From NCBI RefSeq assembly GCF_036013745.1, contig NZ_CP107880.1:1240001-1304000 (forward strand): a stretch of 64,000 bases of DNA. Direction: 5' to 3'. The position numbers were made by a program, and so were the translations under genes. This document shows, in pieces, positions 1 through 64,000 of this stretch. How positions within the stretch are numbered: the first letter of the stretch is position 1; each line of letters opens with the position of its first letter. The notes under the pieces were generated by a model, which worked only from the letters and a program-made list of their open reading frames with translations, did not search any database and was not told the DNA's origin. The stretch is from Streptomyces sp. NBC_00483 (lineage in GTDB: Bacteria > Actinomycetota > Actinomycetes > Streptomycetales > Streptomycetaceae).

Positions 1-493
1 CGGGTCGTGTGGCCTGAGCGGCAAGCTGACGCAGAAATCCCTCGGCGCCGACGGTGCGGGCCATGGCCAGGTTCCGCCGGGTCAGCTCCGCTCTGCGCCC
101 CGCCGGCAGCGTGGCTGACGCGAGCTCCGCGGCAACTGCGGCGAATTCACCGGCTTCCACACGCGCACGCCAACTCGACCATGCCGCAAGCTGCCCTTGC
201 GAGGGCCCGCGGGCACTGGAGTTGACCAGCCCCAACCGCGTGACACGGTGCGGTGCCTGCCGGTACGTCTCAAGGGCCACGATGCCGCCCAACGAGTGCC
301 CGGCGAGCGCGAACTGCGGCGAGGCCACGGCCAGGACTCCGGCGGCCATCGCGGACACCGTGTCGTCCCGGTCGATTTGGCACACGCGCACGGCGGCACG
401 GTCGTGCACCCCGGGGACGACCCCGTCCCAGGCCGTGGCGTCACCGAGCATTCCGCCCAACAACACCAGCGGTTGGCGCCCGGTACTCGACAC
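1..493 (-). CDS. Alpha/beta hydrolase, partial (3' end beyond window)
   Basis: Reading the minus strand from a GTG at 493 gives about 164 residues that stay open to the window edge. The product begins near GRQPLVLLGGMLGDATAWDG and contains the nucleophile elbow GHSLGG, followed by a typical cap region (LVNSSARGPSQGQ). This is the alpha/beta hydrolase fold, with the catalytic serine in GHSLG. The His/Asp part of the triad is expected beyond position 1. A GGGAG ribosome-binding site lies 7 bases upstream of the GTG, and an in-frame TGA further upstream limits the start. It diverges from the LacI regulator across an operator-like site at 555-566, so it is probably part of that regulon. The substrate is unknown. 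Confidence 0.8.
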   Translation of the reverse strand, partial: MSSTGRQPLVLLGGMLGDATAWDGVVPGVHDRAAVRVCQIDRDDTVSAMAAGVLAVASPQFALAGHSLGGIVALETYRQAPHRVTRLGLVNSSARGPSQGQLAAWSSWRARVEAGEFAAVAAELASATLPAGRRAELTRRNLAMARTVGAEGFLRQLAAQATRP

Positions 494-554
494 GCGGCCA
501 CTCCCGTTCCCGGGCGCCGACTTGGGTTCTTCGTGGCTGATTGGCTTCTCTTCT

Positions 555-566
555 CATACGTATACA
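555..566. promoter_or_regulatory. Operator-like site for the LacI regulator (imperfect)
   Basis: CATACGTATACA lies between the divergent hydrolase (start 493) and LacI gene (start 616). It shares the core ATACGTAT with the perfect palindromes GTATACGTATAC at 4014-4025 and 6277-6288. A CpG at the centre of the palindrome is typical of LacI-family operators. It probably mediates autoregulation; this is inferred from motif repetition. Confidence 0.5.
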
Positions 567-615
567 CTGACGATCCGTCTGCACCGTTCCTCGCGAGCCG
601 CTTGGAGGGTCCGCC

Positions 616-1623
616 ATGGCCGCACCCGTTACCAGCCACGACGTGGCCCGTGTGGTGGGTGTCTCGCAGGCCACCGTCTCTCGTGCTCTGCGGGACGACC
701 CCAGCATCTCGGCGCGCACCAAGAGCCGGGTGCTGGATGCGGCCGCGAAGCTGGGCTATGTGGCCAACGAACTGGGGCGCAATCTGTCCACGCGCACCAC
801 GCGCAGGATCGCCCTGGTGGCCGATCTGGACAATCCGCTGTGGCCGCTGCTGGTGGCCGAGATCCACGACGAGCTCAGCTCCCACAACTACTCGATGACG
901 TTGCTCACCGAGCGTGGTGACCCCGGTGGGATGCAGGCGAACCTGCTGGGGGGCTGGGCCGACGGGGTCGTCATCACCTCCGCACGGCAGGCGGCCCAGC
1001 TGCCCTTCGAACTCGTGCGACGGGGTGTCCCGTTGGTGCTGGTGAATCGGACCGTCGAGGGCCTGGACGCCGATTGCTCGGTCGCCGACAACGCTGCGGG
1101 GGGCCGGGCCGCCGCCCAGCTTCTGATCGAGTCGGGGCATACCCGGGTGGGGGCGCTGTTCGGGCCCGCCGATACCAGCACGGGCCGGGACCGGGAGCTG
1201 GGGTTCCGTGAAGGTCTGGCCGAGGCGGGGATGGCTCTGCACCCGGCAGATGTGCGGCACGGCCCGTTCGACTACGCGTACGGGCGGGCTGCGCTGCCCG
1301 AGCTGCTCACGGGCGGGAGCGGTCCGACGGCGCTGTTCTGTTCCAACGACATCATCGCGATCGGGGCGATGAACACCGCGCACGAGCTGGGCCTGCGGGT
1401 GCCCGAGGACATCGCGCTGGTGGGTTTCGACGATCTCGCACAGGCGTCCTGGCCGTTGTTCAACCTGACGACGATTCATGTTCCCTTTCAGGAAATGCTG
1501 CGCAGCGCGGTGACGATGCTGCTCGATCGGTTGGAAGGGCGCGTCACGCAAGCCCGCCATCAGGTGCATCCGGTGACCCCCGTGTTGCGGGCAACACACC
1601 GGGTTGGCGGGCTGTCCGGATGA
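616..1623 (+). CDS. LacI-family transcriptional regulator
   Basis: The 335-residue product has the LacI layout. An N-terminal helix-turn-helix is at about residues 4-24 (DVARVVGVSQATVSRAL), followed by the hinge helix segment and a periplasmic-binding-protein-like effector domain. The length is normal for the family. The effector domain keeps the usual late motif with DIALVGFDDL near residue 275. The start is an ATG 10 bases after GGAGGG. It is divergent from a hydrolase and next to the NTF2-like, bicupin and MHS carrier genes. These carry near-identical palindromes in their upstream regions, so it is the obvious local regulator of that module. The inducer is probably a substrate or intermediate of the pathway; it cannot be named from sequence. 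Confidence 0.93.
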   Translation: MAAPVTSHDVARVVGVSQATVSRALRDDPSISARTKSRVLDAAAKLGYVANELGRNLSTRTTRRIALVADLDNPLWPLLVAEIHDELSSHNYSMTLLTERGDPGGMQANLLGGWADGVVITSARQAAQLPFELVRRGVPLVLVNRTVEGLDADCSVADNAAGGRAAAQLLIESGHTRVGALFGPADTSTGRDRELGFREGLAEAGMALHPADVRHGPFDYAYGRAALPELLTGGSGPTALFCSNDIIAIGAMNTAHELGLRVPEDIALVGFDDLAQASWPLFNLTTIHVPFQEMLRSAVTMLLDRLEGRVTQARHQVHPVTPVLRATHRVGGLSG

Positions 1624-1770
1624 GCACTCTGGCGGCCGGCGGTATGGGTCTCGACACTCACCACGGTTCTCCGGGACGTGCCGGGGACGAACCGACCAGG
1701 GGCCGTCGGGGTCGGTGATGGGTGGGCCGGTCGAACGCGTCGTAGCAGCGGCCGGTTCCCGGTCATCGAT

Positions 1771-2772
1771 TCACCGTGCGGTGGGCTCGTCGCCGCGGGC
1801 CCGGGCGATCTGGGCCATGACGGCGATCTCGTCGTAGACCCGCCACTCCCGAATGATCTTTCCCTTGCGCAGCAGGAACTGCGAGGAGCCGAGGATCTCG
1901 ACCGGTGTCCGGGTGATCGGCCCGTAGATGGGGGCGCCGTCGTAGGTTCCCGTGAGCCGCCACAACACCCCGACCCTGGTTCCTTGTTCGTCGGCGGTGT
2001 TGACCGCGATGTCGCGGACCTCGATGGTCGCGTCGGGGAACGGCGCGATCATCTGGCTCAGGTCGATCCGGTAGTTGTGCGGCCGGGTGCGGACGCGGGC
2101 CCGGGTGGTCTCCAGGAACAGGTCCCGCTGAGTGAACTCGGGCACCCGCTCCAGGTGCCGCTTGTTCCACACCTCGCGCAGGAACTCGTCGATCATCGAG
2201 GCTTCTGCGGTGTGGGTGTCCGGGCGAGGCCCGGACTCCCCCGCGGTGACCGCCGAGTTCGGGGCCGGGGTACCGAACAGCCCCTCGGCCTCGTCGGTGA
2301 AGGCGACCTTCCTGGCGATCTCCTGCGGGTCCAGGCCCAGCGTGGTGACGACGCGGTACTCGTCGCGAACCACCCACTCCTCCTCGACGAGCCCGTTGCG
2401 AACGAGGCAGATGGCCATGTTGCGGGACTCGGAGTTGTTCAGCGTGGGCGGGCCATAGGTCGACCACCCCTCCTGCGGACCGCTGTGGAAGACGCGGTGG
2501 TGGCTGATGAATGCGTCGTCGCCGCGTTCCTCACAGATCACGTCCTCGGCGGTGCCGACCCTGTTCGGGAAGGCGCTCTTCTTCACGAGCGATCCGCGCA
2601 GCACGTCCTCCACTCCACGGATCGGCCCGTAGGCCCCGTGTACCACCATGTGCTGGGCGTAGTGCTCGGGAAGCCGGCCCATGCCGTAGTCGTCCCAGAT
2701 CAGGTCGGTCCACGACAGGATGTAGTCCTCGGGGCTGTCGAACGGAGCGTGGGACTTCGGGTTGATGGCCAT
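1771..2772 (-). CDS. Two-domain NTF2/SnoaL-like protein, copy 1
   Basis: The 333-residue protein appears to contain two NTF2-like (SnoaL-type) alpha+beta domains. The first is at about residues 12-150 (YILSWTDLIWDDYGMG, VVHGAYG). The second is at about 195-325 (MIDEFLREVWNKRHLERVPE, ending FLLRKGKIIREWRVYDEIAV). Single-domain members are cyclases, isomerases, dehydratases or binding proteins for small organic acids. The double version here has no assigned reaction. It is clearly paralogous to the protein encoded at 6493-7509. It lies 96 bp downstream of the bicupin gene on the same strand and is probably cotranscribed from the operator-bearing promoter near 4013. The ATG start follows a GAGAGGAAAC-type ribosome-binding site. 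Confidence 0.82.
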   Translation of the reverse strand: MAINPKSHAPFDSPEDYILSWTDLIWDDYGMGRLPEHYAQHMVVHGAYGPIRGVEDVLRGSLVKKSAFPNRVGTAEDVICEERGDDAFISHHRVFHSGPQEGWSTYGPPTLNNSESRNMAICLVRNGLVEEEWVVRDEYRVVTTLGLDPQEIARKVAFTDEAEGLFGTPAPNSAVTAGESGPRPDTHTAEASMIDEFLREVWNKRHLERVPEFTQRDLFLETTRARVRTRPHNYRIDLSQMIAPFPDATIEVRDIAVNTADEQGTRVGVLWRLTGTYDGAPIYGPITRTPVEILGSSQFLLRKGKIIREWRVYDEIAVMAQIARARGDEPTAR

Positions 2773-2868
2773 CGGGCTCGGGTTTCCTCTCAGGTGGTGA
2801 CGGGAGCGTCCGGGGCGGTCCGGATGCGCGCGGCGCGAGCGCTCCGCGCCGCGCGCATCCTCTGCGGA

Positions 2869-3999
2869 TCATGACTCGGCGCCCACCAGCGAGGCCGGGG
2901 CCAGGTATCCGTTGGCGTCGTATGCAGTGCCCTTGGCCAGAGCCGCGGCGCGGACCTCCTCGTCCCAGTCCAGGCGCACCCGCCCGTCGCCCTCGGTCAT
3001 GACGACCAACTGGCCTGATCCGTCCCCGATGTTCTCCAGTTCGCGCCACGCCCCCGCGGGGACCGACAGGCAGTCGTAGGGGCCCAGTTCGGTGGAGACG
3101 GGCTCCTCGCGGTTCATCGTGACCCTCCAGTGCCCGTCCTTGACGATCAGGACCTGGGCGGCGTCGTGGCGGTGCCGGGACATGCCCTGACCGGGCGTGG
3201 CACGCAGCCAGGACAGGCTGAAACCGTGCGGGTTGTGCACCCGGGGCGCCTGGTTGCGGTCCTCGGTGATGCCGTAGCCCACGACCAGCGCGAACTCGGC
3301 CCCACCGCCGGGCAGTTCGGCGTCGAGAAACGGCGTGCTCGACCACCGGAGGTCCTCAGGGGTGGTGAGCCGGTCGCGCATCTGCTGCGCACTGACCGGA
3401 GGCAGCTTCGCGATCTCTTCCTCGGGCATCGGCGTCATCAGCTGCACGTCCGTGGGCGGCTCTCCGGGCTTCCCGAGCACCAGCCGGTTGTCCGCGGACA
3501 GGAAGCTGCCGCGCTCGGCCGCCGCCGTGAGCACCGACGGCGCCCAGACAACGCCGCCGGTCTCGTCCATGCCCAGCGAGGAGAACATCCAGCCGTCGTC
3601 GGCACCGATGTTGGTGAACCCGCGGAACATCCAGGTCGGCATGGTGATGACATCACCGGCCCGCACGACCGCCTCGCCCTCGGCACCGTCGACGCCCCAC
3701 CGGAACAGCCACTCGCCGCTGAAGCAGCTGAACACCTCGGCGGTGAAGTGCATGTGCAGCGAGTTCGTGATCCCGTTGGGCATCGCCGCGACCCCGAGGT
3801 TGAACCCGTGCGGATCGGTGACCGGAACCACCTGGTCAGGGTTCTCCGAGACACCCGGCCCGATCAACGCGTAGTTCTCCTTGCCGGCACACTCCGGCAG
3901 ACAGGTGTCGACGAACGCCGACTTGTCGGGGATCAGCTCGGTCCGCCGGATCGTGCGGCGCTCGATCTCTGCTGCCGTCACGGTGGTCGTGTCTGACAT
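2869..3999 (-). CDS. Bicupin protein, possible ring-cleavage dioxygenase
   Basis: The 376-residue product has two cupin domains. The first has H82-x-H84-x3-E88-x6-G95, a complete metal-binding cupin motif. The second has H276-x-H278 followed by Q282 where Glu is usual. A short internal repeat (DPHGFNL near residue 62 and NPHGFSL near 257) supports duplication. Size and architecture resemble gentisate 1,2-dioxygenase-type bicupins, which cleave aromatic rings with Fe(II), but the substrate is not established. I chose ATG 3999 because GAGGAG lies just upstream; the longer open frame to 4086 reads through the operator at 4013-4026. It probably heads an operon with the downstream NTF2-like gene. 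Confidence 0.8.
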   Translation of the reverse strand: MSDTTTVTAAEIERRTIRRTELIPDKSAFVDTCLPECAGKENYALIGPGVSENPDQVVPVTDPHGFNLGVAAMPNGITNSLHMHFTAEVFSCFSGEWLFRWGVDGAEGEAVVRAGDVITMPTWMFRGFTNIGADDGWMFSSLGMDETGGVVWAPSVLTAAAERGSFLSADNRLVLGKPGEPPTDVQLMTPMPEEEIAKLPPVSAQQMRDRLTTPEDLRWSSTPFLDAELPGGGAEFALVVGYGITEDRNQAPRVHNPHGFSLSWLRATPGQGMSRHRHDAAQVLIVKDGHWRVTMNREEPVSTELGPYDCLSVPAGAWRELENIGDGSGQLVVMTEGDGRVRLDWDEEVRAAALAKGTAYDANGYLAPASLVGAES

Positions 4000-4012
4000 C
4001 AAATTCTCCTCA

Positions 4013-4026
4013 CGTATACGTATACG
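4013..4026. promoter_or_regulatory. Perfect 14-bp palindromic operator upstream of bicupin gene
   Basis: CGTATACGTATACG is a perfect palindrome with a central CpG, 14 bases upstream of the bicupin start. The inner 12 bases recur exactly at 6277-6288 and, degenerately, at 555-566 and 5614-5625. A LacI-family gene lies 2.4 kb away and LacI operators typically have a central CpG. Its closeness to the ribosome-binding site suggests it overlaps the transcription start. Confidence 0.7.
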
Positions 4027-4089
4027 GAGTGCTGGCGTGTCCACCTCGTGAACCAGTGGGACCCGTTGCCCCACCGCGCCGAGCACTGT

Positions 4090-5460
4090 TCAGCTGACGA
4101 TCGCCGCCGACGACTGGTCGGACTTCGCCCGATACCCCTCGGGTGCGAGGCGGGCGCGGCGTCCCTTGAAGGCCAGGAGGACGACGGCGAACGAGAAGAG
4201 CGTGATGGCCATGACGTAGTAGGCCGGTGCCAGAGCGCCGCCGGACTCGACCAGCGCGGTGGCGATGAAGGGAGTGGTACCGCCGAACACGGTGAAGGCC
4301 AGGTTGTAGGTGATCGCGCCGGCGGTCACCCGTACTGCCGCCGGGAACATCTCCGCGACGCTCACCGTGACCACGGGAGAGATGAAGAACAGCGCGACCG
4401 CAAACACCAGCTCCGAGCCCAGTACCGCACCGAAGCCAGGCTGATCGGCCAGCATGAAGGACGGCAGGATGAGCACGCCCAGCAGCCCGGTCCCGATCAG
4501 CAGGCAGGGCTTGCGCCCGATCCGGTCGCACAGCTTGCCACCGAAGGGCAACGCTACGATCAACATGATCAGCGCGATCGAGTTGGCCAGCAGCGCCTCG
4601 CTCTTCGGGTGACCACCCGTGGTGGTCAGATAGGTGGTCAGGTAGCTGGAGAACAAGTAGGAGCCGACCGCATTGGAGATGGCGAAGGCGAAGAACACCG
4701 TCATCGGCTTCCAGGAAGTGCGCACCGCCTCGGTCACCGGCGCAGCGACGACGTTGCTGGTCTCGACCACCTTCTTGAACTCGGGGGTGTCCTCCATCTT
4801 GGAGCGGATGTAGAGCCCGATCAGGCCCAGCGGTGCGGCGATGAGGAACGGAATGCGCCATCCCCAGGAGTTCAGGGACGCCTCGCTGAGCGTCGAGGTC
4901 AGCAGCGTGGCGAACCCGGAGCTGGCGAGCAGCCCGACGAATACGCTGACCGCGACCCAGCTGCCGTAGTAGGCGCGCTTGCGCGGCGGCCCGTGCTCCA
5001 CAACGAACGACACCGCACCGGAGTACTCGCCGCCGGCCCCGAAACCCTGCACGAGCCGGCAGGCCAGCAGCAGCGCGGGCGCGGCGACACCGATCACGGC
5101 GTAGCCGGGCAGCACACCGATGGCGAATGTGCCGCCGGACATCAGCAGAATCGTGAACGAAAGTACGAACTTGCGGCCCCGCCGGTCCCCATGACGCCCC
5201 ATCACCAACCCGCCGAGCGGGCGGATCAGGAACGACACGGCCAGCACGGCATAGGTCGACAACAACGCCGCCGTCTGATCGGACTCGGGGAAGAACACGA
5301 CCGCGAACACCGGGGCCAGATAGCCGTAGATGCCGTAGTCGAACCACTCGATGGCGTTGCCGATCATGGAAGCCACTATCGCTTTGCGGCCCGCGGCCCG
5401 CGTGCTCACAGCCCCGTCCGGATCTGTCGCTGCGATATCGGGCCCGCTCGGATCACTCAT
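4090..5460 (-). CDS. MFS transporter, MHS (metabolite:H+ symporter) family
   Basis: About 456 residues with twelve predicted membrane spans. MHS-family hallmarks are present: SMIGNAIEWFDYGIYGYLA in helix 1, RPLGGLVMGRHGDRRGRK in the loop 2-3 signature, and FGAGGEYSGAVSFVVEHGP. MHS carriers import organic acids, betaines or aromatic acids with protons, so it is probably the uptake system of the LacI module. I chose ATG 5460 (MSDPSGPD) because GGAGG sits 5 bases upstream; longer in-frame starts run into noncoding-looking sequence. It ends 90 bp before the bicupin gene on the same strand, and a degenerate operator lies about 150 bp upstream. Confidence 0.9.
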   Translation of the reverse strand: MSDPSGPDIAATDPDGAVSTRAAGRKAIVASMIGNAIEWFDYGIYGYLAPVFAVVFFPESDQTAALLSTYAVLAVSFLIRPLGGLVMGRHGDRRGRKFVLSFTILLMSGGTFAIGVLPGYAVIGVAAPALLLACRLVQGFGAGGEYSGAVSFVVEHGPPRKRAYYGSWVAVSVFVGLLASSGFATLLTSTLSEASLNSWGWRIPFLIAAPLGLIGLYIRSKMEDTPEFKKVVETSNVVAAPVTEAVRTSWKPMTVFFAFAISNAVGSYLFSSYLTTYLTTTGGHPKSEALLANSIALIMLIVALPFGGKLCDRIGRKPCLLIGTGLLGVLILPSFMLADQPGFGAVLGSELVFAVALFFISPVVTVSVAEMFPAAVRVTAGAITYNLAFTVFGGTTPFIATALVESGGALAPAYYVMAITLFSFAVVLLAFKGRRARLAPEGYRAKSDQSSAAIVS

Positions 5461-5999
5461 GGAAACCTCCATGTTTCCCTCCGCCGCGCCACTGGCCGGA
5501 GAAGTGCGAGTGCAGGAGTACCGACGATGCCCGTGACCTCGGCTGCTGGCGCGGCACTGCGGCTGCACGCGGAGCTCGGTCCGGTCGCTCGATCGGGTCG
5601 CTCGGTGGGGACCGTATGCGTATGCGTAATCGGTGTCAACGGTCTCAACGAAGCCGCATTGCGGGGCGAGTTGGGCGACTGCGCCCCGCCGGACAGGTCT
5701 CGAGGCGCACAAACAGGGAGGTCATCGCGGCCCGTCACACCGGCGCCGCCACCGACCGGCACCAACCGGTTCACGTCGCCCGGCCACAACGGGATTTGGG
5801 GTGATGCAGGCGCCGGACGCGCCTTGCCAGCCCCGAACTTCCAGAAACAAGAGCCCGAGGAAGCGACGGCATGACAGGTGCGCGTGCGATTCCGCGCACC
5901 TGTCAGCGGTCGGAGCCAGCGTCGAGCTCAACCGTCCGGTATACCCCCATCTCCTCGCGGGCCATCCGCGCGTACGGCGTTGAAGATCGGCGCACGCAT
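5461..5999. other. Long intergenic region without a supported gene
   Basis: No reading frame here looks like a protein. The only notable element is the degenerate operator at 5614-5625. A short GGTATACC at 5939-5946 resembles half of the local operator. The region may hold the promoter and leader of the MHS carrier. Together with the regulator remnant after 6000 it looks like decayed or rearranged sequence. Confidence 0.5.
5614..5625. promoter_or_regulatory. Degenerate LacI-type operator upstream of MHS carrier
   Basis: GTATGCGTATGC matches the perfect local operator GTATACGTATAC at 10 of 12 positions. It lies about 150 bp upstream of the carrier start at 5460. The match may be chance, but its position before another gene of the same module makes weak binding plausible. 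Confidence 0.4.
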
Positions 6000-6150
6000 C
6001 TACATGGAGAGTGCCGCCTCGCCGAGCGCGAGGCGGAACGCCGCGTCGGCGGCGACGCAGCGCTCGAGGTCGCGGTCCGTGCTCGCCTCGGCCGCCTCGC
6101 CGATCAGCCGCTGCAAGGTAGTCCGTTGGTCGCCGCCGGACACCGGTCCG
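6000..6150 (-). pseudogene. Probable remnant of a GntR/FCD regulator
   Basis: One minus-strand frame encodes LIGEAAEASTDRDLERCVAA followed by DAAFRLALGEAA. This resembles the segment of FCD effector domains that usually reads like ERFVAADVAFHRALAEAA. The frame stops at 6000, and no DNA-binding domain is found upstream in any frame. Short plausible stretches continue in other frames on the low-coordinate side (MAREEMGVYRTVE), as expected after frameshifts. No intact gene can be drawn. The identification rests on a short similarity and is tentative. Confidence 0.3.
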
Positions 6151-6276
6151 GCCGAGCAGCGTGAGCGACTCGATCGCCTCCCGTGTCCAGCGCATGTGCG
6201 ATGCCTGCCACAGAGCCAGCAGCACTGCACACCCTGCGGAGATTCAACGATCGACCCACCAGGCGACCAACCTCTG

Positions 6277-6288
6277 GTATACGTATAC
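6277..6288. promoter_or_regulatory. Perfect 12-bp palindromic operator upstream of NTF2-like copy 2
   Basis: GTATACGTATAC is identical to the core of the operator at 4014-4025. It lies 205 bp upstream of the ATG at 6493. An exact repeat of a 12-base palindrome before two genes of one module is strong evidence for co-regulation. The LacI product at 616-1623 is the likely binder. Confidence 0.68.
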
Positions 6289-6492
6289 GGAAGCCGGACG
6301 GAACACCCTGTCCGAGTCCCTTGCTCCCTACCGTCACCCGGTGGAGATCTGCACTTTCCCCGCCTCAGGCCCCAGCGTGCCGCCCGTCGGCACCGGCACG
6401 ACCGCAGGCGATGGGAATCGTCCACCGCTGTACCCATACATGGAGTTCGTCTCGTCCGCGATGACGTCGCCTTGCCGGAAGGACCGAGAAGC

Positions 6493-7509
6493 ATGACCGA
6501 GCTCGCATCGTCGGCCTACGCCCCGTACAACGACCCCGAGGACTACATCCTGTCCTGGACGGACAAGATCTGGGAGGCACGGGGCATGGGTCAGATCCGT
6601 GACCACTACATGCCCGATCTGCGTGTGCACGGCGCCTACGGCACGATCACCGGCAGCGAACAGATCATCCAGGCGTCCCTGCAGAAGAACGCCGCCTACC
6701 CGCACCGGTCCTTCACCGGAGAGGACGTCGTGTGGGAGGTCCGGGACGAGAACACCTGGTTGAGCTCGCACCGAATCCTGAACTGCGGACGCCAGGAGGG
6801 CCATTGGCAGTACGGGCCACCGACGTTTCAACACACTGTCTCGCGCAACATAGCCGTCTGTCTGGTCCGTGACGCCATGGTCGCCGAGGAATGGGTCGTG
6901 CGTGACGAGTGGTCGGTCGTGGAGCAGTCCGGGCACGACATCGACGAGATCGCACGCGGGATCGCCTTCGCACCGAATTCCGGTCTCCTCGGCGACCGCC
7001 CGGAGAAGCTGCTGGGCGAGGCCCCCAAGAACCCTCTCGTCAAGGGTATTTCGGGGACTCGACCGGACCTCCGCCGCGACGAGGACGACCATGCCGTAGC
7101 GATGATCGACGAGGTCTGGAACCAGCACCTCGGCAACCTGGTGCCCGACTACTTCTGCCGTGACATCGTCATCAATACGACCCGCAACCTCACCTTCGCC
7201 CGCGAGGACGGGTACAAGGAGGCGCTCGACCGTCTGTTCGCGCCGTTCCCGGACGCGCAGGTCGAGGTCTATGACGTCGCGTTCAACGAGGATGCGTTCC
7301 ACGGCACCCGCGTCTCGGTGACCTGGGTCCTTCGAGGGTCCTACTCCGGAACACCGCTCTACGGCCCCGTCACGAACTCCCCCATCGAGATCCTCGGGGT
7401 GTCCCAGTTCCAGTTCCGGCACGGAAAGATCATCCGGGAGTGGCGGGTGTACGACGAGCTCGCCGTCCTGGCGCAGATCAAGAAAGCCCAAGGCGCCGAT
7501 CCCCGCTGA
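6493..7509 (+). CDS. Two-domain NTF2/SnoaL-like protein, copy 2
   Basis: The 338-residue protein is paralogous along its whole length to the product of 1771-2772. Shared blocks include YNDPEDYILSWTDKIWE, VHGAYGTI, EEWVVRDEW and GKIIREWRVYDELAVLAQI. It has the same apparent arrangement of two NTF2-like domains. NTF2-like folds form a cone-shaped pocket used by small-molecule isomerases, cyclases and dehydratases; the reaction here is unknown. The ATG at 6493 follows a GGAAGGACCGAGAAG leader. The gene stands alone on the plus strand behind the perfect operator at 6277-6288, opposite in direction to the rest of the module. It could be a second enzyme acting on a related intermediate or the partner of a heteromer. 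Confidence 0.82.
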   Translation: MTELASSAYAPYNDPEDYILSWTDKIWEARGMGQIRDHYMPDLRVHGAYGTITGSEQIIQASLQKNAAYPHRSFTGEDVVWEVRDENTWLSSHRILNCGRQEGHWQYGPPTFQHTVSRNIAVCLVRDAMVAEEWVVRDEWSVVEQSGHDIDEIARGIAFAPNSGLLGDRPEKLLGEAPKNPLVKGISGTRPDLRRDEDDHAVAMIDEVWNQHLGNLVPDYFCRDIVINTTRNLTFAREDGYKEALDRLFAPFPDAQVEVYDVAFNEDAFHGTRVSVTWVLRGSYSGTPLYGPVTNSPIEILGVSQFQFRHGKIIREWRVYDELAVLAQIKKAQGADPR

Positions 7510-8100
7510 CTGTTGGGGGCCTCGGCGGGCCACCTGGTGTGAGGCCCGCTGCGGCTCGCAGCCGGTGCACGATCTCGTCGACGCACCCGATGAGTCGTGA
7601 GGTCGGCCGGGAGACGTAGACGACGGCGAGCAGTTCGCCGGCCTGGTCCCGGAGCGGAATCCCGAGGGAGGTCAGCCCGATCTCTGCTTCCTCGCTGGCG
7701 AGCGCGTAGCCGGGCTCGCGCTCGACGCGCAGTCGGCTCAGTAATCCGCCGAGGTCACGCGGTGCGGCCAGGCCGTGCGTTGGGGCGAGCAGGTCGTCGG
7801 CCGTCAGGCCCTCCACCAGGTTGTTGTCGGAGCGAACAGCAAAGCGCGACCTGACGCGGTGCAGTGCAGGGGAGAGCTTCTGCCGACCCAACCGCCCGCC
7901 CGTAAGGACTGCATGGATTCTTCTCTGGGCACGGCGAGCGAGCGGTTGCCGCGTCGCACCGGGAGCACAGCGGGCTCACCGGACCGTGCGACGGCCCTGC
8001 GCGGCGCAGGCCGAGCGGACGCGCAGCAGGGCCGAGTCCCCAGCCCTGGAGGCGAGCACCGGCAGGTCCCAGCCCAGGCGGTAACGCGGCGAACACCGGG
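7478..8100 (-). pseudogene. Decayed IclR-family regulator
   Basis: Three minus-strand frames together spell an IclR effector domain. RYRLGWDLPVLASRAGDSAL lies near 8060-8000. LPVRRGNRSLAV, then SSPLHCTASGRALL, lies near 7960-7840. LASEEAEIGLTSLGIPLRDQ, then AVVYVSRP, lies near 7720-7600. The order and spacing fit a normal IclR protein, but at least two frame changes separate the blocks. The N-terminal winged helix is missing where the divergent lyase gene begins (8164). The last frame overlaps the end of the NTF2-like gene. It was probably the former regulator of the lyase gene. Confidence 0.7.
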
Positions 8101-8163
8101 TTGCACACTCTCCGAGATCGCAGATCACCCCACAGGCTTTCGAAGAAGACAGTGAGGCGACCC

Positions 8164-9420
8164 ATGCCCGAGCACGAACCGTTGTCGGCGAAGCGGCTCT
8201 ACGGGCCACAGACCGAGCTGGGGGTGACCAACTTCCCACTGCGCGGCCGTACGTTCGGCGACCTGGGAGCGTTCGTGCGCAACTATGCGCGGGTCAAGCT
8301 CGCTGCGGCCCGGGTCAATCACGAGTGCGGTGTCCTCGACGCCGTTCGCCGGGACGCGATCGTCGCCGCGTGTGAGGAGATCATCTCCGGCGCACACCCG
8401 GACCAGTTCCCGACCCCGCTGGTGCACGGCGGCGGTGGCACCACGACGAACATGAACGTCAACGAGGTCGTCGCCGCCCGCGCATCCGTGCTCGCCGGGG
8501 TCGAGGTGCACCCCAACGACCATGTCAACGCGTCCCAGTCGACGAACGACAGCTACCCGACGGCGATGTCACTGACCGTGCGGGAACTGATCGGGGGTCC
8601 GGCATCCGCGCTGCGGGAGCTGGCCGGCGCGTTCGAGCGCAAGGCCGAGGAGTTCGCCGGCACCCGGCACCTGGGCCGTACCTGTCTGCAGGATGCGGTC
8701 GCCCTGACCGCCGGTGACACGCACCGTGGGCACGCCGGCGCGATCCGCAGGGCAGCAGACGGCTTGGAGACGGCCGCCTCCGCCCTGCGCGAGGTGCCGA
8801 TCGGGGCAACCGCCGTCGGCACCGGGGTCGGAGCCCCGGACGGCTTCGGCGAGCGGGTCGCCGCCGACCTCGCGGGGCTGACAGGCCTGATGATCACTGC
8901 CGCGCCCGACCGGTTCGACGCGCTGGCGCACATGGACCCCTATGCCGCGATCGCCGCGGCCGGATCCCGGGCGGCCATCACCATGGCCAAGATCGCCGCG
9001 GATGTGCGGCTGCTGTCGTCCGGCCCGCACGGAGGCCTCGGTGACCTCACCATCCCCGCGGTGCAGGCCGGTTCATCGATCATGCCCGCGAAGGTCAATC
9101 CGGTGATCCCCGAGTACGTCATGCAGCTCAGCTACCGCATCCGCGGCCAGGCCCTCACCGTCGACTGCGCCGTCGCCGCCGGTGAGCTGGAACTCAACGT
9201 GATGGAGCCGGTCGTCGTCGACGCGCTCACCACGCTCCTCGACGACCTGACCGCAGCCGCACAGACCTTCGCCCGCCGCTGCGTCGACGGTCTCGCCTGG
9301 AACGGCCCACACCGTGAGCGCAATCTCACCGGCGCGCTGGACCACTGGGTCGAACGCGCCGCCTTCGACGGCTACGAGAACGCCACGACCCAGCTCCGAA
9401 GCAAGTCCGCCGACAAGTAG
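8164..9420 (+). CDS. Aspartase/fumarase-superfamily lyase
   Basis: The 418-residue product belongs to the class II fumarase/aspartate ammonia-lyase superfamily. It has TTTNMNVNEVVAARA (near residue 93), NASQSTNDSYPTAM (near 122), and the signature loop GSSIMPAKVNPVIPE (near 303). The signature loop serine is the catalytic base in this superfamily. These lyases eliminate fumarate from substrates such as aspartate, malate, argininosuccinate or adenylosuccinate. The first two motifs favour an aspartase- or fumarase-like enzyme. I chose ATG 8164 because GAGGCGA lies just upstream; a longer frame from 8101 lacks a good ribosome-binding site. It converges with the cyclase gene at 9572-10447, and its upstream neighbour is a dead IclR gene. 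Confidence 0.85.
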   Translation: MPEHEPLSAKRLYGPQTELGVTNFPLRGRTFGDLGAFVRNYARVKLAAARVNHECGVLDAVRRDAIVAACEEIISGAHPDQFPTPLVHGGGGTTTNMNVNEVVAARASVLAGVEVHPNDHVNASQSTNDSYPTAMSLTVRELIGGPASALRELAGAFERKAEEFAGTRHLGRTCLQDAVALTAGDTHRGHAGAIRRAADGLETAASALREVPIGATAVGTGVGAPDGFGERVAADLAGLTGLMITAAPDRFDALAHMDPYAAIAAAGSRAAITMAKIAADVRLLSSGPHGGLGDLTIPAVQAGSSIMPAKVNPVIPEYVMQLSYRIRGQALTVDCAVAAGELELNVMEPVVVDALTTLLDDLTAAAQTFARRCVDGLAWNGPHRERNLTGALDHWVERAAFDGYENATTQLRSKSADK

Positions 9421-9571
9421 CGTGACCCTGCACGTCTCTCCCAGCTGCGGAACTTCGGGCCTTCATTTGTCGGGCCGTTTCGACCCGGGGCCTGTGGTGG
9501 CGGGGACCAACACCTGACGGAGAACAGCCGACTGCTCGGCACTGGATGTACCGAGCGTGCCGCCGGCCGGA

Positions 9572-10447
9572 TCAGAAGACGGCGATCGGATTGACGACGA
9601 GTCCGGTGGTGCCGGTGATGCGCGGCGGTGCCAGGACCAGCATGAAACTCCAGCGGTTCGACGCCTCGCAGCGCTGGGCGAGAGATCCGAGATCGGCGGC
9701 GTCGACCAGTGGGAGGCCGAGTCGTGCGAGCGCGATCTGGTGCATGGGCATGGGGAACCGTGCGGGGCGGGCGTCGCTGATGTCCCCGATATAGATGCTC
9801 GCACCGTGCTCGTTCAGCCAGTGCACGGCGCTGACGTCCAGTCCGGGCACTGGCTGGTCGAAGGGCTGGTTCGTGTCCCATCCGCCGCGCACTACGACAG
9901 CGTCTCCCGCGGACAGTGTCGTGCCTGCCCGCTCCAGGGCAGCGTCGAGGTCGGCACCACCGATGCGCCCGTCGGCGGGCAGGCTGCCGCCCCCGGGCGC
10001 CAGGTCCAGGAGTACGCCGCGGGTCACGAGTCCCTCGCCGAACGGATCGGCCGAGCCGTGCGTCACTCCGGTCGGTGTCACGGCCGCGTGCACCGGCACC
10101 CCGGGGTAGATGTGCTCGTCAACGGGCATATGGGCGACGGCATCAAGATGCGTCAGGGCGGCGTTGTGCGTGTTGATGACGAGGGTGTCCGTCATGGCCA
10201 GGGGCTTCGCGCCGTTGAAGTTCACCGCCTGCATGACTCCGGCCGGCATGGTGGCGGGGCTTCCGACGGGGCTGAGTCCGGTCGTGAGCGACACCGGCCG
10301 GATGCGGCGTGCCAGGCTGACGTGGTGCCCGTCCCTCACCTCGGCCGCGGCTCGTCGCTTTGCCGCCGCGTCGATCAGGTGCAGCGTGCCCAGCTGGTCG
10401 TCGTCGCCCCATCGCCCCCAGTTGGTGGGGAGTTGCGTCTCGCTCAC
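9572..10447 (-). CDS. Cyclase-family metal-dependent hydrolase
   Basis: The 291-residue protein resembles the cyclase/kynurenine-formamidase-like family. The usual HxGTHxDxPxH metal motif is represented by the variant block NTHNAALTHLDAVAHMP, which keeps the spaced His-Asp-His ligands. Family members hydrolyse amides, esters or lactone-like rings, usually with Zn or Mn. The start is a GTG at 10447 that overlaps the TGA of the upstream FAD monooxygenase (GTGA), so translation is probably coupled. The two enzymes may act in sequence, for example oxygenation then ring opening or formyl removal. The substrate is not predictable. Confidence 0.8.
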   Translation of the reverse strand: MSETQLPTNWGRWGDDDQLGTLHLIDAAAKRRAAAEVRDGHHVSLARRIRPVSLTTGLSPVGSPATMPAGVMQAVNFNGAKPLAMTDTLVINTHNAALTHLDAVAHMPVDEHIYPGVPVHAAVTPTGVTHGSADPFGEGLVTRGVLLDLAPGGGSLPADGRIGGADLDAALERAGTTLSAGDAVVVRGGWDTNQPFDQPVPGLDVSAVHWLNEHGASIYIGDISDARPARFPMPMHQIALARLGLPLVDAADLGSLAQRCEASNRWSFMLVLAPPRITGTTGLVVNPIAVF

Positions 10448-12060
10448 TTCCCTGCTCCGTTCCGCATCGACAGGCGCGCGGGCAATCGGTCCAGAGCGGC
10501 GCGGAGGCCGGCGTCCCCGGTGCCGCGTGCGCTGAGATAGCCGTCGGGGCGTACGAGGATCCAGTCACCCTCGGTCGCGGCCAGCGTGTCCTGGACCCGG
10601 CCGTCGGAGTCCCACACACCGTGGCCGTCCTCGTCCGGGGCCGGCCGGCTCCGGTCGATGGTCACCTTGTTCAGCCAGGCCGGTAGTGGCGTGGTCACGT
10701 CGGTGGCCTGGTCCTGGCCGGTGGCGTGCTTGCTCCGCGCGAAGACGAGGAGGTGCCAGGCCGAGGTCCTGAGCAGCGCACGCAGTGCCGTCCAGCCGGG
10801 TGATTGAGCATCGGCGGCGGATACTTGAGTGAGTCGCTGGCCGGCTCTCGGGCCCTCACCCGGCTCGTCGTCGGACACCGTGAGCGGGCTGTCGGGGTAG
10901 GCGATGCTCAGCCCCGACATGTTCCGGATGAGCCGGCGCATGAAGCCACGATCCGAGTCCCGGGTGTCGCTGGTGTCCGTGGTGGTGGTGTCCACCATGG
11001 ACGTGTTCATGACCTCTCCGGTGGAGGCAAGCAGGGCCTGTCCGATGGGGACACGCTCGGCGTCGTAGGTGTCGAGTAGGGCGGCATCGGCGTACCCATG
11101 TACGACCATGGCCAGCTTCCACGCCAAGTTGTACGCGTCCTGGATGCCGGTGTTGAGGCCCTGCCCGGACGCGGGTGAGTGGACATGGGCGGCGTCGCCC
11201 GAGACGAAGCACCGCCCAACGTGCATCACCGGCACCGCGCGTTGCTGGATGGTGAATTTCGATACCCAACTCGGGCTGTCCACGGTGGTGTCGCGCCCCA
11301 GGGCCTGCGACAGCTTGGTGCCGAACTGCCGGGCGATCTGCGCGGGTTGCTCAGCATCTCCCTCGCCGGTCGTGTCCAGGAGCCGCCACTTTCCCGGGTC
11401 CGGGAACGGGAACAGCATCAGCGCGCCGCCGGCCGGGAACAGCCAGTGCAGGCCGTCCCGCTCCAGATCGGTGTGCACGATCGCATCGGCGATCAGCCAG
11501 GTGTGGGCGGCTTCGCCCACCAAGGGGAGTTGGAGGGTCTTGCGGACGGTCGAGTGCCCGCCGTCGCAGCCCCAGAGGTATCGCGCACGCACGGTCTCGT
11601 GCCCCGCAGCCGAGCCATCGTCGCGGCACAACACGGCCGTCACGGCGTCATCGTCGTGCTGGAACGATTCCAGCCTCGTATGCCACTCCACCACGACCCC
11701 CGCCGAAGCGGCATGCCCGCGAAGCACCCTCTCCGTGACCACCTGGTCGATATTGAACATGTACGGAAACCGGGTCGCCAGGCCGCCGAAGTCGTAGTCG
11801 ACCCGGGACGTACGGTCGGCCTGATGACGGATGAACCCGTTGACCCTCGTTCCGTGCGGAGCGATGTCACCGAGGATCCCGAGCTGATCGTAGATTTCCA
11901 GGCTTCGGGCGTGAGTACCCAGCGCGCGGCTGGTCGTGGCCGGGCCGGACGCGGCATCCACCAAGCGAACGGAAACGCCCCGCCGGGCCAGTTGCAACGC
12001 CGCAGTGAGCCCGACCGGGCCGGCCCCTACGACAAGAACGTCAACGTCATAACTCGTCAT
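10444..12060 (-). CDS. FAD-dependent aromatic monooxygenase (PheA/TfdB type)
   Basis: The 538-residue flavoprotein has three family motifs. A Rossmann GAGPVGLTAALQLARRG motif is near residue 11. The DG motif GCDGGHSTVR is near 170. The GD motif GRCFVSGDAAHVHSPASGQG is near 285. A C-terminal thioredoxin-like region ends with WILVRPDGYLSARG, typical of phenol hydroxylase-like and polyketide-tailoring class A monooxygenases that use NAD(P)H and O2 to hydroxylate aromatic rings. The ATG at 12060 has AGGAGG nine bases upstream, and that ribosome-binding site touches the edge of the palindromic operator at 12074-12098. It is divergent from the MarR gene and coupled by overlap to the cyclase-family gene. 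Confidence 0.88.
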   Translation of the reverse strand: MTSYDVDVLVVGAGPVGLTAALQLARRGVSVRLVDAASGPATTSRALGTHARSLEIYDQLGILGDIAPHGTRVNGFIRHQADRTSRVDYDFGGLATRFPYMFNIDQVVTERVLRGHAASAGVVVEWHTRLESFQHDDDAVTAVLCRDDGSAAGHETVRARYLWGCDGGHSTVRKTLQLPLVGEAAHTWLIADAIVHTDLERDGLHWLFPAGGALMLFPFPDPGKWRLLDTTGEGDAEQPAQIARQFGTKLSQALGRDTTVDSPSWVSKFTIQQRAVPVMHVGRCFVSGDAAHVHSPASGQGLNTGIQDAYNLAWKLAMVVHGYADAALLDTYDAERVPIGQALLASTGEVMNTSMVDTTTTDTSDTRDSDRGFMRRLIRNMSGLSIAYPDSPLTVSDDEPGEGPRAGQRLTQVSAADAQSPGWTALRALLRTSAWHLLVFARSKHATGQDQATDVTTPLPAWLNKVTIDRSRPAPDEDGHGVWDSDGRVQDTLAATEGDWILVRPDGYLSARGTGDAGLRAALDRLPARLSMRNGAGK

Positions 12061-12073
12061 GGCAAGTAGACCT

Positions 12074-12098
12074 CCTGTGTCAGCTAAGCTGACACAGG
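12074..12098. promoter_or_regulatory. Perfect 25-bp palindrome, probable MarR operator
   Basis: CCTGTGTCAGCT, one A, then AGCTGACACAGG form a perfect inverted repeat with 12-base arms. It lies in the 68-bp gap between the divergent FAD monooxygenase (start 12060) and the MarR gene (start 12129). MarR proteins commonly autoregulate and repress a divergent gene from such a site. It overlaps the ribosome-binding sequence of the monooxygenase gene. Confidence 0.72.
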
Positions 12099-12128
12099 AA
12101 TGTAGGCGAGCGAGAGGGACGCAAGCAA

Positions 12129-12569
12129 GTGGGTACTGACGATCATTCGGACACGCATCTGCCACTCGTCCACCTTCTGCAACGAGGCGTCCGGTGGTTC
12201 TCCGACGAACTGATGGAGCGTCTGGAGGCCGCGGGCGTGGACCCCATCACACCGGCACACGCGACCGTGCTCGCACACCTGGACCGCGCCACATCGCTGA
12301 GCGTCGCCGAACTCGCCCGCCGCGCCGGCGTCACCCGCCAGACGATGCATCGCGCTGTCACGCAGCTCCTCGGCGAAGGCCTCCTGACCCGTGCGCCGGG
12401 GCCGGGATTCCCGCGCAGCACCCTCATCGGACTGACCGACGCGGGATGTCAGCGCCGTGACGTCGCCTTGGGCATTCTTCGCGACCTGGAACAAGTACTC
12501 GGCAGTCAACTGGGACCCGCGGCGCTGACGGAGTTGCGCAGCAGCCTGACGCGAGCATGGCCACAGTGA
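12129..12569 (+). CDS. MarR-family transcriptional regulator
   Basis: The 146-residue product has MarR size and a winged helix. The recognition part is at about residues 56-78 (LSVAELARRAGVTRQTMHRAV) and the wing follows at LTRAPGPGFPRSTLIGLTDAG. The start is GTG 12129, preceded by an AGAGGGA sequence. It is divergent from the monooxygenase-cyclase pair with a perfect 25-bp palindrome between them. It most likely represses both transcription units until a phenolic or related ligand binds. Confidence 0.9.
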   Translation: MGTDDHSDTHLPLVHLLQRGVRWFSDELMERLEAAGVDPITPAHATVLAHLDRATSLSVAELARRAGVTRQTMHRAVTQLLGEGLLTRAPGPGFPRSTLIGLTDAGCQRRDVALGILRDLEQVLGSQLGPAALTELRSSLTRAWPQ

Positions 12570-12822
12570 GGACGTCGGACGCGCCCGCCCCTCCTTCCCG
12601 CTGAACGCATCCCGTCCGCATCGGCGCCTTCACGCACGACGATCAGCCGACAACATGGTCGGCGCCACGTGCCGAGCCAGTACGCGGTCAGCATCCTTCT
12701 ACCCGGTCACACCCGATGTTGCAGTCGCCGCAACTCCGTTTGTCCAGGCGGCCACAGGGCGCTGAGCATGACCGCGTTCCGCCTTGTCCCGGGCGGGCTT
12801 CACAACGGCGTGAGGACGGTGC

Positions 12823-14238
12823 ATGACAGCAAGAGAAGACACGCTTGGAAACAGCCGGTCAGCGTTTTCTCCCACGGCACGCTTGAGTTCGTTGCCCGGA
12901 ACCACCGCGTGGCAGCGGCTGTGGTGTGTGGTGCTGGGAGCTCTGTTCACGTTCGATGTCGTCGACATCAACGCGTTCTCGTACGCAGCTCCGACCATCA
13001 CGGAGGAGTGGGGGCTTTCGCTGTCCAGTGTGGGCGTCGCGACCTCAGCGGCCTTCCTGGGCATGTTCTGCGGAGCAGTAGCGGGTGGCCGGGTGTCCGA
13101 CCGGGTGGGGCGCAAGCGGACCATCGTCGGCGGTGTCCTGCTGTATTCGGCCGCGTCGTTGCTGACGACGCTCGCGGGCGGCCTGGGGTTCCTGGTCGTC
13201 GTGCGGTTCCTGACCGGCGTGGGGATCTCGGTGGCGACCGGCGCACTGATCGTCTACGTCGCGGAGATGTTTCCGCGTGCGTCCCGGGGCCGCTACCAGT
13301 CACTGCTGCTCGCCATCGGGCTGCTGGGGGCGCCGCTGGCAGCGTTCTTCGCCCGTCTGGTGATTCCGGCCGGCGAGGGCATGTGGCGATGGGTCTTTGT
13401 CCTGGGTGCCGGCGGTCTCGTGCCGGGCCTGGCGGCCGCGCGGCTGCTGCCGGAATCGGTGCGCTGGCAGTGTGCGCGCGGCCGGATCGACGACGCCTTG
13501 CGTACCGTGCTGCGGCTGGAGGACGAAGCCGAGCGGCGCTACGGGGCGTTGCCGCGGCCTCAGGAGGAGCCGGCGGTCGTTCCGGCCGGTCTCCGGGATC
13601 TTCTCCGGGGCGGAAATCTGCGCAACCTCACCGTGGGGGTGGTCAGTTCGGTCCTGGTGTCCTTCGCGTTCTTCGCCTTCAACGCCTACGTGCCCACGCT
13701 GCTGGTGGAGAACGGCTACACCCGTACCGAGAGCCTCAGCCTGACACTGGCGTTCTCCTGCGCGGCGGTTCCCGGGGCCCTGCTGGCCTGGCCTCTCGTC
13801 GACCGTCTGGAGCGCAAGTGGGCCATCTTCGGCCTGACGGTGCTCGTCGCCGCGCTGATGCTCCTGTTCGGCATGACCCGGAGCGAGGTGGGGGCCGCGG
13901 TGTTCGGGTTCGTGCTGAGCATGCTCCTGCAGACCCAGACCGCGTTCATGTACGCCTACCTGCCGGAGCTGTTCCCGACGCAGCTGCGGGGGCTGGGGGC
14001 CGGCCTGTCGAACGGGCTCGGACGGCTCGCGGTGTTCGGCGGTGGGTTCTTGTTCGCCCCGATGCTCCACGGCCTCGGCTTCGCCGGCTTCTTCGTTCTG
14101 ATCGCCACGATTCTCGTGCTGGGCGGAGCCACCACCGGTGTGTTCGGCATCCGCACCTCGGGCCGGGCCCTCCTCGAGAACGAAGCCACGTCCCACACAC
14201 CCGAACAAGCATCACATCCGTCGAAGACCACGGCATGA
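12823..14238 (+). CDS. MFS transporter, aromatic acid/sugar-symporter-like
   Basis: The 471-residue protein has twelve predicted membrane helices. The MFS signature GRVSDRVGRKRTIVGG lies between helices 2 and 3, and PELFPTQLRGLGAGLSNGLG in the second half resembles AAHS and sugar-porter families. Helix 1 contains TFDVVDINAFSYAAP, the acidic pattern seen in aromatic-acid:H+ symporters. It is followed after 48 bp by an amidase gene on the same strand, so it probably imports the amidase substrate or a related compound. The 253 bp upstream show no further gene. Confidence 0.88.
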   Translation: MTAREDTLGNSRSAFSPTARLSSLPGTTAWQRLWCVVLGALFTFDVVDINAFSYAAPTITEEWGLSLSSVGVATSAAFLGMFCGAVAGGRVSDRVGRKRTIVGGVLLYSAASLLTTLAGGLGFLVVVRFLTGVGISVATGALIVYVAEMFPRASRGRYQSLLLAIGLLGAPLAAFFARLVIPAGEGMWRWVFVLGAGGLVPGLAAARLLPESVRWQCARGRIDDALRTVLRLEDEAERRYGALPRPQEEPAVVPAGLRDLLRGGNLRNLTVGVVSSVLVSFAFFAFNAYVPTLLVENGYTRTESLSLTLAFSCAAVPGALLAWPLVDRLERKWAIFGLTVLVAALMLLFGMTRSEVGAAVFGFVLSMLLQTQTAFMYAYLPELFPTQLRGLGAGLSNGLGRLAVFGGGFLFAPMLHGLGFAGFFVLIATILVLGGATTGVFGIRTSGRALLENEATSHTPEQASHPSKTTA

Positions 14239-14286
14239 GGCCACGGCCCGACACGTACAGCGGCCGACACGTACACAGGAGGAAAA

Positions 14287-15708
14287 GTGGAAACTGAAGA
14301 CGAGCTGACCTGGGCACCTGCCTGGAAGCTGCGTGAACTCGTCGCCGCCAAGCAGGTGTCGCCCGTGGAGCTGACACGGCACTTCCTCGCACGCATCGAA
14401 GACCTGGAACCGACACTCCACGCATTCATCACCGTCGCCGCCGACGACGCCATCGAACAGGCCCGGCGCGCGGAGGACGCCGCCGTCCGCGGCGAGGAAC
14501 TGGGGCCGCTGCACGGCGTGCCGATCGCCATCAAGGACCAGTTCTGGACCCGCGGCATCCGCACGACCGGTGGTTCCCTGGTCTTCGACGACTACGTGCC
14601 TCAGGAGGACTCGGTGCACGCCGAGCGCGTCCGACGGGCCGGCGCGGTCATCGTCGGTAAGACGAACACTCCCGAGTTCGGCATGTTCGGCCGCACGGTC
14701 AACCGGATCACCGAGGAGACCCGGAACCCCTGGGACACCTCCCGTACGTCCGGTGGGTCGAGCGGGGGCTCCGCGAGCGCCGTCGCCGCGGGCATGGTCC
14801 CGCTCGCCATCGGCAGCGACGGAGGCGGGTCCCTGCGGCTGCCTGCCGCGTACTGCGGGGTGTTCGGCCTGCACCCGAGCGACGGCCGCGTGCCGCGCCA
14901 CGGCAGCTTCGGCGGAGCGCTGTTCACCTCCGGGGTCGGCCCGGTCAGCCGGAACGTCCGCGACGGAGCCACGCTGTTTCAGGTTCTGGCCGGACCGGAC
15001 GACCGCGATCCCACCTGCATGCCGGACACCCCACCCGACTACCAGGGTCAACTCGGCGACGGTGTAGGGGGGATGAGGATCGCGTGGACCTCCGACTACG
15101 GCTATGGCGACTTCGCCAGCGGGGACCCGGAGTTCCTGGACACGGCCAGGGCGGCGGCGCTGTGCTTCGGTGAACTCGGTGCGAAGGTCGAGGAGATCAC
15201 ACTCGGCCTGCGCGATGCCGACACGGCGTGGCGCCTGGTCTCCGGCGCCGACCGTTACGCGTCGCTGGGAGAGCGGCTGCACGGGGATCCGGCGACCCGT
15301 GCCCAACTCACCCCCTATGTCGAGGCGATGTTCTCGGCGTCGCGTGCCATCACCGGCGCGGAGTATTCGAGGGCGATGCGGATGCGCTACGAGTCGATCG
15401 CCCGGATGCGCCGGCTCTTCGAGGAGTACGACCTGATCGTGACGCCGACGACGCTCCTGCCTCCCAGCGAAGTCACCCCCAAACCCGCCGCGCTCACCCA
15501 ACCGCAGGCGCACGGGTACACGCGGTACACCAGGCTGATCAACTTCACCGGGCTGACCGCGGCCAGCGTTCCCTGCGGGTTCGTGCGGGGTCTGCCGGTC
15601 GGGTTGCACGTCATAGGGAAGCCGAACGGCGAGGCGGGCGTGCTGCGCGCCTGCCGGGCGCTGGAGGAGATCGCGCCTTGGACGGACCGGCACCCGGCGC
15701 TGCCCTGA
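14287..15708 (+). CDS. Amidase (amidase-signature family)
   Basis: The 473-residue enzyme carries the amidase-signature triad. The Lys is in VPIAIKDQ (K83), the cis-Ser in SGGSSGGSASAVAAG (near 159), and the nucleophilic Ser in GSDGGGSLRLPAAYCG (near 182). It should hydrolyse a small carboxamide to acid and ammonia, as in indole-acetamide or aryl-amidases. The start is GTG 14287 with a strong AGGAGGAAAA ribosome-binding sequence. It forms a transporter-amidase pair with the preceding MFS gene and converges on the MmgE/PrpD gene across a strong terminator hairpin. Confidence 0.9.
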   Translation: METEDELTWAPAWKLRELVAAKQVSPVELTRHFLARIEDLEPTLHAFITVAADDAIEQARRAEDAAVRGEELGPLHGVPIAIKDQFWTRGIRTTGGSLVFDDYVPQEDSVHAERVRRAGAVIVGKTNTPEFGMFGRTVNRITEETRNPWDTSRTSGGSSGGSASAVAAGMVPLAIGSDGGGSLRLPAAYCGVFGLHPSDGRVPRHGSFGGALFTSGVGPVSRNVRDGATLFQVLAGPDDRDPTCMPDTPPDYQGQLGDGVGGMRIAWTSDYGYGDFASGDPEFLDTARAAALCFGELGAKVEEITLGLRDADTAWRLVSGADRYASLGERLHGDPATRAQLTPYVEAMFSASRAITGAEYSRAMRMRYESIARMRRLFEEYDLIVTPTTLLPPSEVTPKPAALTQPQAHGYTRYTRLINFTGLTAASVPCGFVRGLPVGLHVIGKPNGEAGVLRACRALEEIAPWTDRHPALP

Positions 15709-15761
15709 CATGTGGCGGGGTGCTGCCGTGCCGACCATGGCGGCGCGCTCCAGTTGTTCGG

Positions 15762-15814
15762 CGGCGGCTCGGACGGGACCGATCCATTGACAGTCGGTCC
15801 GGTCCGAGCTGCCG
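15762..15814. terminator. Bidirectional terminator hairpin
   Basis: Two 21-base arms (15762-15782 and 15794-15814) pair with only two mismatches around an 11-base loop. It lies between the convergent amidase and MmgE/PrpD genes, as expected for a shared terminator. There is no U-tract, which is common in actinomycetes. Confidence 0.65.
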
Positions 15815-15843
15815 GTTCCCCGCGGGTCAGCGGCGCGGGCGGA

Positions 15844-17307
15844 TCAGCCGTCCTGGCTCCCGCACTTGCGCATCAGATCCGTGAGATCCGCGAGGCTGTC
15901 CAACTCGCCGACACTTTCCTCGATCTGGCGTACCTGATCGGCGGCGAGAACCCGGCCGGCGTTCGAACGGAACTTGCCGAGGACCACGGCCTCGTCGAGG
16001 GGATTGCCCGGTGTCCCGCTGGACGTGGGGATCCGCCTGCGCAGTTCACGCCCGTCCGCCAGGCGCAGGATCACCTCGCCCGGGAAGCGGACGGGGAAGT
16101 CGCTGTCGGGGTCGGGCGGGCACCCCACCTTCGCGGCGACCGCGAGTACGTCTGGGTCGTCCAGCGGCTGGTCGTAAAAGGTCGCCAGGTCGACTCGGCC
16201 GGAGACCAACGCCTGCGCCACGATGTACTGCACGCTGAACTGCGCCTCGTACAGCGTCCGCGGAGCCTTCTTCCGCTCGGCGGGCTCGGTGACCGAGGGC
16301 ATGATGCGGGGCGTGGTGGGGCAGATGATCTCCTCGATCTCCGTGGACTTCAGGGGCTGCCCGCCCAGCTGCGAGCGGAGGTCGAGGGCCGCGTCGACGA
16401 ATGCGTGGGTGAAGTGGCAGCAGGGGTAGGGCTTGAGCGCCGTGTCGGCGCACATCCACCGGTTGCCGAGGTCGTCGAGCCCGAGGTCGATCTCGGCCGG
16501 CGTCATGCCGAGGTGGCTCGCGAACAGGCCGCGCGGTCCTTCGAAGATCGTGGGAGGTCCGGCGAAGCCGGATGCCGCGAGTGTCGCGGCCACGATCCCG
16601 GAGTGGGCGGCCCAGCCCGGGTGGAGGCGCTTGAGGGAGGAGCCGGCGAGTTCCAGGGTGCCGGCGGCCTGGCTGCCGCAGATGCCGAGGGCCGAGACTG
16701 TGTCCGCGGTGTCGAGGCCGCGCAGGCGCGCGGCGACGGCCGCGGCCGCGAAGGTGCCCGCGATGCCGGTCGGGTGGAACCCTCGGTCGTGGAAGCTGCC
16801 CGCTCCCGCGCCCGCCACCCGGCAGCCGATCTCCAGGCCGATGACGTAGGCGGTCAGGAGGGACTCGCCGTCCGCTTCCTGCTCCTCGGCCACGGCGAGC
16901 GCGGCGGCGAGCGCGGGCGCCGTCGCATGGTAGATGGCGCCGATGTGGGTGTCGTCGAAGTCCAGGGCGTGGACGAGGGTGCCGTTGACGAGCGCCGCGG
17001 ATGCCGCCGGCAGCCGCGTTCCGTATCCGATGACGTGGCTGCGTCCGCCGTCACCGAGGGCCAGGGCGGCGTCGAGGACGGGTCGGGTGAAGTCCATGCC
17101 GGAGGAGGCGAGTGCGATGCCGATTCCATCGAGCAGGTGGGCGCGGGCCATGGCACGCACCTGCTCCGGGATGTCCTTCGCACACAATTCGGTGGCGAAT
17201 CGGGCGAGCCGTTCGGCGGCCGTCGCGGGCACGTTGGCCGGTGTGCCACTTCCGAGTGCTTCACCGGTCGGGCTCGCGCCGACGGTAGGTGTGATGCCGG
17301 TGGTCAC
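15844..17307 (-). CDS. MmgE/PrpD-family protein
   Basis: About 487 residues of MmgE/PrpD type (2-methylcitrate dehydratase-like). There is a helical N-terminal domain with DGIGIALAS, the block LVNGTLVHALDFDDTH near residue 105, FHPTGIAGTFAAAA, and KPYPCCHFTHAFVDAA. The last block is the conserved segment usually written KPYPSCR or similar. Family members dehydrate or isomerise branched tricarboxylic or hydroxy acids, but many paralogues outside the methylcitrate cycle have no assigned substrate. I chose GTG 17307 because GAAGGAG lies 5 bases upstream; alternatives are GTG 17313 and TTG 17334. No citrate synthase-like or aconitase-like gene is adjacent, so a methylcitrate role is unlikely here. 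It may be controlled by the neighbouring IclR. Confidence 0.85.
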   Translation of the reverse strand: MTTGITPTVGASPTGEALGSGTPANVPATAAERLARFATELCAKDIPEQVRAMARAHLLDGIGIALASSGMDFTRPVLDAALALGDGGRSHVIGYGTRLPAASAALVNGTLVHALDFDDTHIGAIYHATAPALAAALAVAEEQEADGESLLTAYVIGLEIGCRVAGAGAGSFHDRGFHPTGIAGTFAAAAVAARLRGLDTADTVSALGICGSQAAGTLELAGSSLKRLHPGWAAHSGIVAATLAASGFAGPPTIFEGPRGLFASHLGMTPAEIDLGLDDLGNRWMCADTALKPYPCCHFTHAFVDAALDLRSQLGGQPLKSTEIEEIICPTTPRIMPSVTEPAERKKAPRTLYEAQFSVQYIVAQALVSGRVDLATFYDQPLDDPDVLAVAAKVGCPPDPDSDFPVRFPGEVILRLADGRELRRRIPTSSGTPGNPLDEAVVLGKFRSNAGRVLAADQVRQIEESVGELDSLADLTDLMRKCGSQDG

Positions 17308-17474
17308 AGTCACTCCTTCAAAGGATGCGGTCAACGGGGCGATCTCGTTTTCGTTGATACCGCGCGAGAATTTCCCGACCCATTACCGCAAGCGTGAAGG
17401 GGCGCCGCGACATGTCGGCGCATGCGTCCTGGGCCGGTCGTCATCGTCGGATCGGCCACGGTCGACGGGCAACC

Positions 17475-17497
17475 TTAGTGCCGTTCACCGCAACTAA
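17475..17497. promoter_or_regulatory. Possible second IclR binding site
   Basis: TTAGT and ACTAA arms flank GCCGTTCACCGCA. The inner GTTCACCGCAACT nearly matches GTTCATCGCAACT within the inverted repeat at 18420-18436. The site lies upstream of the MmgE/PrpD gene and next to the end of the IclR gene. It suggests that the same regulator controls both units. Confidence 0.35.
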
Positions 17498-17508
17498 TCT
17501 CGGCGACG

Positions 17509-18354
17509 TCAGCGGGTCAGCAGCTCCTGGATCGTCACGTCCAGCGAGTCGAGGCGCACCGACGAGTTCGGCCCGATCACCACTGCCAGGCGAGGGGCGA
17601 GTTCGGCGCTGGCGGCCTGCAACGATCCCACCAGTCCCAGCAGTTTCCGCTCCGGCAGGCGTGCCTCGGGCCCCGCGATCGCCAGCGAGCCCAGCGGGTA
17701 TCCGTCGGCGGGGTCGAGCAGGGCCGTCGAGATGCCGTGCAGTCCGACGTGATTGCTGGAAAAGGACATCGCGTAGCCCTGTTCGCGGATCTCCGAGAGC
17801 TGCCTGCGCATCCGGGGCCGCTGCTCGGGCGCCAGTTGCTGCTCGATGATCTGCTCCGCCTCGGCCTGCGGCAGATGCGCCAGGATCGACGTCCCGCTGC
17901 ACCCGGAGGTCAGAGGCGAACGCTCACCGAACATCACCACCCGGCGCAAAGCGCTGTGCGGCGCCTCCTCGCCGAGTACCAGGACCCGGTGCCCGCCACT
18001 GCGCAGGTGCAGGGTGGCCGTCTCTCCGCCGCCCAGGGCCAGGCGCATCAGCACGGGCCGGGTCGACCGGATGAGCGCCGGACGCGGACTCATCAGTGTG
18101 GCCAGAGCGATGGCACGGCTCCCGATCCTGTAGCCGCTGCGCCCGACGTGATGGACGAATCCGCTGTCCTGAAGGTTCCTCAACGCGCGGTACGTCCGTG
18201 TCTTCGACAGCCCGGAACCGGCCGAGATCGCGGTCAAAGAAGCGGGCTGTTCCATGCCGGCGAGCAGTTCGAGCACCCTCAGCGCACGAAGCGCCGGTAC
18301 CGGCTCTTCCGGGGCGGTCGTTGGCGCGTCGCATGCGACGTCCGTGTTTCCCAT
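17509..18354 (-). CDS. IclR-family transcriptional regulator
   Basis: The 281-residue product has the IclR plan. The winged helix is at about residues 22-85 (LRALRVLELLAGMEQPASLT, GLSKTRTYRALRNLQDSGFV, GYRIGS). It is followed by an effector domain of normal length with a late LGSLAIAGPEARL motif. It is divergent from the monooxygenase-AtuA operon that starts at 18554 and adjacent to the MmgE/PrpD gene. An inverted repeat at 18420-18436 lies between the divergent starts. It probably controls that operon in response to a pathway metabolite. Confidence 0.9.
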   Translation of the reverse strand: MGNTDVACDAPTTAPEEPVPALRALRVLELLAGMEQPASLTAISAGSGLSKTRTYRALRNLQDSGFVHHVGRSGYRIGSRAIALATLMSPRPALIRSTRPVLMRLALGGGETATLHLRSGGHRVLVLGEEAPHSALRRVVMFGERSPLTSGCSGTSILAHLPQAEAEQIIEQQLAPEQRPRMRRQLSEIREQGYAMSFSSNHVGLHGISTALLDPADGYPLGSLAIAGPEARLPERKLLGLVGSLQAASAELAPRLAVVIGPNSSVRLDSLDVTIQELLTR

Positions 18355-18419
18355 CGGAACTCCACTCCTCGATCTCGTGCCACCATTCCCGCTCGGTGCA
18401 CGCTCCCACGGCCTCCGTG

Positions 18420-18436
18420 GTTGCGTTCATCGCAAC
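18420..18436. promoter_or_regulatory. Inverted repeat, probable IclR operator
   Basis: GTTGCG and CGCAAC are perfect 6-base arms separated by TTCAT. They lie between the divergent IclR (start 18354) and flavin monooxygenase (start 18554) genes. A related half is found at 17483-17495. Confidence 0.55.
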
Positions 18437-18553
18437 TCTGATTGCGGCCCGTGCCGCGGATCGTCCACGGTCCTTGAGGCCGATGTCAATGGAGTCCCAC
18501 GGAAAGCGACCCCGGAGACCCGGCACCGCTGACGCCATCACGGAGGTTTTCCC

Positions 18554-19918
18554 ATGCCCGACCAGACGCGGCAAATGTCCCTCATCGCGTTTCTCCAGGC
18601 ACAGAATTGCTCGAATTACGTCGGGTCCTGGCGGCACCCTGCATCGATGACGGACTTTCTGTCCGCCGACTACTTCACGCGTATCGCGAGGACACTGGAG
18701 GACGCCACCTTCGACATGGCGTTCTTCGACGACCGGCTCGCCATGCCGGACATCTACGGACAGAGCCACGACCTCGCCGTCCGCCACGGCATCCGCTCGG
18801 TCAAGATGGACCCCACGCCGATCCTCATGGCAATGGCCATGGCGACCCGCCACCTCGGGCTCGGGGCCACGTACTCGACGACGTACTACGAACCGTTCCA
18901 CGTGGCACGCCTGTTCGCGACGCTCGATCTCATGACCGGTGGCCGCGTCGCCTGGAACATTGTGACGTCGATGAACGACTCGGAGGCCGCGAACTTCGGC
19001 CGCGCCTCCCACCTGGAGCACGACCTGCGCTACGACCGGGCCGACGAGTTCCTGCAGATCGTCCGTGACATGTGGACCAGCTGGGACGACGACGCTCTCG
19101 TCCTGGACAAGTCGTCTGGGGAGTTCGCCGACCCCGGCAAGGTCCGCAGGACCGCCTTCAACGGGAAGTACTTCGACGTCAACGGCACGTTCACGGTGCC
19201 ACGTTCCCGCCAGGGACACCCCGTGCTGCTGCAGGCGGGCTCCAGCGGGCGCGGCAGGGCCTTCGCCGGCCGCTGGGCCGACGTGGTCTTCACCGCCTAC
19301 TCCTCCCGCGAGGCCGGCGAGAAGCAGTACCGCGCCGTCAAACAGGCCGTCGCCGACGCCGGCCGGGACCCCGGGCAGGTCGTGGTCGCACCCGCGATCG
19401 GAGTCGTCACCGCAGAGACCCCCGAACTCGTCGAGAAGAAGTACGAGTTGATCGATGCGCTGGCCCGCCCGGAGGACAGTCTCGCCCTGCTGTGCGAGGT
19501 CCTCAACACCGACCTGTCCACGCGCCCCTACGACGAACCGTTCACCGACAAGGAGCTCGCCGACATGTCCTGGCAGGGACTGCGGGACCGGGTGATCCAA
19601 CTCAGCGGCACCGCCAATCCCTCGGTGCGCGACTTCGTGCAGTACTCCGGACGCGGATCGCTGCCCAAGGGCGGTTCCACGCTTGTGGGTACACCCACCC
19701 AGATCGCCGACCAGTTGGAGACATGGTTCGGCACCTGCTGCGACGGCTTCGTCATCTCCGCCGCCTCGGTACCCGGCACCTACGAGGACTTCGCCCGGCT
19801 GATCGTGCCCGAACTCCGCCGCCGCGGCCTGGTCAAAGAGACCTACGCCGGCGACACCCTGCGCGGCAACCTCGGCCTGCCCGCCCCCGCCCCCTTCGCA
19901 CAGGGGGCCCGCGCATGA
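18554..19918 (+). CDS. NtaA/SnaA/DszA-type FMNH2-dependent monooxygenase
   Basis: The 454-residue LLM-class (bacterial luciferase-like TIM barrel) protein has the length and motifs of the NtaA/SnaA/DszA group. These include FDMAFFDDRLAMPDIYG, the substrate-side MATRHLGLGATYSTTYYEPF, and AWNIVTSMNDSEAANFG. Members take reduced FMN from a separate reductase and cleave C-N or C-S bonds, or oxygenate heterocycles (nitrilotriacetate, EDTA, dibenzothiophene sulfone, pristinamycin precursors). A reductase of the right type is encoded in the same operon at 21656-22177. The stop overlaps the next ATG (ATGA), indicating coupling. The substrate is unknown. Confidence 0.9.
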   Translation: MPDQTRQMSLIAFLQAQNCSNYVGSWRHPASMTDFLSADYFTRIARTLEDATFDMAFFDDRLAMPDIYGQSHDLAVRHGIRSVKMDPTPILMAMAMATRHLGLGATYSTTYYEPFHVARLFATLDLMTGGRVAWNIVTSMNDSEAANFGRASHLEHDLRYDRADEFLQIVRDMWTSWDDDALVLDKSSGEFADPGKVRRTAFNGKYFDVNGTFTVPRSRQGHPVLLQAGSSGRGRAFAGRWADVVFTAYSSREAGEKQYRAVKQAVADAGRDPGQVVVAPAIGVVTAETPELVEKKYELIDALARPEDSLALLCEVLNTDLSTRPYDEPFTDKELADMSWQGLRDRVIQLSGTANPSVRDFVQYSGRGSLPKGGSTLVGTPTQIADQLETWFGTCCDGFVISAASVPGTYEDFARLIVPELRRRGLVKETYAGDTLRGNLGLPAPAPFAQGARA

Positions 19919-21300
19919 CCGTCTCGCTCCCTCTCCGCGTCTTCACCCCACAGGGCATGCTCGGCTACGGATACGACGAGACCGACCTGCACCGCACCAT
20001 GGAAGACGGCGTCGACGTCGTCGTGGTCGACTCCGGGTCGACCGACCCGGGACCGTACATGCTCGGCCTCGGCACCACCCTCGTCACCGAAAAGTCCTAC
20101 GCCCGCGACCTGCGCCCCCTGCTCAGGGCCTGCCTCGCCCACGGCGTCCCGCTGATCATCAGTTCGGCCGGCGGAGCGGGCACCGACGCCCAAGTGCGCT
20201 GGATGACGGACCTGGTGGAGCGACTCGCTGTCGAGGACGGCGTCTCTCCGCGCATAGCGAACATCTTCGCCGACATCCCCGCCGGCACCGTCACGGAGCG
20301 CCTGACGCAGGGCCGCATCGAGCCCAACGTCCGGGGGGAACTGCCCACACGGAACGACATCGGGCAGGCGGAGGCGATCGTGGCCCAGATGGGAGCCGAG
20401 CCCTTCCTCGGGATCCTCGGTGGTGACGAGGCCTTCGATGTGATCATCGCCGGCCGTTCCTACGACCCTGCCCCGCACGCCGCGTTCGCCATCCACCACG
20501 GCGTCGACCCCGCCATCGCCTGGCACATGGGCAAGATCCTCGAATGCGGCGCGGCCTGCGCGGAGCCCAAGGGAGGCGGCGTCGTCGCCACGGTCCACCG
20601 GGACAGCTTCGAGCTGACGCCCACCGGCGCAGCCCAGCGCTGCACCCCGCTCTCCGTCGCCGCACACACTCTGTACGAGAAGAGCCGCCCCGATCTCCTG
20701 CCCGGCCCCGGCGGCGTGCTCGACGTCAGCGACTGCACGTACGAGGCCGTCGACGAGCGGACCGTGCGGGTTCAAGGAAGCCGCTTCATCCCGTCCCCGC
20801 ATCCGACGGTCAAGCTGGAGGGGGCGGCGGTCGTCGGCCACCGAGCCGTCTTCATCGGGGGGATCCATGATCCCGTCCTCATCGGCCAGCTCGACACATT
20901 CCTGGAACGCGTCGAGCAGCGCGTCGGCGCCCTGCACCCCGACCTGGCCTCCGGAACAGCCACCCTCGCCTTCCACGTCTACGGACGCAACGCGGTCATG
21001 GGACCGCGCGAGACCGAGACCACGATGCCGCACGAGGTCGGGGTCCTGGGTGAAGTCACAGCCCCCACACAGCAGTTGGCCCTCGACATCTGCACCAGCG
21101 TCCGGATCGGCTGCCTGCATCTGAGCTACCCCGGCCAGCTCGCGACGGCGGGGAACATGGCACTGCCCCTCAACCCGATGGAGAGTCCCATCGGCCCGGT
21201 GTGTGCCTTCACGCTCTACCACGTCATGGACAGCCAGGACCTGGACCTGTTCCCCATCTCGTACCGGCAGATCGGCTCCCCGGAGGTGGTGTCACGATGA
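19915..21300 (+). CDS. AtuA-family protein (acyclic terpene utilization AtuA-like, DUF1446)
   Basis: The 461-residue protein starts at the ATG overlapping the upstream stop; the longer open frame upstream is a shadow of the monooxygenase gene. It shows the AtuA/DUF1446 features VVDSGSTDPGPYMLGLG near residue 38, IISSAGGAGTD, IIAGRSYDPAP, and HMGKILECGAACAEPK. AtuA was named from terpene catabolism in Pseudomonas, but the biochemical activity of the family is not established to my knowledge. Here it is flanked by a flavin monooxygenase and a DUF4387 protein with 4-base overlaps on both sides. The three products should therefore be made together. Confidence 0.85.
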   Translation: MTVSLPLRVFTPQGMLGYGYDETDLHRTMEDGVDVVVVDSGSTDPGPYMLGLGTTLVTEKSYARDLRPLLRACLAHGVPLIISSAGGAGTDAQVRWMTDLVERLAVEDGVSPRIANIFADIPAGTVTERLTQGRIEPNVRGELPTRNDIGQAEAIVAQMGAEPFLGILGGDEAFDVIIAGRSYDPAPHAAFAIHHGVDPAIAWHMGKILECGAACAEPKGGGVVATVHRDSFELTPTGAAQRCTPLSVAAHTLYEKSRPDLLPGPGGVLDVSDCTYEAVDERTVRVQGSRFIPSPHPTVKLEGAAVVGHRAVFIGGIHDPVLIGQLDTFLERVEQRVGALHPDLASGTATLAFHVYGRNAVMGPRETETTMPHEVGVLGEVTAPTQQLALDICTSVRIGCLHLSYPGQLATAGNMALPLNPMESPIGPVCAFTLYHVMDSQDLDLFPISYRQIGSPEVVSR

Positions 21301-21638
21301 CCGCGACCGTCCCACTGCGCGAACTCGCCGCGGTGATCCGCAGCAAGAACGCGGGCCCCTACGAGATCACCTTCGACGTCATGTTCAACGAGCCCTCCCG
21401 CTACGCCCACGTCCGCGACAGCGGCGTCCTGAACGCCGCCGGCCTGTCCGCCCTCTTCAACGTGGCCGAGAAGGACGTCCGTACCTGCGTCTTCTTCGAG
21501 CCCGCGCTGGCCTTCAAGTTCACCATCGTCCGCGGGGGCGCCCAGGGAAGCGTGGGCGAGCGCGACACCTTCGGAGCCCAACAGCACGGACCGCTGCTCG
21601 ACATCCGGATCCCGGTACACCGGTCCGCCGCGTCGTGA
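21297..21638 (+). CDS. DUF4387-family protein
   Basis: The 113-residue protein begins at an ATG overlapping the AtuA stop (ATGA). The conserved N-terminal block LRELAAVIRSKNAGPYEITFD is that of DUF4387 proteins, which are commonly found beside AtuA homologues, sometimes fused to them. The rest is small and has no membrane segment. It is likely a small subunit or partner of the AtuA protein; its activity is unknown. An open frame reaching further upstream is an overlap with the AtuA gene and has no ribosome-binding site. Confidence 0.85.
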   Translation: MTATVPLRELAAVIRSKNAGPYEITFDVMFNEPSRYAHVRDSGVLNAAGLSALFNVAEKDVRTCVFFEPALAFKFTIVRGGAQGSVGERDTFGAQQHGPLLDIRIPVHRSAAS

Positions 21639-21655
21639 GCGGAGAGGAGATACAC

Positions 21656-22177
21656 ATGACCACCCCGACCGCTTCCACGGTCACCACCACAGGCCGTCGG
21701 CTCGATCCACAGACACTGCGCGAGGCGTTCGGCCAGTTCCCCACCGGCGTCGTCGCCCTCGCCGCCGAGGTGGACGGTGAGCGCGTGGGCCTGGCCGCGA
21801 GCACCTTCGTGCCGGTCTCCCTGGACCCGCCCCTCGTCTCCGTCTGCATCCAGAACACCTCCTCCACCTGGCCCCGACTGGCCGGCGCGGACCGGCTCGG
21901 GATCAGCGTGCTCGGAGCCGAACACGGCGCGGCGGCCCGTACGCTGGGCAGGAAGGCCGGGGACCGCTTCGCCGGCCTGTCCACCCACGCCACCCGTCAG
22001 GGTGCGCTGTTCGTGGAGGGCGCCTGCACCTGGCTGGACACCTCGGTCGCGGACACGGTCCACGCCGGCGATCACACGATCGCGCTCCTTCGCGTCCACG
22101 ACCTCACCGTACGGCCCGAGTTCAGCCCACTCGTCTTCCATGCCAGCGCGTTCCGCCAACTGCTGACGGCTTCGTAG
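21656..22177 (+). CDS. Flavin reductase family protein
   Basis: The 173-residue protein has the flavin reductase-like split-barrel pattern: LREAFGQFPTGVVALAA, GLAASTFVPVSLDPPLVSVC, and FVEGACTWLDTSV near the C-terminus. Such enzymes reduce FMN or FAD with NAD(P)H and hand it to a partner oxygenase. Placed last in the operon headed by the NtaA-type monooxygenase, it is the evident reductase component. GGAGAGGAGA lies just upstream of ATG 21656. It might also supply reduced flavin to the acyl-CoA-dehydrogenase-fold monooxygenases near 50-54 kb, which have no neighbouring reductase. Confidence 0.9.
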   Translation: MTTPTASTVTTTGRRLDPQTLREAFGQFPTGVVALAAEVDGERVGLAASTFVPVSLDPPLVSVCIQNTSSTWPRLAGADRLGISVLGAEHGAAARTLGRKAGDRFAGLSTHATRQGALFVEGACTWLDTSVADTVHAGDHTIALLRVHDLTVRPEFSPLVFHASAFRQLLTAS

Positions 22178-22394
22178 CACGCCGAACCCTCAGCCGACTG
22201 CTCCGACCGGTGAGTGCCCGACCACGCGACCAGGAGCGCGCCCGGCCCGTTGTAGGCGGTGGCGCGGCTGCGGGACCGCGTGGCCCAGCACGCCGACGGT
22301 GTGCACCTCCTGGCCGTTCCGTCAGGGCGGTTTGGCCTCACCGCTTCCTCCAACCAGCGGCGAGACCAAGCCTTGTCCCGCCCGCGGCGGGTGG

Positions 22395-23045
22395 TCAGGC
22401 GGCCCGGCTGCCGTCGGCGTCGACGCGGGTCAGGCCGCGGGCGGCGACCAGATGGGCGCTGCCGTCGGCCAGACGGTAGGTCAGGCCCACGACCGCGGTC
22501 CGGCCGGCCTCCACCTGCTCGGCCAGGGTCCGGGAACGCTCCAGGAGCAGGTCGACGGTATTGCGGGTGTGGGCGGCGATGATGTCGCCGTTGTCGGTGA
22601 GTCCGGCGGCCCGTGCGGCAAGCACGCTGGGGGTGACGCGCTCGATGACGTCACGCACGAACCCGTCGGCGCTCGCGCCGTCCTCGACAGCGCTGCGCGT
22701 CGCGGCGACCGCCCCGCAGGCGTCGTGTCCGAGGACGACGACCAGCGGGCAGTCCAGGATGCCGGCACCGTATTCGATGCTCCCGAGCACTTCCGGGCCG
22801 GCCACGTGGCCGGCCGTGCGGACGACGAACAGGTCACCCAAACCGCGGTCGAAGATGATCTCTGCGGCGAGGCGGGAGTCGGAACAGCCGAAGAGCACGG
22901 CGAACGGCTCCTGCACAGAGGCGAGGGCCGTGCGGCGGGCGGCGTCCTGGTTGGGGTGCTCGGGCACGCCGGCAACGAATCGCCGGTTGCCGGACATCAG
23001 CAGCTCGAAAGCATCGTCTGGGCTCAGGTGCGTCTCATCAGCCAT
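22395..23045 (-). CDS. Beta-carbonic anhydrase
   Basis: The 216-residue protein has the beta-class zinc ligands: CSDSR (Cys, catalytic Asp, Arg) near residue 53 and HDACG (His, Cys) near 107. FVVRTAGHVAGPEVLGSIEYG lies between them. It interconverts CO2 and bicarbonate in the cytoplasm. ATG 23045 (MADETH) gives a normal N-terminus; the frame is open to 23108 but the extension is not typical. It is monocistronic, with no functional link to the neighbouring catabolic modules evident. Confidence 0.92.
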   Translation of the reverse strand: MADETHLSPDDAFELLMSGNRRFVAGVPEHPNQDAARRTALASVQEPFAVLFGCSDSRLAAEIIFDRGLGDLFVVRTAGHVAGPEVLGSIEYGAGILDCPLVVVLGHDACGAVAATRSAVEDGASADGFVRDVIERVTPSVLAARAAGLTDNGDIIAAHTRNTVDLLLERSRTLAEQVEAGRTAVVGLTYRLADGSAHLVAARGLTRVDADGSRAA

Positions 23046-23352
23046 GCCCACAAGAGTATGGCGCCGCACCCCAGGGGCAGGCGGCAGGCTTCGGGCCGCA
23101 AGCGGCACGCGGACACCGTCGCAGGAGGCCCCCAGCCACTGTCAGGTGGTGTCCTCACTGCCGAAGACACCGGTCCGCGAGGCCGCCGCCGGGGCGGGAG
23201 CGCTGGGTGCAACGCTCCATCCCGCGCTCTCGCAGCATGGTCAACTATGCGACGCAGGAACGGAGTTGGTGCAGCAGTCGGGAGAGGGGTTTCGTTCTGG
23301 CTTGGCTCTGACGCTGTGCAGATCGATCGCCAGGCAACTCACAGGCAACTCA
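23046..23352. other. Intergenic region, nothing recognised
   Basis: About 300 bp between the carbonic anhydrase start and the MarR stop show no plausible gene. The only repeat is a tandem CAGGCAACTCA pair at 23331-23352, next to the MarR stop codon. The carbonic anhydrase promoter should lie here. Confidence 0.5.
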
Positions 23353-23904
23353 TCAGAAGCCCGGTTCGGACGGCAGGCCGTCCGGGGCCCGCACCGCGCC
23401 GCCCGGGCCCACCGCCAGGTCGTCCGCGGCTTCGGTCAGGGCGCGCAGCCCTTCGACGAGACCGGCACGGACCCCGACAGGGAGGGTGCCGACGAGACCG
23501 GCGACCTCCCTGTGGCGGTGATCGAGCACCTGGCGTACCAGGGAGGTGCCGGAAGGGGTGAGCCGGAGGACGACCTCTCTGCGGTTGTCCGGGTTGGCCT
23601 TCCGGTCGACCAGGCCGCCGGCCTCCAGCTTGTCCACCATCCGCAGGGCCGTCGACGCATTGACCCCCAACGTGGCGGCCAGTACGGCGAGTTTCACCGG
23701 ACCGCACCGGTCGAGCACCACCAGTGTGCGCAGCTGCGGCAGCGTCAGCGTGGCGTCGACCGTGGCGAGGGCGCGCGCCGACAGGGCGACCAGGAGCCGC
23801 GATGCGGCCATGACCGTCTCGGTGACCTGCTCGGTCTCCTCGTCGACGCTCTGCGGTTCGTCGTCGCGCCTGGCCAGACCGTCCACCGCTGCCACACTCT
23901 CCAT
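23353..23904 (-). CDS. MarR-family transcriptional regulator
   Basis: The 183-residue product is a MarR protein with helices at LTLPQLRTLVVLDRCGPV, the recognition helix at VNASTALRMVDKLEAGGLVD, and a wing at NPDNRREVVLRLTPSG. The C-terminal tail after residue 165 is longer than usual and Gly/Pro-rich. Upstream, 18 bp from the ATG, is the perfect palindrome ATTGCAGTCTGCAAT. The divergent gene is a small zinc-ribbon protein. Autoregulation with control of that gene is likely. Confidence 0.88.
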   Translation of the reverse strand: MESVAAVDGLARRDDEPQSVDEETEQVTETVMAASRLLVALSARALATVDATLTLPQLRTLVVLDRCGPVKLAVLAATLGVNASTALRMVDKLEAGGLVDRKANPDNRREVVLRLTPSGTSLVRQVLDHRHREVAGLVGTLPVGVRAGLVEGLRALTEAADDLAVGPGGAVRAPDGLPSEPGF

Positions 23905-23921
23905 CTCGACCCATGTTCACT

Positions 23922-23936
23922 ATTGCAGTCTGCAAT
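23922..23936. promoter_or_regulatory. Perfect 15-bp palindrome, probable MarR operator
   Basis: ATTGCAG, one T, and CTGCAAT form a perfect palindrome. It lies between the MarR gene (start 23904) and the divergent small zinc-ribbon gene (start 23995). It is one of the few AT-rich stretches in the area. Confidence 0.65.
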
Positions 23937-23994
23937 GTTACTCTCGGCGTATGCCCTCCCCGTATCGGCATGGCGGGGCTGGTTCGAGGAAGTG

Positions 23995-24249
23995 ATGGCC
24001 GTGAGCAGTGAACTCGTACATCGAGGATATTCGTTCGTATGCCTGAGCTGTGGTCATGGATGGGAGGCCGAGTTCGCGATTCGGCTTGCCACGGACGACT
24101 ACGGGAGGCTGCACGCCACGTACTACGTCGATGAGCGTCGCGTGCCGTCGCCGCTCAGCCAGGCCTGCTGCCCGACCTGCGAGAGCCATCACGTGCGCAT
24201 ACTGCGTCCTGGCCGGGTGGACTCCGCCCGGGTGCGGCGCGAGGACTGA
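23995..24249 (+). CDS. Small zinc-ribbon protein
   Basis: The 84-residue protein has two Cys pairs in a zinc-ribbon arrangement, CLSCG near residue 15 and CCPTC near 62, separated by a short beta-rich segment (LHATYYVDERRVPS). The N-terminus MAVSSELVHRGYSFVCLSC is preceded by a CGAGGAAG ribosome-binding site. Such proteins are frequent in actinomycetes and their role is unknown. It is divergent from the MarR regulator across a palindrome, so it is probably its target. A longer open frame on the 5' side is not coding-like. Confidence 0.75.
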   Translation: MAVSSELVHRGYSFVCLSCGHGWEAEFAIRLATDDYGRLHATYYVDERRVPSPLSQACCPTCESHHVRILRPGRVDSARVRRED

Positions 24250-24423
24250 CCGGCCACCCCCGCGCAGCAGCACCTGAAGGTTCTCGCCTTCCACATCTCC
24301 CCCGGGCAATGACGCCCGCCCCTGCCCCCGCGAGCCCACGAGCCGACGGGCCGCTCCGGCGCGCCCGCACGGCGGCAGGTTCCTGCCCGTACGCACCACC
24401 CGCACCATGAAACCGGAGGCTCC

Positions 24424-26283
24424 GTGGCCACGCCCACAGCCGCCAAGGCTCCCCGTGAGCCTGCCGCCGCACAGCCAACTCCCCACACCCACCCCAAGAT
24501 CCCGCACCTGGGCGACTTCCACGTCATGCCGAGGGTGGCGGTGATCGCGGCCCTGGCCGTGCCCGTCGGGGCAGCGGCGGCCCTCGTCGCCGTCGGGCTG
24601 CTCAAACTGATCGCCCTGTTCACCAACCTCTGCTTCCACGGCCGTCTCTCCTTCGGAGACACCACACCGGCGACCACCACACACTGGTGGCTGATCCTGT
24701 TCATGCCGATCGTCGGTGGGCTCGTCATCGGCGTGATGGCGCGCTACGGCTCGGAGAAGATCCGCGGGCACGGAATGCCGGAGGCCATCGAGTCGATCCT
24801 CGTCGGCGGCAGCAGGGTCCAGCCCCGCATCGCCGTCCTCAAACCCGTCTCGTCCGCGGTGTCCATCGGGACCGGCGGCCCGTTCGGCGCCGAGGGCCCC
24901 ATCATCATGACCGGTGGCGCGGTCGGCTCGATCCTCGCCCAGTTCCTGAAAGTGACCACCGACGAACGCAAGACCCTGCTGGTCGCCGGGTCCGCCGCAG
25001 GCATGGCCGCCACCTTCAACGCCCCGTTCGCCGCGATCCTGCTCGGCGTCGAACTCCTGCTCTTCGAATGGCGCCCCCGCTCCTACATACCGGTCGCCGT
25101 CGGCGCCGTGACCGCGACCCTCGTGCGCGGCCCGATCCTCGGCACCACCCCCCTCTTCGCCGGCGCGCACGTCCCGGACCGGCTGGCGCTGTCCGCGTAC
25201 GGACTGTGCGTCGTCGCCGGCATCGGCGCGGGCCTCCTCGCCCTGGTCGCCACCTGGCTCGTGTACTTCTCCGAGGACATGTTCGCCCGGATCCCGCTGC
25301 ACTGGATGTGGTGGCCTGCCATCGGCGGCGCCGTCATCGGCCTCGGCGGCCTGGCCGAGCCGCGCGCCCTGGGAGTCGGCTACGACGTGATCGACCAGCT
25401 CCTGACCGGCCGCGCGACCGTCGGCCTCATCATCGGCATCCTCGTGGTCAAGACTCTCATCTGGGGACTGTCGCTCGGCTCCGGCACCTCCGGTGGCGTC
25501 CTGGCCCCCATGTTCATGATCGGCGGCGCGCTCGGTGCCGCCGAAGGGCTCGTCTTCCCCGCCGTCAGCCCCGGCTTCTGGGCCCTCGTCTCGCTCGCCG
25601 GCGTCCTCGGCGGCGTCATGCGCTCCCCGCTCACCGGCATCGTCTTCTGCCTCGAACTCACCCACGAGGTCAACGCGCTCGTCCCCATGGTGATCACCGC
25701 GTCCTCCGCGTACCTGCTCTCCGTGATCCTCCTCAAGAGATCCGTGCTCACCGAGAAGATCGCACGCCGCGGACTGCACCTCACCCGCGAGTACTCCGTG
25801 GACCCGCTCGAGGTGCATCTCGTGCGCCAGCTCGACACATCGCCCCCCGCCCTCACCCTCCACGCCGACGCGAGCCTCGACACCACCGCCGCCCGGCTTC
25901 GCAGCCTGCGCGACGCGTGCGACGCGTCGGGGATCGCGGCCCAGCGCCTCTTCCCCGTTGTCGACGGCGCAGGCACGCTGTCCGGCGTCGTCACCTCGGA
26001 CCAGGTACTGCGGGTCGGCCCCGGCGACACCCGCCCGGTCAGCTCTCTCACCGGTCCGCCCGTCATCGCCCACCCCGACGAAACCCTGCGTACGGTCGCC
26101 AACCGGATGGCCGCCCACCACGTCACCCGCGTCCTCGTCACACCACGCGAAGAACCGGACCGCGTCGAAGGCATCCTCAGCCTGAGCCAGCTCCTGGAAG
26201 CCCGCCGCGTCGACCTCCACGAGGAACAGCACGTAGAGCGCACCTTCCTGCGCGGGCGTACCCCGGCCCGGGCCGCGACCTAG
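24424..26283 (+). CDS. ClC-type chloride channel/antiporter with CBS domains
   Basis: The 619-residue membrane protein has the ClC selectivity-filter motifs GHGMPE (standing for GSGIP), GTGGPFGAEGP (GKEGP region), and GTSGGVLAPMFMIGGALG (GxFxP region). Two CBS domains occupy about residues 455-600 (LFPVVDGAGTLSGVVTSDQV and VEGILSLSQLLEARR). The external gating-glutamate region is present as GAEGP. It probably moves chloride across the membrane, with nucleotides sensed by the CBS pair. The start is GTG 24424 after ACCGGAGGCTCC. Transposase debris lies directly after its stop. Confidence 0.9.
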   Translation: MATPTAAKAPREPAAAQPTPHTHPKIPHLGDFHVMPRVAVIAALAVPVGAAAALVAVGLLKLIALFTNLCFHGRLSFGDTTPATTTHWWLILFMPIVGGLVIGVMARYGSEKIRGHGMPEAIESILVGGSRVQPRIAVLKPVSSAVSIGTGGPFGAEGPIIMTGGAVGSILAQFLKVTTDERKTLLVAGSAAGMAATFNAPFAAILLGVELLLFEWRPRSYIPVAVGAVTATLVRGPILGTTPLFAGAHVPDRLALSAYGLCVVAGIGAGLLALVATWLVYFSEDMFARIPLHWMWWPAIGGAVIGLGGLAEPRALGVGYDVIDQLLTGRATVGLIIGILVVKTLIWGLSLGSGTSGGVLAPMFMIGGALGAAEGLVFPAVSPGFWALVSLAGVLGGVMRSPLTGIVFCLELTHEVNALVPMVITASSAYLLSVILLKRSVLTEKIARRGLHLTREYSVDPLEVHLVRQLDTSPPALTLHADASLDTTAARLRSLRDACDASGIAAQRLFPVVDGAGTLSGVVTSDQVLRVGPGDTRPVSSLTGPPVIAHPDETLRTVANRMAAHHVTRVLVTPREEPDRVEGILSLSQLLEARRVDLHEEQHVERTFLRGRTPARAAT

Positions 26284-26284
26284 C

Positions 26285-26774
26285 CTAAGGCCCGGCGTCG
26301 AGGGGCCGGTTGCGGAACGCGGTGACCTGCTCGTCGAGGTGCTTGGCCATCGTGGACACCTGGGACTGGGTTCGCCCCGAGGGATTCGGCGAGCTTTTCG
26401 ACCCGGCGGGTGGAGACGCCGAGCAGGTAGGCGGTGGCGACCACCGAGATGAGGGACTGTTCGGCCCGGCGACGCCGCTCGAGCAGCCAGGACGGGAAGT
26501 AGCTGCCCGACCGGAGCTTGGGGATGGCGAGTTCGACGGTTCCGGCGCGGGTGTCCCACTCGCGCGGGCGGTAGCCGTTGCGGTGGTTGCCGCGTCCGTC
26601 GCTGACCTGCCCGTACTCGGCGTTGCACACGGCATCCGCCTCGGCGGGCATGAGGGCGTCGGCGAACGTCTTGACCATCGCGCGCAGCAGATCGGGACTC
26701 GCCGCGACGAGGGTGTCTTCGGCCAGGGCGTGCGGGGGCAGACTGTCTGGTGCCGACTTGACGCCGATTCCCTA
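26285..26774 (-). pseudogene. IS256-family transposase, N-terminal remnant with frameshift
   Basis: The minus strand encodes the conserved start of IS256-type transposases: LLRAMVKTFADALMPAEADA, NGYRPREWDTRAGTVELAIP, and LLGVSTRRVEKLAESLG. The match then moves to another frame near 26390 for SQVSTMAKHLDEQVTAFRNR and stops at 26285. The catalytic DDE core is absent, and no start codon is evident before an in-frame TAG near 26775. It is a dead fragment of roughly 160 residues. It abuts the stop codon of the ClC gene on one side and another transposase remnant on the other. Confidence 0.82.
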
Positions 26775-27104
26775 CGTGACCTGCTGGCTTCCCTGCCGAT
26801 GCCGCGGTTGGACAGGCGGATCGTGCTCGCCGTGGACGTCTCGTCGTGGCTGCACTCGAACGCGGCCCGTTCGCCGGAGCAGCTGCGGTCCTCGGCGATC
26901 GGCGCCAGCCCGGACGACGTCGGCTTCGCCTGGTCCTGCTACCTGCGCAGATTCGACCTGGAGCACGCATTTCTCTCGGGAAGAGGAAGGAGCGAATGTA
27001 CTGACCTTCGCCGAGAAATGCGCCAGGGCACAGAGCTCAGGGAGCGGGGCTTGGCCCGCCACGTCGTCGCGGGACCCGGCACCCTCACCTGCGCACCGAC
27101 CTGA
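26754..27104 (+). pseudogene. Second transposase remnant with internal deletion
   Basis: The plus-strand frame reads LDADSLRDLLASLPMPRLDR and RIVLAVDVSSWLHSNAARSP, then jumps to DDVGFAWSCYLRRFDLEHAF. In the full-length actinobacterial transposases I recall (the LAVDVSPWLRPDA / FLRRFDLEHTF type), these two blocks are a few hundred residues apart. The frame stays open across the join, then degenerates. It is therefore an internally deleted remnant overlapping the edge of the IS256 fragment. Confidence 0.65.
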
Positions 27105-27113
27105 CACCCGCAA

Positions 27114-27156
27114 CCGGTCCCGGCCGGAACGCCGCTGTGGCGTCCCGGCCGGGACC
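27114..27156. terminator. Strong terminator hairpin
   Basis: 19-base arms (27114-27132 and 27138-27156) pair with one mismatch around the loop GCTGT. It lies 25 bases beyond the stop of the minus-strand beta-galactosidase gene and terminates that transcript. It also insulates it from the transposase debris. Confidence 0.75.
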
Positions 27157-27180
27157 GTCACCCACCGAGCCGGCGGAGCG

Positions 27181-30100
27181 TCACGTGGCGCAGTGCACCG
27201 TCGCATCGCCCCAGTCGGAGTGGTCCTTCGCGTCGCCGTCGCCCGAATCACCGACGTGCAGCGTCAGCCGCTGCGCGCCGGTCACGTCGGCCGTGACGGG
27301 CACCGCCGCATCGGCGTTGGTGAGTTTGTCGCCCGTGTGGACCTTCTTTCCGTCGGCAAGAACTTCGAAGACGACGCTGCCCTCCGGGTCCGCCTCCTCG
27401 TCCAGACCGACCTCGGCCGTGAACTTCGTACAGGAGCCGCCGAGATAGACCTCGACGGTGGACGGTGCGTGCACTCCGAGGCCCTTCTTGTACGTGTCTT
27501 TTCCGATGGTGAGGGTCGTGCCGTCACCCGCCGCGGCCTCGCCGTTGCTCTGGTCGCGTTCCACCGGACCCCAGCCGTTGTCGGCGGTGAGCAGGTCGAG
27601 GTCGGAGACGTACGCCGTACCCCTGGGTGCGGGCGGGGTGGCTTCGAGGCGGACCGAGGCCTGTGCGCTGACCCGTGCCCCGCCCGTGGAGGTGGCGGTG
27701 ACCACGGCCGTGGTCAGGCTCTTGCCGATGGGTCCCTCCTCGCCACGGGTGATCTTCACCTCGACCGACTTCTCGCCACCGGCAGGCACCTCGCCGACAG
27801 TCGCGGAGCCCGCGTCGGCGGTCCAGCCGGAGGCCGGGTCCACGGTCACCGAGGCGTCCTTCAGGGCGTGGTCGCACGGGTTGCCGACGGTGAGCTTCGC
27901 CGTCGTCGAACCGCCCGGCGGCAACGAGGTGTCCTCAGCGGTCAGTTCGGCGGTCGGGGCGCACACCACGGGTCCGGACGGCTTGCCCGTCGAGGCCTCG
28001 GCGCCCGTGAGGGGACGCAGCCGCAGCGAGTACGCGTACTCGGCGTCCGGCCGCACCTGGTACTCGGGCATCACGGTGTGGAACGTCTCGCTGACACCAC
28101 TGACCGCGTGGTCGAGGTGCAGGGTGTTGCCGTTCGGGTTCCGCTTCAGCGCGAAGGGATACGCCGCGCGGTCCAGGTCCGTGTAGGGAGTCACCCCGGC
28201 GGAGAACGCCGTGGAGTCGCCGGAGACCAGCAGACCGTTCCTCCCGTCCGTGAGCGAGGCCCAGCGGACGTCCTCGTGGTTGCCGTAGTCCTGCGGGCGG
28301 AGGTAGCCGGAGAACTGCTTGTCGACGTCGGTCGCGTACACGCCGGCGGGAGCGCCGTCCTCGCGGTCGTTGTAGTTCTCCTCCGGTCCACGCCCGTACC
28401 AGCTGAACTGGTCGTACTTGTCCGGGAGTTGGAGGGACAGGCCGATGCGCGGCAGGTACGGCACGCTGCGGGCCCTGCCCTGCGCCTGGACGCGGTGGTC
28501 GACGCGGATCTCGCCGCTTCCGGAGACGGTGTAGCGGATCGTCTGCGTGAAGGACGAGTCCTTCACCCCTGGTGCCGCCACGGTGCTGGTGACCGCGACG
28601 ACGACCGCTCCGCGCTCCTTGGTGACCTTCACCTTCGCCGGTTCGGTCCGCAGCCGGTCGAGGCCCGCATCGCGCCAGGACGCGTCCTCCGAGTTGATCT
28701 CGTTGGCGACCGGCGCGCGCCAGGCGTCCAACTCCGGTCCCTTGCTCAGCAGTTCATGGCCGCCCGCCTTCATGGAGGCCAGGTCACCGCTGGTGCGGTC
28801 GAAGGCGTACGCGAAGCCCTTGCCCTCGACGGTGAGCCGGTCGCCGGAGTCGGTGGCCTTCACTGTGCCGGGGGCCTGGGCACGCACCACACCGGCCAGT
28901 TGCCTGCCGCCGATGTCGAACTGCTCGACCGCGACGGTGTGTCCGGCCGGAGCCCATTCCGTGCGCCCGGCCTGTACCGCGCGTACGGTCAACTGCCGGT
29001 CGGCGTCCTTGGGGTTGGCGGGCGGCTTCGGGAGCTGGACCTCGGTCTTCTGGCCGGGATCCAGGGAGAGCGGGCGCGTCCCCTGGGCGAGCGTCCGCTC
29101 CCCCTCTCTGATCTTCCAGGTCAGTTTCAGGTCACCGGTGCCGGTGAAGGAGCGCTCGTTGAGTACGGCGATCTTCCCCGCGTCGGCCTTCACGTCCGAG
29201 ATGCGGATGGGTGCGTGGACGGCGGCCAGTGCGCGTGTCTCGGGCTGGGGTGTGCGCTCGGTGCTGACGAGACCGTCGACACCGCCCATGCCGGATCCGT
29301 ACGACTGATAGGTGCCCTCGGTCTTGAGTTTCTCGAAGTCCAGCGCGAGGACCGCGTCGGAGGCGGGGTCGGCCGCGAGCTGCTGTTCGGTCAACGCCTC
29401 GTGGTAGACGCGTACTTGGTCGATGACGCCGTGCGCCATGCGAGTGCCCATGCCCTCCATGCCGGTCTCGGCGTTGCGGCCGATGTTCACCGGCTGCGCG
29501 GAGTAGGCGACGGTGCCCTTGAAGTCGGCGGCGGCGACCTGCTTGCCGTCGATGAGCAGCTTCAGGGTGCTGCCGTCGAAGGTGCCCGAGGCGCGGTGCC
29601 AGGATCCGTACCAGTCGTCAGGGACGGTGACCGACGCGGTGTGCGGCTTGCCGTCGTCGCCCTGGACGGCGAACTCCAGGGTGTTCTTGTCCTTCATGCG
29701 CAGGGCGTAGCTGTGGTCGCCCTTGGAGGCGATGGTGAAGTCGCCCGTCCAGGCGGCCGGCTTGACCCAGGAGTCCACGGTGAGCCTGTCGGAGACCTGG
29801 TCGAGCTTCGGGTCGCGGTAGACCTCGACGAAGTCGTCGAGTCCGGAGAGCGAGAGGGCCTTGCCCTGGTGCCCGTCGACGTGGTCCGGCTTCCCGGTGA
29901 GGTAGGAGAGGATGCCGTTGCCCGAGGAGTCGGGGGTGGTGACCAGCGGCTGGGTGAGGTTCTGCTCGGCCCAGTCCCAGATGAACCCGCCCTGTACTTC
30001 AGGGTATTTGCGGACGACATCCCAGAACTCGCGGAAGTTGCCGAGTGAGTTGCCCTGCGCGTGGGCGTACTCGCCCATGACGATGGGCTTCTTCGTGGTC

Positions 30101-31734
30101 TTCGCCTTGTCCTCGAGGCTCTGGGGCGAGGGGTAGCGCGGGCCCCAGACGTCGGCGAACGGCGCGTCGCCGTCGGGGGTGTTGGACTGGTGGTAGAGGG
30201 GTCGGCCGGGGTCGTGCTCCTTCAGGTAGTCGGCCATCGCGTAGTGGGCCTTGCCGAGCCCGGCCTCGTTGCCCGTGTCCCACATTAGGACGCTGGGGTG
30301 GTTCTTGTCCCGCTCGTACATGGCGACGGCCCGGTCCATGAAGGCCTTCTGCCACTCCGGCTTCTCGGCGAGGCAGTTGTCGGGGCAGCCGTCGTGGTGG
30401 TGGGTCTCGATGTCCACCTCGTCCGCGATCCACATGCCCTGGCTGTCGGCGCGCTCGTACAGGTACGGGTCCGAGGGGTAGTGGGAGGTGCGGACGGCGT
30501 TGATGTTGAGCTGCTTCATCAGGGCGACGTCGGACGCCGTGCGCTCGTGCGTGGCGTGGCGGCCGGTCTTGGGGTCGGTCTCGGCGCGGTTGACGCCCTT
30601 GACCAGGATGCGCTCGCCGTTGACCAGGATCTTTTTGTCCTTGACCTCGACTTCGCGGAAGCCGAGGGTCTGGCTGGTCGTGTGGGTGACCTTGCCGGTG
30701 CTGTCGGACAGTTCGACGACGAGGGTGTACAGGTTCGGTGTCTCGTCGGTCCACTTGTCCGGGTTCGCCACGTCGCCCTTCAGCCGGGCCGTGGTGGTGC
30801 CCGCCTTGGCGGCCACCGGCGTGGACAACGTTGTCACACGGCGTCCGCGGCGGTCGTACAGCTTGCCGGTGACCTTCCCCTCAGCCGCCTCGTCGGACGC
30901 GACATCGATGTCGGCGGACAGGGTGGCGTCGCGGTAGTCCGCGTCGAGGTCGGTCTTGACGGTGATGTCCCGTACGTGGGTGGCCGGGGTCGAATAGAGG
31001 CCCACCGACCGGAAGATGCCGGAGAAGCGCCACTGGTCGTAGTCCTCGAGATGGGATCCGGATCCCCAGCGGTGCACCTGGAGCGCGACTGTGTTCTTTC
31101 CCGCGTGCAGGTACTTGCTGATGTCGTACTCGGCGGGCGAGTAGCCGCCCTGGTCGTAGCCGGCGTAGTGGCCGTTGACCCAGACCAGGTTGCCGCTGGT
31201 GACTCCTTCGAAGCGCAGGAACGTCTCGCGCTTGTCCCAGCCCTGCGGGAGGTCGAAGGTCCGCACGTAGGCGCCGGTGGGGTTGGTGTCGTGGGGGACG
31301 TTCGGCGGGTCGTCCGGGTACATCTCGGTGGGGATGTTGCGGAACACCGGGTGGTCGAGGCCGTCCGTCTGCCAGGTGTGCGGGACGCTCACGCTCTTCC
31401 AGCCGTCGCCGGCCGTGTCGTAGCCCTCGGAGTAGAAGTTCTTGGGCACGTCCTCGGGCCGGTCCGACATGTGGATCTTCCACGCGCCGTCGAGCGACTT
31501 CTTCCACGGGCTGCGCGTTCCGCCCGCGCGGGCATCACGCTCGTCGGCGTACGGCGTCAGGTCGGCGTGCGGCGCCTCCTGTCCGACACCGGTCGTCTCC
31601 GGATCCTCGAGGAGTTCGTACACGTCCGACGGCGGCGGTGGCGGGGCCTCGGCCGCGACGGCGGGGACGGGTGCGGCGAGCGCCACCGTCACCGCCAGTA
31701 CGGCGAGTGTGCGGAACAGTCTTCGTTGGTGCAT
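27181..31734 (-). CDS. Secreted multidomain beta-galactosidase (GH2, LamG insertion, NPCBM)
   Basis: About 1517 residues. A signal peptide covers residues 1-30 (RRLFRTLAVLAVTVALAAPV, then VAA). A GH2 sugar-binding domain (TWQTDGLDHPVFRNIPTEMY), an Ig-like domain and the TIM barrel follow. The acid/base Glu is in MWDTGNEAGLG (near 488) and the nucleophile in VMGEYAHAQGNS (near 554). A LamG-like domain follows at about 628-758. The beta-galactosidase small-chain domain comes next, then a NEW3-like domain and a terminal NPCBM-like domain (about 1375-1517). It should release galactose from extracellular polysaccharide. ATG 31734 gives the signal peptide. Confidence 0.9.
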   Translation of the reverse strand: MHQRRLFRTLAVLAVTVALAAPVPAVAAEAPPPPPSDVYELLEDPETTGVGQEAPHADLTPYADERDARAGGTRSPWKKSLDGAWKIHMSDRPEDVPKNFYSEGYDTAGDGWKSVSVPHTWQTDGLDHPVFRNIPTEMYPDDPPNVPHDTNPTGAYVRTFDLPQGWDKRETFLRFEGVTSGNLVWVNGHYAGYDQGGYSPAEYDISKYLHAGKNTVALQVHRWGSGSHLEDYDQWRFSGIFRSVGLYSTPATHVRDITVKTDLDADYRDATLSADIDVASDEAAEGKVTGKLYDRRGRRVTTLSTPVAAKAGTTTARLKGDVANPDKWTDETPNLYTLVVELSDSTGKVTHTTSQTLGFREVEVKDKKILVNGERILVKGVNRAETDPKTGRHATHERTASDVALMKQLNINAVRTSHYPSDPYLYERADSQGMWIADEVDIETHHHDGCPDNCLAEKPEWQKAFMDRAVAMYERDKNHPSVLMWDTGNEAGLGKAHYAMADYLKEHDPGRPLYHQSNTPDGDAPFADVWGPRYPSPQSLEDKAKTTKKPIVMGEYAHAQGNSLGNFREFWDVVRKYPEVQGGFIWDWAEQNLTQPLVTTPDSSGNGILSYLTGKPDHVDGHQGKALSLSGLDDFVEVYRDPKLDQVSDRLTVDSWVKPAAWTGDFTIASKGDHSYALRMKDKNTLEFAVQGDDGKPHTASVTVPDDWYGSWHRASGTFDGSTLKLLIDGKQVAAADFKGTVAYSAQPVNIGRNAETGMEGMGTRMAHGVIDQVRVYHEALTEQQLAADPASDAVLALDFEKLKTEGTYQSYGSGMGGVDGLVSTERTPQPETRALAAVHAPIRISDVKADAGKIAVLNERSFTGTGDLKLTWKIREGERTLAQGTRPLSLDPGQKTEVQLPKPPANPKDADRQLTVRAVQAGRTEWAPAGHTVAVEQFDIGGRQLAGVVRAQAPGTVKATDSGDRLTVEGKGFAYAFDRTSGDLASMKAGGHELLSKGPELDAWRAPVANEINSEDASWRDAGLDRLRTEPAKVKVTKERGAVVVAVTSTVAAPGVKDSSFTQTIRYTVSGSGEIRVDHRVQAQGRARSVPYLPRIGLSLQLPDKYDQFSWYGRGPEENYNDREDGAPAGVYATDVDKQFSGYLRPQDYGNHEDVRWASLTDGRNGLLVSGDSTAFSAGVTPYTDLDRAAYPFALKRNPNGNTLHLDHAVSGVSETFHTVMPEYQVRPDAEYAYSLRLRPLTGAEASTGKPSGPVVCAPTAELTAEDTSLPPGGSTTAKLTVGNPCDHALKDASVTVDPASGWTADAGSATVGEVPAGGEKSVEVKITRGEEGPIGKSLTTAVVTATSTGGARVSAQASVRLEATPPAPRGTAYVSDLDLLTADNGWGPVERDQSNGEAAAGDGTTLTIGKDTYKKGLGVHAPSTVEVYLGGSCTKFTAEVGLDEEADPEGSVVFEVLADGKKVHTGDKLTNADAAVPVTADVTGAQRLTLHVGDSGDGDAKDHSDWGDATVHCAT

Positions 31735-31911
31735 CCGGAGTTCACCTCTCTGCACACAGGAATCTCTCAGGAAGAAACAGTTCCGCACGGTACCGAACAT
31801 CGATGGGCGCGCCTAGGGTCAGGACGCGCCATCACAACTCCGGTACGGGCGACGGGAGATAGGCCGTCTCCCTGCCGGGGTCGGCGCCGACGAGCCATGC
31901 CACGCCCCCTG

Positions 31912-32892
31912 TCAGACAGTGTCACCAACAGAGCCAACGACGCCGCTGCGCTTGGGGGCCTCGACGATCAACGCCGACTGGACCGTGATGGCTGTTTGCG
32001 CCCATTCCGAGCGTGTCAGCGTGTGGTGCAGAGTGGGCATGTCCGGAACCGCAAGGTCGGCGACGAGCTGGAACTCGCCGGTGGTCGCCGCGGCGTAGCG
32101 CACGTGCGGCGAGGCAGCAAGGGCATGTCCGATGTCGTCGACGTGCTGGGGGCGGGCCTGGATCCACAGCATCGCGCAGACCGGGAGCCCGATCAGGGCG
32201 GGGTCCACGACCGCTCGTACGTTGACTCGCGTGCTGGCGAGGAGGTTTCGGACACGGCGTTGCGCGGTGGGTTCGGACACTCCGGCCAGTCGCGCGAGGG
32301 CTTCGTTGGCCGTCCTCCCGTCCGCGGCCAATGCGTCGCGGATGATGCGGTCCTCGCGGCTGAGCGTGGGGAGGTCGGCAGCTCCCGTGGAGGGCGCGGA
32401 GGCTGGCGTGGCGGCCGCAAGCTCATCCGCCTCCGCTGTCGTGATCAGGTTCGGGCGCCACTGGTGGGCGCCGCGGTAGTACTGGGTCACCATGTGTGCG
32501 TCCACTTCCAGCAGCCCACGGACGGCATTCACTTCGTCGAGCGTCAGGGACGCGAGCCGGCTGCGTGGAGTGAAGATCTCGGCGTGGCAGTGAACGGTGC
32601 CGCTGAGCAGGTAGCAACTGGTGCAGTCGGCCCGGCTTGCCAGGACGGCCCCGACGAGACGCGACGCGCCGGGGGCACAGCGCATACGCAGGACGACGGC
32701 CTCCCCTCGTGCGGCGGTGGCGACCACGGACACTGTTCCGGAGCTGAGAAGGATGGTGCCGCGTCGGGCGACCGTCCGCTCGGGCTCGCCGAGCACCGTG
32801 GCAATACGGCGCCACGAGGCCCTGCCATTCACCTGAAGCGCTCCCACGATCCGACGGTCCAGAGGAGTCAGGGGGCGGCGGTTCTCGATCAC
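31912..32892 (-). CDS. Double Lrp/AsnC-type regulator
   Basis: The 326-residue protein is a tandem duplication of the AsnC unit. HTH 1 is near residues 9-40 (LDRRIVGALQVNGRASWRRI) with an effector-like part after it. HTH 2 is near 178-215 (DRIIRDALAADGRTANEALA, LAGVSEPTAQRRVRNLL) with a RAM-like domain at the end (GEFQLVADLAV). Ordinary Lrp proteins have about 150 residues; the double form is common in actinomycetes. It is divergent from the M20 hydrolase-transporter pair, and a 10-base-arm inverted repeat lies between them. It probably senses an amino acid or conjugate handled by that pair. Confidence 0.88.
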   Translation of the reverse strand: MIENRRPLTPLDRRIVGALQVNGRASWRRIATVLGEPERTVARRGTILLSSGTVSVVATAARGEAVVLRMRCAPGASRLVGAVLASRADCTSCYLLSGTVHCHAEIFTPRSRLASLTLDEVNAVRGLLEVDAHMVTQYYRGAHQWRPNLITTAEADELAAATPASAPSTGAADLPTLSREDRIIRDALAADGRTANEALARLAGVSEPTAQRRVRNLLASTRVNVRAVVDPALIGLPVCAMLWIQARPQHVDDIGHALAASPHVRYAAATTGEFQLVADLAVPDMPTLHHTLTRSEWAQTAITVQSALIVEAPKRSGVVGSVGDTV

Positions 32893-32936
32893 CTGGCGAC
32901 GGTATGCCGACGGAGAGCCGACAGACCATGGCTGTC

Positions 32937-32968
32937 GAAGAATCCGTCAAGTATCTGGCGGATTCTTC
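32937..32968. promoter_or_regulatory. Inverted repeat, probable AsnC operator
   Basis: GAAGAATCCG and CGGATTCTTC are perfect 10-base arms separated by 12 bases. They lie between the double-AsnC gene (start 32892) and the M20 hydrolase gene (start 33086). The spacing and position fit a regulatory site for the divergent pair. Confidence 0.55.
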
Positions 32969-33085
32969 CGATTGCTGCGCCAGTTCTGTCGAACTCTCTC
33001 GCTTGTCGGCATCGTTCTGGCTGTATCAGAAAGCCCACGTCGTGGGCTGGAACAGGTGCGCCCCGAGACAACGAGTGAGGTACGC

Positions 33086-34240
33086 GTGGGAGCCAAGACG
33101 CAGGCAGCCAGGACGATCGACCGCGAGTCCGCGAGGCTTGTCGATCTGAGCCGGCGCATCCATGCCAACCCGGAGCTGGGGTTCTCCGAGTACAAGGCAA
33201 GTGGATGGGTCGCCGACGAACTCGAACGCGGCGGCTTCGAGGTGCGGCGCGAAGTGGCAGGCCTGCCGACCGCCCTCTTGGCCACTGCCGGGAGCGGCCC
33301 TCTCGTTCTCGGCATCTGTTGCGAGTACGACGCGCTGCCCGACGTGGGGCATGCGTGCGGGCACAATCTCATCGCCGCCGCCGGTGTGGCGACCGCGCTC
33401 GCCCTCGCCCCGCTCGCCGACGAGCTCGGGGTCACGGTGAAGGTGTTCGGCACCCCCGCCGAGGAGAGCGGGGGCGGCAAGGTCATCATGCTCGAGAACG
33501 GTGTCTTCGACGGCACCCATGCGGCGATGATGGTCCACCCCGTGCCCGCGCCCACGGAGCGGGCGGACGCACGGATGATGGCCAATGCCCGCCTTGAGAT
33601 CGAGTACACGGGCCGGTCCGCGCAGTCCGCGAACTGGCCGCAACTGGGCATCAACGCCGCCGACGCCCAGACGGTCGCGCAGGTCGGCATAGGCGTGCTG
33701 CGCCAGCACATCCCGGACGGGGACCGGATCCACGGCATCGTCACCCATGGCGGGGACGCACCCAACATCGTGCCCGGCCGGACCACCGCGACGTACATCC
33801 TGCGCTCCGAGACACTCGACGGGCTCGCCGAACTTCGTCCGCGCGTCGAAGCGTGCTTCGAGGCGGGCGCGACAGCCACCGGAGCCGCTGTTGCCATCGG
33901 TCAGCCCTGTCCCTCGTACGCGGAGTTCCGCAATAACGACCTCCTGACCAGCGCCTACCAGCGCAATGCCGAGGCGCTGGGACGACGCTTCCCCAAGGAA
34001 CCAAGTCCCCGAGCGTCGTCCGACATGGCCAACGTCTCCCAAGTGATCCCGGCACTGCACGCGAGTGTCGGCATCGAGACCGCGGGCGCCGTCAATCACC
34101 AGAAGGGATTCACGGCGGCGTGCAGGTCTGCCTCGGCGGAGGCCGCCCTGCTGCAGAGCTCTGTCGCGATGGCCTGGAGCTGCGTCGATCTCGCTCTCGA
34201 CGACGCGCGACGAACGCGGCTGATGCAGCCCACGCGTTGA
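33086..34240 (+). CDS. M20-family amidohydrolase/peptidase
   Basis: The 384-residue metallohydrolase resembles the AbgB / IAA-amino-acid hydrolase branch of M20. It has IHANPELGFSEYKASGW, GICCEYDALPDVGHACGHN (metal His and bridging Asp near residues 75-94), and GTPAEESGGGK (catalytic Glu pair near 126). It should hydrolyse an N-acyl or aminoacyl amide such as p-aminobenzoyl-glutamate or an amino-acid conjugate. I chose GTG 33086 because TGAGG lies upstream and homologues begin near this point; the frame is open back to 32972 but that part overlaps the operator region. The membrane protein 74 bp downstream probably supplies the substrate. Confidence 0.85.
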   Translation: MGAKTQAARTIDRESARLVDLSRRIHANPELGFSEYKASGWVADELERGGFEVRREVAGLPTALLATAGSGPLVLGICCEYDALPDVGHACGHNLIAAAGVATALALAPLADELGVTVKVFGTPAEESGGGKVIMLENGVFDGTHAAMMVHPVPAPTERADARMMANARLEIEYTGRSAQSANWPQLGINAADAQTVAQVGIGVLRQHIPDGDRIHGIVTHGGDAPNIVPGRTTATYILRSETLDGLAELRPRVEACFEAGATATGAAVAIGQPCPSYAEFRNNDLLTSAYQRNAEALGRRFPKEPSPRASSDMANVSQVIPALHASVGIETAGAVNHQKGFTAACRSASAEAALLQSSVAMAWSCVDLALDDARRTRLMQPTR

Positions 34241-34314
34241 GGACCGGTTCCGCCCCACCCACTGTCCGGTGAAGCCCCACACGCGGCAAGCACACACCTG
34301 AAGAAGGGAATCGG

Positions 34315-35535
34315 ATGATGTATCCGATGATGGCCGCCGCTCTCGTCCTCGCCGTCCTGGCGGCCGGCGAGGTGGCCTCTGCACTGACCAGGGCTCGGGT
34401 ACCGGGTTTCCTGGTCTCGTTCCTTGCACTGTTCGCACTGGTACAGCTCGGCGTCTTCCCCCGTGACATCGTGGACTCCTCCACGTGGAAGACCACCGGC
34501 AATCTGCTGGCCCCGGCGCTCATGGTGCATCTGGGCACGATGATCCCGCTTCGGATCATGCGGCAGCAGTACCGGGCCGTGCTGGTCGCCGTGTGCGGGA
34601 TGGCGGGTGCCGCGGCCGTGGTGACGGCCGTCGTCACCCCTGTATTCGGGTATGCCGCCGCCGTCGCGGGAGCGGGTCCCATCGACGGTGGGCTCGTCGC
34701 GTACCTCGTCACGGACAAGGCGCTGCGACAGGCGGGCCTCGACTCACTGGTGGCGGTGCCGTTGCTCGTGTTCGTCCTCCAGCAGATCGTGGGGCTGCCA
34801 CTGGTGACCAACCTGCTGCGACGGCACGCCGCGACCATTGCGGTCCGTGCCGCTGCGCCACAAAAGGCGTCCGTCCTCGCTGGTACCGGCGTTGCGAACG
34901 ACGGCGCGTCCGACACGCTGGAGGAGGGTCCCCGGACCGCTCCACTCCAGCGGGCGCAGCCCCGACTGCGCATTCCCGCGCGATTCGCCGAGAACCACAC
35001 CGTCCTGCTCTTCCTTGTTTTCGTGGGAGGGGCGTGCGCAACCGGTCTTGAGGACCTCACCGGTGTCAACTACGCGGTGTGGGGACTGGGCATCGGCCTT
35101 CTCGGCAGTTGGCTGGGCGTGTATCCGATCAAGGCGTTGGAGAAGGCGAACAGTTTCACCATCGCCATGGTCGGTCTCCTCGCCGTGGTGCTGGCGAGTG
35201 CAACTTCCCTTTCTCTGGCGCAACTTGCCGGGGTGCTGCCCCTCGTTGCCACGATCGTGGTGACGGGGGTGGCGGGCCTGGCGCTCGGCGGGTACGTGGC
35301 GGCCCGGATCATCGGCTGGGCACCGGTCAAGGGCATGGCCGTCGCGATGACCGCCCTGCTCGGTTTCCCGCTGGACTATCTCACCACCCAGGAGGTGAGC
35401 AACAGCGTTGGCCGCAACGAGATCGAGCGCCAGGCGATTGTCGACGACCTCCTGGCCCCGATGCTCATCGGAGGGTTCACCACGGTCAGCACCGGCTCGG
35501 TCCTCATCGCCGGCCTCCTGGTCAAGACACTGTGA
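34315..35535 (+). CDS. Polytopic membrane protein, GltS-like transporter candidate
   Basis: The 406-residue protein has about ten to eleven hydrophobic helices and a polar central loop (about residues 175-225). Two halves with similar hydrophobic profiles end with GFPLDYLTTQEVSNSVGRNE, a pattern reminiscent of sodium:glutamate (GltS)-type symporters. I do not recognise a specific family with certainty. It is cotranscribed with the M20 hydrolase (74 bp gap, ribosome-binding site AAGAAGGGA), so uptake of the hydrolase substrate, or export of a product, is a reasonable role. ATG 34315 and 34318 are both possible starts. Confidence 0.7.
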   Translation: MMYPMMAAALVLAVLAAGEVASALTRARVPGFLVSFLALFALVQLGVFPRDIVDSSTWKTTGNLLAPALMVHLGTMIPLRIMRQQYRAVLVAVCGMAGAAAVVTAVVTPVFGYAAAVAGAGPIDGGLVAYLVTDKALRQAGLDSLVAVPLLVFVLQQIVGLPLVTNLLRRHAATIAVRAAAPQKASVLAGTGVANDGASDTLEEGPRTAPLQRAQPRLRIPARFAENHTVLLFLVFVGGACATGLEDLTGVNYAVWGLGIGLLGSWLGVYPIKALEKANSFTIAMVGLLAVVLASATSLSLAQLAGVLPLVATIVVTGVAGLALGGYVAARIIGWAPVKGMAVAMTALLGFPLDYLTTQEVSNSVGRNEIERQAIVDDLLAPMLIGGFTTVSTGSVLIAGLLVKTL

Positions 35536-35705
35536 CACGTCCCCGTCAGACACCCCTTCGAAGACAGCTTCTCGAGGTGTGACGGTGATGTGGGTGGACG
35601 AAGACAGGTCTGCGGCGGCGGTTCAACCCTCGAGCAGGGGAGCGGAACGGGCATCGCCCAGGTGGACGCCGAGGGCGATGCTGTCCCCGTCTCGTCGCGT
35701 GCGGA

Positions 35706-36821
35706 TCAGGCCGGGGCGTGCTCGGTGCCCGCGCACCAAGTGCGGCTGATGGCGCGAGTGGCACGGATGTCGGTCAGCGGGTCGCCGTCGATGAGGACGA
35801 GATCGGCCCGCAGGCCTGGCGTGACGGCGCCGCGGTCGTGCAGCGCGAAGTGATGGGCGGGCGCGGTGGTCGCGGCTCGGAGGGCCGCGGTTGTGGTCAG
35901 GCCGGCGTCCACCAGCAGTTCCAATTCGTGGTGCAGGCTCTGGCCGTGTGAGACCTGGTAGGGCACTCCGGGCTGCGTGTTGGCGTCGGTACCGGCCAGC
36001 ACCGGTACGCCAGCCTGGTGCAGTGCGGACACGTTCTGGCGGGCGGTTCGGTAGGCGGCCGCCACCCCGCGGGCCGCCGCCGTGCCTTCCATCATGGTCA
36101 GAGTCGGAACACACACCTGGCCGCCGCCCGCCATACGCTCGATGTCGGCCCTGTCCAATGGCCCGTCGAGGGGAATGTGGGTGACGACGTCGGCTCCGGC
36201 CTGAAGGGCCATCGTGTAGGCGCCGACCGTGGCCGCGTGCACCACTGTGCTCTTTCCGTGTGTGCGGGCGGAGGCCACCAACGCGTTCACTGTCTCCTGG
36301 TCGGGTCCTCCGTCGCCCGGTGACTCCGCCACGATCTTGATGTAGTCGGAGCCCGCCGACACCTGCGCCGCCACGAACTCGCCCGCCTGCTGGGGGCTGC
36401 GCACGATGGCGTCGGCGGACATGCCGGGAATCCTGGCGTGCGGTCCGCCGGGGCCGATGGCGGGTGTGCCCGCGCTGCGAATGTCGGTCAATCCTTGTGA
36501 GTGGCGCAGCGAGGCGAGCAGCTGCGGCGGCCATGTGGCCATGTCCAGCGCGGTGGTGACACCCCAGGCGCACAGTTGCTTCAGGGTGTCACTACCGTGC
36601 AGATGGACATGGGCGTCGATGAGCCCGGGAATCAGGACCATGCCGTCCCCGTCGACGACCCGGCTGCCGGCCGTTGTGGTGTCCGCGCTGATGACATCGC
36701 CGTCGATGACCACCGTGCGGGGCTCGGTGATCCGTTGGCCGTCGAAGACGCGGACGTGGGTCAGCGCCGTCCTGGCAGCCTCGCGAGGCATCGGGGCAGG
36801 GTCGAGAGGTGCGTCGGTCAC
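35706..36821 (-). CDS. Metal-dependent amidohydrolase
   Basis: The 371-residue protein is of the imidazolonepropionase-like amidohydrolase group. It has the metal-binding LIPGLIDAHVHLHG near residue 65, the Lys region AGSDYIKIV, STVVHAATVGAYTMALQAGA, VLAGTDANTQPG (metal Asp), and a C-terminal GLRADLVLIDGDPL. It should hydrolyse an amide, ester or cyclic amide. I chose GTG 36821 because AGGGAG lies 6 bases upstream; the open frame extends to 37136 without support. It is the most downstream gene of the minus-strand aromatic module, 223 bp after the CoA-transferase genes, so it could be a separate unit. Confidence 0.83.
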   Translation of the reverse strand: MTDAPLDPAPMPREAARTALTHVRVFDGQRITEPRTVVIDGDVISADTTTAGSRVVDGDGMVLIPGLIDAHVHLHGSDTLKQLCAWGVTTALDMATWPPQLLASLRHSQGLTDIRSAGTPAIGPGGPHARIPGMSADAIVRSPQQAGEFVAAQVSAGSDYIKIVAESPGDGGPDQETVNALVASARTHGKSTVVHAATVGAYTMALQAGADVVTHIPLDGPLDRADIERMAGGGQVCVPTLTMMEGTAAARGVAAAYRTARQNVSALHQAGVPVLAGTDANTQPGVPYQVSHGQSLHHELELLVDAGLTTTAALRAATTAPAHHFALHDRGAVTPGLRADLVLIDGDPLTDIRATRAISRTWCAGTEHAPA

Positions 36822-37044
36822 CGGATACTCCCTGGTGCGTGAGGTGGACGTGGCGGTCAGTGGTTCGACTGTCGCTGCGGGCGGAGGTGGACGCGCGGCC
36901 GTTGTGTCCGACCGGGTGAGCGGCGGGCATGCGGACCGCCCCGACCACGAGGCAGGGCAGCCTCGGCACAGGGCGCGGTCGGGGCGGGAATGGGCGGGAA
37001 CACAGGCGTCGGTTGGGTTCGACCGGCCCGGCGGGGCGAAGTGC

Positions 37045-37695
37045 CTACCGCGCCGGAGTCGACTCACGGATGTGCACCGGTGCTGCGGTGGCTGCGAGGA
37101 CCTGGCCAGTCGACACTCCGGGCGCCGTCTCCACAAGGACCGGACCGCGGTCGGTGATGTCGAGCACGGCGAGGTCGGTGATGATCCGGTCGACGCATCG
37201 GCGGCCGGTCAGCGGCAGGGTGCATGTGGAGACGATTTTCGGGCTGCCGTCCCGGGCGGTGTGTTCCATGGTGACGATGACCCGGCGGGCGCCGTTGACG
37301 AGGTCCATGGCCCCACCCATGCCCTTGATCATCTTTCCCGGGATCATCCAGTTGGCGAGGTCGCCCTCGGCGGACACCTGCATGCCTCCGAGGATCGCGG
37401 TGTCGATGTGTCCGCCGCGGATCATTCCGAAGGAGTCGGCGGAGTCGAAGAACGACGCTCCCGGCAGGACGGTCACGGTCTCCTTGCCGGCGTTGATGAG
37501 GTCGGGATCGACGTGGTCCTCGTCCGGGTAGGGGCCGGTACCCAGGATGCCGTTCTCCGACTGGAGCACCACGTGCACGCCTTCGGGGACGAACCCGGGG
37601 ACGAGGGTGGGCAGGCCGATGCCGAGGTTGACGTAGTCGCCGTCGTTGAGTTCGGCCGCCGCGCGGGCGGCGATCTCGTTCCTGTCCCAGGCCAT
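37045..37695 (-). CDS. 3-oxoacid CoA-transferase subunit B
   Basis: The 216-residue beta subunit carries the catalytic Glu in LQSENGILG (near residue 48), preceded by [35 protein letters not shown] and [18 protein letters not shown] follow. With the alpha subunit it transfers CoA from succinyl-CoA to a 3-oxoacid such as 3-oxoadipate or acetoacetate, forming a glutamyl-CoA intermediate. Its ATG overlaps the TGA of subunit A, so the two are coupled. PcaJ/CatJ and ScoB cannot be told apart here, so no symbol is given. It lies within an aromatic-degradation operon, which favours 3-oxoadipate or a related acid. Confidence 0.92.
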
Positions 37696-38477
37696 CAGCG
37701 TGTCACCGTTCCTCGGGTCCCCGGGGTGGAGACCGTCCGCTTCTCGATCTGCTTGTCGGCCGCCTGCCGCGGCGTCAGGGCCACGACGCGCTGGACGTAG
37801 ACGCCGGGCAGGTGGATCTCGTCGGGGCCCAGCTCTCCCGGTTCGACGAGCTCCTCCACCTCGGCGATCGTCACCCGCCCGGCCATGGCCGCCTGTGGGT
37901 TGAAGTTGCGGGCGGAGGCGTCGAAGACGAGGTTGCCGTGCCGGTCCCCTCTGGCCGCTCGTACCAGGGCGTAGTCGCAGGTGATGGCTTCCTCCAGGAG
38001 GAAGTCCCGGTCGCCGAAGCGCCGGGTCTCCTTGGCCGGGGAGGCGACGGCGACACTGCCGTCGGCGCGGTGGCGCCAGGGGATGCCACCGTCGGCGAGC
38101 GGGGTACCGACTCCGGCAGGGGTGTAGAAGGCGGGGATGCCGGAGCCCCCGGCCCGCAGCCGTTCGGCGAGGGTGCCCTGCGGCACGAGTTCGACCTCGA
38201 GTTCGCCCGACAGGTACTGGCGGGCGAACTCCTTGTTCTCACCCACATAGGAGCCGGTGACCCGGGCGATGCGGCGGGCTCCGAGGAGGATGCCGAGGCC
38301 GTGGTCGTCGGTGCCGCAGTTGTTGGACACCACGCGCAGGCCGCTCGCGCCCTGCGCGTACAGGGCGGCGATGAGGGTGCTGGGGATGCCGCAGAGGCCG
38401 AACCCGCCGACGGCCAGGGAAGCGGCGTCGCCGATGTCGTCCACGGCGGCGGCCGCCGAGCTGACTGTCTTGTCCAT
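37695..38477 (-). CDS. 3-oxoacid CoA-transferase subunit A
   Basis: The 260-residue alpha subunit shows [20 protein letters not shown] near residue 20, [18 protein letters not shown], and [11 protein letters not shown] near 94. These are the family's CoA-binding blocks. KEGNL-like [19 protein letters not shown] appears later. It pairs with subunit B downstream. ATG 38477 has AAGGAA upstream. The gene lies 170 bp after the FAD hydroxylase gene on the same strand and may have its own promoter. It joins ring degradation to CoA-thioester formation and the TCA cycle. Confidence 0.92.
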
Positions 38478-38647
38478 GGGTTCCTTCGGTTCTGGGAAGT
38501 TGCCGCCGTGGGCATCCGGGCCGCGCGACAGCGGTGACGCGGCCCGGACACCGGACGGTGCCGCGGCACAAAGGCCCCGGCACGGCGGCGCGTCGGCCCG
38601 TGCGGGACCGGCGCCGCGGTCGGCGCGCTCTTGCGGTGGCGGAGCGT

Positions 38648-40300
38648 CTACTGCTCTCCGGCGACGATCAGCCTGCCGGAGGCCGCAGCGTCACGGTCGA
38701 CGGCGGGTCGACGCAGCAGTGCGCGCAACTGGCCCACCAGGCCGTGCAGTTCGGTGTCGTCGGTCGCCGCGCCGAACAGGTAGAAGTCCGGCCGGATCAC
38801 GGCCGCTACGTGCCCGTGCTCGCGCAGGTGCGGCAGATAGCCGCCAGGGGCGTCGGTGTAGCCGTCCTCGGGTGCGGCGGTCTCGTACAGCGGGACGAGG
38901 TGGGCCCCGATGTCGGTCAGGAACGCGCGGTCCGCCTCGTCGAGGGCACGCAGCGGTGTGTCGCCGTCGGTGAGGACGGTGAAGCCGCCGCCGGTGAGGT
39001 CGTCGAGGAGCGCGGTGCGGCCATGGTGGATCAGGGTGTACTGCGGGCTGAGGTGACCGACGCCGGCGGCGCGGGTGCCGTCGGCCGCGCGTTGGAGGAC
39101 TCCGTCGCCCAGCACCGGCGGAGGGGTGGGCGGCAGTGCCCGTTCCGGGTCGGCTCCCGTTGCAATCATCCGCCGGTCGCGGGCCGCGGCCTCGTCGGCG
39201 TCGAGTACGCACATGACCCGGCCCAGCGCCATCGACATGCCGATGGCGTGCTGCACGTGTTCGCTGCGCTCGGACGTGTAGGTGTCGAGGAGGTCCTCGT
39301 GGGCCCGGCCGGTCAGGACGAGGTCCAGTTTCCACGCCAGGTTGGCCGCGTCGCGCATCCCGGAACACATGCCCTGCCCCGCGAAGGGCGGCATCTGGTG
39401 GGCCGCGTCCCCGGCCAGCAGCAGCCGGCCCTCCCGCCAGGCGTCCACCCAGCGGGCCTGGAAGGTGTAGACGACGTGCCGTTCAAGGGTGGTGTTCTTT
39501 GGTGTGCGTCCCCATGGCTCCAGCAGGCGCCAGGCCGTCTCCTCGGTGTTGAGGTCCTCAACACTCTCGTGTGCCAGACGAAGGAACTCCCACCGCCGAC
39601 GCCCCGGGCCGCCGGACACGATCGTGGTGGGCCGCTCGGGGTCGCACAGCTGCCAGTTCATCGGCGACCACACCTCCTCCTCGTGGGGGAGGGTGTCGAC
39701 GATCAGCCAGTCGTGGAAGAACCCGAGGTCGGTGACGGAGGTGTCCATCGCGGAACGGACGAAGCTGTTGGCCCCGTCCGCGCCGATCACGTACCGGGCC
39801 CGCACCGCGCCGGTGCCGTCAGCGCCAGAGGTGCTCAACTGCACACCATCCGTGCCGACTTGCACATCCATGACCTCACAGCCGCGACGCACCGTGACCG
39901 TGGGCTGTTTCTCGGCGGCCTCGGCGAGCACCGTCTCAAGACCGGGCTGGCTGAAGAAGCTGGCAGTGGGCCAGCCGGAGGGGCCGTCCCCTGACCAGTC
40001 GATCCGTACGAGGGGTTCGCCGGCCGCGTTGCGCCACTCGTAGTGGTCCGGAACCGGGGCGGTGACCGCACGCACCTCCTCCCCCACCCCGGCGGCCTGG
40101 AAGATCCGGCCGATCTCGTGGTCGAAGTGGACGGCGCGGGGCAGGTCGTACGGGCTGGGCCAGCGTTCCAGGGCGACGACGTCATGGCCTGCCCGGCCCA
40201 GCAACAGCGCCAGCATCTGACCGACCGGCCCGAAGCCGACGATCGCGACGTCGTGCACCCTCGACGAGTCGTACTGCACGGGGGAAGACGCCTCTTTCAC
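38648..40300 (-). CDS. FAD-dependent hydroxylase, MhpA-like
   Basis: The 550-residue class A flavoprotein monooxygenase has VGFGPVGQMLALLLGRAG (FAD Rossmann), IGADGANSFVR (DG motif), and LLLAGDAAHQMPPFAGQGMC (GD motif). The last is the signature form seen in 3-(3-hydroxyphenyl)propionate hydroxylase (MhpA). It should add an OH next to an existing phenol OH, giving a catechol for the extradiol dioxygenase encoded 4 bp upstream. I chose GTG 40300 with AGAGG upstream; GTG 40315 overlaps the preceding gene. A second enzyme of the same type is encoded at 55490-57088. The actual substrate is not determined. Confidence 0.9.
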   Translation of the reverse strand: MKEASSPVQYDSSRVHDVAIVGFGPVGQMLALLLGRAGHDVVALERWPSPYDLPRAVHFDHEIGRIFQAAGVGEEVRAVTAPVPDHYEWRNAAGEPLVRIDWSGDGPSGWPTASFFSQPGLETVLAEAAEKQPTVTVRRGCEVMDVQVGTDGVQLSTSGADGTGAVRARYVIGADGANSFVRSAMDTSVTDLGFFHDWLIVDTLPHEEEVWSPMNWQLCDPERPTTIVSGGPGRRRWEFLRLAHESVEDLNTEETAWRLLEPWGRTPKNTTLERHVVYTFQARWVDAWREGRLLLAGDAAHQMPPFAGQGMCSGMRDAANLAWKLDLVLTGRAHEDLLDTYTSERSEHVQHAIGMSMALGRVMCVLDADEAAARDRRMIATGADPERALPPTPPPVLGDGVLQRAADGTRAAGVGHLSPQYTLIHHGRTALLDDLTGGGFTVLTDGDTPLRALDEADRAFLTDIGAHLVPLYETAAPEDGYTDAPGGYLPHLREHGHVAAVIRPDFYLFGAATDDTELHGLVGQLRALLRRPAVDRDAAASGRLIVAGEQ

Positions 40301-40304
40301 GGTT

Positions 40305-41228
40305 CTACCTCTCACTGTGCGTGCCGGTCATGATGGCGGCCAGGTCTTCGGGGGCGAGGAACGAGGGCGGGGGCGGCGGGCCCCAGTTGAACAGCCCCTT
40401 CGCGCCCTCCAGGATCTCCGGCGTCCACAGTTGGTCGTCGACGATGCAGTCCATGTCGGAGTAGTACTCGGAGAAGTTGCCGGCCGGATCCTTGAGGTAC
40501 CAGAAGAAGTTGGACCCGGCGTGATGCCGTCCCAGGCCCCACACGTGCCGCTCGGGATGCTCCTCCAGCATGGCGGTGGCGCCACGGCCGACCTCGTCGA
40601 TGTCGTCGACCTGCCAGGACGTGTGGTGCAGGAAGGTGACCGGGGCCGCCAGGACCAGAATGTTGTGGTGGTCCGTGGAGCAGCGCAGGAACGCGCCGTG
40701 GTCCTTGACGTAGTCGGACGCCTTGAACCCGAGTCCGTCGCGGAAGAAGGCGGTGGTGGCCTCGAGATCGGTGGTGCCGACCACCGCATGGCCGAGCTTG
40801 CGGGGGCGCACCGCGGTCTCACGCAGCACTCCGGGCGCCCTGCAGTCACTGCGTTCGACGCGACCGGGCCCGTTGTACGGGGTGGGCGCGACCGGGTCCT
40901 GAACGAGTCGGGGAGCCACTTCCAGGACGGCCCGGACCCCGGTTGCCTTGTCGTGGGCGGTCAGCCGCGTGTCTTCCAGTCGGCTGTCGGTGCCGAGCCG
41001 CTTCAGCCGGGAGGCGGCGGCCGCCAGGTCGTCCGGGGTGTCGGCGCCGATGCGGACCTCGACGAGACGGCGGGTCGGGGCGTGCACGATGCGCAGTTGG
41101 CGGCCGGCGTCGCGGGTCGCGAACCAGCCGTCGCCGTCCGGGGCGAGGCCGAAGTCCGCGTAGTAGGCGGCCGTTTCGGCGACCTGGGGCACACCCATGG
41201 TGATCGAGGTCAGACGGTGCAGTGCCAT
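40305..41228 (-). CDS. Type I (VOC) extradiol ring-cleavage dioxygenase
   Basis: The 307-residue two-domain vicinal-oxygen-chelate protein carries the putative Fe(II) ligands in the second domain: His in KLGHAVVGTTDLE, His in FLHHTSWQVDDIDE, and Glu in FSEYYSDMDCIVDD. The N-terminal domain lacks ligands, as in catechol 2,3-dioxygenase-type enzymes. It should cleave a catechol next to the hydroxyls. ATG 41228 has AAAGGAG upstream. It is placed between an FAH hydrolase and the MhpA-like hydroxylase with gaps of 29 and 4 bp. The three encode hydroxylation, ring cleavage and hydrolysis. Confidence 0.9.
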   Translation of the reverse strand: MALHRLTSITMGVPQVAETAAYYADFGLAPDGDGWFATRDAGRQLRIVHAPTRRLVEVRIGADTPDDLAAAASRLKRLGTDSRLEDTRLTAHDKATGVRAVLEVAPRLVQDPVAPTPYNGPGRVERSDCRAPGVLRETAVRPRKLGHAVVGTTDLEATTAFFRDGLGFKASDYVKDHGAFLRCSTDHHNILVLAAPVTFLHHTSWQVDDIDEVGRGATAMLEEHPERHVWGLGRHHAGSNFFWYLKDPAGNFSEYYSDMDCIVDDQLWTPEILEGAKGLFNWGPPPPPSFLAPEDLAAIMTGTHSER

Positions 41229-41257
41229 GAAGGGACTCCTTTGTCCGTCCGGTTCGG

Positions 41258-42100
41258 TCAGGCGAGGAAGGTCTGCCGCAGCTCGCCGATGCCTTCGATG
41301 GAGCTGACGAGTTCGTCACCGGCGGCGAGGAAGCGCTTCGGGTCCCGGCCCATGCCGACGCCCGCGGGTGTGCCGGTGAACAGGACGTCGCCGGGCAGCA
41401 GCGGCAGCGTGGCGGACAGCCGGGCGATCAGGGCGGGCACGGAGAAGATCAGCTCCCGGGTGCGGCCCTTCTGCATCTCCTCGCCGTTGATCGAGCAGCA
41501 CAGCTCAAGGTCGTCCGGGTCGTCGAACTCATCAGGGGTGACCAGCCACGGGCCGATCGGCGCGAACCCGGGGTGGGACTTGCCGAGGCTGAACTGCGGC
41601 GCGGGTCCGGCCAGTTGCGAGATCCGCTCCGAGATGTCCTGACCCACGGCGAGTCCGGCCACATGACTCCAGGCGTCCGCCTCCGACACACCTTCGGCAC
41701 GACGCCCGATGACGGCCACCAGCTCGACCTCCCAGTCCGTGTTGCCGCCCTCGGGCAGCTTCACTTCGGTGACCGGCCCGGAGATTGCGGTGACGAACTT
41801 GGTGAAGACCGGCGGGAGCGTGCCCGGCACCTCGAAGCCCGACTCGGCCGCGTGTTCGCTGTAGTTGAGCCCGATGGCCAGGGACTGGCGCGGCGCCGGC
41901 GCGGGCGAGCCGAGCGCGGACGTCTCGAACGTCTCCCCCGCGGGCAGCTCCGCGTCGGCGGCCCAGGAACGGAACTCCTCCCAGCGCTCGTACACGGCCT
42001 GCGGCTCGGCGGAGAAGAGGCCACCGCTCGCCTGCTCGACGTCGACGGCCCGACCGTCGACGAGCAGGGCCAGGCGGCCGGAGAGATTGGCGATACGCAC
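41258..42100 (-). CDS. Fumarylacetoacetate hydrolase (FAH) family protein
   Basis: The 280-residue FAH-fold protein has LAIGLNYSEHAAESG, the metal-binding acidic block DWEVELVAVIGRRAEGV, SLGKSHPGFAPIGPWLVTPD, and LLPGDVLFTGTPAGVG near the end. FAH members split beta-diketone-type or acylpyruvate bonds, or act as decarboxylase/hydratase in meta-cleavage pathways. I chose GTG 42100 because AGGAG lies upstream; the frame is open to 42259 but that part covers the intergenic regulatory region. It is the first gene of the operon and diverges from the GntR regulator. Confidence 0.88.
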   Translation of the reverse strand: MRIANLSGRLALLVDGRAVDVEQASGGLFSAEPQAVYERWEEFRSWAADAELPAGETFETSALGSPAPAPRQSLAIGLNYSEHAAESGFEVPGTLPPVFTKFVTAISGPVTEVKLPEGGNTDWEVELVAVIGRRAEGVSEADAWSHVAGLAVGQDISERISQLAGPAPQFSLGKSHPGFAPIGPWLVTPDEFDDPDDLELCCSINGEEMQKGRTRELIFSVPALIARLSATLPLLPGDVLFTGTPAGVGMGRDPKRFLAAGDELVSSIEGIGELRQTFLA

Positions 42101-42250
42101 GATGGGGCTCCTGTAACGGGTAATGAGGGGCGGACGACTTCGCGCCGTCACCGCTCGCACAGTGACGGCGCGAGCCGGGCCTGCCGGTGGTTCGAGTGAT
42201 GCGAGACGCAGGCGCGCCAGCGACAACACGCCCTTGCCGATCCATCCGCT

Positions 42251-42266
42251 ATTCAGCATGATGAAT
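42251..42266. promoter_or_regulatory. Near-palindromic site upstream of FAH operon
   Basis: ATTCAGCATGATGAAT has perfect 5-base arms and partial inner symmetry. It resembles the perfect palindrome at 42319-42330 in its ATG-centred core. Both lie between the divergent FAH operon and the GntR gene. It may be a second GntR operator. Confidence 0.4.
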
Positions 42267-42290
42267 ACCCTGATATTGCGCTCGACTCCA

Positions 42291-42330
42291 TCACAGCGTC
42301 AAGAGTCTCGGGCTAAAATCGTCATGACGA
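42291..42330 (+). promoter_or_regulatory. GntR promoter with palindromic operator
   Basis: A weak -35 element TCACAG (42291-42296) is followed after 17 bases by TAAAAT (42314-42319) as the -10. The perfect 12-base palindrome TCGTCATGACGA (42319-42330) overlaps the probable transcription start. The GntR start is at 42354. This layout suggests autorepression. Confidence 0.5.
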
Positions 42331-42353
42331 ATACACCGATGCGAGGAGCCACC

Positions 42354-43178
42354 GTGAGCACCACCGCCAACCGCGGGGCGCAGTCAACTCAGGAACGGTC
42401 CGGCCGGACCGTGCGGGGCAACGACCCCGGACAGCGCGCCCGGCCGACGGCCGCGGGTCGCGCCGAGCGCGCGGCGGAACGCGTCGTCGCGCTCATCGAA
42501 ACCGTCTCCCCCGGCTCCCGCCTTGGCACCAAGGAGGAACTGCGGACCCTGTGCGAGGTGTCGGTCGGCACCTTCAACGAAGCCCTGCGCCTGCTTCAGT
42601 CCCGCGGCCTCGTCACCGTCAAGCCGGGCCCGGGCGGCGGCCTCTTCAGCGCCGAGCAGACCCCCATGGTCCGGCTCGGCAACTCCGTCCTCGCCCTGGA
42701 CGCCCAGGAGACCGACGTCGCCAACGCCGTCCGCATCCGCGACGCCCTCGACCCCCTGCTCATCGAGGACGCCCTGTGGCACGCCTCCCCCGCCGACATC
42801 GCCGGACTGCGCGAGCACATCGCCGCGATGGAGCGGGCCGTGGCGGACGAGGACGCCACCGCCTTCGTCCACGCCAACTGGGCCCTGCACGCAGGCATCG
42901 CCGCCATCACACCGAACGCCCTGCTCGGCTCGCTCTACGCCAGCCTGCTGGACCTCATCGAGGCCCACACCCTGTCCGTCCTGCCGGCCAGTGACCAGCC
43001 GCTGGGCGACTACATCACCCACCGACACCGCCTGCACCGCGACCTCATCGAGGCACTCGACCGCCGAGACCGCGAGGAAGCCCTGCGCCTGATCCACGAG
43101 CACAACACCACCCTCGCCGCCGAGGAGTCGACAGAAGGGACCAGCGAGAAGGCCACCACGATCAACACGCCACGCTGA
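42354..43178 (+). CDS. GntR/FCD-family transcriptional regulator
   Basis: The 274-residue product has a winged helix at about residues 38-105 (GSRLGTKEELRTLCEVSVGT, then LQSRGLVTVKPGPGGGLFS). An FCD effector domain follows (RIRDALDPLLIEDALW, HANWALHAGIAAIT, HRHRLHRDLIEALDRRD). The metal-binding His/Asp pattern of FCD domains is visible. GTG 42354 has CGAGGAG upstream; upstream in-frame ATGs fall in the operator. It is divergent from the FAH-dioxygenase-hydroxylase operon, which it probably represses. Confidence 0.88.
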   Translation: MSTTANRGAQSTQERSGRTVRGNDPGQRARPTAAGRAERAAERVVALIETVSPGSRLGTKEELRTLCEVSVGTFNEALRLLQSRGLVTVKPGPGGGLFSAEQTPMVRLGNSVLALDAQETDVANAVRIRDALDPLLIEDALWHASPADIAGLREHIAAMERAVADEDATAFVHANWALHAGIAAITPNALLGSLYASLLDLIEAHTLSVLPASDQPLGDYITHRHRLHRDLIEALDRRDREEALRLIHEHNTTLAAEESTEGTSEKATTINTPR

Positions 43179-43520
43179 CCTGTCCATTCGTCCTCACGCA
43201 TCCCTCCTCACTCCGCACCGAAGGGCCTCCCTCCCGAAGCATCCGCGTCCGGCGCATTGACAACCGCCGTCTCGGCCCTCCAGCATCACTGCCAGATCAC
43301 CGCGGTGCAGCGGCACACGAGTGCACATCACCTTCGGCCCGGCCGACTTGACGTGCGCCCCCAACTGCTCCGCGACATCTCGTCGACGACGGCCCAGCGA
43401 CGCCTCCTCGACGACGTTCCTTGCGCTCACCCCAGCCACGAGTCCTGTACACACACGTGCCGGTGACGCCGCCCCTTGCGCTCCCTTTTCCGTGCCACAC
43501 CTTCGTCTGGAAGGACCGCC
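43179..43520. other. Intergenic region, no supported gene
   Basis: About 340 bp between the GntR and MFS genes. Several short frames are open on both strands because the GC content is high. The minus strand contains a mildly protein-like stretch near 43380-43270 (DVAEQLGAHVKSAG). I could not assign it to any family or give it a start, so I treat it as noncoding or decayed. Confidence 0.4.
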
Positions 43521-44804
43521 ATGACCGGCAGACCTGGCCTGCCCGGATCCGGACGCGGCTCCACCGCCGCCGTCACGCTCGGGACCCTCGTCCTGTGCGT
43601 CGAGGGATACGACCTGTTCGTCCTCGGAGCCGTGGGTCCCGCCCTCCTGAACCACCCGCAATGGCACGTCACCGGATCGACCTTGGGGCTGCTGGGCAGC
43701 CTCACCGCACTCGGCATGCCCCTCGGGTCCATCGCCGCGGGCTGGGCGGGAGATCTGCGCGGCCGGCGTCTCCCGATGGCGGCGAGCCTTGTCTGGCTGT
43801 CGCTTTGGATGCTGCTGAGCGCGACGGCCGGCGACCTCGGCTTCTTCGCCGTGACCCGGTTCGCCACCGGTATCGGTCTCGGCGCCCTCATCCCCCTTGT
43901 CACCGCCTACGTCAGCGAGTCCGCCGTTCCTGCCCGGCGATCCGTGCAGGTCGGCGCGGGCCTGTCCGGCGTCGCCATCGGGGGCATCGTCTCCGGCGTC
44001 CTCGGCCGGGTGCTGCTGCCCGGATGGGACTTCCACACGATGTTCCTGTTCGGCGTGTTCCCTCTCCTCCTGGTTCCCATGGTGTGGCGCCTCGTTCCGG
44101 CGCCGACGGGCAGGGCGCCCTCACCGGAGGCCGACGTGAGAACCGCGGATTCCGGGCCGCCGAGGCAGGCCCGCAACCGGGCCGCCCGGCTGCTCACACC
44201 CGCGTACCGCAGAGCCACGCTGCTGTTCTGGGGAGCGACGTTCAGCGGGCTCGTCCTCGTCTACGGCGCCGGTACCTGGCTGCCCGCGCTGATGGTCAGG
44301 GCCGGCTACGACCTGAGTTCCTCGCTGGAGTTCTCCGTCGCCTTCAACGCCGGTGCCGTCCTCGGCACGCTCGGCGCCGCCGTGCTCGCCGACCGCGGCT
44401 TCCTCAAGACCGCCACGGTGACCAGTTTCGTCCTTGCCGCCCTCGCGATGGCGGTCCTGAGTGCCCCTCAGCCACGCCCGGTGCTGCTGCTAGCCTCGGC
44501 CTTCGCCGGCCTCGGCGCGTTGGGCACGCAGAACCTCGTCAACATCGCCGTCGCTCGCTTCTACCCGGCGGAACTGCGCGGCACCGGACTCGGATTCAGC
44601 CTCGGTGTCGGACGGCTCGGCGCCATCGTCGGCCCCAGTTACCTGGCCGCCGTCACCGCACTGGTCGACTCGCCCGAGGCCGGCTTCTACGCCTTCGCCG
44701 CTCCCGCCGTCCTCGGCGCCTTGCTCAGCGGGATGTTCCGCGGACCGCAGGACACCCACACGGGACGCCCAACCTCGCTGCGACCCGCATCGACGGACGG
44801 CTGA
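43521..44804 (+). CDS. MFS transporter, aromatic acid:H+ symporter (AAHS)-like
   Basis: The 427-residue carrier has about twelve membrane spans. Helix 1 contains VLCVEGYDLFVLGAVGPAL, the GYD motif typical of AAHS carriers for benzoate-like acids. AGWAGDLRGRRLPMAASL is the loop 2-3 signature, and PAELRGTGLGFSLGVGRLGA a late conserved block. It probably imports an aromatic acid for the neighbouring operon at 35.7-42.1 kb. AAGGACC lies upstream of ATG 43521. The metallo-beta-lactamase-fold gene follows after 87 bp on the same strand and may be cotranscribed. Confidence 0.88.
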   Translation: MTGRPGLPGSGRGSTAAVTLGTLVLCVEGYDLFVLGAVGPALLNHPQWHVTGSTLGLLGSLTALGMPLGSIAAGWAGDLRGRRLPMAASLVWLSLWMLLSATAGDLGFFAVTRFATGIGLGALIPLVTAYVSESAVPARRSVQVGAGLSGVAIGGIVSGVLGRVLLPGWDFHTMFLFGVFPLLLVPMVWRLVPAPTGRAPSPEADVRTADSGPPRQARNRAARLLTPAYRRATLLFWGATFSGLVLVYGAGTWLPALMVRAGYDLSSSLEFSVAFNAGAVLGTLGAAVLADRGFLKTATVTSFVLAALAMAVLSAPQPRPVLLLASAFAGLGALGTQNLVNIAVARFYPAELRGTGLGFSLGVGRLGAIVGPSYLAAVTALVDSPEAGFYAFAAPAVLGALLSGMFRGPQDTHTGRPTSLRPASTDG

Positions 44805-45934
44805 CCGACCGGACCACCCCGGCGCGGCACGGCCATCCCGACGGCCCCCATTCCACCCTCCTCGCAGATCACTTCTGACAAGGACAGTTCCATGTGCGGT
44901 TGTTCTGGCCACCCTTCAGAGAACGAGACAATTACTCAGCGAGCGGAGCCCGGATCCGGCTCCGGCCATCGGCGCAGAGACTTCATGCGCGCTCTGGCCG
45001 TCGGTGGGCCTGCGGTGCTCGGCACGGCAGCGTGGGCCGGGCCGTCCGCTGCCGCGACGGACACGACCACCTTCCCGAAGCACGGCACGTCGCACCGCGG
45101 GCTGGAGGTGATCCTGCTCGGCACCCAGGCCGGTCCCCCACCGGCGGTGGACCGCGCGGGCATCTCCTCCGCTCTGATCGTCGACGGGACCACGTACCTG
45201 GTGGACTGCGGCCGCAGTGCGGTCACTCAGTACCAGCGCGCCGGACTCGCCTACGCATCGCTGAAGAACATCTTCCTGACCCACCTGCACGCCGACCACA
45301 TCGCCGACTACTACAACTTCCTCATGCTCGCCGGCCTGCCGTCGGCCTCGGCCCCGGGTGATGACATGGTCCCAGCGCCGGTCACCGTGCACGGCCCCGG
45401 ATCAGCAGGTGCGCTGCCCGACCCCTTCGGGGGCAAGCCGGTCGACACCGTCCACCCCTCCGACCCCGTCCCCGGAACCGCCGCCCTCACCGAGGCCTGC
45501 CACGCCGCCTTCGCCTACAGCACCAACGTCTTCATGCGGGACAACGGTATGCGGGACATTCGCTCCCTCGTCGACGTACGGGAGATCGACGTACCGGACG
45601 TCGGAGCCTCGGCACGCGGTAAGACCGCGCCGCCGATGCGACGGTTCACCGTCATGGAGGACGACCGCGTCAAGGTGACCGCCGTACTCGTCCCGCACGG
45701 GCCGGTCTTCCCATCCTTCGCATTCCGCTTCGACACCGACCACGGTTCGGTCAGCTTCTCCGGCGACACCAAGTACAGCGAGAACGTCATCAGGCTCGCC
45801 CGCTCCTGCGACCTTCTCGTACACGAAGCGCTGGGCGACCCCTCCGCGGCCGGACTGGGCCCGGAGGTGGAGAAACACATGCTGGAGTCCCACACGCTCG
45901 TGGACGACGTCGGTTCGCTCGCCGCTAAGAGGTG

Positions 45935-46788
45935 CTAACAAAGGCGTTGGACGTGCCGATGAGTGATCAGGCAGGCGGCCAGCCCGAGGAAGGCTTCATG
46001 GATGTCGTCACGCCGCTCCCAGCGGATGCGGAGACGACGGAAGCCGTGCAGCCACGCGATGGTGCGCTCGACCACGTACCGGAAGGTGCCCAGTCCGGTG
46101 CCGTGCGGCTGACCGCGTTCGGCAATGACCGGGCGGATGCCGCGCTGTCGTACCTGGCGCCGGTAGATGTCGTGGTCGTAGCCGCGGTCAGCGAACAACA
46201 GGTCCGGCCGCTTGCGTGGCCGTCCGACCGTGCCTGCCACGGCGGGGACCTTGTCGAGCAGGGGCAGGAGTTGAGTGACGTCGTTGCGGTTGCCGCCGGT
46301 CAGCGATACGGCGAGCGGGATGCCCTGGCCGTCGGTGAGCACGTGGTGCTTGCTGCCCGGCCGCGCGCGGTCGACCGGGCTCGGCCCGCTTTTGGGCCCC
46401 GCCGAGCGGCCCGCACGTGCGAGGAATCGATCACCGCCCGGGACCAGTCCAGCTTGCCCGCCGACCGTAGCTTCTTCAGCAGCACCAGGTGCAGTCCGTC
46501 CCACACCCCCGCCTCGTTCCAGGCGGCCAGCCGGCGCCAGCAGGTCATGCCCGAGCCGAAGCCCAACTCCTGCGGCAGGTACTCCCATTGGATGCCGGTG
46601 TGCAGCACAAAGAGGATCCCGCACAGTGCCTGCCGGTCCGGGACCCGTGGTCTGCCCTCGACCTTCTTCGGGCCCGGCTTCGGCAGCAACGGCTCGATCA
46701 TCGACCACAGTTCGTCCGACACGATCCATGGCCGCGACTGACGCTCTCCCATGACCAGACCTACGGACAGACAGACCGAAACACTCAT
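45935..46788 (-). CDS. IS5-family transposase made by -1 frameshifting
   Basis: The first frame encodes GERQSRPWIVSDELWSMIEP through KLDWSRAVIDSSHVRAARRG, including the first catalytic Asp. The second, in the -1 frame, continues with GPKSGPSPVDRARPGSKHHV, FADRGYDHDIYRR (second Asp) and YVVERTIAWLHG (Glu), ending at 45935. The switch occurs at the slippery C CCA AAA sequence (46390-46396 on the plus strand). The fused protein would have about 270-283 residues, which is normal for the family. The start is ATG 46788 or ATG 46752 (MGERQSR). It should catalyse transposition of this element. Confidence 0.88.
46390..46396 (-). other. Slippery heptamer for programmed -1 frameshift
   Basis: On the minus strand CCCAAAA is read as C CCA AAA, a classic X XXY YYZ slip site. 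It is located exactly where the protein similarity changes from the first to the -1 frame. It explains how the two halves of the transposase are fused without a mutation. Confidence 0.75.
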
Positions 46789-47042
46789 GATCAGCAGCTT
46801 TTGTTAGAGCCTTTAAGGCGGACGTCCCGGAACTGGTCCTTTCCCACATCGCCGACTTCGGCAAGCCGGTGGACGTCCGCTCCTGGACGCACCGCGCACG
46901 GCAGGGCTACAGCGGGCGCGTCACGGTCGGCGCAGACCTCATGCGCGTGCCGGTGCGCGCCCACGCATGAATCCCCACCCAGTAGTTGACGCAGGCGTGG
47001 GACCACACCACCAGGGCGACCGAGCCTTTGATCCGTTGCCCG

Positions 47043-49319
47043 TCAGCGCTCAGGTCGACAGGGGACAACCGGAAGCTGTACGTAACCGGGGCGCGCCGGT
47101 CCGGTGTGGAGACAGTTGGTCGCTCCGGTGTGGTAACTCGAGTCATACGCGTGGTGGGTGCCGTGGCCGTGGCCGTCGTAGGGCTGGATGTCGACGCGGA
47201 TGCGGTGGCCGGCACGGATGAGGGCGGTGTGCGGGATGAGTTCGATCTCCACCGGGACGACCTCACCCGCGGTCAACGGGGCGTGATCGGCCTTGAGGTG
47301 GGTGTGCTTGGGCGCGTACTCGGTGCTGCGCGTCGGGTCGAGCTTTCGGTGGGACACCTTCAGCCAGCCCTTGGCCAGCGGATAGTGGCGGGTCTTGAGG
47401 CCCATCGTCGTGGGGCCCGAGTGGTCGACCTCCCGGTTCTTGTCGTCAATGACGCGCAGCGAGACGTAGATGTCCATGTCCTCGCTGTCGGCGGAGACCC
47501 ACAGTTTGACCTTGCCGTATCCAGCGAGGACGTGGTCCTCGGTCACCGGGGCGCTGATGAAGGAGACGCCTGTGGTGCGGGGGTCGGTCGCTGTCGACTC
47601 CGTGTCGCCGCGCAGGCTTTCGGGGCCCAGTGTCGCGTCGGCGAGCCGGACCTCGGCGGAGTAGCTCGCCCGGGCCTCCTCACTCGGCGGCGTCGGCGCG
47701 AGGCGCAGGAAGTCGTCGCGTATGCCGTCGCCGGGCAAGTCGGAGGGGACGGCGTCGAAGTACCACTTCGTGTACTGGGTCCGTGCGATCGGCCATTCGT
47801 CTTCCTCTTGGAGGTAGGAGGCGCCGTTGCCCGTGCGGATTTCGAGCCGTACTGGCGGCTTGTTCATAATGCCGTTGTCGATGCCCTTGAGCCAGTGGTC
47901 GAAGAACGCCATGTGGTCGGCCACGGACTCCTCGGCGTAGGACTTGACCAGCCAGTCCTCCCAGAAGTCCAGCTTCTTGTGCGGAGTCGGGGTTCCCAAG
48001 TAGGTCTCGCTGCTGCCGAGTTGGTGGAGGTGGCTCACGTGAGTGGTCGCCGCGACGGCCCAGAGCGGCACCGTCACCTCGCTCATGTCCGGACTCATGA
48101 ACACCTCGGCGCGCGGGCCGAAAATGGCCTCCGGGTCGGAATCCTTGAACGGGTTGTCCCGCATGGCTTTGAGGAAGTCCACGGCGTCGAGTTCTCCGCA
48201 CACTGCCGGTACGAGGCCGTTCCGGTACCAGTGTGGGAAGAACTCCTCGTTGAGGATGCCGCCGTTGTAGGCGACCTGCTCGTAGAGGTCGATGTCGGTG
48301 CCGATGGCGACCATGGCCTTGAGGTGGGCGGGCTGGAGGCTGGCCACCGCGTGCTGGGTGACGGCGAGGTAGGACATGCCCCACAGGCCGACGTTGCCGT
48401 TGGACCAGGGCTGTTCGCCCGCCCACTCGATGGCGTCCTTGTAGGCCTCGGCGGTCGCGATCCCCCAGGGTGCCAGTGTGCCGGGGCTCCTGCCGCTGCC
48501 GGGGCCGTCGACCCGGATGACGGTGTAGCCGTTCGGTACCCACACGGCGGTGTTGACCGTCTCGTGGTTCTCCCAGGGAAGCCCGTCGGCATTGCCGTGG
48601 AAGTACTCGTCCTCCATCTGCTCGTGCTCTTCGAGGTCGGCGTCCGTGCAGATGGAGTGGTGGTTGAACGCCTTGCCGTACACGCCGCAGCCCATGATCA
48701 CCGGGTATTTGCCGTCGTCCGCGGGGCGGAACACGTCGGCGTAGAGGTACGAGCCGTTGCTGAGGGGGATCTTGACGTCGCGGAAGCGGCGGATGCCCAG
48801 CGCGTTGCGGCGCAGTTCGTTGCGGGCGGCGGCGGGAGAGCAGAGACCCCTCGGTGTGCGGTACTTGAAGACGTCCGCGCGGTTCAAGTCGTCGAGGAGC
48901 GTGACGATGACGGGGTCCTCGGTGAACGCCTGGATCTCGTCGTCCTCACGGCCGGCGAACGCGATGTCACGGCGGAAGTCGAGCGGTCGGTCGGCGATGA
49001 TGTCGTGGACCTCGGGGGGTATGTGCGTGCCGTGGTCCCGGTCCCCCTCGCTGTCGAGCGTGAGGACCAGGCGGGCGATGTTGGTGACGCCGGGGTCCTT
49101 GAGTTTGTGCAGGTTTCCGTCGACGCGGGCCACTGTCTGGGCCAGGTTCACGCGCGATGCGGCCTTCACCGTTCCGATCGCGGTCTCGCCGAGGAGGAAG
49201 GCGACACGCTCCCCTTCGCGGTACTGGAATTCGCCGCGCTCGTTCGTCAGGCCGGAGCAGCTCGGCGTCTCGTACTTGATGCCGCTGATGGGGCCCGCGA
49301 GTACGCCTGTGCGGAGCAT
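47043..49319 (-). CDS. CocE/NonD-family hydrolase with extra N-terminal domain
   Basis: The 758-residue protein combines an unusual N-terminal domain (about residues 1-165, with SGIKYETPSCSGLTNERGEF, QYREGERVAFLLGETAIG and VARLVLTLDSEG-like repeats) with a CocE/NonD hydrolase. The second part has an X-Pro dipeptidyl-peptidase-like alpha/beta core with the nucleophile in GLWGMSYLAV (Ser316) and a jelly-roll C-terminal domain (VKLWVSADSEDMDIYVSLRV). The N-terminal part resembles a domain I have seen in bacterial lipoproteins (GVTYRT..G.TD..G.F.Y..GE.VTF). It should hydrolyse an ester or amide. ATG 49319 has AGGAGG upstream. It is downstream of the TetR gene. Confidence 0.85.
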   Translation of the reverse strand: MLRTGVLAGPISGIKYETPSCSGLTNERGEFQYREGERVAFLLGETAIGTVKAASRVNLAQTVARVDGNLHKLKDPGVTNIARLVLTLDSEGDRDHGTHIPPEVHDIIADRPLDFRRDIAFAGREDDEIQAFTEDPVIVTLLDDLNRADVFKYRTPRGLCSPAAARNELRRNALGIRRFRDVKIPLSNGSYLYADVFRPADDGKYPVIMGCGVYGKAFNHHSICTDADLEEHEQMEDEYFHGNADGLPWENHETVNTAVWVPNGYTVIRVDGPGSGRSPGTLAPWGIATAEAYKDAIEWAGEQPWSNGNVGLWGMSYLAVTQHAVASLQPAHLKAMVAIGTDIDLYEQVAYNGGILNEEFFPHWYRNGLVPAVCGELDAVDFLKAMRDNPFKDSDPEAIFGPRAEVFMSPDMSEVTVPLWAVAATTHVSHLHQLGSSETYLGTPTPHKKLDFWEDWLVKSYAEESVADHMAFFDHWLKGIDNGIMNKPPVRLEIRTGNGASYLQEEDEWPIARTQYTKWYFDAVPSDLPGDGIRDDFLRLAPTPPSEEARASYSAEVRLADATLGPESLRGDTESTATDPRTTGVSFISAPVTEDHVLAGYGKVKLWVSADSEDMDIYVSLRVIDDKNREVDHSGPTTMGLKTRHYPLAKGWLKVSHRKLDPTRSTEYAPKHTHLKADHAPLTAGEVVPVEIELIPHTALIRAGHRIRVDIQPYDGHGHGTHHAYDSSYHTGATNCLHTGPARPGYVQLPVVPCRPER

Positions 49320-49399
49320 GGTGGAACCTCCTGGTGTGCAGTGTCTGTGTCGTGAGGCAGGTGGCGGCAGGGACCGAGTTGTGCGGCGGGGGTGAGGTG

Positions 49400-50245
49400 C
49401 TACGCCCGCGGGCCTGCGCCCTCGTCCGGCGACGGCAGGGCCACGGCTCGGAGAAAGGCCTGCGCGAACGTCTCGATGGTCTCTTCCTTGCTGGGCAGGT
49501 CGGCCGCGGCTACCTGGCTGGTGACGGGGCGCAGCAGGAAGTGATGGAAGATCGGGCCGGTCATCAGCTGGGTGAGCAGCATGGGCGGCAGATCCCGGAC
49601 GCGGCCGGCTGCGGCTTCCGCGGCGAGCCACGCTCCGAGGCCGGACAACAGGCGCGGGGTGAGGGTCTGGAGAACCGCTCGTACGTTGTCGTCGCCGGGG
49701 CGGGCGAAGACCTCCGCCAGGAGGGCCTGGAGCACGCGCGGCTCGCGTTCCAGTGTGTCGACGATGAGACGAGTGAGGCGTCGCACGGTGTCCGCCAGGT
49801 CGCCGTGCGACGTGGCCAGGAGCGCCTCGACGTCGACGGTGGGGCTGTAACGCTCGAAGACGAGGCGCAGAAGTTCGTCGCGTCCCCCGAAAGCCGCGTA
49901 GAGGCTGGGTACGGAACACTCGGCGGCGATCGCCACACGTTCGAATGTCACCGTGCCGAGTCCCTGCGTGCTGATCAGGTGGCCGGTGGCCTCGATCGCG
50001 CGTTCCTTGACCGGCTTGCGTCCACCAGGTTCGACGCCGGCGGCGCGCAGCGCCTCGTCCAGCGCGTGCCGGCTGCCGCCGATCCGACGCACCAGCGTGC
50101 TGTGGGAGATCCCGGCTTCCAGGGCGATGTCACGGAGGGGCACCTCGGCCGCGGAGACACCGTGTGCTTCCGCGGCCCGCAAGGTGGCCTCGATGACGCC
50201 CTGGGGAACGACCTGCCCGGCCGCCGACTTTTTGGTGCGTGACAT
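49400..50245 (-). CDS. TetR-family regulator with two HTH segments
   Basis: The 281-residue protein contains two helix-turn-helix stretches. The first is at about residues 35-68 (VPLRDIALEAGISHSTLVRR) and the second at about 96-132 (VTFERVAIAAECSVPSLYAAFGGRDE style). TetR proteins normally have one HTH and about 200 residues; here the second leads into the usual TetR ligand-binding helices. Position between the monooxygenase gene (50315-51541) and the CocE gene on the same strand suggests it regulates both. Its promoter region carries a 9-base inverted repeat and GTTTATAAAC. Confidence 0.85.
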   Translation of the reverse strand: MSRTKKSAAGQVVPQGVIEATLRAAEAHGVSAAEVPLRDIALEAGISHSTLVRRIGGSRHALDEALRAAGVEPGGRKPVKERAIEATGHLISTQGLGTVTFERVAIAAECSVPSLYAAFGGRDELLRLVFERYSPTVDVEALLATSHGDLADTVRRLTRLIVDTLEREPRVLQALLAEVFARPGDDNVRAVLQTLTPRLLSGLGAWLAAEAAAGRVRDLPPMLLTQLMTGPIFHHFLLRPVTSQVAAADLPSKEETIETFAQAFLRAVALPSPDEGAGPRA

Positions 50246-50278
50246 GTTTATAAACGTATCCTACATTCACATGTCACG
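50238..50278. promoter_or_regulatory. Inverted repeat and AT-rich palindrome at TetR promoter
   Basis: CGTGACATG (50238-50246) and CATGTCACG (50270-50278) are perfect 9-base arms. Between them the palindrome GTTTATAAAC (50246-50255) is conspicuous in this GC-rich region. The left arm includes the TetR start codon. The arrangement fits an autoregulatory operator. Confidence 0.5.
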
Positions 50279-50314
50279 ACGGACGGGTGCCGTGCGCCAT
50301 TGCGGGAACAGCCA

Positions 50315-51541
50315 CTACGAAGTCCGTTCGAGGACGCCGGTCGAGGCGTGGGCCTCGACTCCGCACAGCGCCCGACCGATGTTCTCGGTCCAGGTGTCGA
50401 TGCCGTGCGCGGCGTGCAGGCTGCCCGCGCGACAGTTACGAGCGATCAGCTGGAGGGGCTGGCGTTTGGCGATCGCCGAGGCCCCGGACGCGCGAAAGAG
50501 TGTCTCGACGGCCGAACTGCATGCGTCCCATATGTAGGCGACGTCGGTGTGCAGTTGAAGAGTGTCCCTGTCGGACGGGTCCGTCTCCTCGGCGTCCAGA
50601 CGGTCGAGTTGGGCCACTGCCGCGTCGGCCACTGCGGCCGCCGCCCGGACTTGGGTGTGCGCGCGGCCGACAGTCAGGTGTGCGATGGGCGCATCGACCT
50701 GTTTCACGTACGGGGAGTACGGAATGCTCCGCTTCTCGACCGCACCCAGGAACACCTCCATCGCGTGGTCGGCCATCCCGAGCGCCACGCCCGCACCTGT
50801 GACGAGCGAACGGGCGAGACCCCCGCGGCGTGGCCCTTCGCCGCGCGCGGTGAGCTCGGCGAGCCGTTCGGTGAGCCGTTTCGGGGTGCTGAAGTGCCCC
50901 TCGGGGACGAACAGTTCGCCGTCGGTCGCCATGGTCTGGCTGCCCGTGGCAGCCATTCCCATCGCGTCCCAGTCGTCCCGGGCAACAAGCGCGCCTTTCG
51001 GGACGAGCGCCATTCCCGTCTTCGTGTCGTCCGTCTCGTCGTAGAAGACGGCGAGGTAGCCGTGGGACGCGTGGACGCTTCCGGTGGCGAACGGCCACGC
51101 GCCTTCGATCATCCAGCCGCCGTCGACCTGCCGCGCGGTGCCCGCCATACGCCGGCTGGTGCCACCGACGGCGAAGGTGCGATTGCCGACCCAGGGGGCC
51201 TCGTACACCGGGGCGACGGCGTCCTCGTCGAAGGCGAAGCTCCACAGGTTCCCACCCGCGGCCGCCCACACCATCCAGGCCGTCGCCCCGCATCCCGAGC
51301 CGAGCGCACGGAAGATGTCATGCAGCTCTCGTGTCGTGAAGTCCGCTCCCCCGAACCGCTTCGGCGTCGTCAACCCGAAGACACCTGCCGCATCAAGGCG
51401 GTCGATACTCTCCTGGGGGATGCGCCGTTGCCGCTCGGCCGCGGCCTGCTGCACGCGCAACCAGGGCCGTAGCTCCAGGACATGGTCGACGATCTCCTGA
51501 GCCTTCGGCCAGTCGGTGTCCGTTTGGCTGCTCGTCGTCAT
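50315..51541 (-). CDS. Acyl-CoA-dehydrogenase-fold flavin monooxygenase (group D)
   Basis: The 408-residue protein has the acyl-CoA dehydrogenase fold in the form used by two-component hydroxylases (HpaB/HsaA-like). It shows IPQESIDRLDAAGVFGLTTP, KRFGGADFTTRELHDIFRAL, GGWMIEGAWPFATGSVHA, and the C-terminal ETLFRASGASAIAKRQPLQ. Such enzymes use FADH2 or FMNH2 from a separate reductase to hydroxylate phenols or similar rings. ATG 51541 (MTTSSQTD) has AAGGTG at a 9-base distance; ATG 51550 is an alternative. It follows the SnoaL-like gene. A paralogue is encoded at 53081-54364. No reductase is adjacent. Confidence 0.86.
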   Translation of the reverse strand: MTTSSQTDTDWPKAQEIVDHVLELRPWLRVQQAAAERQRRIPQESIDRLDAAGVFGLTTPKRFGGADFTTRELHDIFRALGSGCGATAWMVWAAAGGNLWSFAFDEDAVAPVYEAPWVGNRTFAVGGTSRRMAGTARQVDGGWMIEGAWPFATGSVHASHGYLAVFYDETDDTKTGMALVPKGALVARDDWDAMGMAATGSQTMATDGELFVPEGHFSTPKRLTERLAELTARGEGPRRGGLARSLVTGAGVALGMADHAMEVFLGAVEKRSIPYSPYVKQVDAPIAHLTVGRAHTQVRAAAAVADAAVAQLDRLDAEETDPSDRDTLQLHTDVAYIWDACSSAVETLFRASGASAIAKRQPLQLIARNCRAGSLHAAHGIDTWTENIGRALCGVEAHASTGVLERTS

Positions 51542-51626
51542 GGACCCCATCACCTTCTTCCTCTCTCGCGTTCGGGTGTAGCCGCGGACGCCTTGACGTC
51601 GGCCGCGGGGCGCTCGGGGTGAGCGG

Positions 51627-52178
51627 TCAGCTGGGCCAGTCCACCGGCCCCATCGGGGTCCCGTGGAAACCGGCTACCGGGCTGAGACTCGGGTCGGTTC
51701 CGTTCCGCATGTCCACCGAGGCGTCGGGGTGGTCGTCGAACCATCCGTCAGCGGGGTACTTGTACATCCAGTCGACCAGAAGCCTGCGGCGAGAGATCAG
51801 CCAGACGCCGTCGCGTCGCTCGAACCGGTCCAGGTAACGCGCCCAGAGCCTGACGTAGTCACCTTTCCAGTGATGCCTCTCCGAGCCCTGGTGATCGGCG
51901 TTCAGGTAGGTCTCGACATGTGCAACATCGGGACCGTCGAACTCGATCAGGCTGTTGCCGAGGACGTGCATGGTGCGGACGAACCGCGGCATCTCACCCG
52001 CCAGGAAGTCGACGAAGCCGTCGACTGTACCGACGTGGAGACTTTCGGGGAACTGCACCCACGCGTCCTCGTGAAAGACGCCGCGCACCAAGGACATGTC
52101 CACCCGGTCGAGACCTCGGCAGTAGCGCAACAGCGCGTCGTGAATCTCCGCACGAGCAGTCAGTTCTTCAAGAGTCAT
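51627..52178 (-). CDS. SnoaL/NTF2-like protein
   Basis: The 183-residue protein has the SnoaL_4-type pattern: AEIHDALLRYCRGLDRVDMS, VRGVFHEDAWVQFP, GTVDGFVDFLAGEMPRFVRT, and a C-terminal DGVWLISRRRLLVDWMY. Members include ring-hydroxylating dioxygenase small subunits, dehydratases and cyclases; no large-subunit partner is adjacent. It is the first gene of a minus-strand unit followed by the flavin monooxygenase. It diverges from the cupin gene over a promoter region with mirrored TTGACA elements. It may act on the product of the hydroxylase. Confidence 0.85.
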   Translation of the reverse strand: MTLEELTARAEIHDALLRYCRGLDRVDMSLVRGVFHEDAWVQFPESLHVGTVDGFVDFLAGEMPRFVRTMHVLGNSLIEFDGPDVAHVETYLNADHQGSERHHWKGDYVRLWARYLDRFERRDGVWLISRRRLLVDWMYKYPADGWFDDHPDASVDMRNGTDPSLSPVAGFHGTPMGPVDWPS

Positions 52179-52560
52179 TGACCTCTCCCTCGATTTGACC
52201 GGCGAGATCGGGTTCCCGGTCGCGATCGCGGAGTCGCAGTGGCCACCGTCCGCCGGGAGTGACGGGCACGCGGTCCATCATTGAGAGCTTCCACAAAATA
52301 TGTCAACACTTTGGATCGGATGCGAGTGAGCGTACCCAGGTGACGGCAGTGAAATGCCGCCGAGCGAAGGCAGCGACCCATCAAGCCTGAGCTAAATGTT
52401 GACACTTTAGGAGAGTGGCTTTTACGGTGCGGCACACAGCCACCCCTGCTTCTCCCGGCCGGCGCCGATGCTTGCTGTCAGCAGCCTCGTCCGTCGGTCG
52501 ACAGTCTCCGCCGCCGAACGCTCCAGACCGGCGGCCCTACCGGAATCGAGTGCCGCGACC
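52179..52560. promoter_or_regulatory. Divergent promoter region with mirrored TTGACA elements
   Basis: Two similar elements point in opposite directions. TATGTCAACACTTT at 52299-52312 reads AAAGTGTTGACATA on the minus strand, and AAATGTTGACACTTT lies at 52394-52408. Each contains TTGACA, a good -35 hexamer, facing the SnoaL-like gene and the cupin gene respectively. The shared AAAGTGT flank suggests a common regulator as well as two promoters. I found no clear -10 on the plus side. No gene is supported in this stretch apart from a possible upstream extension of the cupin frame. Confidence 0.5.
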
Positions 52561-52944
52561 GTGCCGATCGACATCACCCGGATCTCCCAGGCCCAGCCCT
52601 TCCAGCCGGTCGGTCACCACGGCGTGGGCCCCGTTCACCTCTTCGGTGGCGACGGATACGACGGCGCCGTGACGACAGCCCTGTCGCACTACCTGCCCGG
52701 CGGACATGCCGAGATGTCACCCGTCGCCTCGGAGACGCTGTACATAGTCCTCTCCGGCACGTTGACTCTCGACGCCGAGGGCGACATCCACGATCTGAAC
52801 CCCCTGGACGCCGTTCGGCTCACCGTCGGGACACGCCGGAGCGTCGAAAACCGCACGAACCTGCCCGCGAGCATGCTCGTGATCCGGCCCAACCCGGCCG
52901 CCAGGCACGCGGACACGACAGGGGCCCACACCGTCTCAGCGTGA
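52561..52944 (+). CDS. Cupin-domain protein
   Basis: The roughly 127-residue product is a single small cupin: ALSHYLPGGHAEMSPVASET, LYIVLSGTLTLDAEGD, and a later strand LPASMLVIRPNP. The usual HxH ligands are partly replaced (one His in GGHAEM and a Glu in SETLYIV), so metal binding is uncertain. Homologous small cupins start with PIDITRI-like sequence, so I chose GTG 52561; ATG 52468 gives a longer form with a non-conserved extension. It precedes the second monooxygenase gene by 136 bp on the same strand. Confidence 0.72.
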   Translation: MPIDITRISQAQPFQPVGHHGVGPVHLFGGDGYDGAVTTALSHYLPGGHAEMSPVASETLYIVLSGTLTLDAEGDIHDLNPLDAVRLTVGTRRSVENRTNLPASMLVIRPNPAARHADTTGAHTVSA

Positions 52945-53080
52945 CTCCCGGACGCCTCTCCGATGGTCTTCCACGCGAGCCACTTTCGGCGCCTGGCCGC
53001 CATCCGACCCCGCTGGGCCCAGCCGCTCCCCTCCCCTATGAACACACACGTCTTTGCGCACAACAAAGGAGTTGACGTCG

Positions 53081-54364
53081 ATGAGTGTCTCCCGCGACAC
53101 GTCCGACACCCTGACGGCGGTTCTCGACAAGGTCCGTGCGCTCGGGCCCACCTTGCGCGAGCGCGCCCTTGAGGCCGAGCGCGCAGGCCGTCTTTCGGAC
53201 GACACCATCGCCGACCTGGACGCCACCGGCGCCTTCGACATCGGCAGTCCCGCCGAGTTCGGCGGCCACGAACTGACGGTGCGCCAGCAGCTCGACGTGG
53301 TGTCCGAAGTCTCCAAGTGGGACGGCTCGGCCGGGTGGATCGTGTGGGTGGGCGCCTCCACCAACTGGATTCCCGCCGGCTGCGGCACCCGCGTCGTCAA
53401 GGAGGTCTACGCTCCCGAATGGGTCGGCCCACGGATCGCGGGCTCCAGCCACTTCCCGGCCTCCCGGGGGCGTGCGAAGCGGGTCGACGGCGGGTGGATC
53501 GTCTCCGGCGGGCCCTGGACCTTCGGGAGCGGCTCCCTCTGGGCCCCGTACACCAACCTCGGCTGCATCGCCGACGGCGGTGACGGCCCGTATCTGGTCG
53601 GTATTCAGGTTCCGCGGGAAGAACTGCGGTTCCTCGACGACTGGAAGGTCGCGGGCATGCGCGGCACCGGCAGTGTCTCCTCGACCCTGGTGCAGAACGA
53701 GCTCTTCGTACCCGAGCACCGCGGCGTCGATTTCCGTGATGTCACCGGCCAGGCCCTGGAGAACGGCCTCGCGGGCTCGCTGTGGAAGGCTCCCACGCTG
53801 GGCTGGGCGTTCAGCCTCATGGCGGGCATGTCGATCGGCATCGCGCAGGGTGCCCTTGAGCGGTTCCTGGAGCGCTCCGCCGGGCGGCCCATCCGTGGCA
53901 CCACGTACAAGAACCAGTTGGAAGCACCCCTGACACACCTGATGCTCGCCGAGGTGCATGCCAAGATCCAGTCGGCCACGGCCCTCACACGCGCCAACGC
54001 CGAAGAGACGGACCGGCTCGGGGAGTTGGCCGCCGCCGGTACACCGGCCGACGGCGAGTACATGCAGAAGTTCAGTGCCCGGGTCCTGCTGGAGACGGCC
54101 TACGCGGCCAAGTGGTGCTCGGAAGCGATCGAGTTGCTGCAGCGGAACTCCGGCTCGACCGCGATCATGGAGAGCGAGCCGATTCAGCGGGCCTGGCGCG
54201 ACGCACGTGTCATCACCCTGCACGGCGCACTCAACCTCGAAGCCCTCTCCGAGAACTACGGACGGCTGATGGCCGGATCCGAGCCGCACAAGTTCGCCGG
54301 GATCACCACTCTGGACCGCTTCGCCCCGACGCCCACGCCCTCCACCCCGAAGAGCGATGCCTGA
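53081..54364 (+). CDS. Acyl-CoA-dehydrogenase-fold flavin monooxygenase (group D), second copy
   Basis: The 427-residue protein is of the same group as the product of 50315-51541. It has LSDDTIADLDATGAFDIGSP, AEFGGHELTVRQQLDVVSEV, KWDGSAGWIVWVGAST, GGWIVSGGPWTFGSGSLWA and LLQRNSGSTAIMESEPIQ. The catalytic base Glu of true acyl-CoA dehydrogenases is not evident, which favours hydroxylase activity with externally reduced flavin. ATG 53081 has AAAGGAG ten bases upstream. It is followed by a quinone-oxidoreductase-like gene after 49 bp. The two copies may form a heteromer or oxidise successive positions. Confidence 0.86.
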   Translation: MSVSRDTSDTLTAVLDKVRALGPTLRERALEAERAGRLSDDTIADLDATGAFDIGSPAEFGGHELTVRQQLDVVSEVSKWDGSAGWIVWVGASTNWIPAGCGTRVVKEVYAPEWVGPRIAGSSHFPASRGRAKRVDGGWIVSGGPWTFGSGSLWAPYTNLGCIADGGDGPYLVGIQVPREELRFLDDWKVAGMRGTGSVSSTLVQNELFVPEHRGVDFRDVTGQALENGLAGSLWKAPTLGWAFSLMAGMSIGIAQGALERFLERSAGRPIRGTTYKNQLEAPLTHLMLAEVHAKIQSATALTRANAEETDRLGELAAAGTPADGEYMQKFSARVLLETAYAAKWCSEAIELLQRNSGSTAIMESEPIQRAWRDARVITLHGALNLEALSENYGRLMAGSEPHKFAGITTLDRFAPTPTPSTPKSDA

Positions 54365-54413
54365 CAAACAGGCGACGCGCCCGAACGACGTTCGCAGAAA
54401 GGGAGGTTGAGCA

Positions 54414-55493
54414 ATGGCAAGCACGCAAGCGCACGACGACGTCGGCTCGCGCGCCGAGGTCCGGGCGGCCGTCGTCGATGCCCCGGGCGCCGCACCGCGC
54501 ATGGGCTCGGTCGTGCTCCCGCCGCGCACGCCCGGCACCACCCTCGTCGCGGTGGTCGCCGCACCGTTGAACCCGCTCGACCTGGTCATCGCGTCCGGGA
54601 CGTTCCACTCGGCGCGCCACGAAGCCCCGTACGTCCCGGGCAGCGAGTGTGTGGGGGTCGTGCTCGACTCCGACCGCCATCAGGTCGGTTCGTGGGTGTA
54701 CGCCGAGTGCCACGCCGCACCGGACAGCCCCGGTGCCTTCGCCCAGCGGGTGCTCGTCGACGACGATGACGTGCTGCCGCTGCCCGAGGGGCTCGATCCG
54801 GTGCGGGCCGCGGCCGTCGGCAACTCCGGCACGGCCGCGTTCATTCCGCTCGTCGAGGAAGCCGCCCTGGGCACCGGGGAGACGGTCCTCGTCCTGGGGG
54901 CCACCGGAGCCGTCGGTCAGCTCGCGATCCAGGTGGCGTACCGGCGCGGCGCGGGCCGTGTGGTCGGCGTCGCCCGCGACCGCGCCGCGCTGGAGCGCCT
55001 CCCGGGCCTCGGCGCGGACGCCGTCGTCGAGCTGCGTGCGGGCGAGAGCGCCGAGGAGCTGGCGGAGCGCCTGCGGGAGGTGACCGGGCCGGTGGACGTC
55101 GTCCTCGACGGGGTCTACGGGGTGCCGCTGGAGGCCGCGTTGCAGGTGTGCGCACCCCGGGCCCGGGTGGTCAACGTCGGCAATCCGGCCGGCGCGACCG
55201 CGCGGATACCGGCCGGGCTGCTGCGCGGCAAGCAGCTCACCCTGTCCGGTTTCGCCGGCCTGCACACCTCGCTGCGCGCCAAGGAGGCGGCGCTGAGCTG
55301 GTTGTGGTCCGCCCTCGCACGCGGCGAACTGCGGGTCGATGTCCGTACCTTCCCGCTCGATGAGCTGCCGTCGGCCTGGCGGACGCAGGCGGTCTCGCCG
55401 CACGCCAAGTGCGTTGTCCTGCCCCAGGACGGCGGGCTCCCGGAGTACGCCACCACCACCTCGGACCGACGCGATCGGAGCACACGTCCGTGA
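54414..55493 (+). CDS. Quinone oxidoreductase-like (zinc-free MDR) protein
   Basis: The 359-residue medium-chain reductase has the nucleotide-binding motif VLVLGATGAVGQLAIQVAYR near residue 158, the segment VVAAPLNPLDLVIASG in the N-terminal barrel, and a C-terminal SWLWSALARGELRVDV. The structural-zinc Cys cluster and catalytic zinc Cys of alcohol dehydrogenases are absent, as in NADPH:quinone reductases and enoyl reductases. It probably reduces a quinone or enone intermediate with NADPH. GGGAGG lies upstream of ATG 54414. Its stop overlaps the GTG of the next gene. Confidence 0.86.
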   Translation: MASTQAHDDVGSRAEVRAAVVDAPGAAPRMGSVVLPPRTPGTTLVAVVAAPLNPLDLVIASGTFHSARHEAPYVPGSECVGVVLDSDRHQVGSWVYAECHAAPDSPGAFAQRVLVDDDDVLPLPEGLDPVRAAAVGNSGTAAFIPLVEEAALGTGETVLVLGATGAVGQLAIQVAYRRGAGRVVGVARDRAALERLPGLGADAVVELRAGESAEELAERLREVTGPVDVVLDGVYGVPLEAALQVCAPRARVVNVGNPAGATARIPAGLLRGKQLTLSGFAGLHTSLRAKEAALSWLWSALARGELRVDVRTFPLDELPSAWRTQAVSPHAKCVVLPQDGGLPEYATTTSDRRDRSTRP

Positions 55494-57088
55494 ATCACAC
55501 ACCTGCCGCGCCCCTACGACCGGCGGTCGACTGCGTGGTCGTCGGCGGCGGCCCCGTCGGTCTGCTGACCGCCGTCTTCCTCGGCCGGGCAGGGCTGACC
55601 GTCTCCGTCGTGGAGCGCTGGCCGCAGCGGTATCCGCTGCCGCGGGCGTGCACCATCGACCATGAGGCGCTGCGCATCCTTCAGGCCGCCGGGCTCATGG
55701 AGGAGCACATCGACCTGTTCGAGCCGTCCCAGGGCGAGCGGGGCGGGTACGAGTTCCGCAACGGCGAGGGCGAGCTGCTGCAGGCCATCGACTGGAACAG
55801 GATCGCCGAGTCGGGCTGGGCCAACACCAACGGCTTCTACCAACCCGAACTCGAGGCGGTACTGGAGGACTTGGCGCTCGCGACACCTGGTGTGACGGTC
55901 CACCGCGGCTGGACGTTCCAGTCCCTGGAGCACGACCAGAACCCCGAGGGAGTGTCCGCCCTGGTGGCTCCCACCGAGCAGCCGGACGAGCACGTACACC
56001 TCCGGGCACGCTGGCTGGTCGGTGCCGACGGGGCCAACAGCGCCGTCCGCTCCGGACTCGGTATCGGTGTCGGTGACTCGGGGTTCGAGGCCGACTGGCT
56101 GGTGGTGGACTACGAGCCGCTGGCCGAGGAGAAGTGGAGCGCCTTCGTCACCCAGTACTGCGACCCGGCGCAGCCGGCGACCGCGGTCAACAGCGGTCCG
56201 GGGCGGCGGCGGTTCGAGTTCATGCGCCGCGCGGACATGACCGTCGAGGAACTGGGCCAGGAGGCCACGGCCTGGCGGCTCATGGAGCCCTGGGGTGTCA
56301 CCCCGGGGACCGCCCGGCTGGAACGGCACGCCGTGTACACGTTCCGGGGGCGGTGGGCGCACACCTGGCGCGAGGGGAACGTCTTCCTCGCGGGTGACGC
56401 GGCCCATCTCATGCCTCCGTTCATGGGGCAGGGGCTCTGCTCCGGCCTGCGGGACGCGCGAGCCCTGGCGTGGCGGCTCGGCATGGTGCACCGCGGCCTC
56501 GCGGCACCGGAGGTGCTCGACACGTACGGGCCCGAACGTACCGGCCACGTACGGGAGATCATCGACGAGGCGGTGGCCGCGGGGCGGGTCATCTGCGAGC
56601 TCGACGTCGGCCGGGCAGCCGCCCGGGACGCCGAGATGAAGCGGCGCTCACTCGATCCCGACGCCGTCACGCGGGAGCCCCCGCATCCACGGCTCGGCGA
56701 GCCGTCGCTGTCGCCGTCGCTCACAACCGGCGGAGCCGAGGGACGTCTCGCGCCACAGGGACGCGTCCAGGTCGCCGAGATTGTAGGCCTGTTCGACGAT
56801 CTCGTCGCAGGCGAAGGCTGGCAGCTGATCAGCCGCGTCGGGGATCCGGCCGAGGTGTTGGACGACGAGGACGCGTCCTGGTTCCGGCGGATCGGCGGCG
56901 TACTGGCCGACGTATCGGGCGCAGGCCATATCAAGGATCTCGACGGCGCCTACGCGCGCTGGTTCGCCAAGCACGACTGTGAAGTGCTCCTGGCGCGGCC
57001 GGACTTCTATGTCTTCGCGGCCGGCGAGCACACCGACATCCCCCGCTTTGTCTCACTCCTGCGTCGCACGCTCGGAGGACTCACATGA
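55490..57088 (+). CDS. FAD-dependent hydroxylase, MhpA-like, second copy
   Basis: The 532-residue class A flavoprotein has VVVGGGPVGLLTAVFLGRAG (Rossmann), VGADGANSAVRSG (DG), and VFLAGDAAHLMPPFMGQGLC (GD). It closely resembles the product of 38648-40300 in motif detail (SGPGRRRFEFMRR versus SGGPGRRRWEFLR). GTG 55490 overlaps the preceding stop (GTGA) and is coupled to it; its own stop overlaps the MFS start (ATGA). It should hydroxylate a phenolic ring. No extradiol dioxygenase gene is nearby, so the fate of the product differs from that in the first module. Confidence 0.88.
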   Translation: MNHTPAAPLRPAVDCVVVGGGPVGLLTAVFLGRAGLTVSVVERWPQRYPLPRACTIDHEALRILQAAGLMEEHIDLFEPSQGERGGYEFRNGEGELLQAIDWNRIAESGWANTNGFYQPELEAVLEDLALATPGVTVHRGWTFQSLEHDQNPEGVSALVAPTEQPDEHVHLRARWLVGADGANSAVRSGLGIGVGDSGFEADWLVVDYEPLAEEKWSAFVTQYCDPAQPATAVNSGPGRRRFEFMRRADMTVEELGQEATAWRLMEPWGVTPGTARLERHAVYTFRGRWAHTWREGNVFLAGDAAHLMPPFMGQGLCSGLRDARALAWRLGMVHRGLAAPEVLDTYGPERTGHVREIIDEAVAAGRVICELDVGRAAARDAEMKRRSLDPDAVTREPPHPRLGEPSLSPSLTTGGAEGRLAPQGRVQVAEIVGLFDDLVAGEGWQLISRVGDPAEVLDDEDASWFRRIGGVLADVSGAGHIKDLDGAYARWFAKHDCEVLLARPDFYVFAAGEHTDIPRFVSLLRRTLGGLT

Positions 57089-58455
57089 ACATGCGGAAGT
57101 CCGTGCCACCCACCTCGACACCCACGGCGCCACTCACCGAGCCACCCGACACACCGTCCGCCGAGTCGAGGGCGGGGTGGCGCACGGCGGTGGCGTCCAC
57201 GCTCGGGCTCGCGTGCGGGCCCAGCGTGCTGGCGGTCACGACGTTCGGGGCGTTCATCGCCCCGCTCCACCGCGAGTTCGGGTGGGGGATTCCGGCCATC
57301 GGCCTCGCCTCCTCCATCCTCAGCATCACGCTCGTGATCGTCTCGCCCGTGCAGGGCCTCCTGGTCGACCGGTTCGGCGGTCGCCGGGTGATCCTGTGCA
57401 GCTCGCCCTTCTTCGCGCTGTCCCTGATGGCGATGTACTTCCTGCCCGACAGCCTGCCCGCCTTCTACCTGGGCTGGGTGCTCATCCCGCTCTGCGGCAT
57501 GGGCCTGTGGCCGGCGTCCTACCTCCGGCTCACCGCGGGCTGGTTCGAGCGCAGGCTCGGCCTCGCCCTGGGCGTCGCCAACTCCGGCATCGGGATCGGC
57601 ACGGTCCTCGCCCCGATCCTCACCACGGTGCTGATCGGCACATGGGGGTGGCGGGCGGCGTACCTCGGACTCGGAGTGGTCGCGATCCTCGCGTTCCCGA
57701 TCGCGTACTTCTTCCTGGCCGATCCCCGTCCGCGTACGGAAATGCTGCGCGCCAGCGGCGACACACTACGGGCCGCGGCGAGGACGCGGCCGTTCTGGCT
57801 CGTGCTCGCCGCGTTCGTCCTGCTGGGCACGGTCGGTTCCACCGTCCTCGTCCACCAGATCTCCCTGCTCCTCGACGCCGGGATCCCCGCGAACATCGCG
57901 AACCTGGTGCCAGTCGCACTCGGAGTCGCGCTCATCGTGGCCAGGATCGTGACCGGCTGGCTGCTCGACCGCTTCACGGTGTCGCACGTCATGTCGGTCT
58001 ACCTCGTCGGCGGCATCGTCTCGGTGCTGCTGTTCGCGGCAGGGCCGAACGTACCGACGGCGCTGCTCGCGGCGGCGCTGTCCGGGCTGTTGATCGGCGC
58101 CGAGTTCGACGTCCTCAGTTACCTCATCCCCCGCTACTTCGGGCGACTGTCCTTCGGCAGGATCTACGGTGTCGCCTTCTCGACGTTCCAGATCGGCGGG
58201 GCGGCCGCTACATCCCTGGTGAGCGTGAGCCGCGACAACTACGGCTCCTACACCCCGGCGATGCTCGTCCTGGCCGTCGCCTGCGCGCTCTGCGCCGTGC
58301 TGTTCCTGTGCCTCGGCCCGTACAGGTACGACGGAGGCCCCCAGGCACACACGCCGGATCCACTCCCCCACCCGACGCCGGACCTCGCGATGGTCGGCGA
58401 CCACCCCACGAAGAAGGGCACGGAACACCATGACGGCGACGCGTCACCCGCATGA
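57085..58455 (+). CDS. MFS transporter, OFA/MCT-like
   Basis: The 456-residue membrane protein has about twelve spans: GPSVLAVTTFGAFIAPLHRE in helix 1, PVQGLLVDRFGGRRVILCSS as the loop 2-3 signature, and RLTAGWFERRLGLALGVANS. The last is typical of oxalate/formate- and monocarboxylate-type carriers. It probably imports or exports an acid of the pathway. ATG 57085 overlaps the upstream stop. Its last 26 bases overlap the DUF3500 gene. The polar C-terminal tail is Pro/His-rich and not conserved-looking. Confidence 0.87.
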   Translation: MNMRKSVPPTSTPTAPLTEPPDTPSAESRAGWRTAVASTLGLACGPSVLAVTTFGAFIAPLHREFGWGIPAIGLASSILSITLVIVSPVQGLLVDRFGGRRVILCSSPFFALSLMAMYFLPDSLPAFYLGWVLIPLCGMGLWPASYLRLTAGWFERRLGLALGVANSGIGIGTVLAPILTTVLIGTWGWRAAYLGLGVVAILAFPIAYFFLADPRPRTEMLRASGDTLRAAARTRPFWLVLAAFVLLGTVGSTVLVHQISLLLDAGIPANIANLVPVALGVALIVARIVTGWLLDRFTVSHVMSVYLVGGIVSVLLFAAGPNVPTALLAAALSGLLIGAEFDVLSYLIPRYFGRLSFGRIYGVAFSTFQIGGAAATSLVSVSRDNYGSYTPAMLVLAVACALCAVLFLCLGPYRYDGGPQAHTPDPLPHPTPDLAMVGDHPTKKGTEHHDGDASPA

Positions 58456-59602
58456 CCCGCACCTCCCGCATCCGGGCTCGCACCCGGGCGGTGAGCTGCC
58501 GAAGGCGCACCAGCCGCGGCCGGGCGGTTCGTTCGACGCCACGGCGATCACGTTCGCGGCGATGGGTCTCTTCGACGGCCTGAGCGGCGACCAGCGTGCG
58601 CGCGTGCTGCTGCCCCACGAGAACTCCTCCCGTACACACTGGAACTTCCTGCCCGAGTCCGGCCGGCACGGCCTCCCGCTCCGCGAACTCGACCGCCACC
58701 AAGAGGCGTTGGCGCACCGGCTGATCGCCGAATCGATGTCGATCCCGGCCTACGCCCGCGTGGTCCAGGTCATGTCCAACGAGCACGTGCTGCGCGAACT
58801 CAACCTGCCCGTGTTCGGTCATGTCGCGGCCACCTTCCGCGACCCCCGCGGCTACTTCCTCACGTTCTTCGGCCAGCCGCAGCCGGACACCACGTGGGGC
58901 TGGCGCCTGGTCGGCCATCACCTGTCGGTCAACATCACCGTCGTCGACGGCGACCTGGTCAGCGCCACCCCGTTCCTGCTCGGCGCGGAGCCCGCCCGGT
59001 TCGGCCCGTTCCGCATCCTGGGCGAGGAGGAGGACACCGCCTTCGAGCTGCTCGACGGCCTCACCGGCGCCCAGAAGCAGCAGACGGTCATCCACTCCAG
59101 GCCGCCGGCGGACTTCGTCACCCGCACCGTCTCCGCCATCGGCGACGTCGAGTACCCCGCGTACCACGGCGTCGGACGCCGCGACGCGATGATCACGGAC
59201 GACGACCGCAAGGCCCTGGCGTACTTCCGCGCCCACCCTCGCGGCATCCGGGCCGGCGACCTCTCCCCCGCCCAACGCACGTACTTCGACGCCCTGTTGG
59301 CCCACTTCGTCGAGCGCGCCCGCCCGGGCCTGGTCGGCCACGAGATGGACCGCATCGCGGCAGCGGGCGGCGTCGACGAGCTGCACTTCGCCTGGGCCGG
59401 CGGCACGTCCATCGAGCAGCCGCACTACTTCCGCGTCCAAGGCCCGGTCACCCTCGTCGAGTTCGACAACGCCGAGGACAACGCGAACCACGTACACAGC
59501 GTCTGGCGCGACCCGTCCAACGACTTCGGGGCCGACCTGCTGATCCAGCACCACCTCGAACACGACCACCACACCGGCTCGTCCGCGGACGACTCGCCCT
59601 GA
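58430..59602 (+). CDS. DUF3500-family protein
   Basis: The 390-residue protein matches DUF3500 in layout: DQRARVLLPHENSSRTHWNF, SGRHGLPLRELDRHQEALAH, RDPRGYFLTFFGQPQPDTTW, and WGWRLVGHHLSVNITVVDGD. HFAWAGGTSIEQPHYFRVQG is near the end. The pattern His-His-Leu-Ser-x-Asn and several later His residues could bind metal, but no activity is known to me. There is no signal peptide. Its start lies 26 bp inside the MFS gene and it is followed by an FAH hydrolase, so it is probably part of the same pathway. The C-terminus is His/Asp-rich. Confidence 0.82.
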   Translation: MTATRHPHDPHLPHPGSHPGGELPKAHQPRPGGSFDATAITFAAMGLFDGLSGDQRARVLLPHENSSRTHWNFLPESGRHGLPLRELDRHQEALAHRLIAESMSIPAYARVVQVMSNEHVLRELNLPVFGHVAATFRDPRGYFLTFFGQPQPDTTWGWRLVGHHLSVNITVVDGDLVSATPFLLGAEPARFGPFRILGEEEDTAFELLDGLTGAQKQQTVIHSRPPADFVTRTVSAIGDVEYPAYHGVGRRDAMITDDDRKALAYFRAHPRGIRAGDLSPAQRTYFDALLAHFVERARPGLVGHEMDRIAAAGGVDELHFAWAGGTSIEQPHYFRVQGPVTLVEFDNAEDNANHVHSVWRDPSNDFGADLLIQHHLEHDHHTGSSADDSP

Positions 59603-59689
59603 CCGGCGGCGGGTTGGCCGTCTCCGACGCATCAGCAACGACGAAAGAACAGTCCCGGGTCTGCCTCCGGAGACAGGAAAGGGAACCTC

Positions 59690-60589
59690 ATGAGAATCGT
59701 GGGTGTCAGGCGAGCGAGCGGCGGCTCAGGCGTGGAGGTCGCGACCCTGGCCGAACAGGACGACGAGGTCACCGTCATCGCCTCACTCGCGGACTTCTGG
59801 GCCGACCCGGCGGGACACCTCTCCCGTCCGCCCGTCGGGCCGACGGTCCCGGTCGCGTCGGTCGAGCGGGTTCCCCCCGTACTCCCGGACGCGCGAGTCT
59901 TCTGCATCGGCCTCAACTACCTCGACCACGCGGCAGAAGGCAGCTTCCGCGACCAGGAACTGCCGCCGTACCCGACGCTGTTCGCGCGCTGGCCGCAGTC
60001 CCTCTCCGTGGACGGGACGGAAGTGCCCGTGCCCGCCAACGAGGAGGGCCTGGACTGGGAGGGCGAGGTCGTCGCCTGGGTCGGAGCGCCACTCGTCGAC
60101 GCCTCCCCCGAAGAGGCCCTGGCGGCGGTCGCCGGATACTCCGTGTTCAACGACCTGACCTCGCGCCGGGCACAGAAGCTGACCTCGCAGTGGATCCTCG
60201 GCAAGAACGGGGACCGCTCCGGACCCCTCGGCCCGCTCGTGCCCGCCGCCGAGGTCGGCGACCTGAAGCAGGGACTTCGGCTGCGGACCCGGGTCAACGG
60301 CGAAACCATGCAGGAGAGCACCACCGACCAGATGATCTATACGGTCGGGGACACACTCTCCCTCATCTCGCACACCCTGACCCTGCGCCCCGGCGACCTC
60401 CTCGCGACCGGCACACCGGCGGGCGTCGGCTACAGCCGCACACCTCCCCGGCTGCTGCAGCCGGGAGACACGGTCGAGGTCGAGGTGGAACGCCTGGGCA
60501 CGGTGCGCAACACCGTGGTGGGCAACGACCACCGGATACGCCAGGACGCCCGACCGGACGCGGCTCAGGCGGAGGCCCTGACCTCGTAG
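59690..60589 (+). CDS. Fumarylacetoacetate hydrolase (FAH) family protein, second copy
   Basis: The 299-residue protein has FCIGLNYLDHAAEGSFRDQE, the acidic metal block LDWEGEVVAWVG (near residues 122-135), SQWILGKNGDRSGPLGP, and LRPGDLLATGTPAGVGYS. It is of the same family as the product of 41258-42100 but only distantly similar outside the motifs. It probably hydrolyses a ring-opened 2,4-dioxo acid or related intermediate. ATG 59690 has AGGAAAGGGAA upstream. It is the last enzyme gene before the GntR regulator. Confidence 0.88.
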   Translation: MRIVGVRRASGGSGVEVATLAEQDDEVTVIASLADFWADPAGHLSRPPVGPTVPVASVERVPPVLPDARVFCIGLNYLDHAAEGSFRDQELPPYPTLFARWPQSLSVDGTEVPVPANEEGLDWEGEVVAWVGAPLVDASPEEALAAVAGYSVFNDLTSRRAQKLTSQWILGKNGDRSGPLGPLVPAAEVGDLKQGLRLRTRVNGETMQESTTDQMIYTVGDTLSLISHTLTLRPGDLLATGTPAGVGYSRTPPRLLQPGDTVEVEVERLGTVRNTVVGNDHRIRQDARPDAAQAEALTS

Positions 60590-60632
60590 GACGCCACAAG
60601 GCCGCACGTCGCCGCCCGTCCCGCTCGGAAAA

Positions 60633-60640
60633 TGTCGACA
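60633..60640. promoter_or_regulatory. Short palindrome upstream of GntR gene
   Basis: TGTCGACA lies in an AT-rich patch (GGAAAATGTCGACAGG), 81 bp before the GntR start at 60721. FCD-type GntR proteins bind short palindromes of this kind. It is too short to be certain. Confidence 0.3.
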
Positions 60641-60720
60641 GGTGGGCGGCGTCGGCTACGGTTGTGCCAGTAACTCGTCCGGGCACTTCCGAGAAACCAC
60701 CGAACGCTGAATGGAGACGC

Positions 60721-61491
60721 GTGAAAGGCCTGCAGACGACGTCGGCGCAGTCCGCCGAGGCGACGAACAAGCTCGCGTCCTCCGGTGACATGAGCAAGGC
60801 CCACCCCGATGAGGTGAGCCGGGCCCACCACGCGCTACGGCGCGCGATCATGCACGGTGAACTGCGTGCCGGCGACCCGCTGTCGCAGGTCGAGCTGGCC
60901 CGCCAACTCGGCGTGAGCCGGGGCCCCCTGCGTGAAGCGCTCAGGATCTTGCAGCGCGAGGGCTTCGTCCAACAGGAGTCGCAACACCGCGCCCGCGTCG
61001 CGGAATTCAGCGACGACGACCTGGACGAGCTGTACGCGATGCGCATCAACCTCGAGGCGCTGGCCATCGGCATCGCCGTGCCGCGCATGACCGAGGACCA
61101 TCTGCGCCAACTCGATCAGTTGCTGCAGGAGATGGACGACAAGGCCCGCACCGGCGACGTAGAGCAGTGGGAGTGCCCGCACGAGCAGTTCCACCGTGCT
61201 CTGGTCCACCCGTCAGGGCCGCGCATGGAACGGGAACTCGCCCTCCTGTCGGACCACGCCACGCGCTACCGCATGGCGTTCGTCTCGTGGAACCCGCTCG
61301 AGTGGCAGGCGGACACGAGCACGCAGCACCACACCATCGCCGAGGCGGTGAAGTCGGGCGACGCGAACGCCGCCTCCCGCGCACTGGCGACCCACCTCGC
61401 CCGCACCGCTCTCGTCGTCCTCTCCATCGCCTCACCCACGTACGAACCCGTCCGCATCCGCAGGGCCCTCGCCGCCGCCTGCGGCCAGTAG
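60721..61491 (+). CDS. GntR/FCD-family transcriptional regulator
   Basis: The 256-residue protein has a winged helix at about residues 33-95 (HHALRRAIMHGELRAGDPLS, LARQLGVSRGPLREALRILQ, EGFV) and an FCD domain (MRINLEALAIGIAVPRMTED, HEQFHRALVHPSGPRM, QHHTIAEAVKSGDANAASRA). GTG 60721 has GGAGACGC upstream. It lies directly after the DUF3500-FAH operon on the same strand and is the likely regulator of it. The longer upstream open frame is a shadow of the FAH gene. A 40-base direct repeat covers its last codons. Confidence 0.88.
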   Translation: MKGLQTTSAQSAEATNKLASSGDMSKAHPDEVSRAHHALRRAIMHGELRAGDPLSQVELARQLGVSRGPLREALRILQREGFVQQESQHRARVAEFSDDDLDELYAMRINLEALAIGIAVPRMTEDHLRQLDQLLQEMDDKARTGDVEQWECPHEQFHRALVHPSGPRMERELALLSDHATRYRMAFVSWNPLEWQADTSTQHHTIAEAVKSGDANAASRALATHLARTALVVLSIASPTYEPVRIRRALAAACGQ

Positions 61492-61540
61492 CCCTATCGC
61501 TCAGATGCTCACCGTCGCCTGCGGCCAGTAGCCGCAGCGC
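61476..61540. repeat. 40-bp-period direct repeat at end of GntR gene
   Basis: CGCCTGCGGCCAGTAGCC recurs at 61476 and 61516, and CGCTCAG follows both copies. The first copy encodes the GntR C-terminus and stop. The second includes CTGCGGC-CAGTA-GCCGCAG (61519-61537), a small hairpin that could act as a terminator between convergent genes. The repeat is probably a recent tandem duplication. Confidence 0.6.
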
Positions 61541-62239
61541 TCAGGCGCGAGCCTCCGCCGCGGCGACGATCCAGTTCCTGAACTCGACGGCGTAGTGCCG
61601 CATGTGGTGGTCCAGGACGTCCTCGGGGCAGGTCGTGGGGAAGTAGACCGTCAGGCTCGCGGTGAACCCGTCGGTGGTGTCGCCGAACTGGATCAGCGCC
61701 CGGCCGACGACGGTGCCGTCCTCCAGGAACAGGTTCGAGGACTTCTTGTTCGGGAACTCCGCCTCCGGCAGGAGCTCGGCCGCGTCGTCGGCCCAGGCCA
61801 TCGCGGCCGTGCCCCAGCCTCCCATGTAGAACGAGCACAGGTGAGGGCCGATGTTCTCCACCACGCGCGCCCCGATCCCATCGGCGCCCATCACGTAGTG
61901 CTCGGGGTGCGCGGCAAGCAGCGGGCGCTCGTCGCCGCCCTCGAAGGCCGCGTCCATCCAGGCCAGGAACTCGCCCGAGGTCAGGCCGCGCGCCGTGAGC
62001 ACCGTCGTCCCCGCGTTGAACTTGCCGTCGGAGGTGCGCGCACACTCCCGCAGGAAGGCGTTGCCCTTCTCGATGTCCTCGGCCAGGAGATCGAGAAGGC
62101 CCTCGCGGCCCAGTCGCGCCCGGAAGCGGTCCAGGGCGCGGCGCGCATAGAACAGCTCCATGTCGTCGATGCTCCCGGCGCCGGTCGGCCCCGAATCGAG
62201 CGTCACGGTCACGGCCGGGAGCGTCTGGTTGTCGGTCAC
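61541..62239 (-). CDS. Unrecognised conserved-looking protein
   Basis: The 232-residue soluble protein is not assigned to a family. Visible features are an acidic N-terminal helix (SIDDMELFYARRALDRFRAR), EDIEKGNAFLRECARTSDGK, a central MGADGIGARVVENIGPHLCS, FYMGGWGTAAMAWADD, and a C-terminal HMRHYAVEFRNWIVAAAEA. There is no signal peptide or membrane span. I chose GTG 62239 because GGAGGG lies 7 bases upstream; the frame is open to 62278 but that part covers the palindrome. It is divergent from a TetR gene and most likely its target. Confidence 0.72.
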   Translation of the reverse strand: MTDNQTLPAVTVTLDSGPTGAGSIDDMELFYARRALDRFRARLGREGLLDLLAEDIEKGNAFLRECARTSDGKFNAGTTVLTARGLTSGEFLAWMDAAFEGGDERPLLAAHPEHYVMGADGIGARVVENIGPHLCSFYMGGWGTAAMAWADDAAELLPEAEFPNKKSSNLFLEDGTVVGRALIQFGDTTDGFTASLTVYFPTTCPEDVLDHHMRHYAVEFRNWIVAAAEARA

Positions 62240-62262
62240 GGGCAGGCCCTCCAGTCGGATGC

Positions 62263-62280
62263 GAATGTAGATACACATTC
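62263..62280. promoter_or_regulatory. Inverted repeat, probable TetR operator
   Basis: GAATGT and ACATTC are 6-base arms around AGATAC, a notably AT-rich 18-bp site. It lies between the unrecognised gene (start 62239) and the TetR gene (start 62364). It is placed to control both. Confidence 0.58.
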
Positions 62281-62363
62281 ACTTTATGGCGGCGAGACTA
62301 CGCGCCGGGGTCCACCCCTTGTCAACAGCCGGCACCGTGACCTCCGCCGATACGATGCGGAAC

Positions 62364-63002
62364 ATGACCGACCAGCACGACCGCCCGGCGCCGTACCGGC
62401 AGCCCCAACAGGCGCGCAGCGCCGCGACGCTGGCCCGCGTGCTGCGCGCGGCGGAGGAGATCGCCGCCTCGTCCGGCCTGGAGGAGATGACGATCACCGG
62501 CGTCGCCGCCCGCGCCGGCGTTGCGGTCGGCACGATCTACCGCCGCTTCGAGGACAAAGAGCAGCTGATCAACGCGCTCACCGAGCGGATGCTGGAACGG
62601 CGCGAGGAATACGTGACCGAGCAGCTGGCCAAGGCCGAGCCGTCGCTCCAGGGCGTCATGGACGCCTACGCGCACGCCCTGCTGCACTCCTTCGCCGACC
62701 ACAGCAACCTCTTCCCCGAACTGCTGCGCACACGGGGGACCAAGCCGCCGGATCGCGGGGCCCGCACCATCACCGAGGTCCACCGCCTCCTGCTCGAAGC
62801 GGCGGCCCCCTACGCCGGCGAGATCCGCCGCTCCGACCCGCAGAAGGCGCTGGACACCGTGGCCCGCGCCATCCTCGGCGCCTGCTTCCACAACTCCGTA
62901 CGCCCCGACCCGGCCACCGGCGAGCAGGCACAGCGCCAGTACGCGGACGAACTCAGCGACATGGCGATCGCCTACCTCAGCACACCCGACCGCCGGACCT
63001 GA
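62364..63002 (+). CDS. TetR-family transcriptional regulator
   Basis: The 212-residue protein is a standard TetR. The HTH lies at about residues 35-65 (MTITGVAARAGVAVGTIYRR, then FEDKEQLINAL) and is followed by the helical ligand domain. The N-terminus MTDQHDRPAPYRQPQQARSA is polar and ends in the usual RSAATLARVLRAAEEI helix. ATG 62364 is preferred; ATG 62355 in the same frame is possible. It is divergent from the unrecognised gene across the 62263-62280 repeat and converges on corA with only 9 bp between stop codons. Confidence 0.9.
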   Translation: MTDQHDRPAPYRQPQQARSAATLARVLRAAEEIAASSGLEEMTITGVAARAGVAVGTIYRRFEDKEQLINALTERMLERREEYVTEQLAKAEPSLQGVMDAYAHALLHSFADHSNLFPELLRTRGTKPPDRGARTITEVHRLLLEAAAPYAGEIRRSDPQKALDTVARAILGACFHNSVRPDPATGEQAQRQYADELSDMAIAYLSTPDRRT

Positions 63003-63014
63003 GCCCCGGGCTCA
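63000..63014. terminator. Short palindrome spanning both stop codons
   Basis: TGAGCCC-C-GGGCTCA is a perfect palindrome that contains the TGA of the TetR gene at one end and the stop of the convergent CorA gene at the other. It could act as a compact bidirectional terminator. The stem is short. Confidence 0.4.
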
Positions 63015-64000
63015 CAGCCAGCGACGCCACTTGAAGACACCCCAGAGGCCGAACCCGAAGCCGAGCATCAGCGCCACGGCGAACGGATAGCCCCACGTCC
63101 AGTGCAGCTCCGGCATGTGGTCGAAGTTCATGCCGTAGATGGAGGCGACGAGCGTCGGGGTGAACAGGATCGCCGCCCACGACGAGATCTTCTTGACCTG
63201 CTCGCCCTGCTCGATGGTCTCCTCCGCCAGGCGGCGGCTCTCCTCGCCCTGGGCGAGGCTGGCGCTCGACATGCGCCGCATGGCCTCGTTCTGATCCATC
63301 GTCACCAGTGTGGAGTGCACAGTCAGGGCGTTCTCCAGCAGGGCCCTCGCCCCATCGACGCGTTCCGTCACCCGGATCGTGTGGTCGAGAACATTGCGCA
63401 GCCGGTTCTGCACCTCGTCGCCGGTGCCGTACCGGTCCGCTCCGCGAAGCAGGCCGCGCACCATGTTGGGGAGCGCCCCGATGGCGCGCTGCAGGGCGAT
63501 CACCTGCGCGAGCAGCCGGTAGATCCGCTCGGACAGGGCGGGATCCGCGTTGCCCTTCCCGAACAGGGTGTCCTCGATCTCGTCGATGTCATTCATGAGC
63601 CCGGCGACGACGGGCGCGTAGCCGTCGACGATCACGTCGAGGAACGCCGTGAGCATCGCCTCGGGCCCCAGGCCGAGGAACTCCGGCTCCGCCTCGAGGG
63701 CGTCGCGGGCCGCCGACAGGTCCGGGACGGTGCTGTGCCGGACGGTGATGACGAACTGCGGCCCGACGAACAGGTGCACCTCGCCGAAGTCGACACACTC
63801 GTGCCGGTCGTCGTAGGAGGCGGGGCGCAGCACGACGAACATCGTGTCGCCGTAGCGCTCCAGCTTCGGGCGCTGATGTCCCTTGTGCGCGTCCTCGACG
63901 GCCAGGGGGTGCAGTCCGAACCGGGCCGCGGCGGCCTCGAGTTCGTCCGGGCCGGGGTCCATCAGGCCGATCCAGGCCACACCGCCCGAGCGCTCCAGGT
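63012..64000 (-). CDS. corA: CorA-type magnesium/cobalt transporter, partial (5' end beyond window)
   Basis: The frame is open to the window edge. The visible 329 residues include the CorA cytoplasmic funnel (VAWIGLMDPGPDELEAAAAR, VDFGEVHLFVGPQFVITVRH) and the long stalk helix (NDIDEIEDTLFGKG to LVTMDQNEAMRRMS). Two C-terminal membrane helices flank YGMNFDHMPEL, the GMN selectivity signature. The C-terminus GVFKWRRWL is the usual basic tail. It should mediate Mg2+ uptake as a homopentamer. The N-terminus lies past 64000. It is a housekeeping-type gene unrelated to the catabolic modules. Confidence 0.9.
   Translation of the reverse strand, partial: LERSGGVAWIGLMDPGPDELEAAAARFGLHPLAVEDAHKGHQRPKLERYGDTMFVVLRPASYDDRHECVDFGEVHLFVGPQFVITVRHSTVPDLSAARDALEAEPEFLGLGPEAMLTAFLDVIVDGYAPVVAGLMNDIDEIEDTLFGKGNADPALSERIYRLLAQVIALQRAIGALPNMVRGLLRGADRYGTGDEVQNRLRNVLDHTIRVTERVDGARALLENALTVHSTLVTMDQNEAMRRMSSASLAQGEESRRLAEETIEQGEQVKKISSWAAILFTPTLVASIYGMNFDHMPELHWTWGYPFAVALMLGFGFGLWGVFKWRRWL

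Follow-up and report, generated by a model that had tools for sequence, protein, structure and literature searches.

The AtuA-family protein and the DUF4387 protein encoded in the window (the whole stretch of DNA that was analysed, 64,000 nucleotides) are tied to a flavin-dependent monooxygenase in a candidate undescribed catabolic pathway, as the preliminary description had proposed. This tie is supported by the co-conservation of the genes, by congruent divergence, and by a regulatory link to an MmgE/PrpD gene that is also present in Streptomyces canus. We consider it fairly probable that these genes form a portable, O2-dependent module of carboxylic acid catabolism, which would end in a 2-oxo acid and an acetyl unit. 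The lyase class of reaction proposed for the pair draws support from its homology to an enzyme of solved structure.

Gene organization and operator-like sites

Four genes on the forward strand form the operon. An NtaA/DmoA-family FMN-dependent (luciferase-like, LLM) monooxygenase (18554–19918, 454 residues; TIGR03860, PF00296) is followed by the AtuA-family protein, a citramalate-lyase-type large subunit (CmlA-like; 19915–21300, 461 residues; PF07287, 77 bits, cut-off 22.8), by the DUF4387 protein, the corresponding small subunit (CmlB-like; 21297–21638, 113 residues; PF14330, 122 bits, cut-off 27), and by a flavin reductase (21656–22177, 173 residues; PF01613, 113 bits, cut-off 27). The first three genes are joined by 4-base ATGA overlaps at 19915–19918 and 21297–21300, and the reductase starts 17 bases past the DUF4387 stop. 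An IclR-family regulator (17509–18354, reverse strand; PF09339, PF01614) is divergent from the operon. Gene coordinates and family-profile scores thus confirm the arrangement described earlier.

Also on the reverse strand lies the gene of an MmgE/PrpD-family isomerase or hydratase (15844–17334; PF03972, 221 bits, cut-off 32.1; PF19305), whose likely start is the GTG at 17307, preceded by GAAGGAG. This gene is convergent to, and separates from the operon side, an amidase gene (14287–15708, forward strand; PF01425, 350 bits, cut-off 27), which is itself preceded by 48 bases by the gene of an MFS transporter (12823–14238, forward strand; PF07690). The transporter is a probable member of the module, with homologues of 68, 51, and 44% identity in three actinobacterial clusters (L010, L011, and L012, respectively).

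The intergenic region between the IclR and monooxygenase genes contains an operator-like palindrome, GTTGCG-N5-CGCAAC, at 18420–18436 (in its 18-base form, 18420–18437, GTTGCGTTCATCGCAACT); 4 bp beyond it lies a third half, ATTGCG. A second, degenerate site is found upstream of the MmgE/PrpD gene at 17478–17495 (GTGCCGTTCACCGCAACT), being identical to the first one at 15 of 18 positions. A similar operator half had been noted before this gene; the site exists, but it is nearly complete and not a half. Two 18-base sites in the window compare with 0.02 expected from shuffles, and allowing up to three mismatches, no copy of the 18-base site beyond these two is found in the window. The three-half layout is also observed in L010, where a perfect palindrome occupies the position matching the MmgE/PrpD-upstream site, and the operator layout, including its recurrence upstream of MmgE/PrpD, is present in Streptomyces canus. 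Moreover, an IclR protein (53–78% identity) adjoins the monooxygenase in all four actinobacterial loci of set A, as defined below (L010, L011, L012, and L063). To judge from these sites, the regulator would probably control both the operon and the MmgE/PrpD gene through GTTGCG-N5-CGCAAC. In the whole genome, the 17-base site with up to three mismatches is matched 11 times in the forward and 6 times in the reverse direction, where the control gives 4 and 2; two of these matches are the sites described here, and another is within the window at 42486. A larger IclR regulon is set aside, yet additional targets of the regulator may exist.

Conservation of the module and the lyase-type pair

The window AtuA is matched at an E-value of 0.001 or better by 4818 of 7996 scored candidate proteins. 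The best 80 of 99 confirmed loci were divided into set A, comprising 30 loci with an AtuA of at least 53% identity, and set B, comprising 50 loci with more distant AtuA proteins; genes in these loci were called by a codon-usage heuristic and not by annotation. The monooxygenase is present in 29 of the 30 set A loci and in none of the 50 of set B. MmgE/PrpD is found in 20 set A loci and not in the other 10, some of which end at contig ends, and a flavin reductase match occurs somewhere in 20 of the 30. This neighbourhood comparison, suggested earlier as a check of co-conservation, came out in favor of the proposal. The set A module is distributed over Actinomycetota and Pseudomonadota, and its co-conservation extends to congruent divergence. 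Among 40 AtuA-matching plasmid records, none reaches 60% and the best stands at 41%, so that the oxygenase-linked clade was not found on these plasmids.

The monooxygenase scores 487.4 bits with TIGR03860 (cut-off 279.7), and the second-best copy in the same genome has 36% identity to it. Its closest solved chain is DszA (PDB code: 5tlc; E-value 8.6e-116), and its closest solved relatives include enzymes named for desulfurization, dimethyl sulfide, nitrilotriacetate, and EDTA; a heteroatom-containing acid is therefore a possible substrate. A separate flavin reductase partner, as expected for an NtaA/DmoA-type enzyme, is encoded close by, and it probably supplies FMNH2 to the monooxygenase.

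The AtuA and DUF4387 proteins match the two chains of the structures with PDB codes 9erq and 9evf, "Citramalate lyase – ADP – pyruvate complex", the naming of subunits A and B being that of the PDB entry and molecule names. Thus, a reaction class is assigned to the pair, and the earlier description of its reaction as not known is outdated. AtuA aligns with subunit A over its full length (profile positions 1–451, E-value 1.2e-138), sharing its fold, and DUF4387 matches 9erq_B in a phmmer search (E-value 1.1e-20); the two subunit genes adjoin each other, as in a CmlAB-type enzyme. The possibility that DUF4387 is a split-off C-terminal domain of the long AtuA type was rejected, since profile comparison with the domain of a long AtuA (L008), a single sequence on one side, gave a probability of 0.3%.

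However, in the tree, from which three partial AtuA proteins (L063, L065, and L085) were left out, the oxygenase-linked AtuA proteins form a clade apart from 9erq. A residue comparison between hand-chosen groups of 19 and 17 rows, also without L063, gives 19 positions that are mostly fixed but different between the clade and the 9erq-type group, including 212, 219, 220, and 225. The loop around 212–225 reads ECG..C.EPKG in the clade, with K219, and ECA.....PGSGSD in the citramalate-lyase-like group, and the window AtuA falls outside this latter subclade by its residues as well. This suggests that the substrate of the clade may not be citramalate. Four of the 32 AtuA rows beside a monooxygenase, being second AtuA copies of the same clusters, fall outside the clade. 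The second pairs of the Caballeronia-type and Neoroseomonas clusters were considered as true citramalate lyases and rejected, because their branches are long and fall apart from 9erq_A.

Proposed route and competing readings

In the proposed route, the two-component monooxygenase and its reductase would attack a substituted acid, by C–S, C–N, or C–O cleavage or a Baeyer-Villiger-like insertion (at this point a guess), giving either a branched C4–C6 dicarboxylate or a precursor of it that is unsaturated or epimeric. The MmgE/PrpD enzyme would then transfer a proton at C2 of the dicarboxylate, acting as an epimerase/isomerase or a hydratase, and leave a 2-hydroxy acid in the right form. Finally, the AtuA–DUF4387 complex (AB), as its homology suggests, would cleave R–C(OH)(COO−)–CH2–COO− in a probably ATP-linked reaction, yielding an acetyl unit and a 2-oxo acid, which would be pyruvate for a methyl R.

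For the second step, H122, D125, H136, H187, K235, and K301 are invariant in 21 of 21 MmgE/PrpD sequences. The protein stays far below the equivalog cut-offs of 2-methylcitrate dehydratase (67.6 against 950 for NF042438 and 25.3 against 458 for TIGR02330). In the excerpt of PMC12290011, MmgE/PrpD isomerases of known function use 2-substituted succinates, and one characterized member is inactive on citramalate, mesaconate, and aconitate.

For the third step, more distant monooxygenases are informative. Near five of seven at 44–52% identity, a family III CoA-transferase gene and a malyl/citramalyl-CoA-lyase-like (CitE-like) gene are found instead of AtuA; three of these five loci (G096, G325, and G385) are from one genus, and the one CitE-like gene that was compared is closest to malyl-CoA lyases. 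The two loci where this pair is missing are L143 (48%), with a CoA-transferase 4.6 kb off and no CitE-like gene recognized by eye, and L144 (44%). The CoA-transferase and the CitE-like enzyme appear to take over the lyase step beside some relatives of the monooxygenase, which suggests two routes to cleaving one hydroxy-dicarboxylate. A more specific reading, which we advance tentatively and short of an expectation, is that a C5-type acid bearing a heteroatom or a lactone is degraded aerobically by an undescribed pathway, whose final C–C cleavage comes in two unrelated, interchangeable versions beside the same monooxygenase family: the ATP-linked AtuA–DUF4387 pair, or the CoA-transferase and the citramalyl/malyl-CoA-lyase-like enzyme.

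Alternatively, the lyase of the clade would cleave a citrate-type tricarboxylate (R = CH2COO−) to oxaloacetate and acetate, with MmgE/PrpD, with or without PrpF, handling an aconitate-type alkene. A sister AtuA group (L045, L039, and L057) sits with genes for aconitate hydratase, isocitrate dehydrogenase, PrpF, LeuCD-type proteins, and tricarboxylate transporters, and its aconitase, PrpF, and transporter neighbours indicate citrate-type substrates for that group. Also, among the best 80 of 99 loci, PrpF is encoded in 4 of the 30 loci of set A and in 3 of the 50 of set B, and TctC-type binding proteins in 15 and 14, respectively. Nonetheless, an aconitase of the L045 type has just two weak matches (30%) among the 30 set A loci, K219 is specific to the set A clade, the sister group having V, A, or S there, and of the CitE-like genes near five monooxygenase relatives, the one compared is closest to malyl-CoA lyases. 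We regard this alternative as unlikely.

Little weight is likewise given to a scheme resembling the Bacillus subtilis yxe pathway, where MmgE/PrpD would epimerize a 2-substituted succinate formed non-enzymatically (an S- or N-adduct), the monooxygenase would cut the C–X bond, and the lyase would remove the dicarboxylate fragment. Here YxeK releases a 2-oxo acid directly, which would leave the lyase without an obvious 2-hydroxy acid. On the other side, the window MmgE/PrpD is about equally near to IDS epimerase (PDB code: 2hp0, 150 bits) and to a B. subtilis protein (PDB code: 7bra, 148 bits), presumably YxeQ, and has an invariant His182 (21 of 21) where IDS epimerase has its second base, Tyr145. 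The 2-substituted succinates mentioned above would fit as substrates, and the monooxygenase YxeK is paired in its locus with YxeQ, to which no function is assigned in the excerpt of PMC9706529.

An amide substrate, with the amidase starting the pathway, is very improbable. The amidase is real and lies behind a transporter gene with homologues in three actinobacterial clusters, but no amidase match was found in any of the 30 set A or 50 set B loci (best 80 of 99), S. canus included, and the window has no further operator copy. The amidase was therefore rejected as a pathway member, and the idea of an amide is unsupported. Hence, the earlier interpretation holds in part: the candidate pathway and the tie to the monooxygenase stand, while the amidase link and the claim of a reaction not known do not.

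Acyclic terpene or leucine degradation can practically be set aside: PF07287 is named for AtuA of acyclic terpene use, and L008, elsewhere in the genome, lies beside genes that by eye look like those of acyl-CoA carboxylase, but the ferredoxin-like domain of AtuA (PF23544), present in L008, is absent from the window protein, none of 10 scanned window proteins is an acyl-CoA carboxylase, and in structure the window protein matches citramalate lyase best.

Relation to known systems

The two-gene lyase type is already known from a solved structure; its combination with an oxygenase was not found in the literature searched, nor were experiments on the oxygenase-linked AtuA clade. DUF4387 is not mentioned there by name, AtuA is absent from the titles and abstract openings of citramalate lyase literature from 2021, AtuA and DUF1446 from literature pairing MmgE/PrpD, nitrilotriacetate monooxygenase, and LLM terms, and AtuA, DUF1446, and DUF4387 from the aconitate literature searched. 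Genes of AtuA and DUF4387 are now annotated as unknown or terpene genes, and the tie to a solved citramalate lyase gives the large AtuA family a testable reaction class. Moreover, the oxygenase-coupled clade points to an acid degraded in two phyla by a route absent from the literature searched, and the apparent swap of one lyase for another offers a direct handle on the pathway intermediates.

Compared with the two-component FMN monooxygenases of the NtaA/DszA/CmoJ type, the window enzyme shares the TIGR03860 score and the adjoining flavin reductase, but it belongs to a subfamily of its own, with at least 60% identity across two phyla. The MmgE/PrpD protein has the two Pfam domains of the family that includes IDS epimerase, (S)-(R)-methylsuccinate isomerase, cis-aconitate decarboxylase, and 2-methylcitrate dehydratase, and it agrees with that family at the six positions that coordinate the substrate. 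It differs in its genomic partners, in its distance from the dehydratase cut-offs, and in the His that replaces the catalytic Tyr found in IDS epimerase. The B. subtilis yxe operon, for S-(2-succino)cysteine breakdown, likewise has a monooxygenase next to yxeQ, whose product we take to be an MmgE/PrpD homologue. As listed in the excerpt of PMC9706529, which describes this operon, its gene set is without AtuA–DUF4387; among its products are an acetyltransferase, a deacetylase, and an ABC transporter.

In enterobacterial methylaspartate clusters, an AtuA(DUF1446)–DUF4387 pair is located downstream of methylaspartate ammonia-lyase, and the excerpt of PMC4682846 places DUF1446 adjoining the ammonia-lyase gene. 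These clusters, whose pathway includes glutamate mutase and mesaconase, serve the fermentation of glutamate, and no oxygenase is seen in the stretch examined. Finally, with respect to citramalate lyase CmlA/CmlB (PDB codes: 9erq and 9evf), the window AtuA is in a separate clade with a different 212–225 loop, and its module is without methylaspartate-pathway genes (ammonia-lyase in 0 of 30 set A against 16 of 50 set B loci, best 80 of 99), being tied to an oxygenase instead.

Layout and conservation of the module

The described genes were found in place and match curated models. On the plus strand, ATGA overlaps join an NtaA/DszA-type monooxygenase gene (18554-19918) to AtuA (19915-21300) at 19915-19918, and AtuA to DUF4387 (21297-21638) at 21297-21300, and 17 bases separate DUF4387 from the downstream flavin reductase (21656-22177). 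The IclR gene (17509-18354, minus strand) is divergent from this operon, with MmgE/PrpD (15844-17334) beyond it on the same strand. MmgE/PrpD is listed from TTG 17334, but GTG 17307, preceded by GAAGGAG, would more likely be its true start. Further probable catabolic genes (Lyase_1, cyclase, FAD monooxygenase and CoA transferase; PF00206, PF04199, PF01494 and PF01144) lie at 8101-12165 and 37045-40315.

Relatives were taken from the best 80 of 99 confirmed loci, 30 with an AtuA of at least 53% identity (set A) and 50 with a more distant one (set B). DUF4387 adjoins AtuA in 29/30 and 48/50 of them, respectively, whereas a homologue of the window's monooxygenase (60-85% identity) is present in 29/30 set A loci and 0/50 set B loci, a neighborhood co-occurrence that upholds the proposed tie between AtuA/DUF4387 and the oxygenase. 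In 28 of the 30, no more than 4.5 kb separates the monooxygenase from AtuA, the exceptions being L024, where it is 6.6 kb off, and L035, whose contig begins inside AtuA. MmgE/PrpD accompanies 20/30 set A loci at 50-75% identity versus 2/50 set B loci at 26%, and a flavin reductase match is found in 20/30 of set A. The neighboring amidase (14287-15708, plus strand), also proposed as a pathway member, loses that place, being matched in none of the 30 set A and 50 set B loci.

Other genes recur less often: TctC-type binding protein (15/30 in set A, 14/50 in set B), PrpF (4/30, 3/50), aldehyde dehydrogenase (5/30, 2/50), Fe-type (4/30, 1/50) and Zn-type (3/30, 0/50) alcohol dehydrogenases, and a metallo-beta-lactamase-fold hydrolase (7/30, from two query types with 2 and 5 loci; 0/50). 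RibB (2/30) and RibH (4/30), both 0/50 in set B, would fit the FMN need of the monooxygenase.

Several loci depart from the simple arrangement. A second, distant AtuA (36-39%) occurs in the same stretch in the set A clusters of L021, L024, L027, L028 (Caballeronia, Chitinasiproducens) and L034, with DUF4387 alongside where the stretch is long enough, and a second monooxygenase copy is present in L027, L028 and L038. At L063 (Amycolatopsis acididurans, 9989-11977), the AtuA frame matches only query residues 7-280 and continues as a Zn-type alcohol dehydrogenase, and DUF4387 was not found at this locus; a true deletion or a join made in assembly could explain the incomplete AtuA. In L059 (Rhodospirillales record, 10001-11344), a stop codon interrupts the AtuA match in frame at residue 61.

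Phylogeny and distribution

In an 89-row AtuA tree, obtained by a quick search and with uncertain long branches outside the clade, the window and the set A rows group in a single clade of 30 (SH-aLRT 100), apart from 9erq_A, the large-subunit chain of the solved citramalate lyase. A monooxygenase is nearby in 28/30 rows of the clade. The monooxygenase-neighbor label requires 6 changes on the tree, against a mean of 26.3 for shuffled labels, because four more linked rows, second AtuA copies of set A clusters, fall outside. For each pair of partners, pairwise distances are correlated (0.73 to 0.89) more strongly than in any of 2000 shuffles, values that include a contribution from shared organism ancestry.

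The module is rare. Within the genus, 2/295 genomes have an AtuA of at least 53% identity, the same two that hold a monooxygenase at 60% or more, and 19 others have AtuAs at 37-43%; within the class, such an AtuA occurs in 1/394 genomes, the window's own; across the phylum, DUF4387 is found in 5/396. This patchy distribution, together with the conserved content, suggests horizontal transfer of the module as a unit.

The window's genome (10.24 Mb, single contig; window at 1240001-1304000) has three AtuA-type genes. The second (about 1325600-1327270) is paired with DUF4387, the pair (L007 7585-10654; C1:1325584-1328653, minus strand; 41% identity) lying ~22 kb past the window end, where its neighbors include an MFS gene and a GntR-type regulator but not the monooxygenase; the third, at about 5496149, is long and has an extra PF23544 domain. 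Also, a family III CoA-transferase adjoins an HpcH/HpaI (CitE-like) gene ~13 kb before the window (L009 45-1861; C1:1225044-1226860).

Operator-like sites

An 18-base site at 18420 is a perfect GTTGCG-N5-CGCAAC, and a version with three mismatches precedes MmgE/PrpD at 17478. The window has two such sites, versus 0.02 expected. In both the window and Streptomyces canus (L010), the palindrome between the IclR and monooxygenase genes is followed 4 bases on by a third half; in S. canus, a perfect copy also precedes the MFS-MmgE/PrpD genes. The IclR/monooxygenase regions of three loci from other genera (L011, L012 and L063) showed no such palindrome. A loose form gives 17 matches genome-wide versus 6 for a control. 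The operator half previously proposed at MmgE/PrpD would thus be more than a half, namely a putative operator-like pattern common to both upstream regions in two Streptomyces genomes.

Candidate chemistry and known systems

Among solved proteins, IDS epimerase, B. subtilis 'IRG1' and cis-aconitate decarboxylase come closest to MmgE/PrpD, with nearly equal scores, 2-methylcitrate dehydratase being far behind. The six IDS epimerase positions listed in PMC12290011 correspond to H122, D125, H136, H187, K235 and K301, invariant in 21/21 sequences, and the position of its Tyr145 is an invariant His182 (21/21). Since the characterized members described in PMC12290011 perform proton transfer at C2 of a 1,4-dicarboxylate, an epimerase or isomerase role would be slightly favored over hydration.

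The inspection extended to seven loci whose monooxygenase is 44-52% identical (18-19 kb each); none of these stretches has an AtuA match. Five of them (L142 and L145-L148) have a family III CoA-transferase and a CitE-like gene within a few genes of the monooxygenase, with PF02515 and PF03328 confirmed in all five; at L143 (48%), the CoA-transferase is 4.6 kb off and no CitE-like gene was recognized by eye, and L144 (44%) has neither. NCBIfam scores, obtained for all of these proteins but the L148 transferase, do not reach the equivalog cut-offs, and the proteins are therefore not given an exact function. The CitE-like protein of L147 is closest to solved malyl-CoA/beta-methylmalyl-CoA lyases and then to the mitochondrial citrate lyase beta-like protein, also called citramalyl-CoA lyase. 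In Amycolatopsis (L063), the stretch with AtuA also has a second monooxygenase (49%), which ends ~7 kb before AtuA, along with a CitE-like gene and a partial CoA-transferase. That a single oxygenase family goes with two unrelated lyase systems points to a pathway intermediate of the malate, methylmalate or citramalate type, although three of the five genomes with the CoA-transferase/CitE-like pair come from one genus, which makes independent evidence for the second lyase thin.

Hydrolase and alcohol and aldehyde dehydrogenases again accompany AtuA-DUF4387, with fumarate hydratase, on a Klebsiella plasmid typed as conjugative (L132, NZ_MK167989.1, 5942-16048; the one record inspected of 12 from Klebsiella with an AtuA match). 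This cluster comprises an MBL-fold hydrolase, LysR, two aldehyde dehydrogenases, a glucose-1-dehydrogenase-type gene, an alcohol dehydrogenase and the fumarate hydratase. As a lead, a lactone or alcohol might be oxidized to an unsaturated dicarboxylate, hydrated and cleaved, a possible lactone- or alcohol-to-citramalate route. Sister-group AtuA-DUF4387 pairs (L045 9986-17990, L039 6858-14821 and L057 9977-17777) have tricarboxylate transporter genes (by eye) and aconitase, isocitrate dehydrogenase or PrpF as neighbors, and may encode a lyase of citrate type that serves tricarboxylate use.

Finally, no description of the oxygenase-coupled clade, its substrate or the alternative lyase was found in the literature searched. 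The AtuA-DUF4387 kind of lyase is already known from the citramalate lyase structures (9erq/9evf), and the unit of genes put forward in the preliminary description is, as a whole module, real, conserved and coherent.
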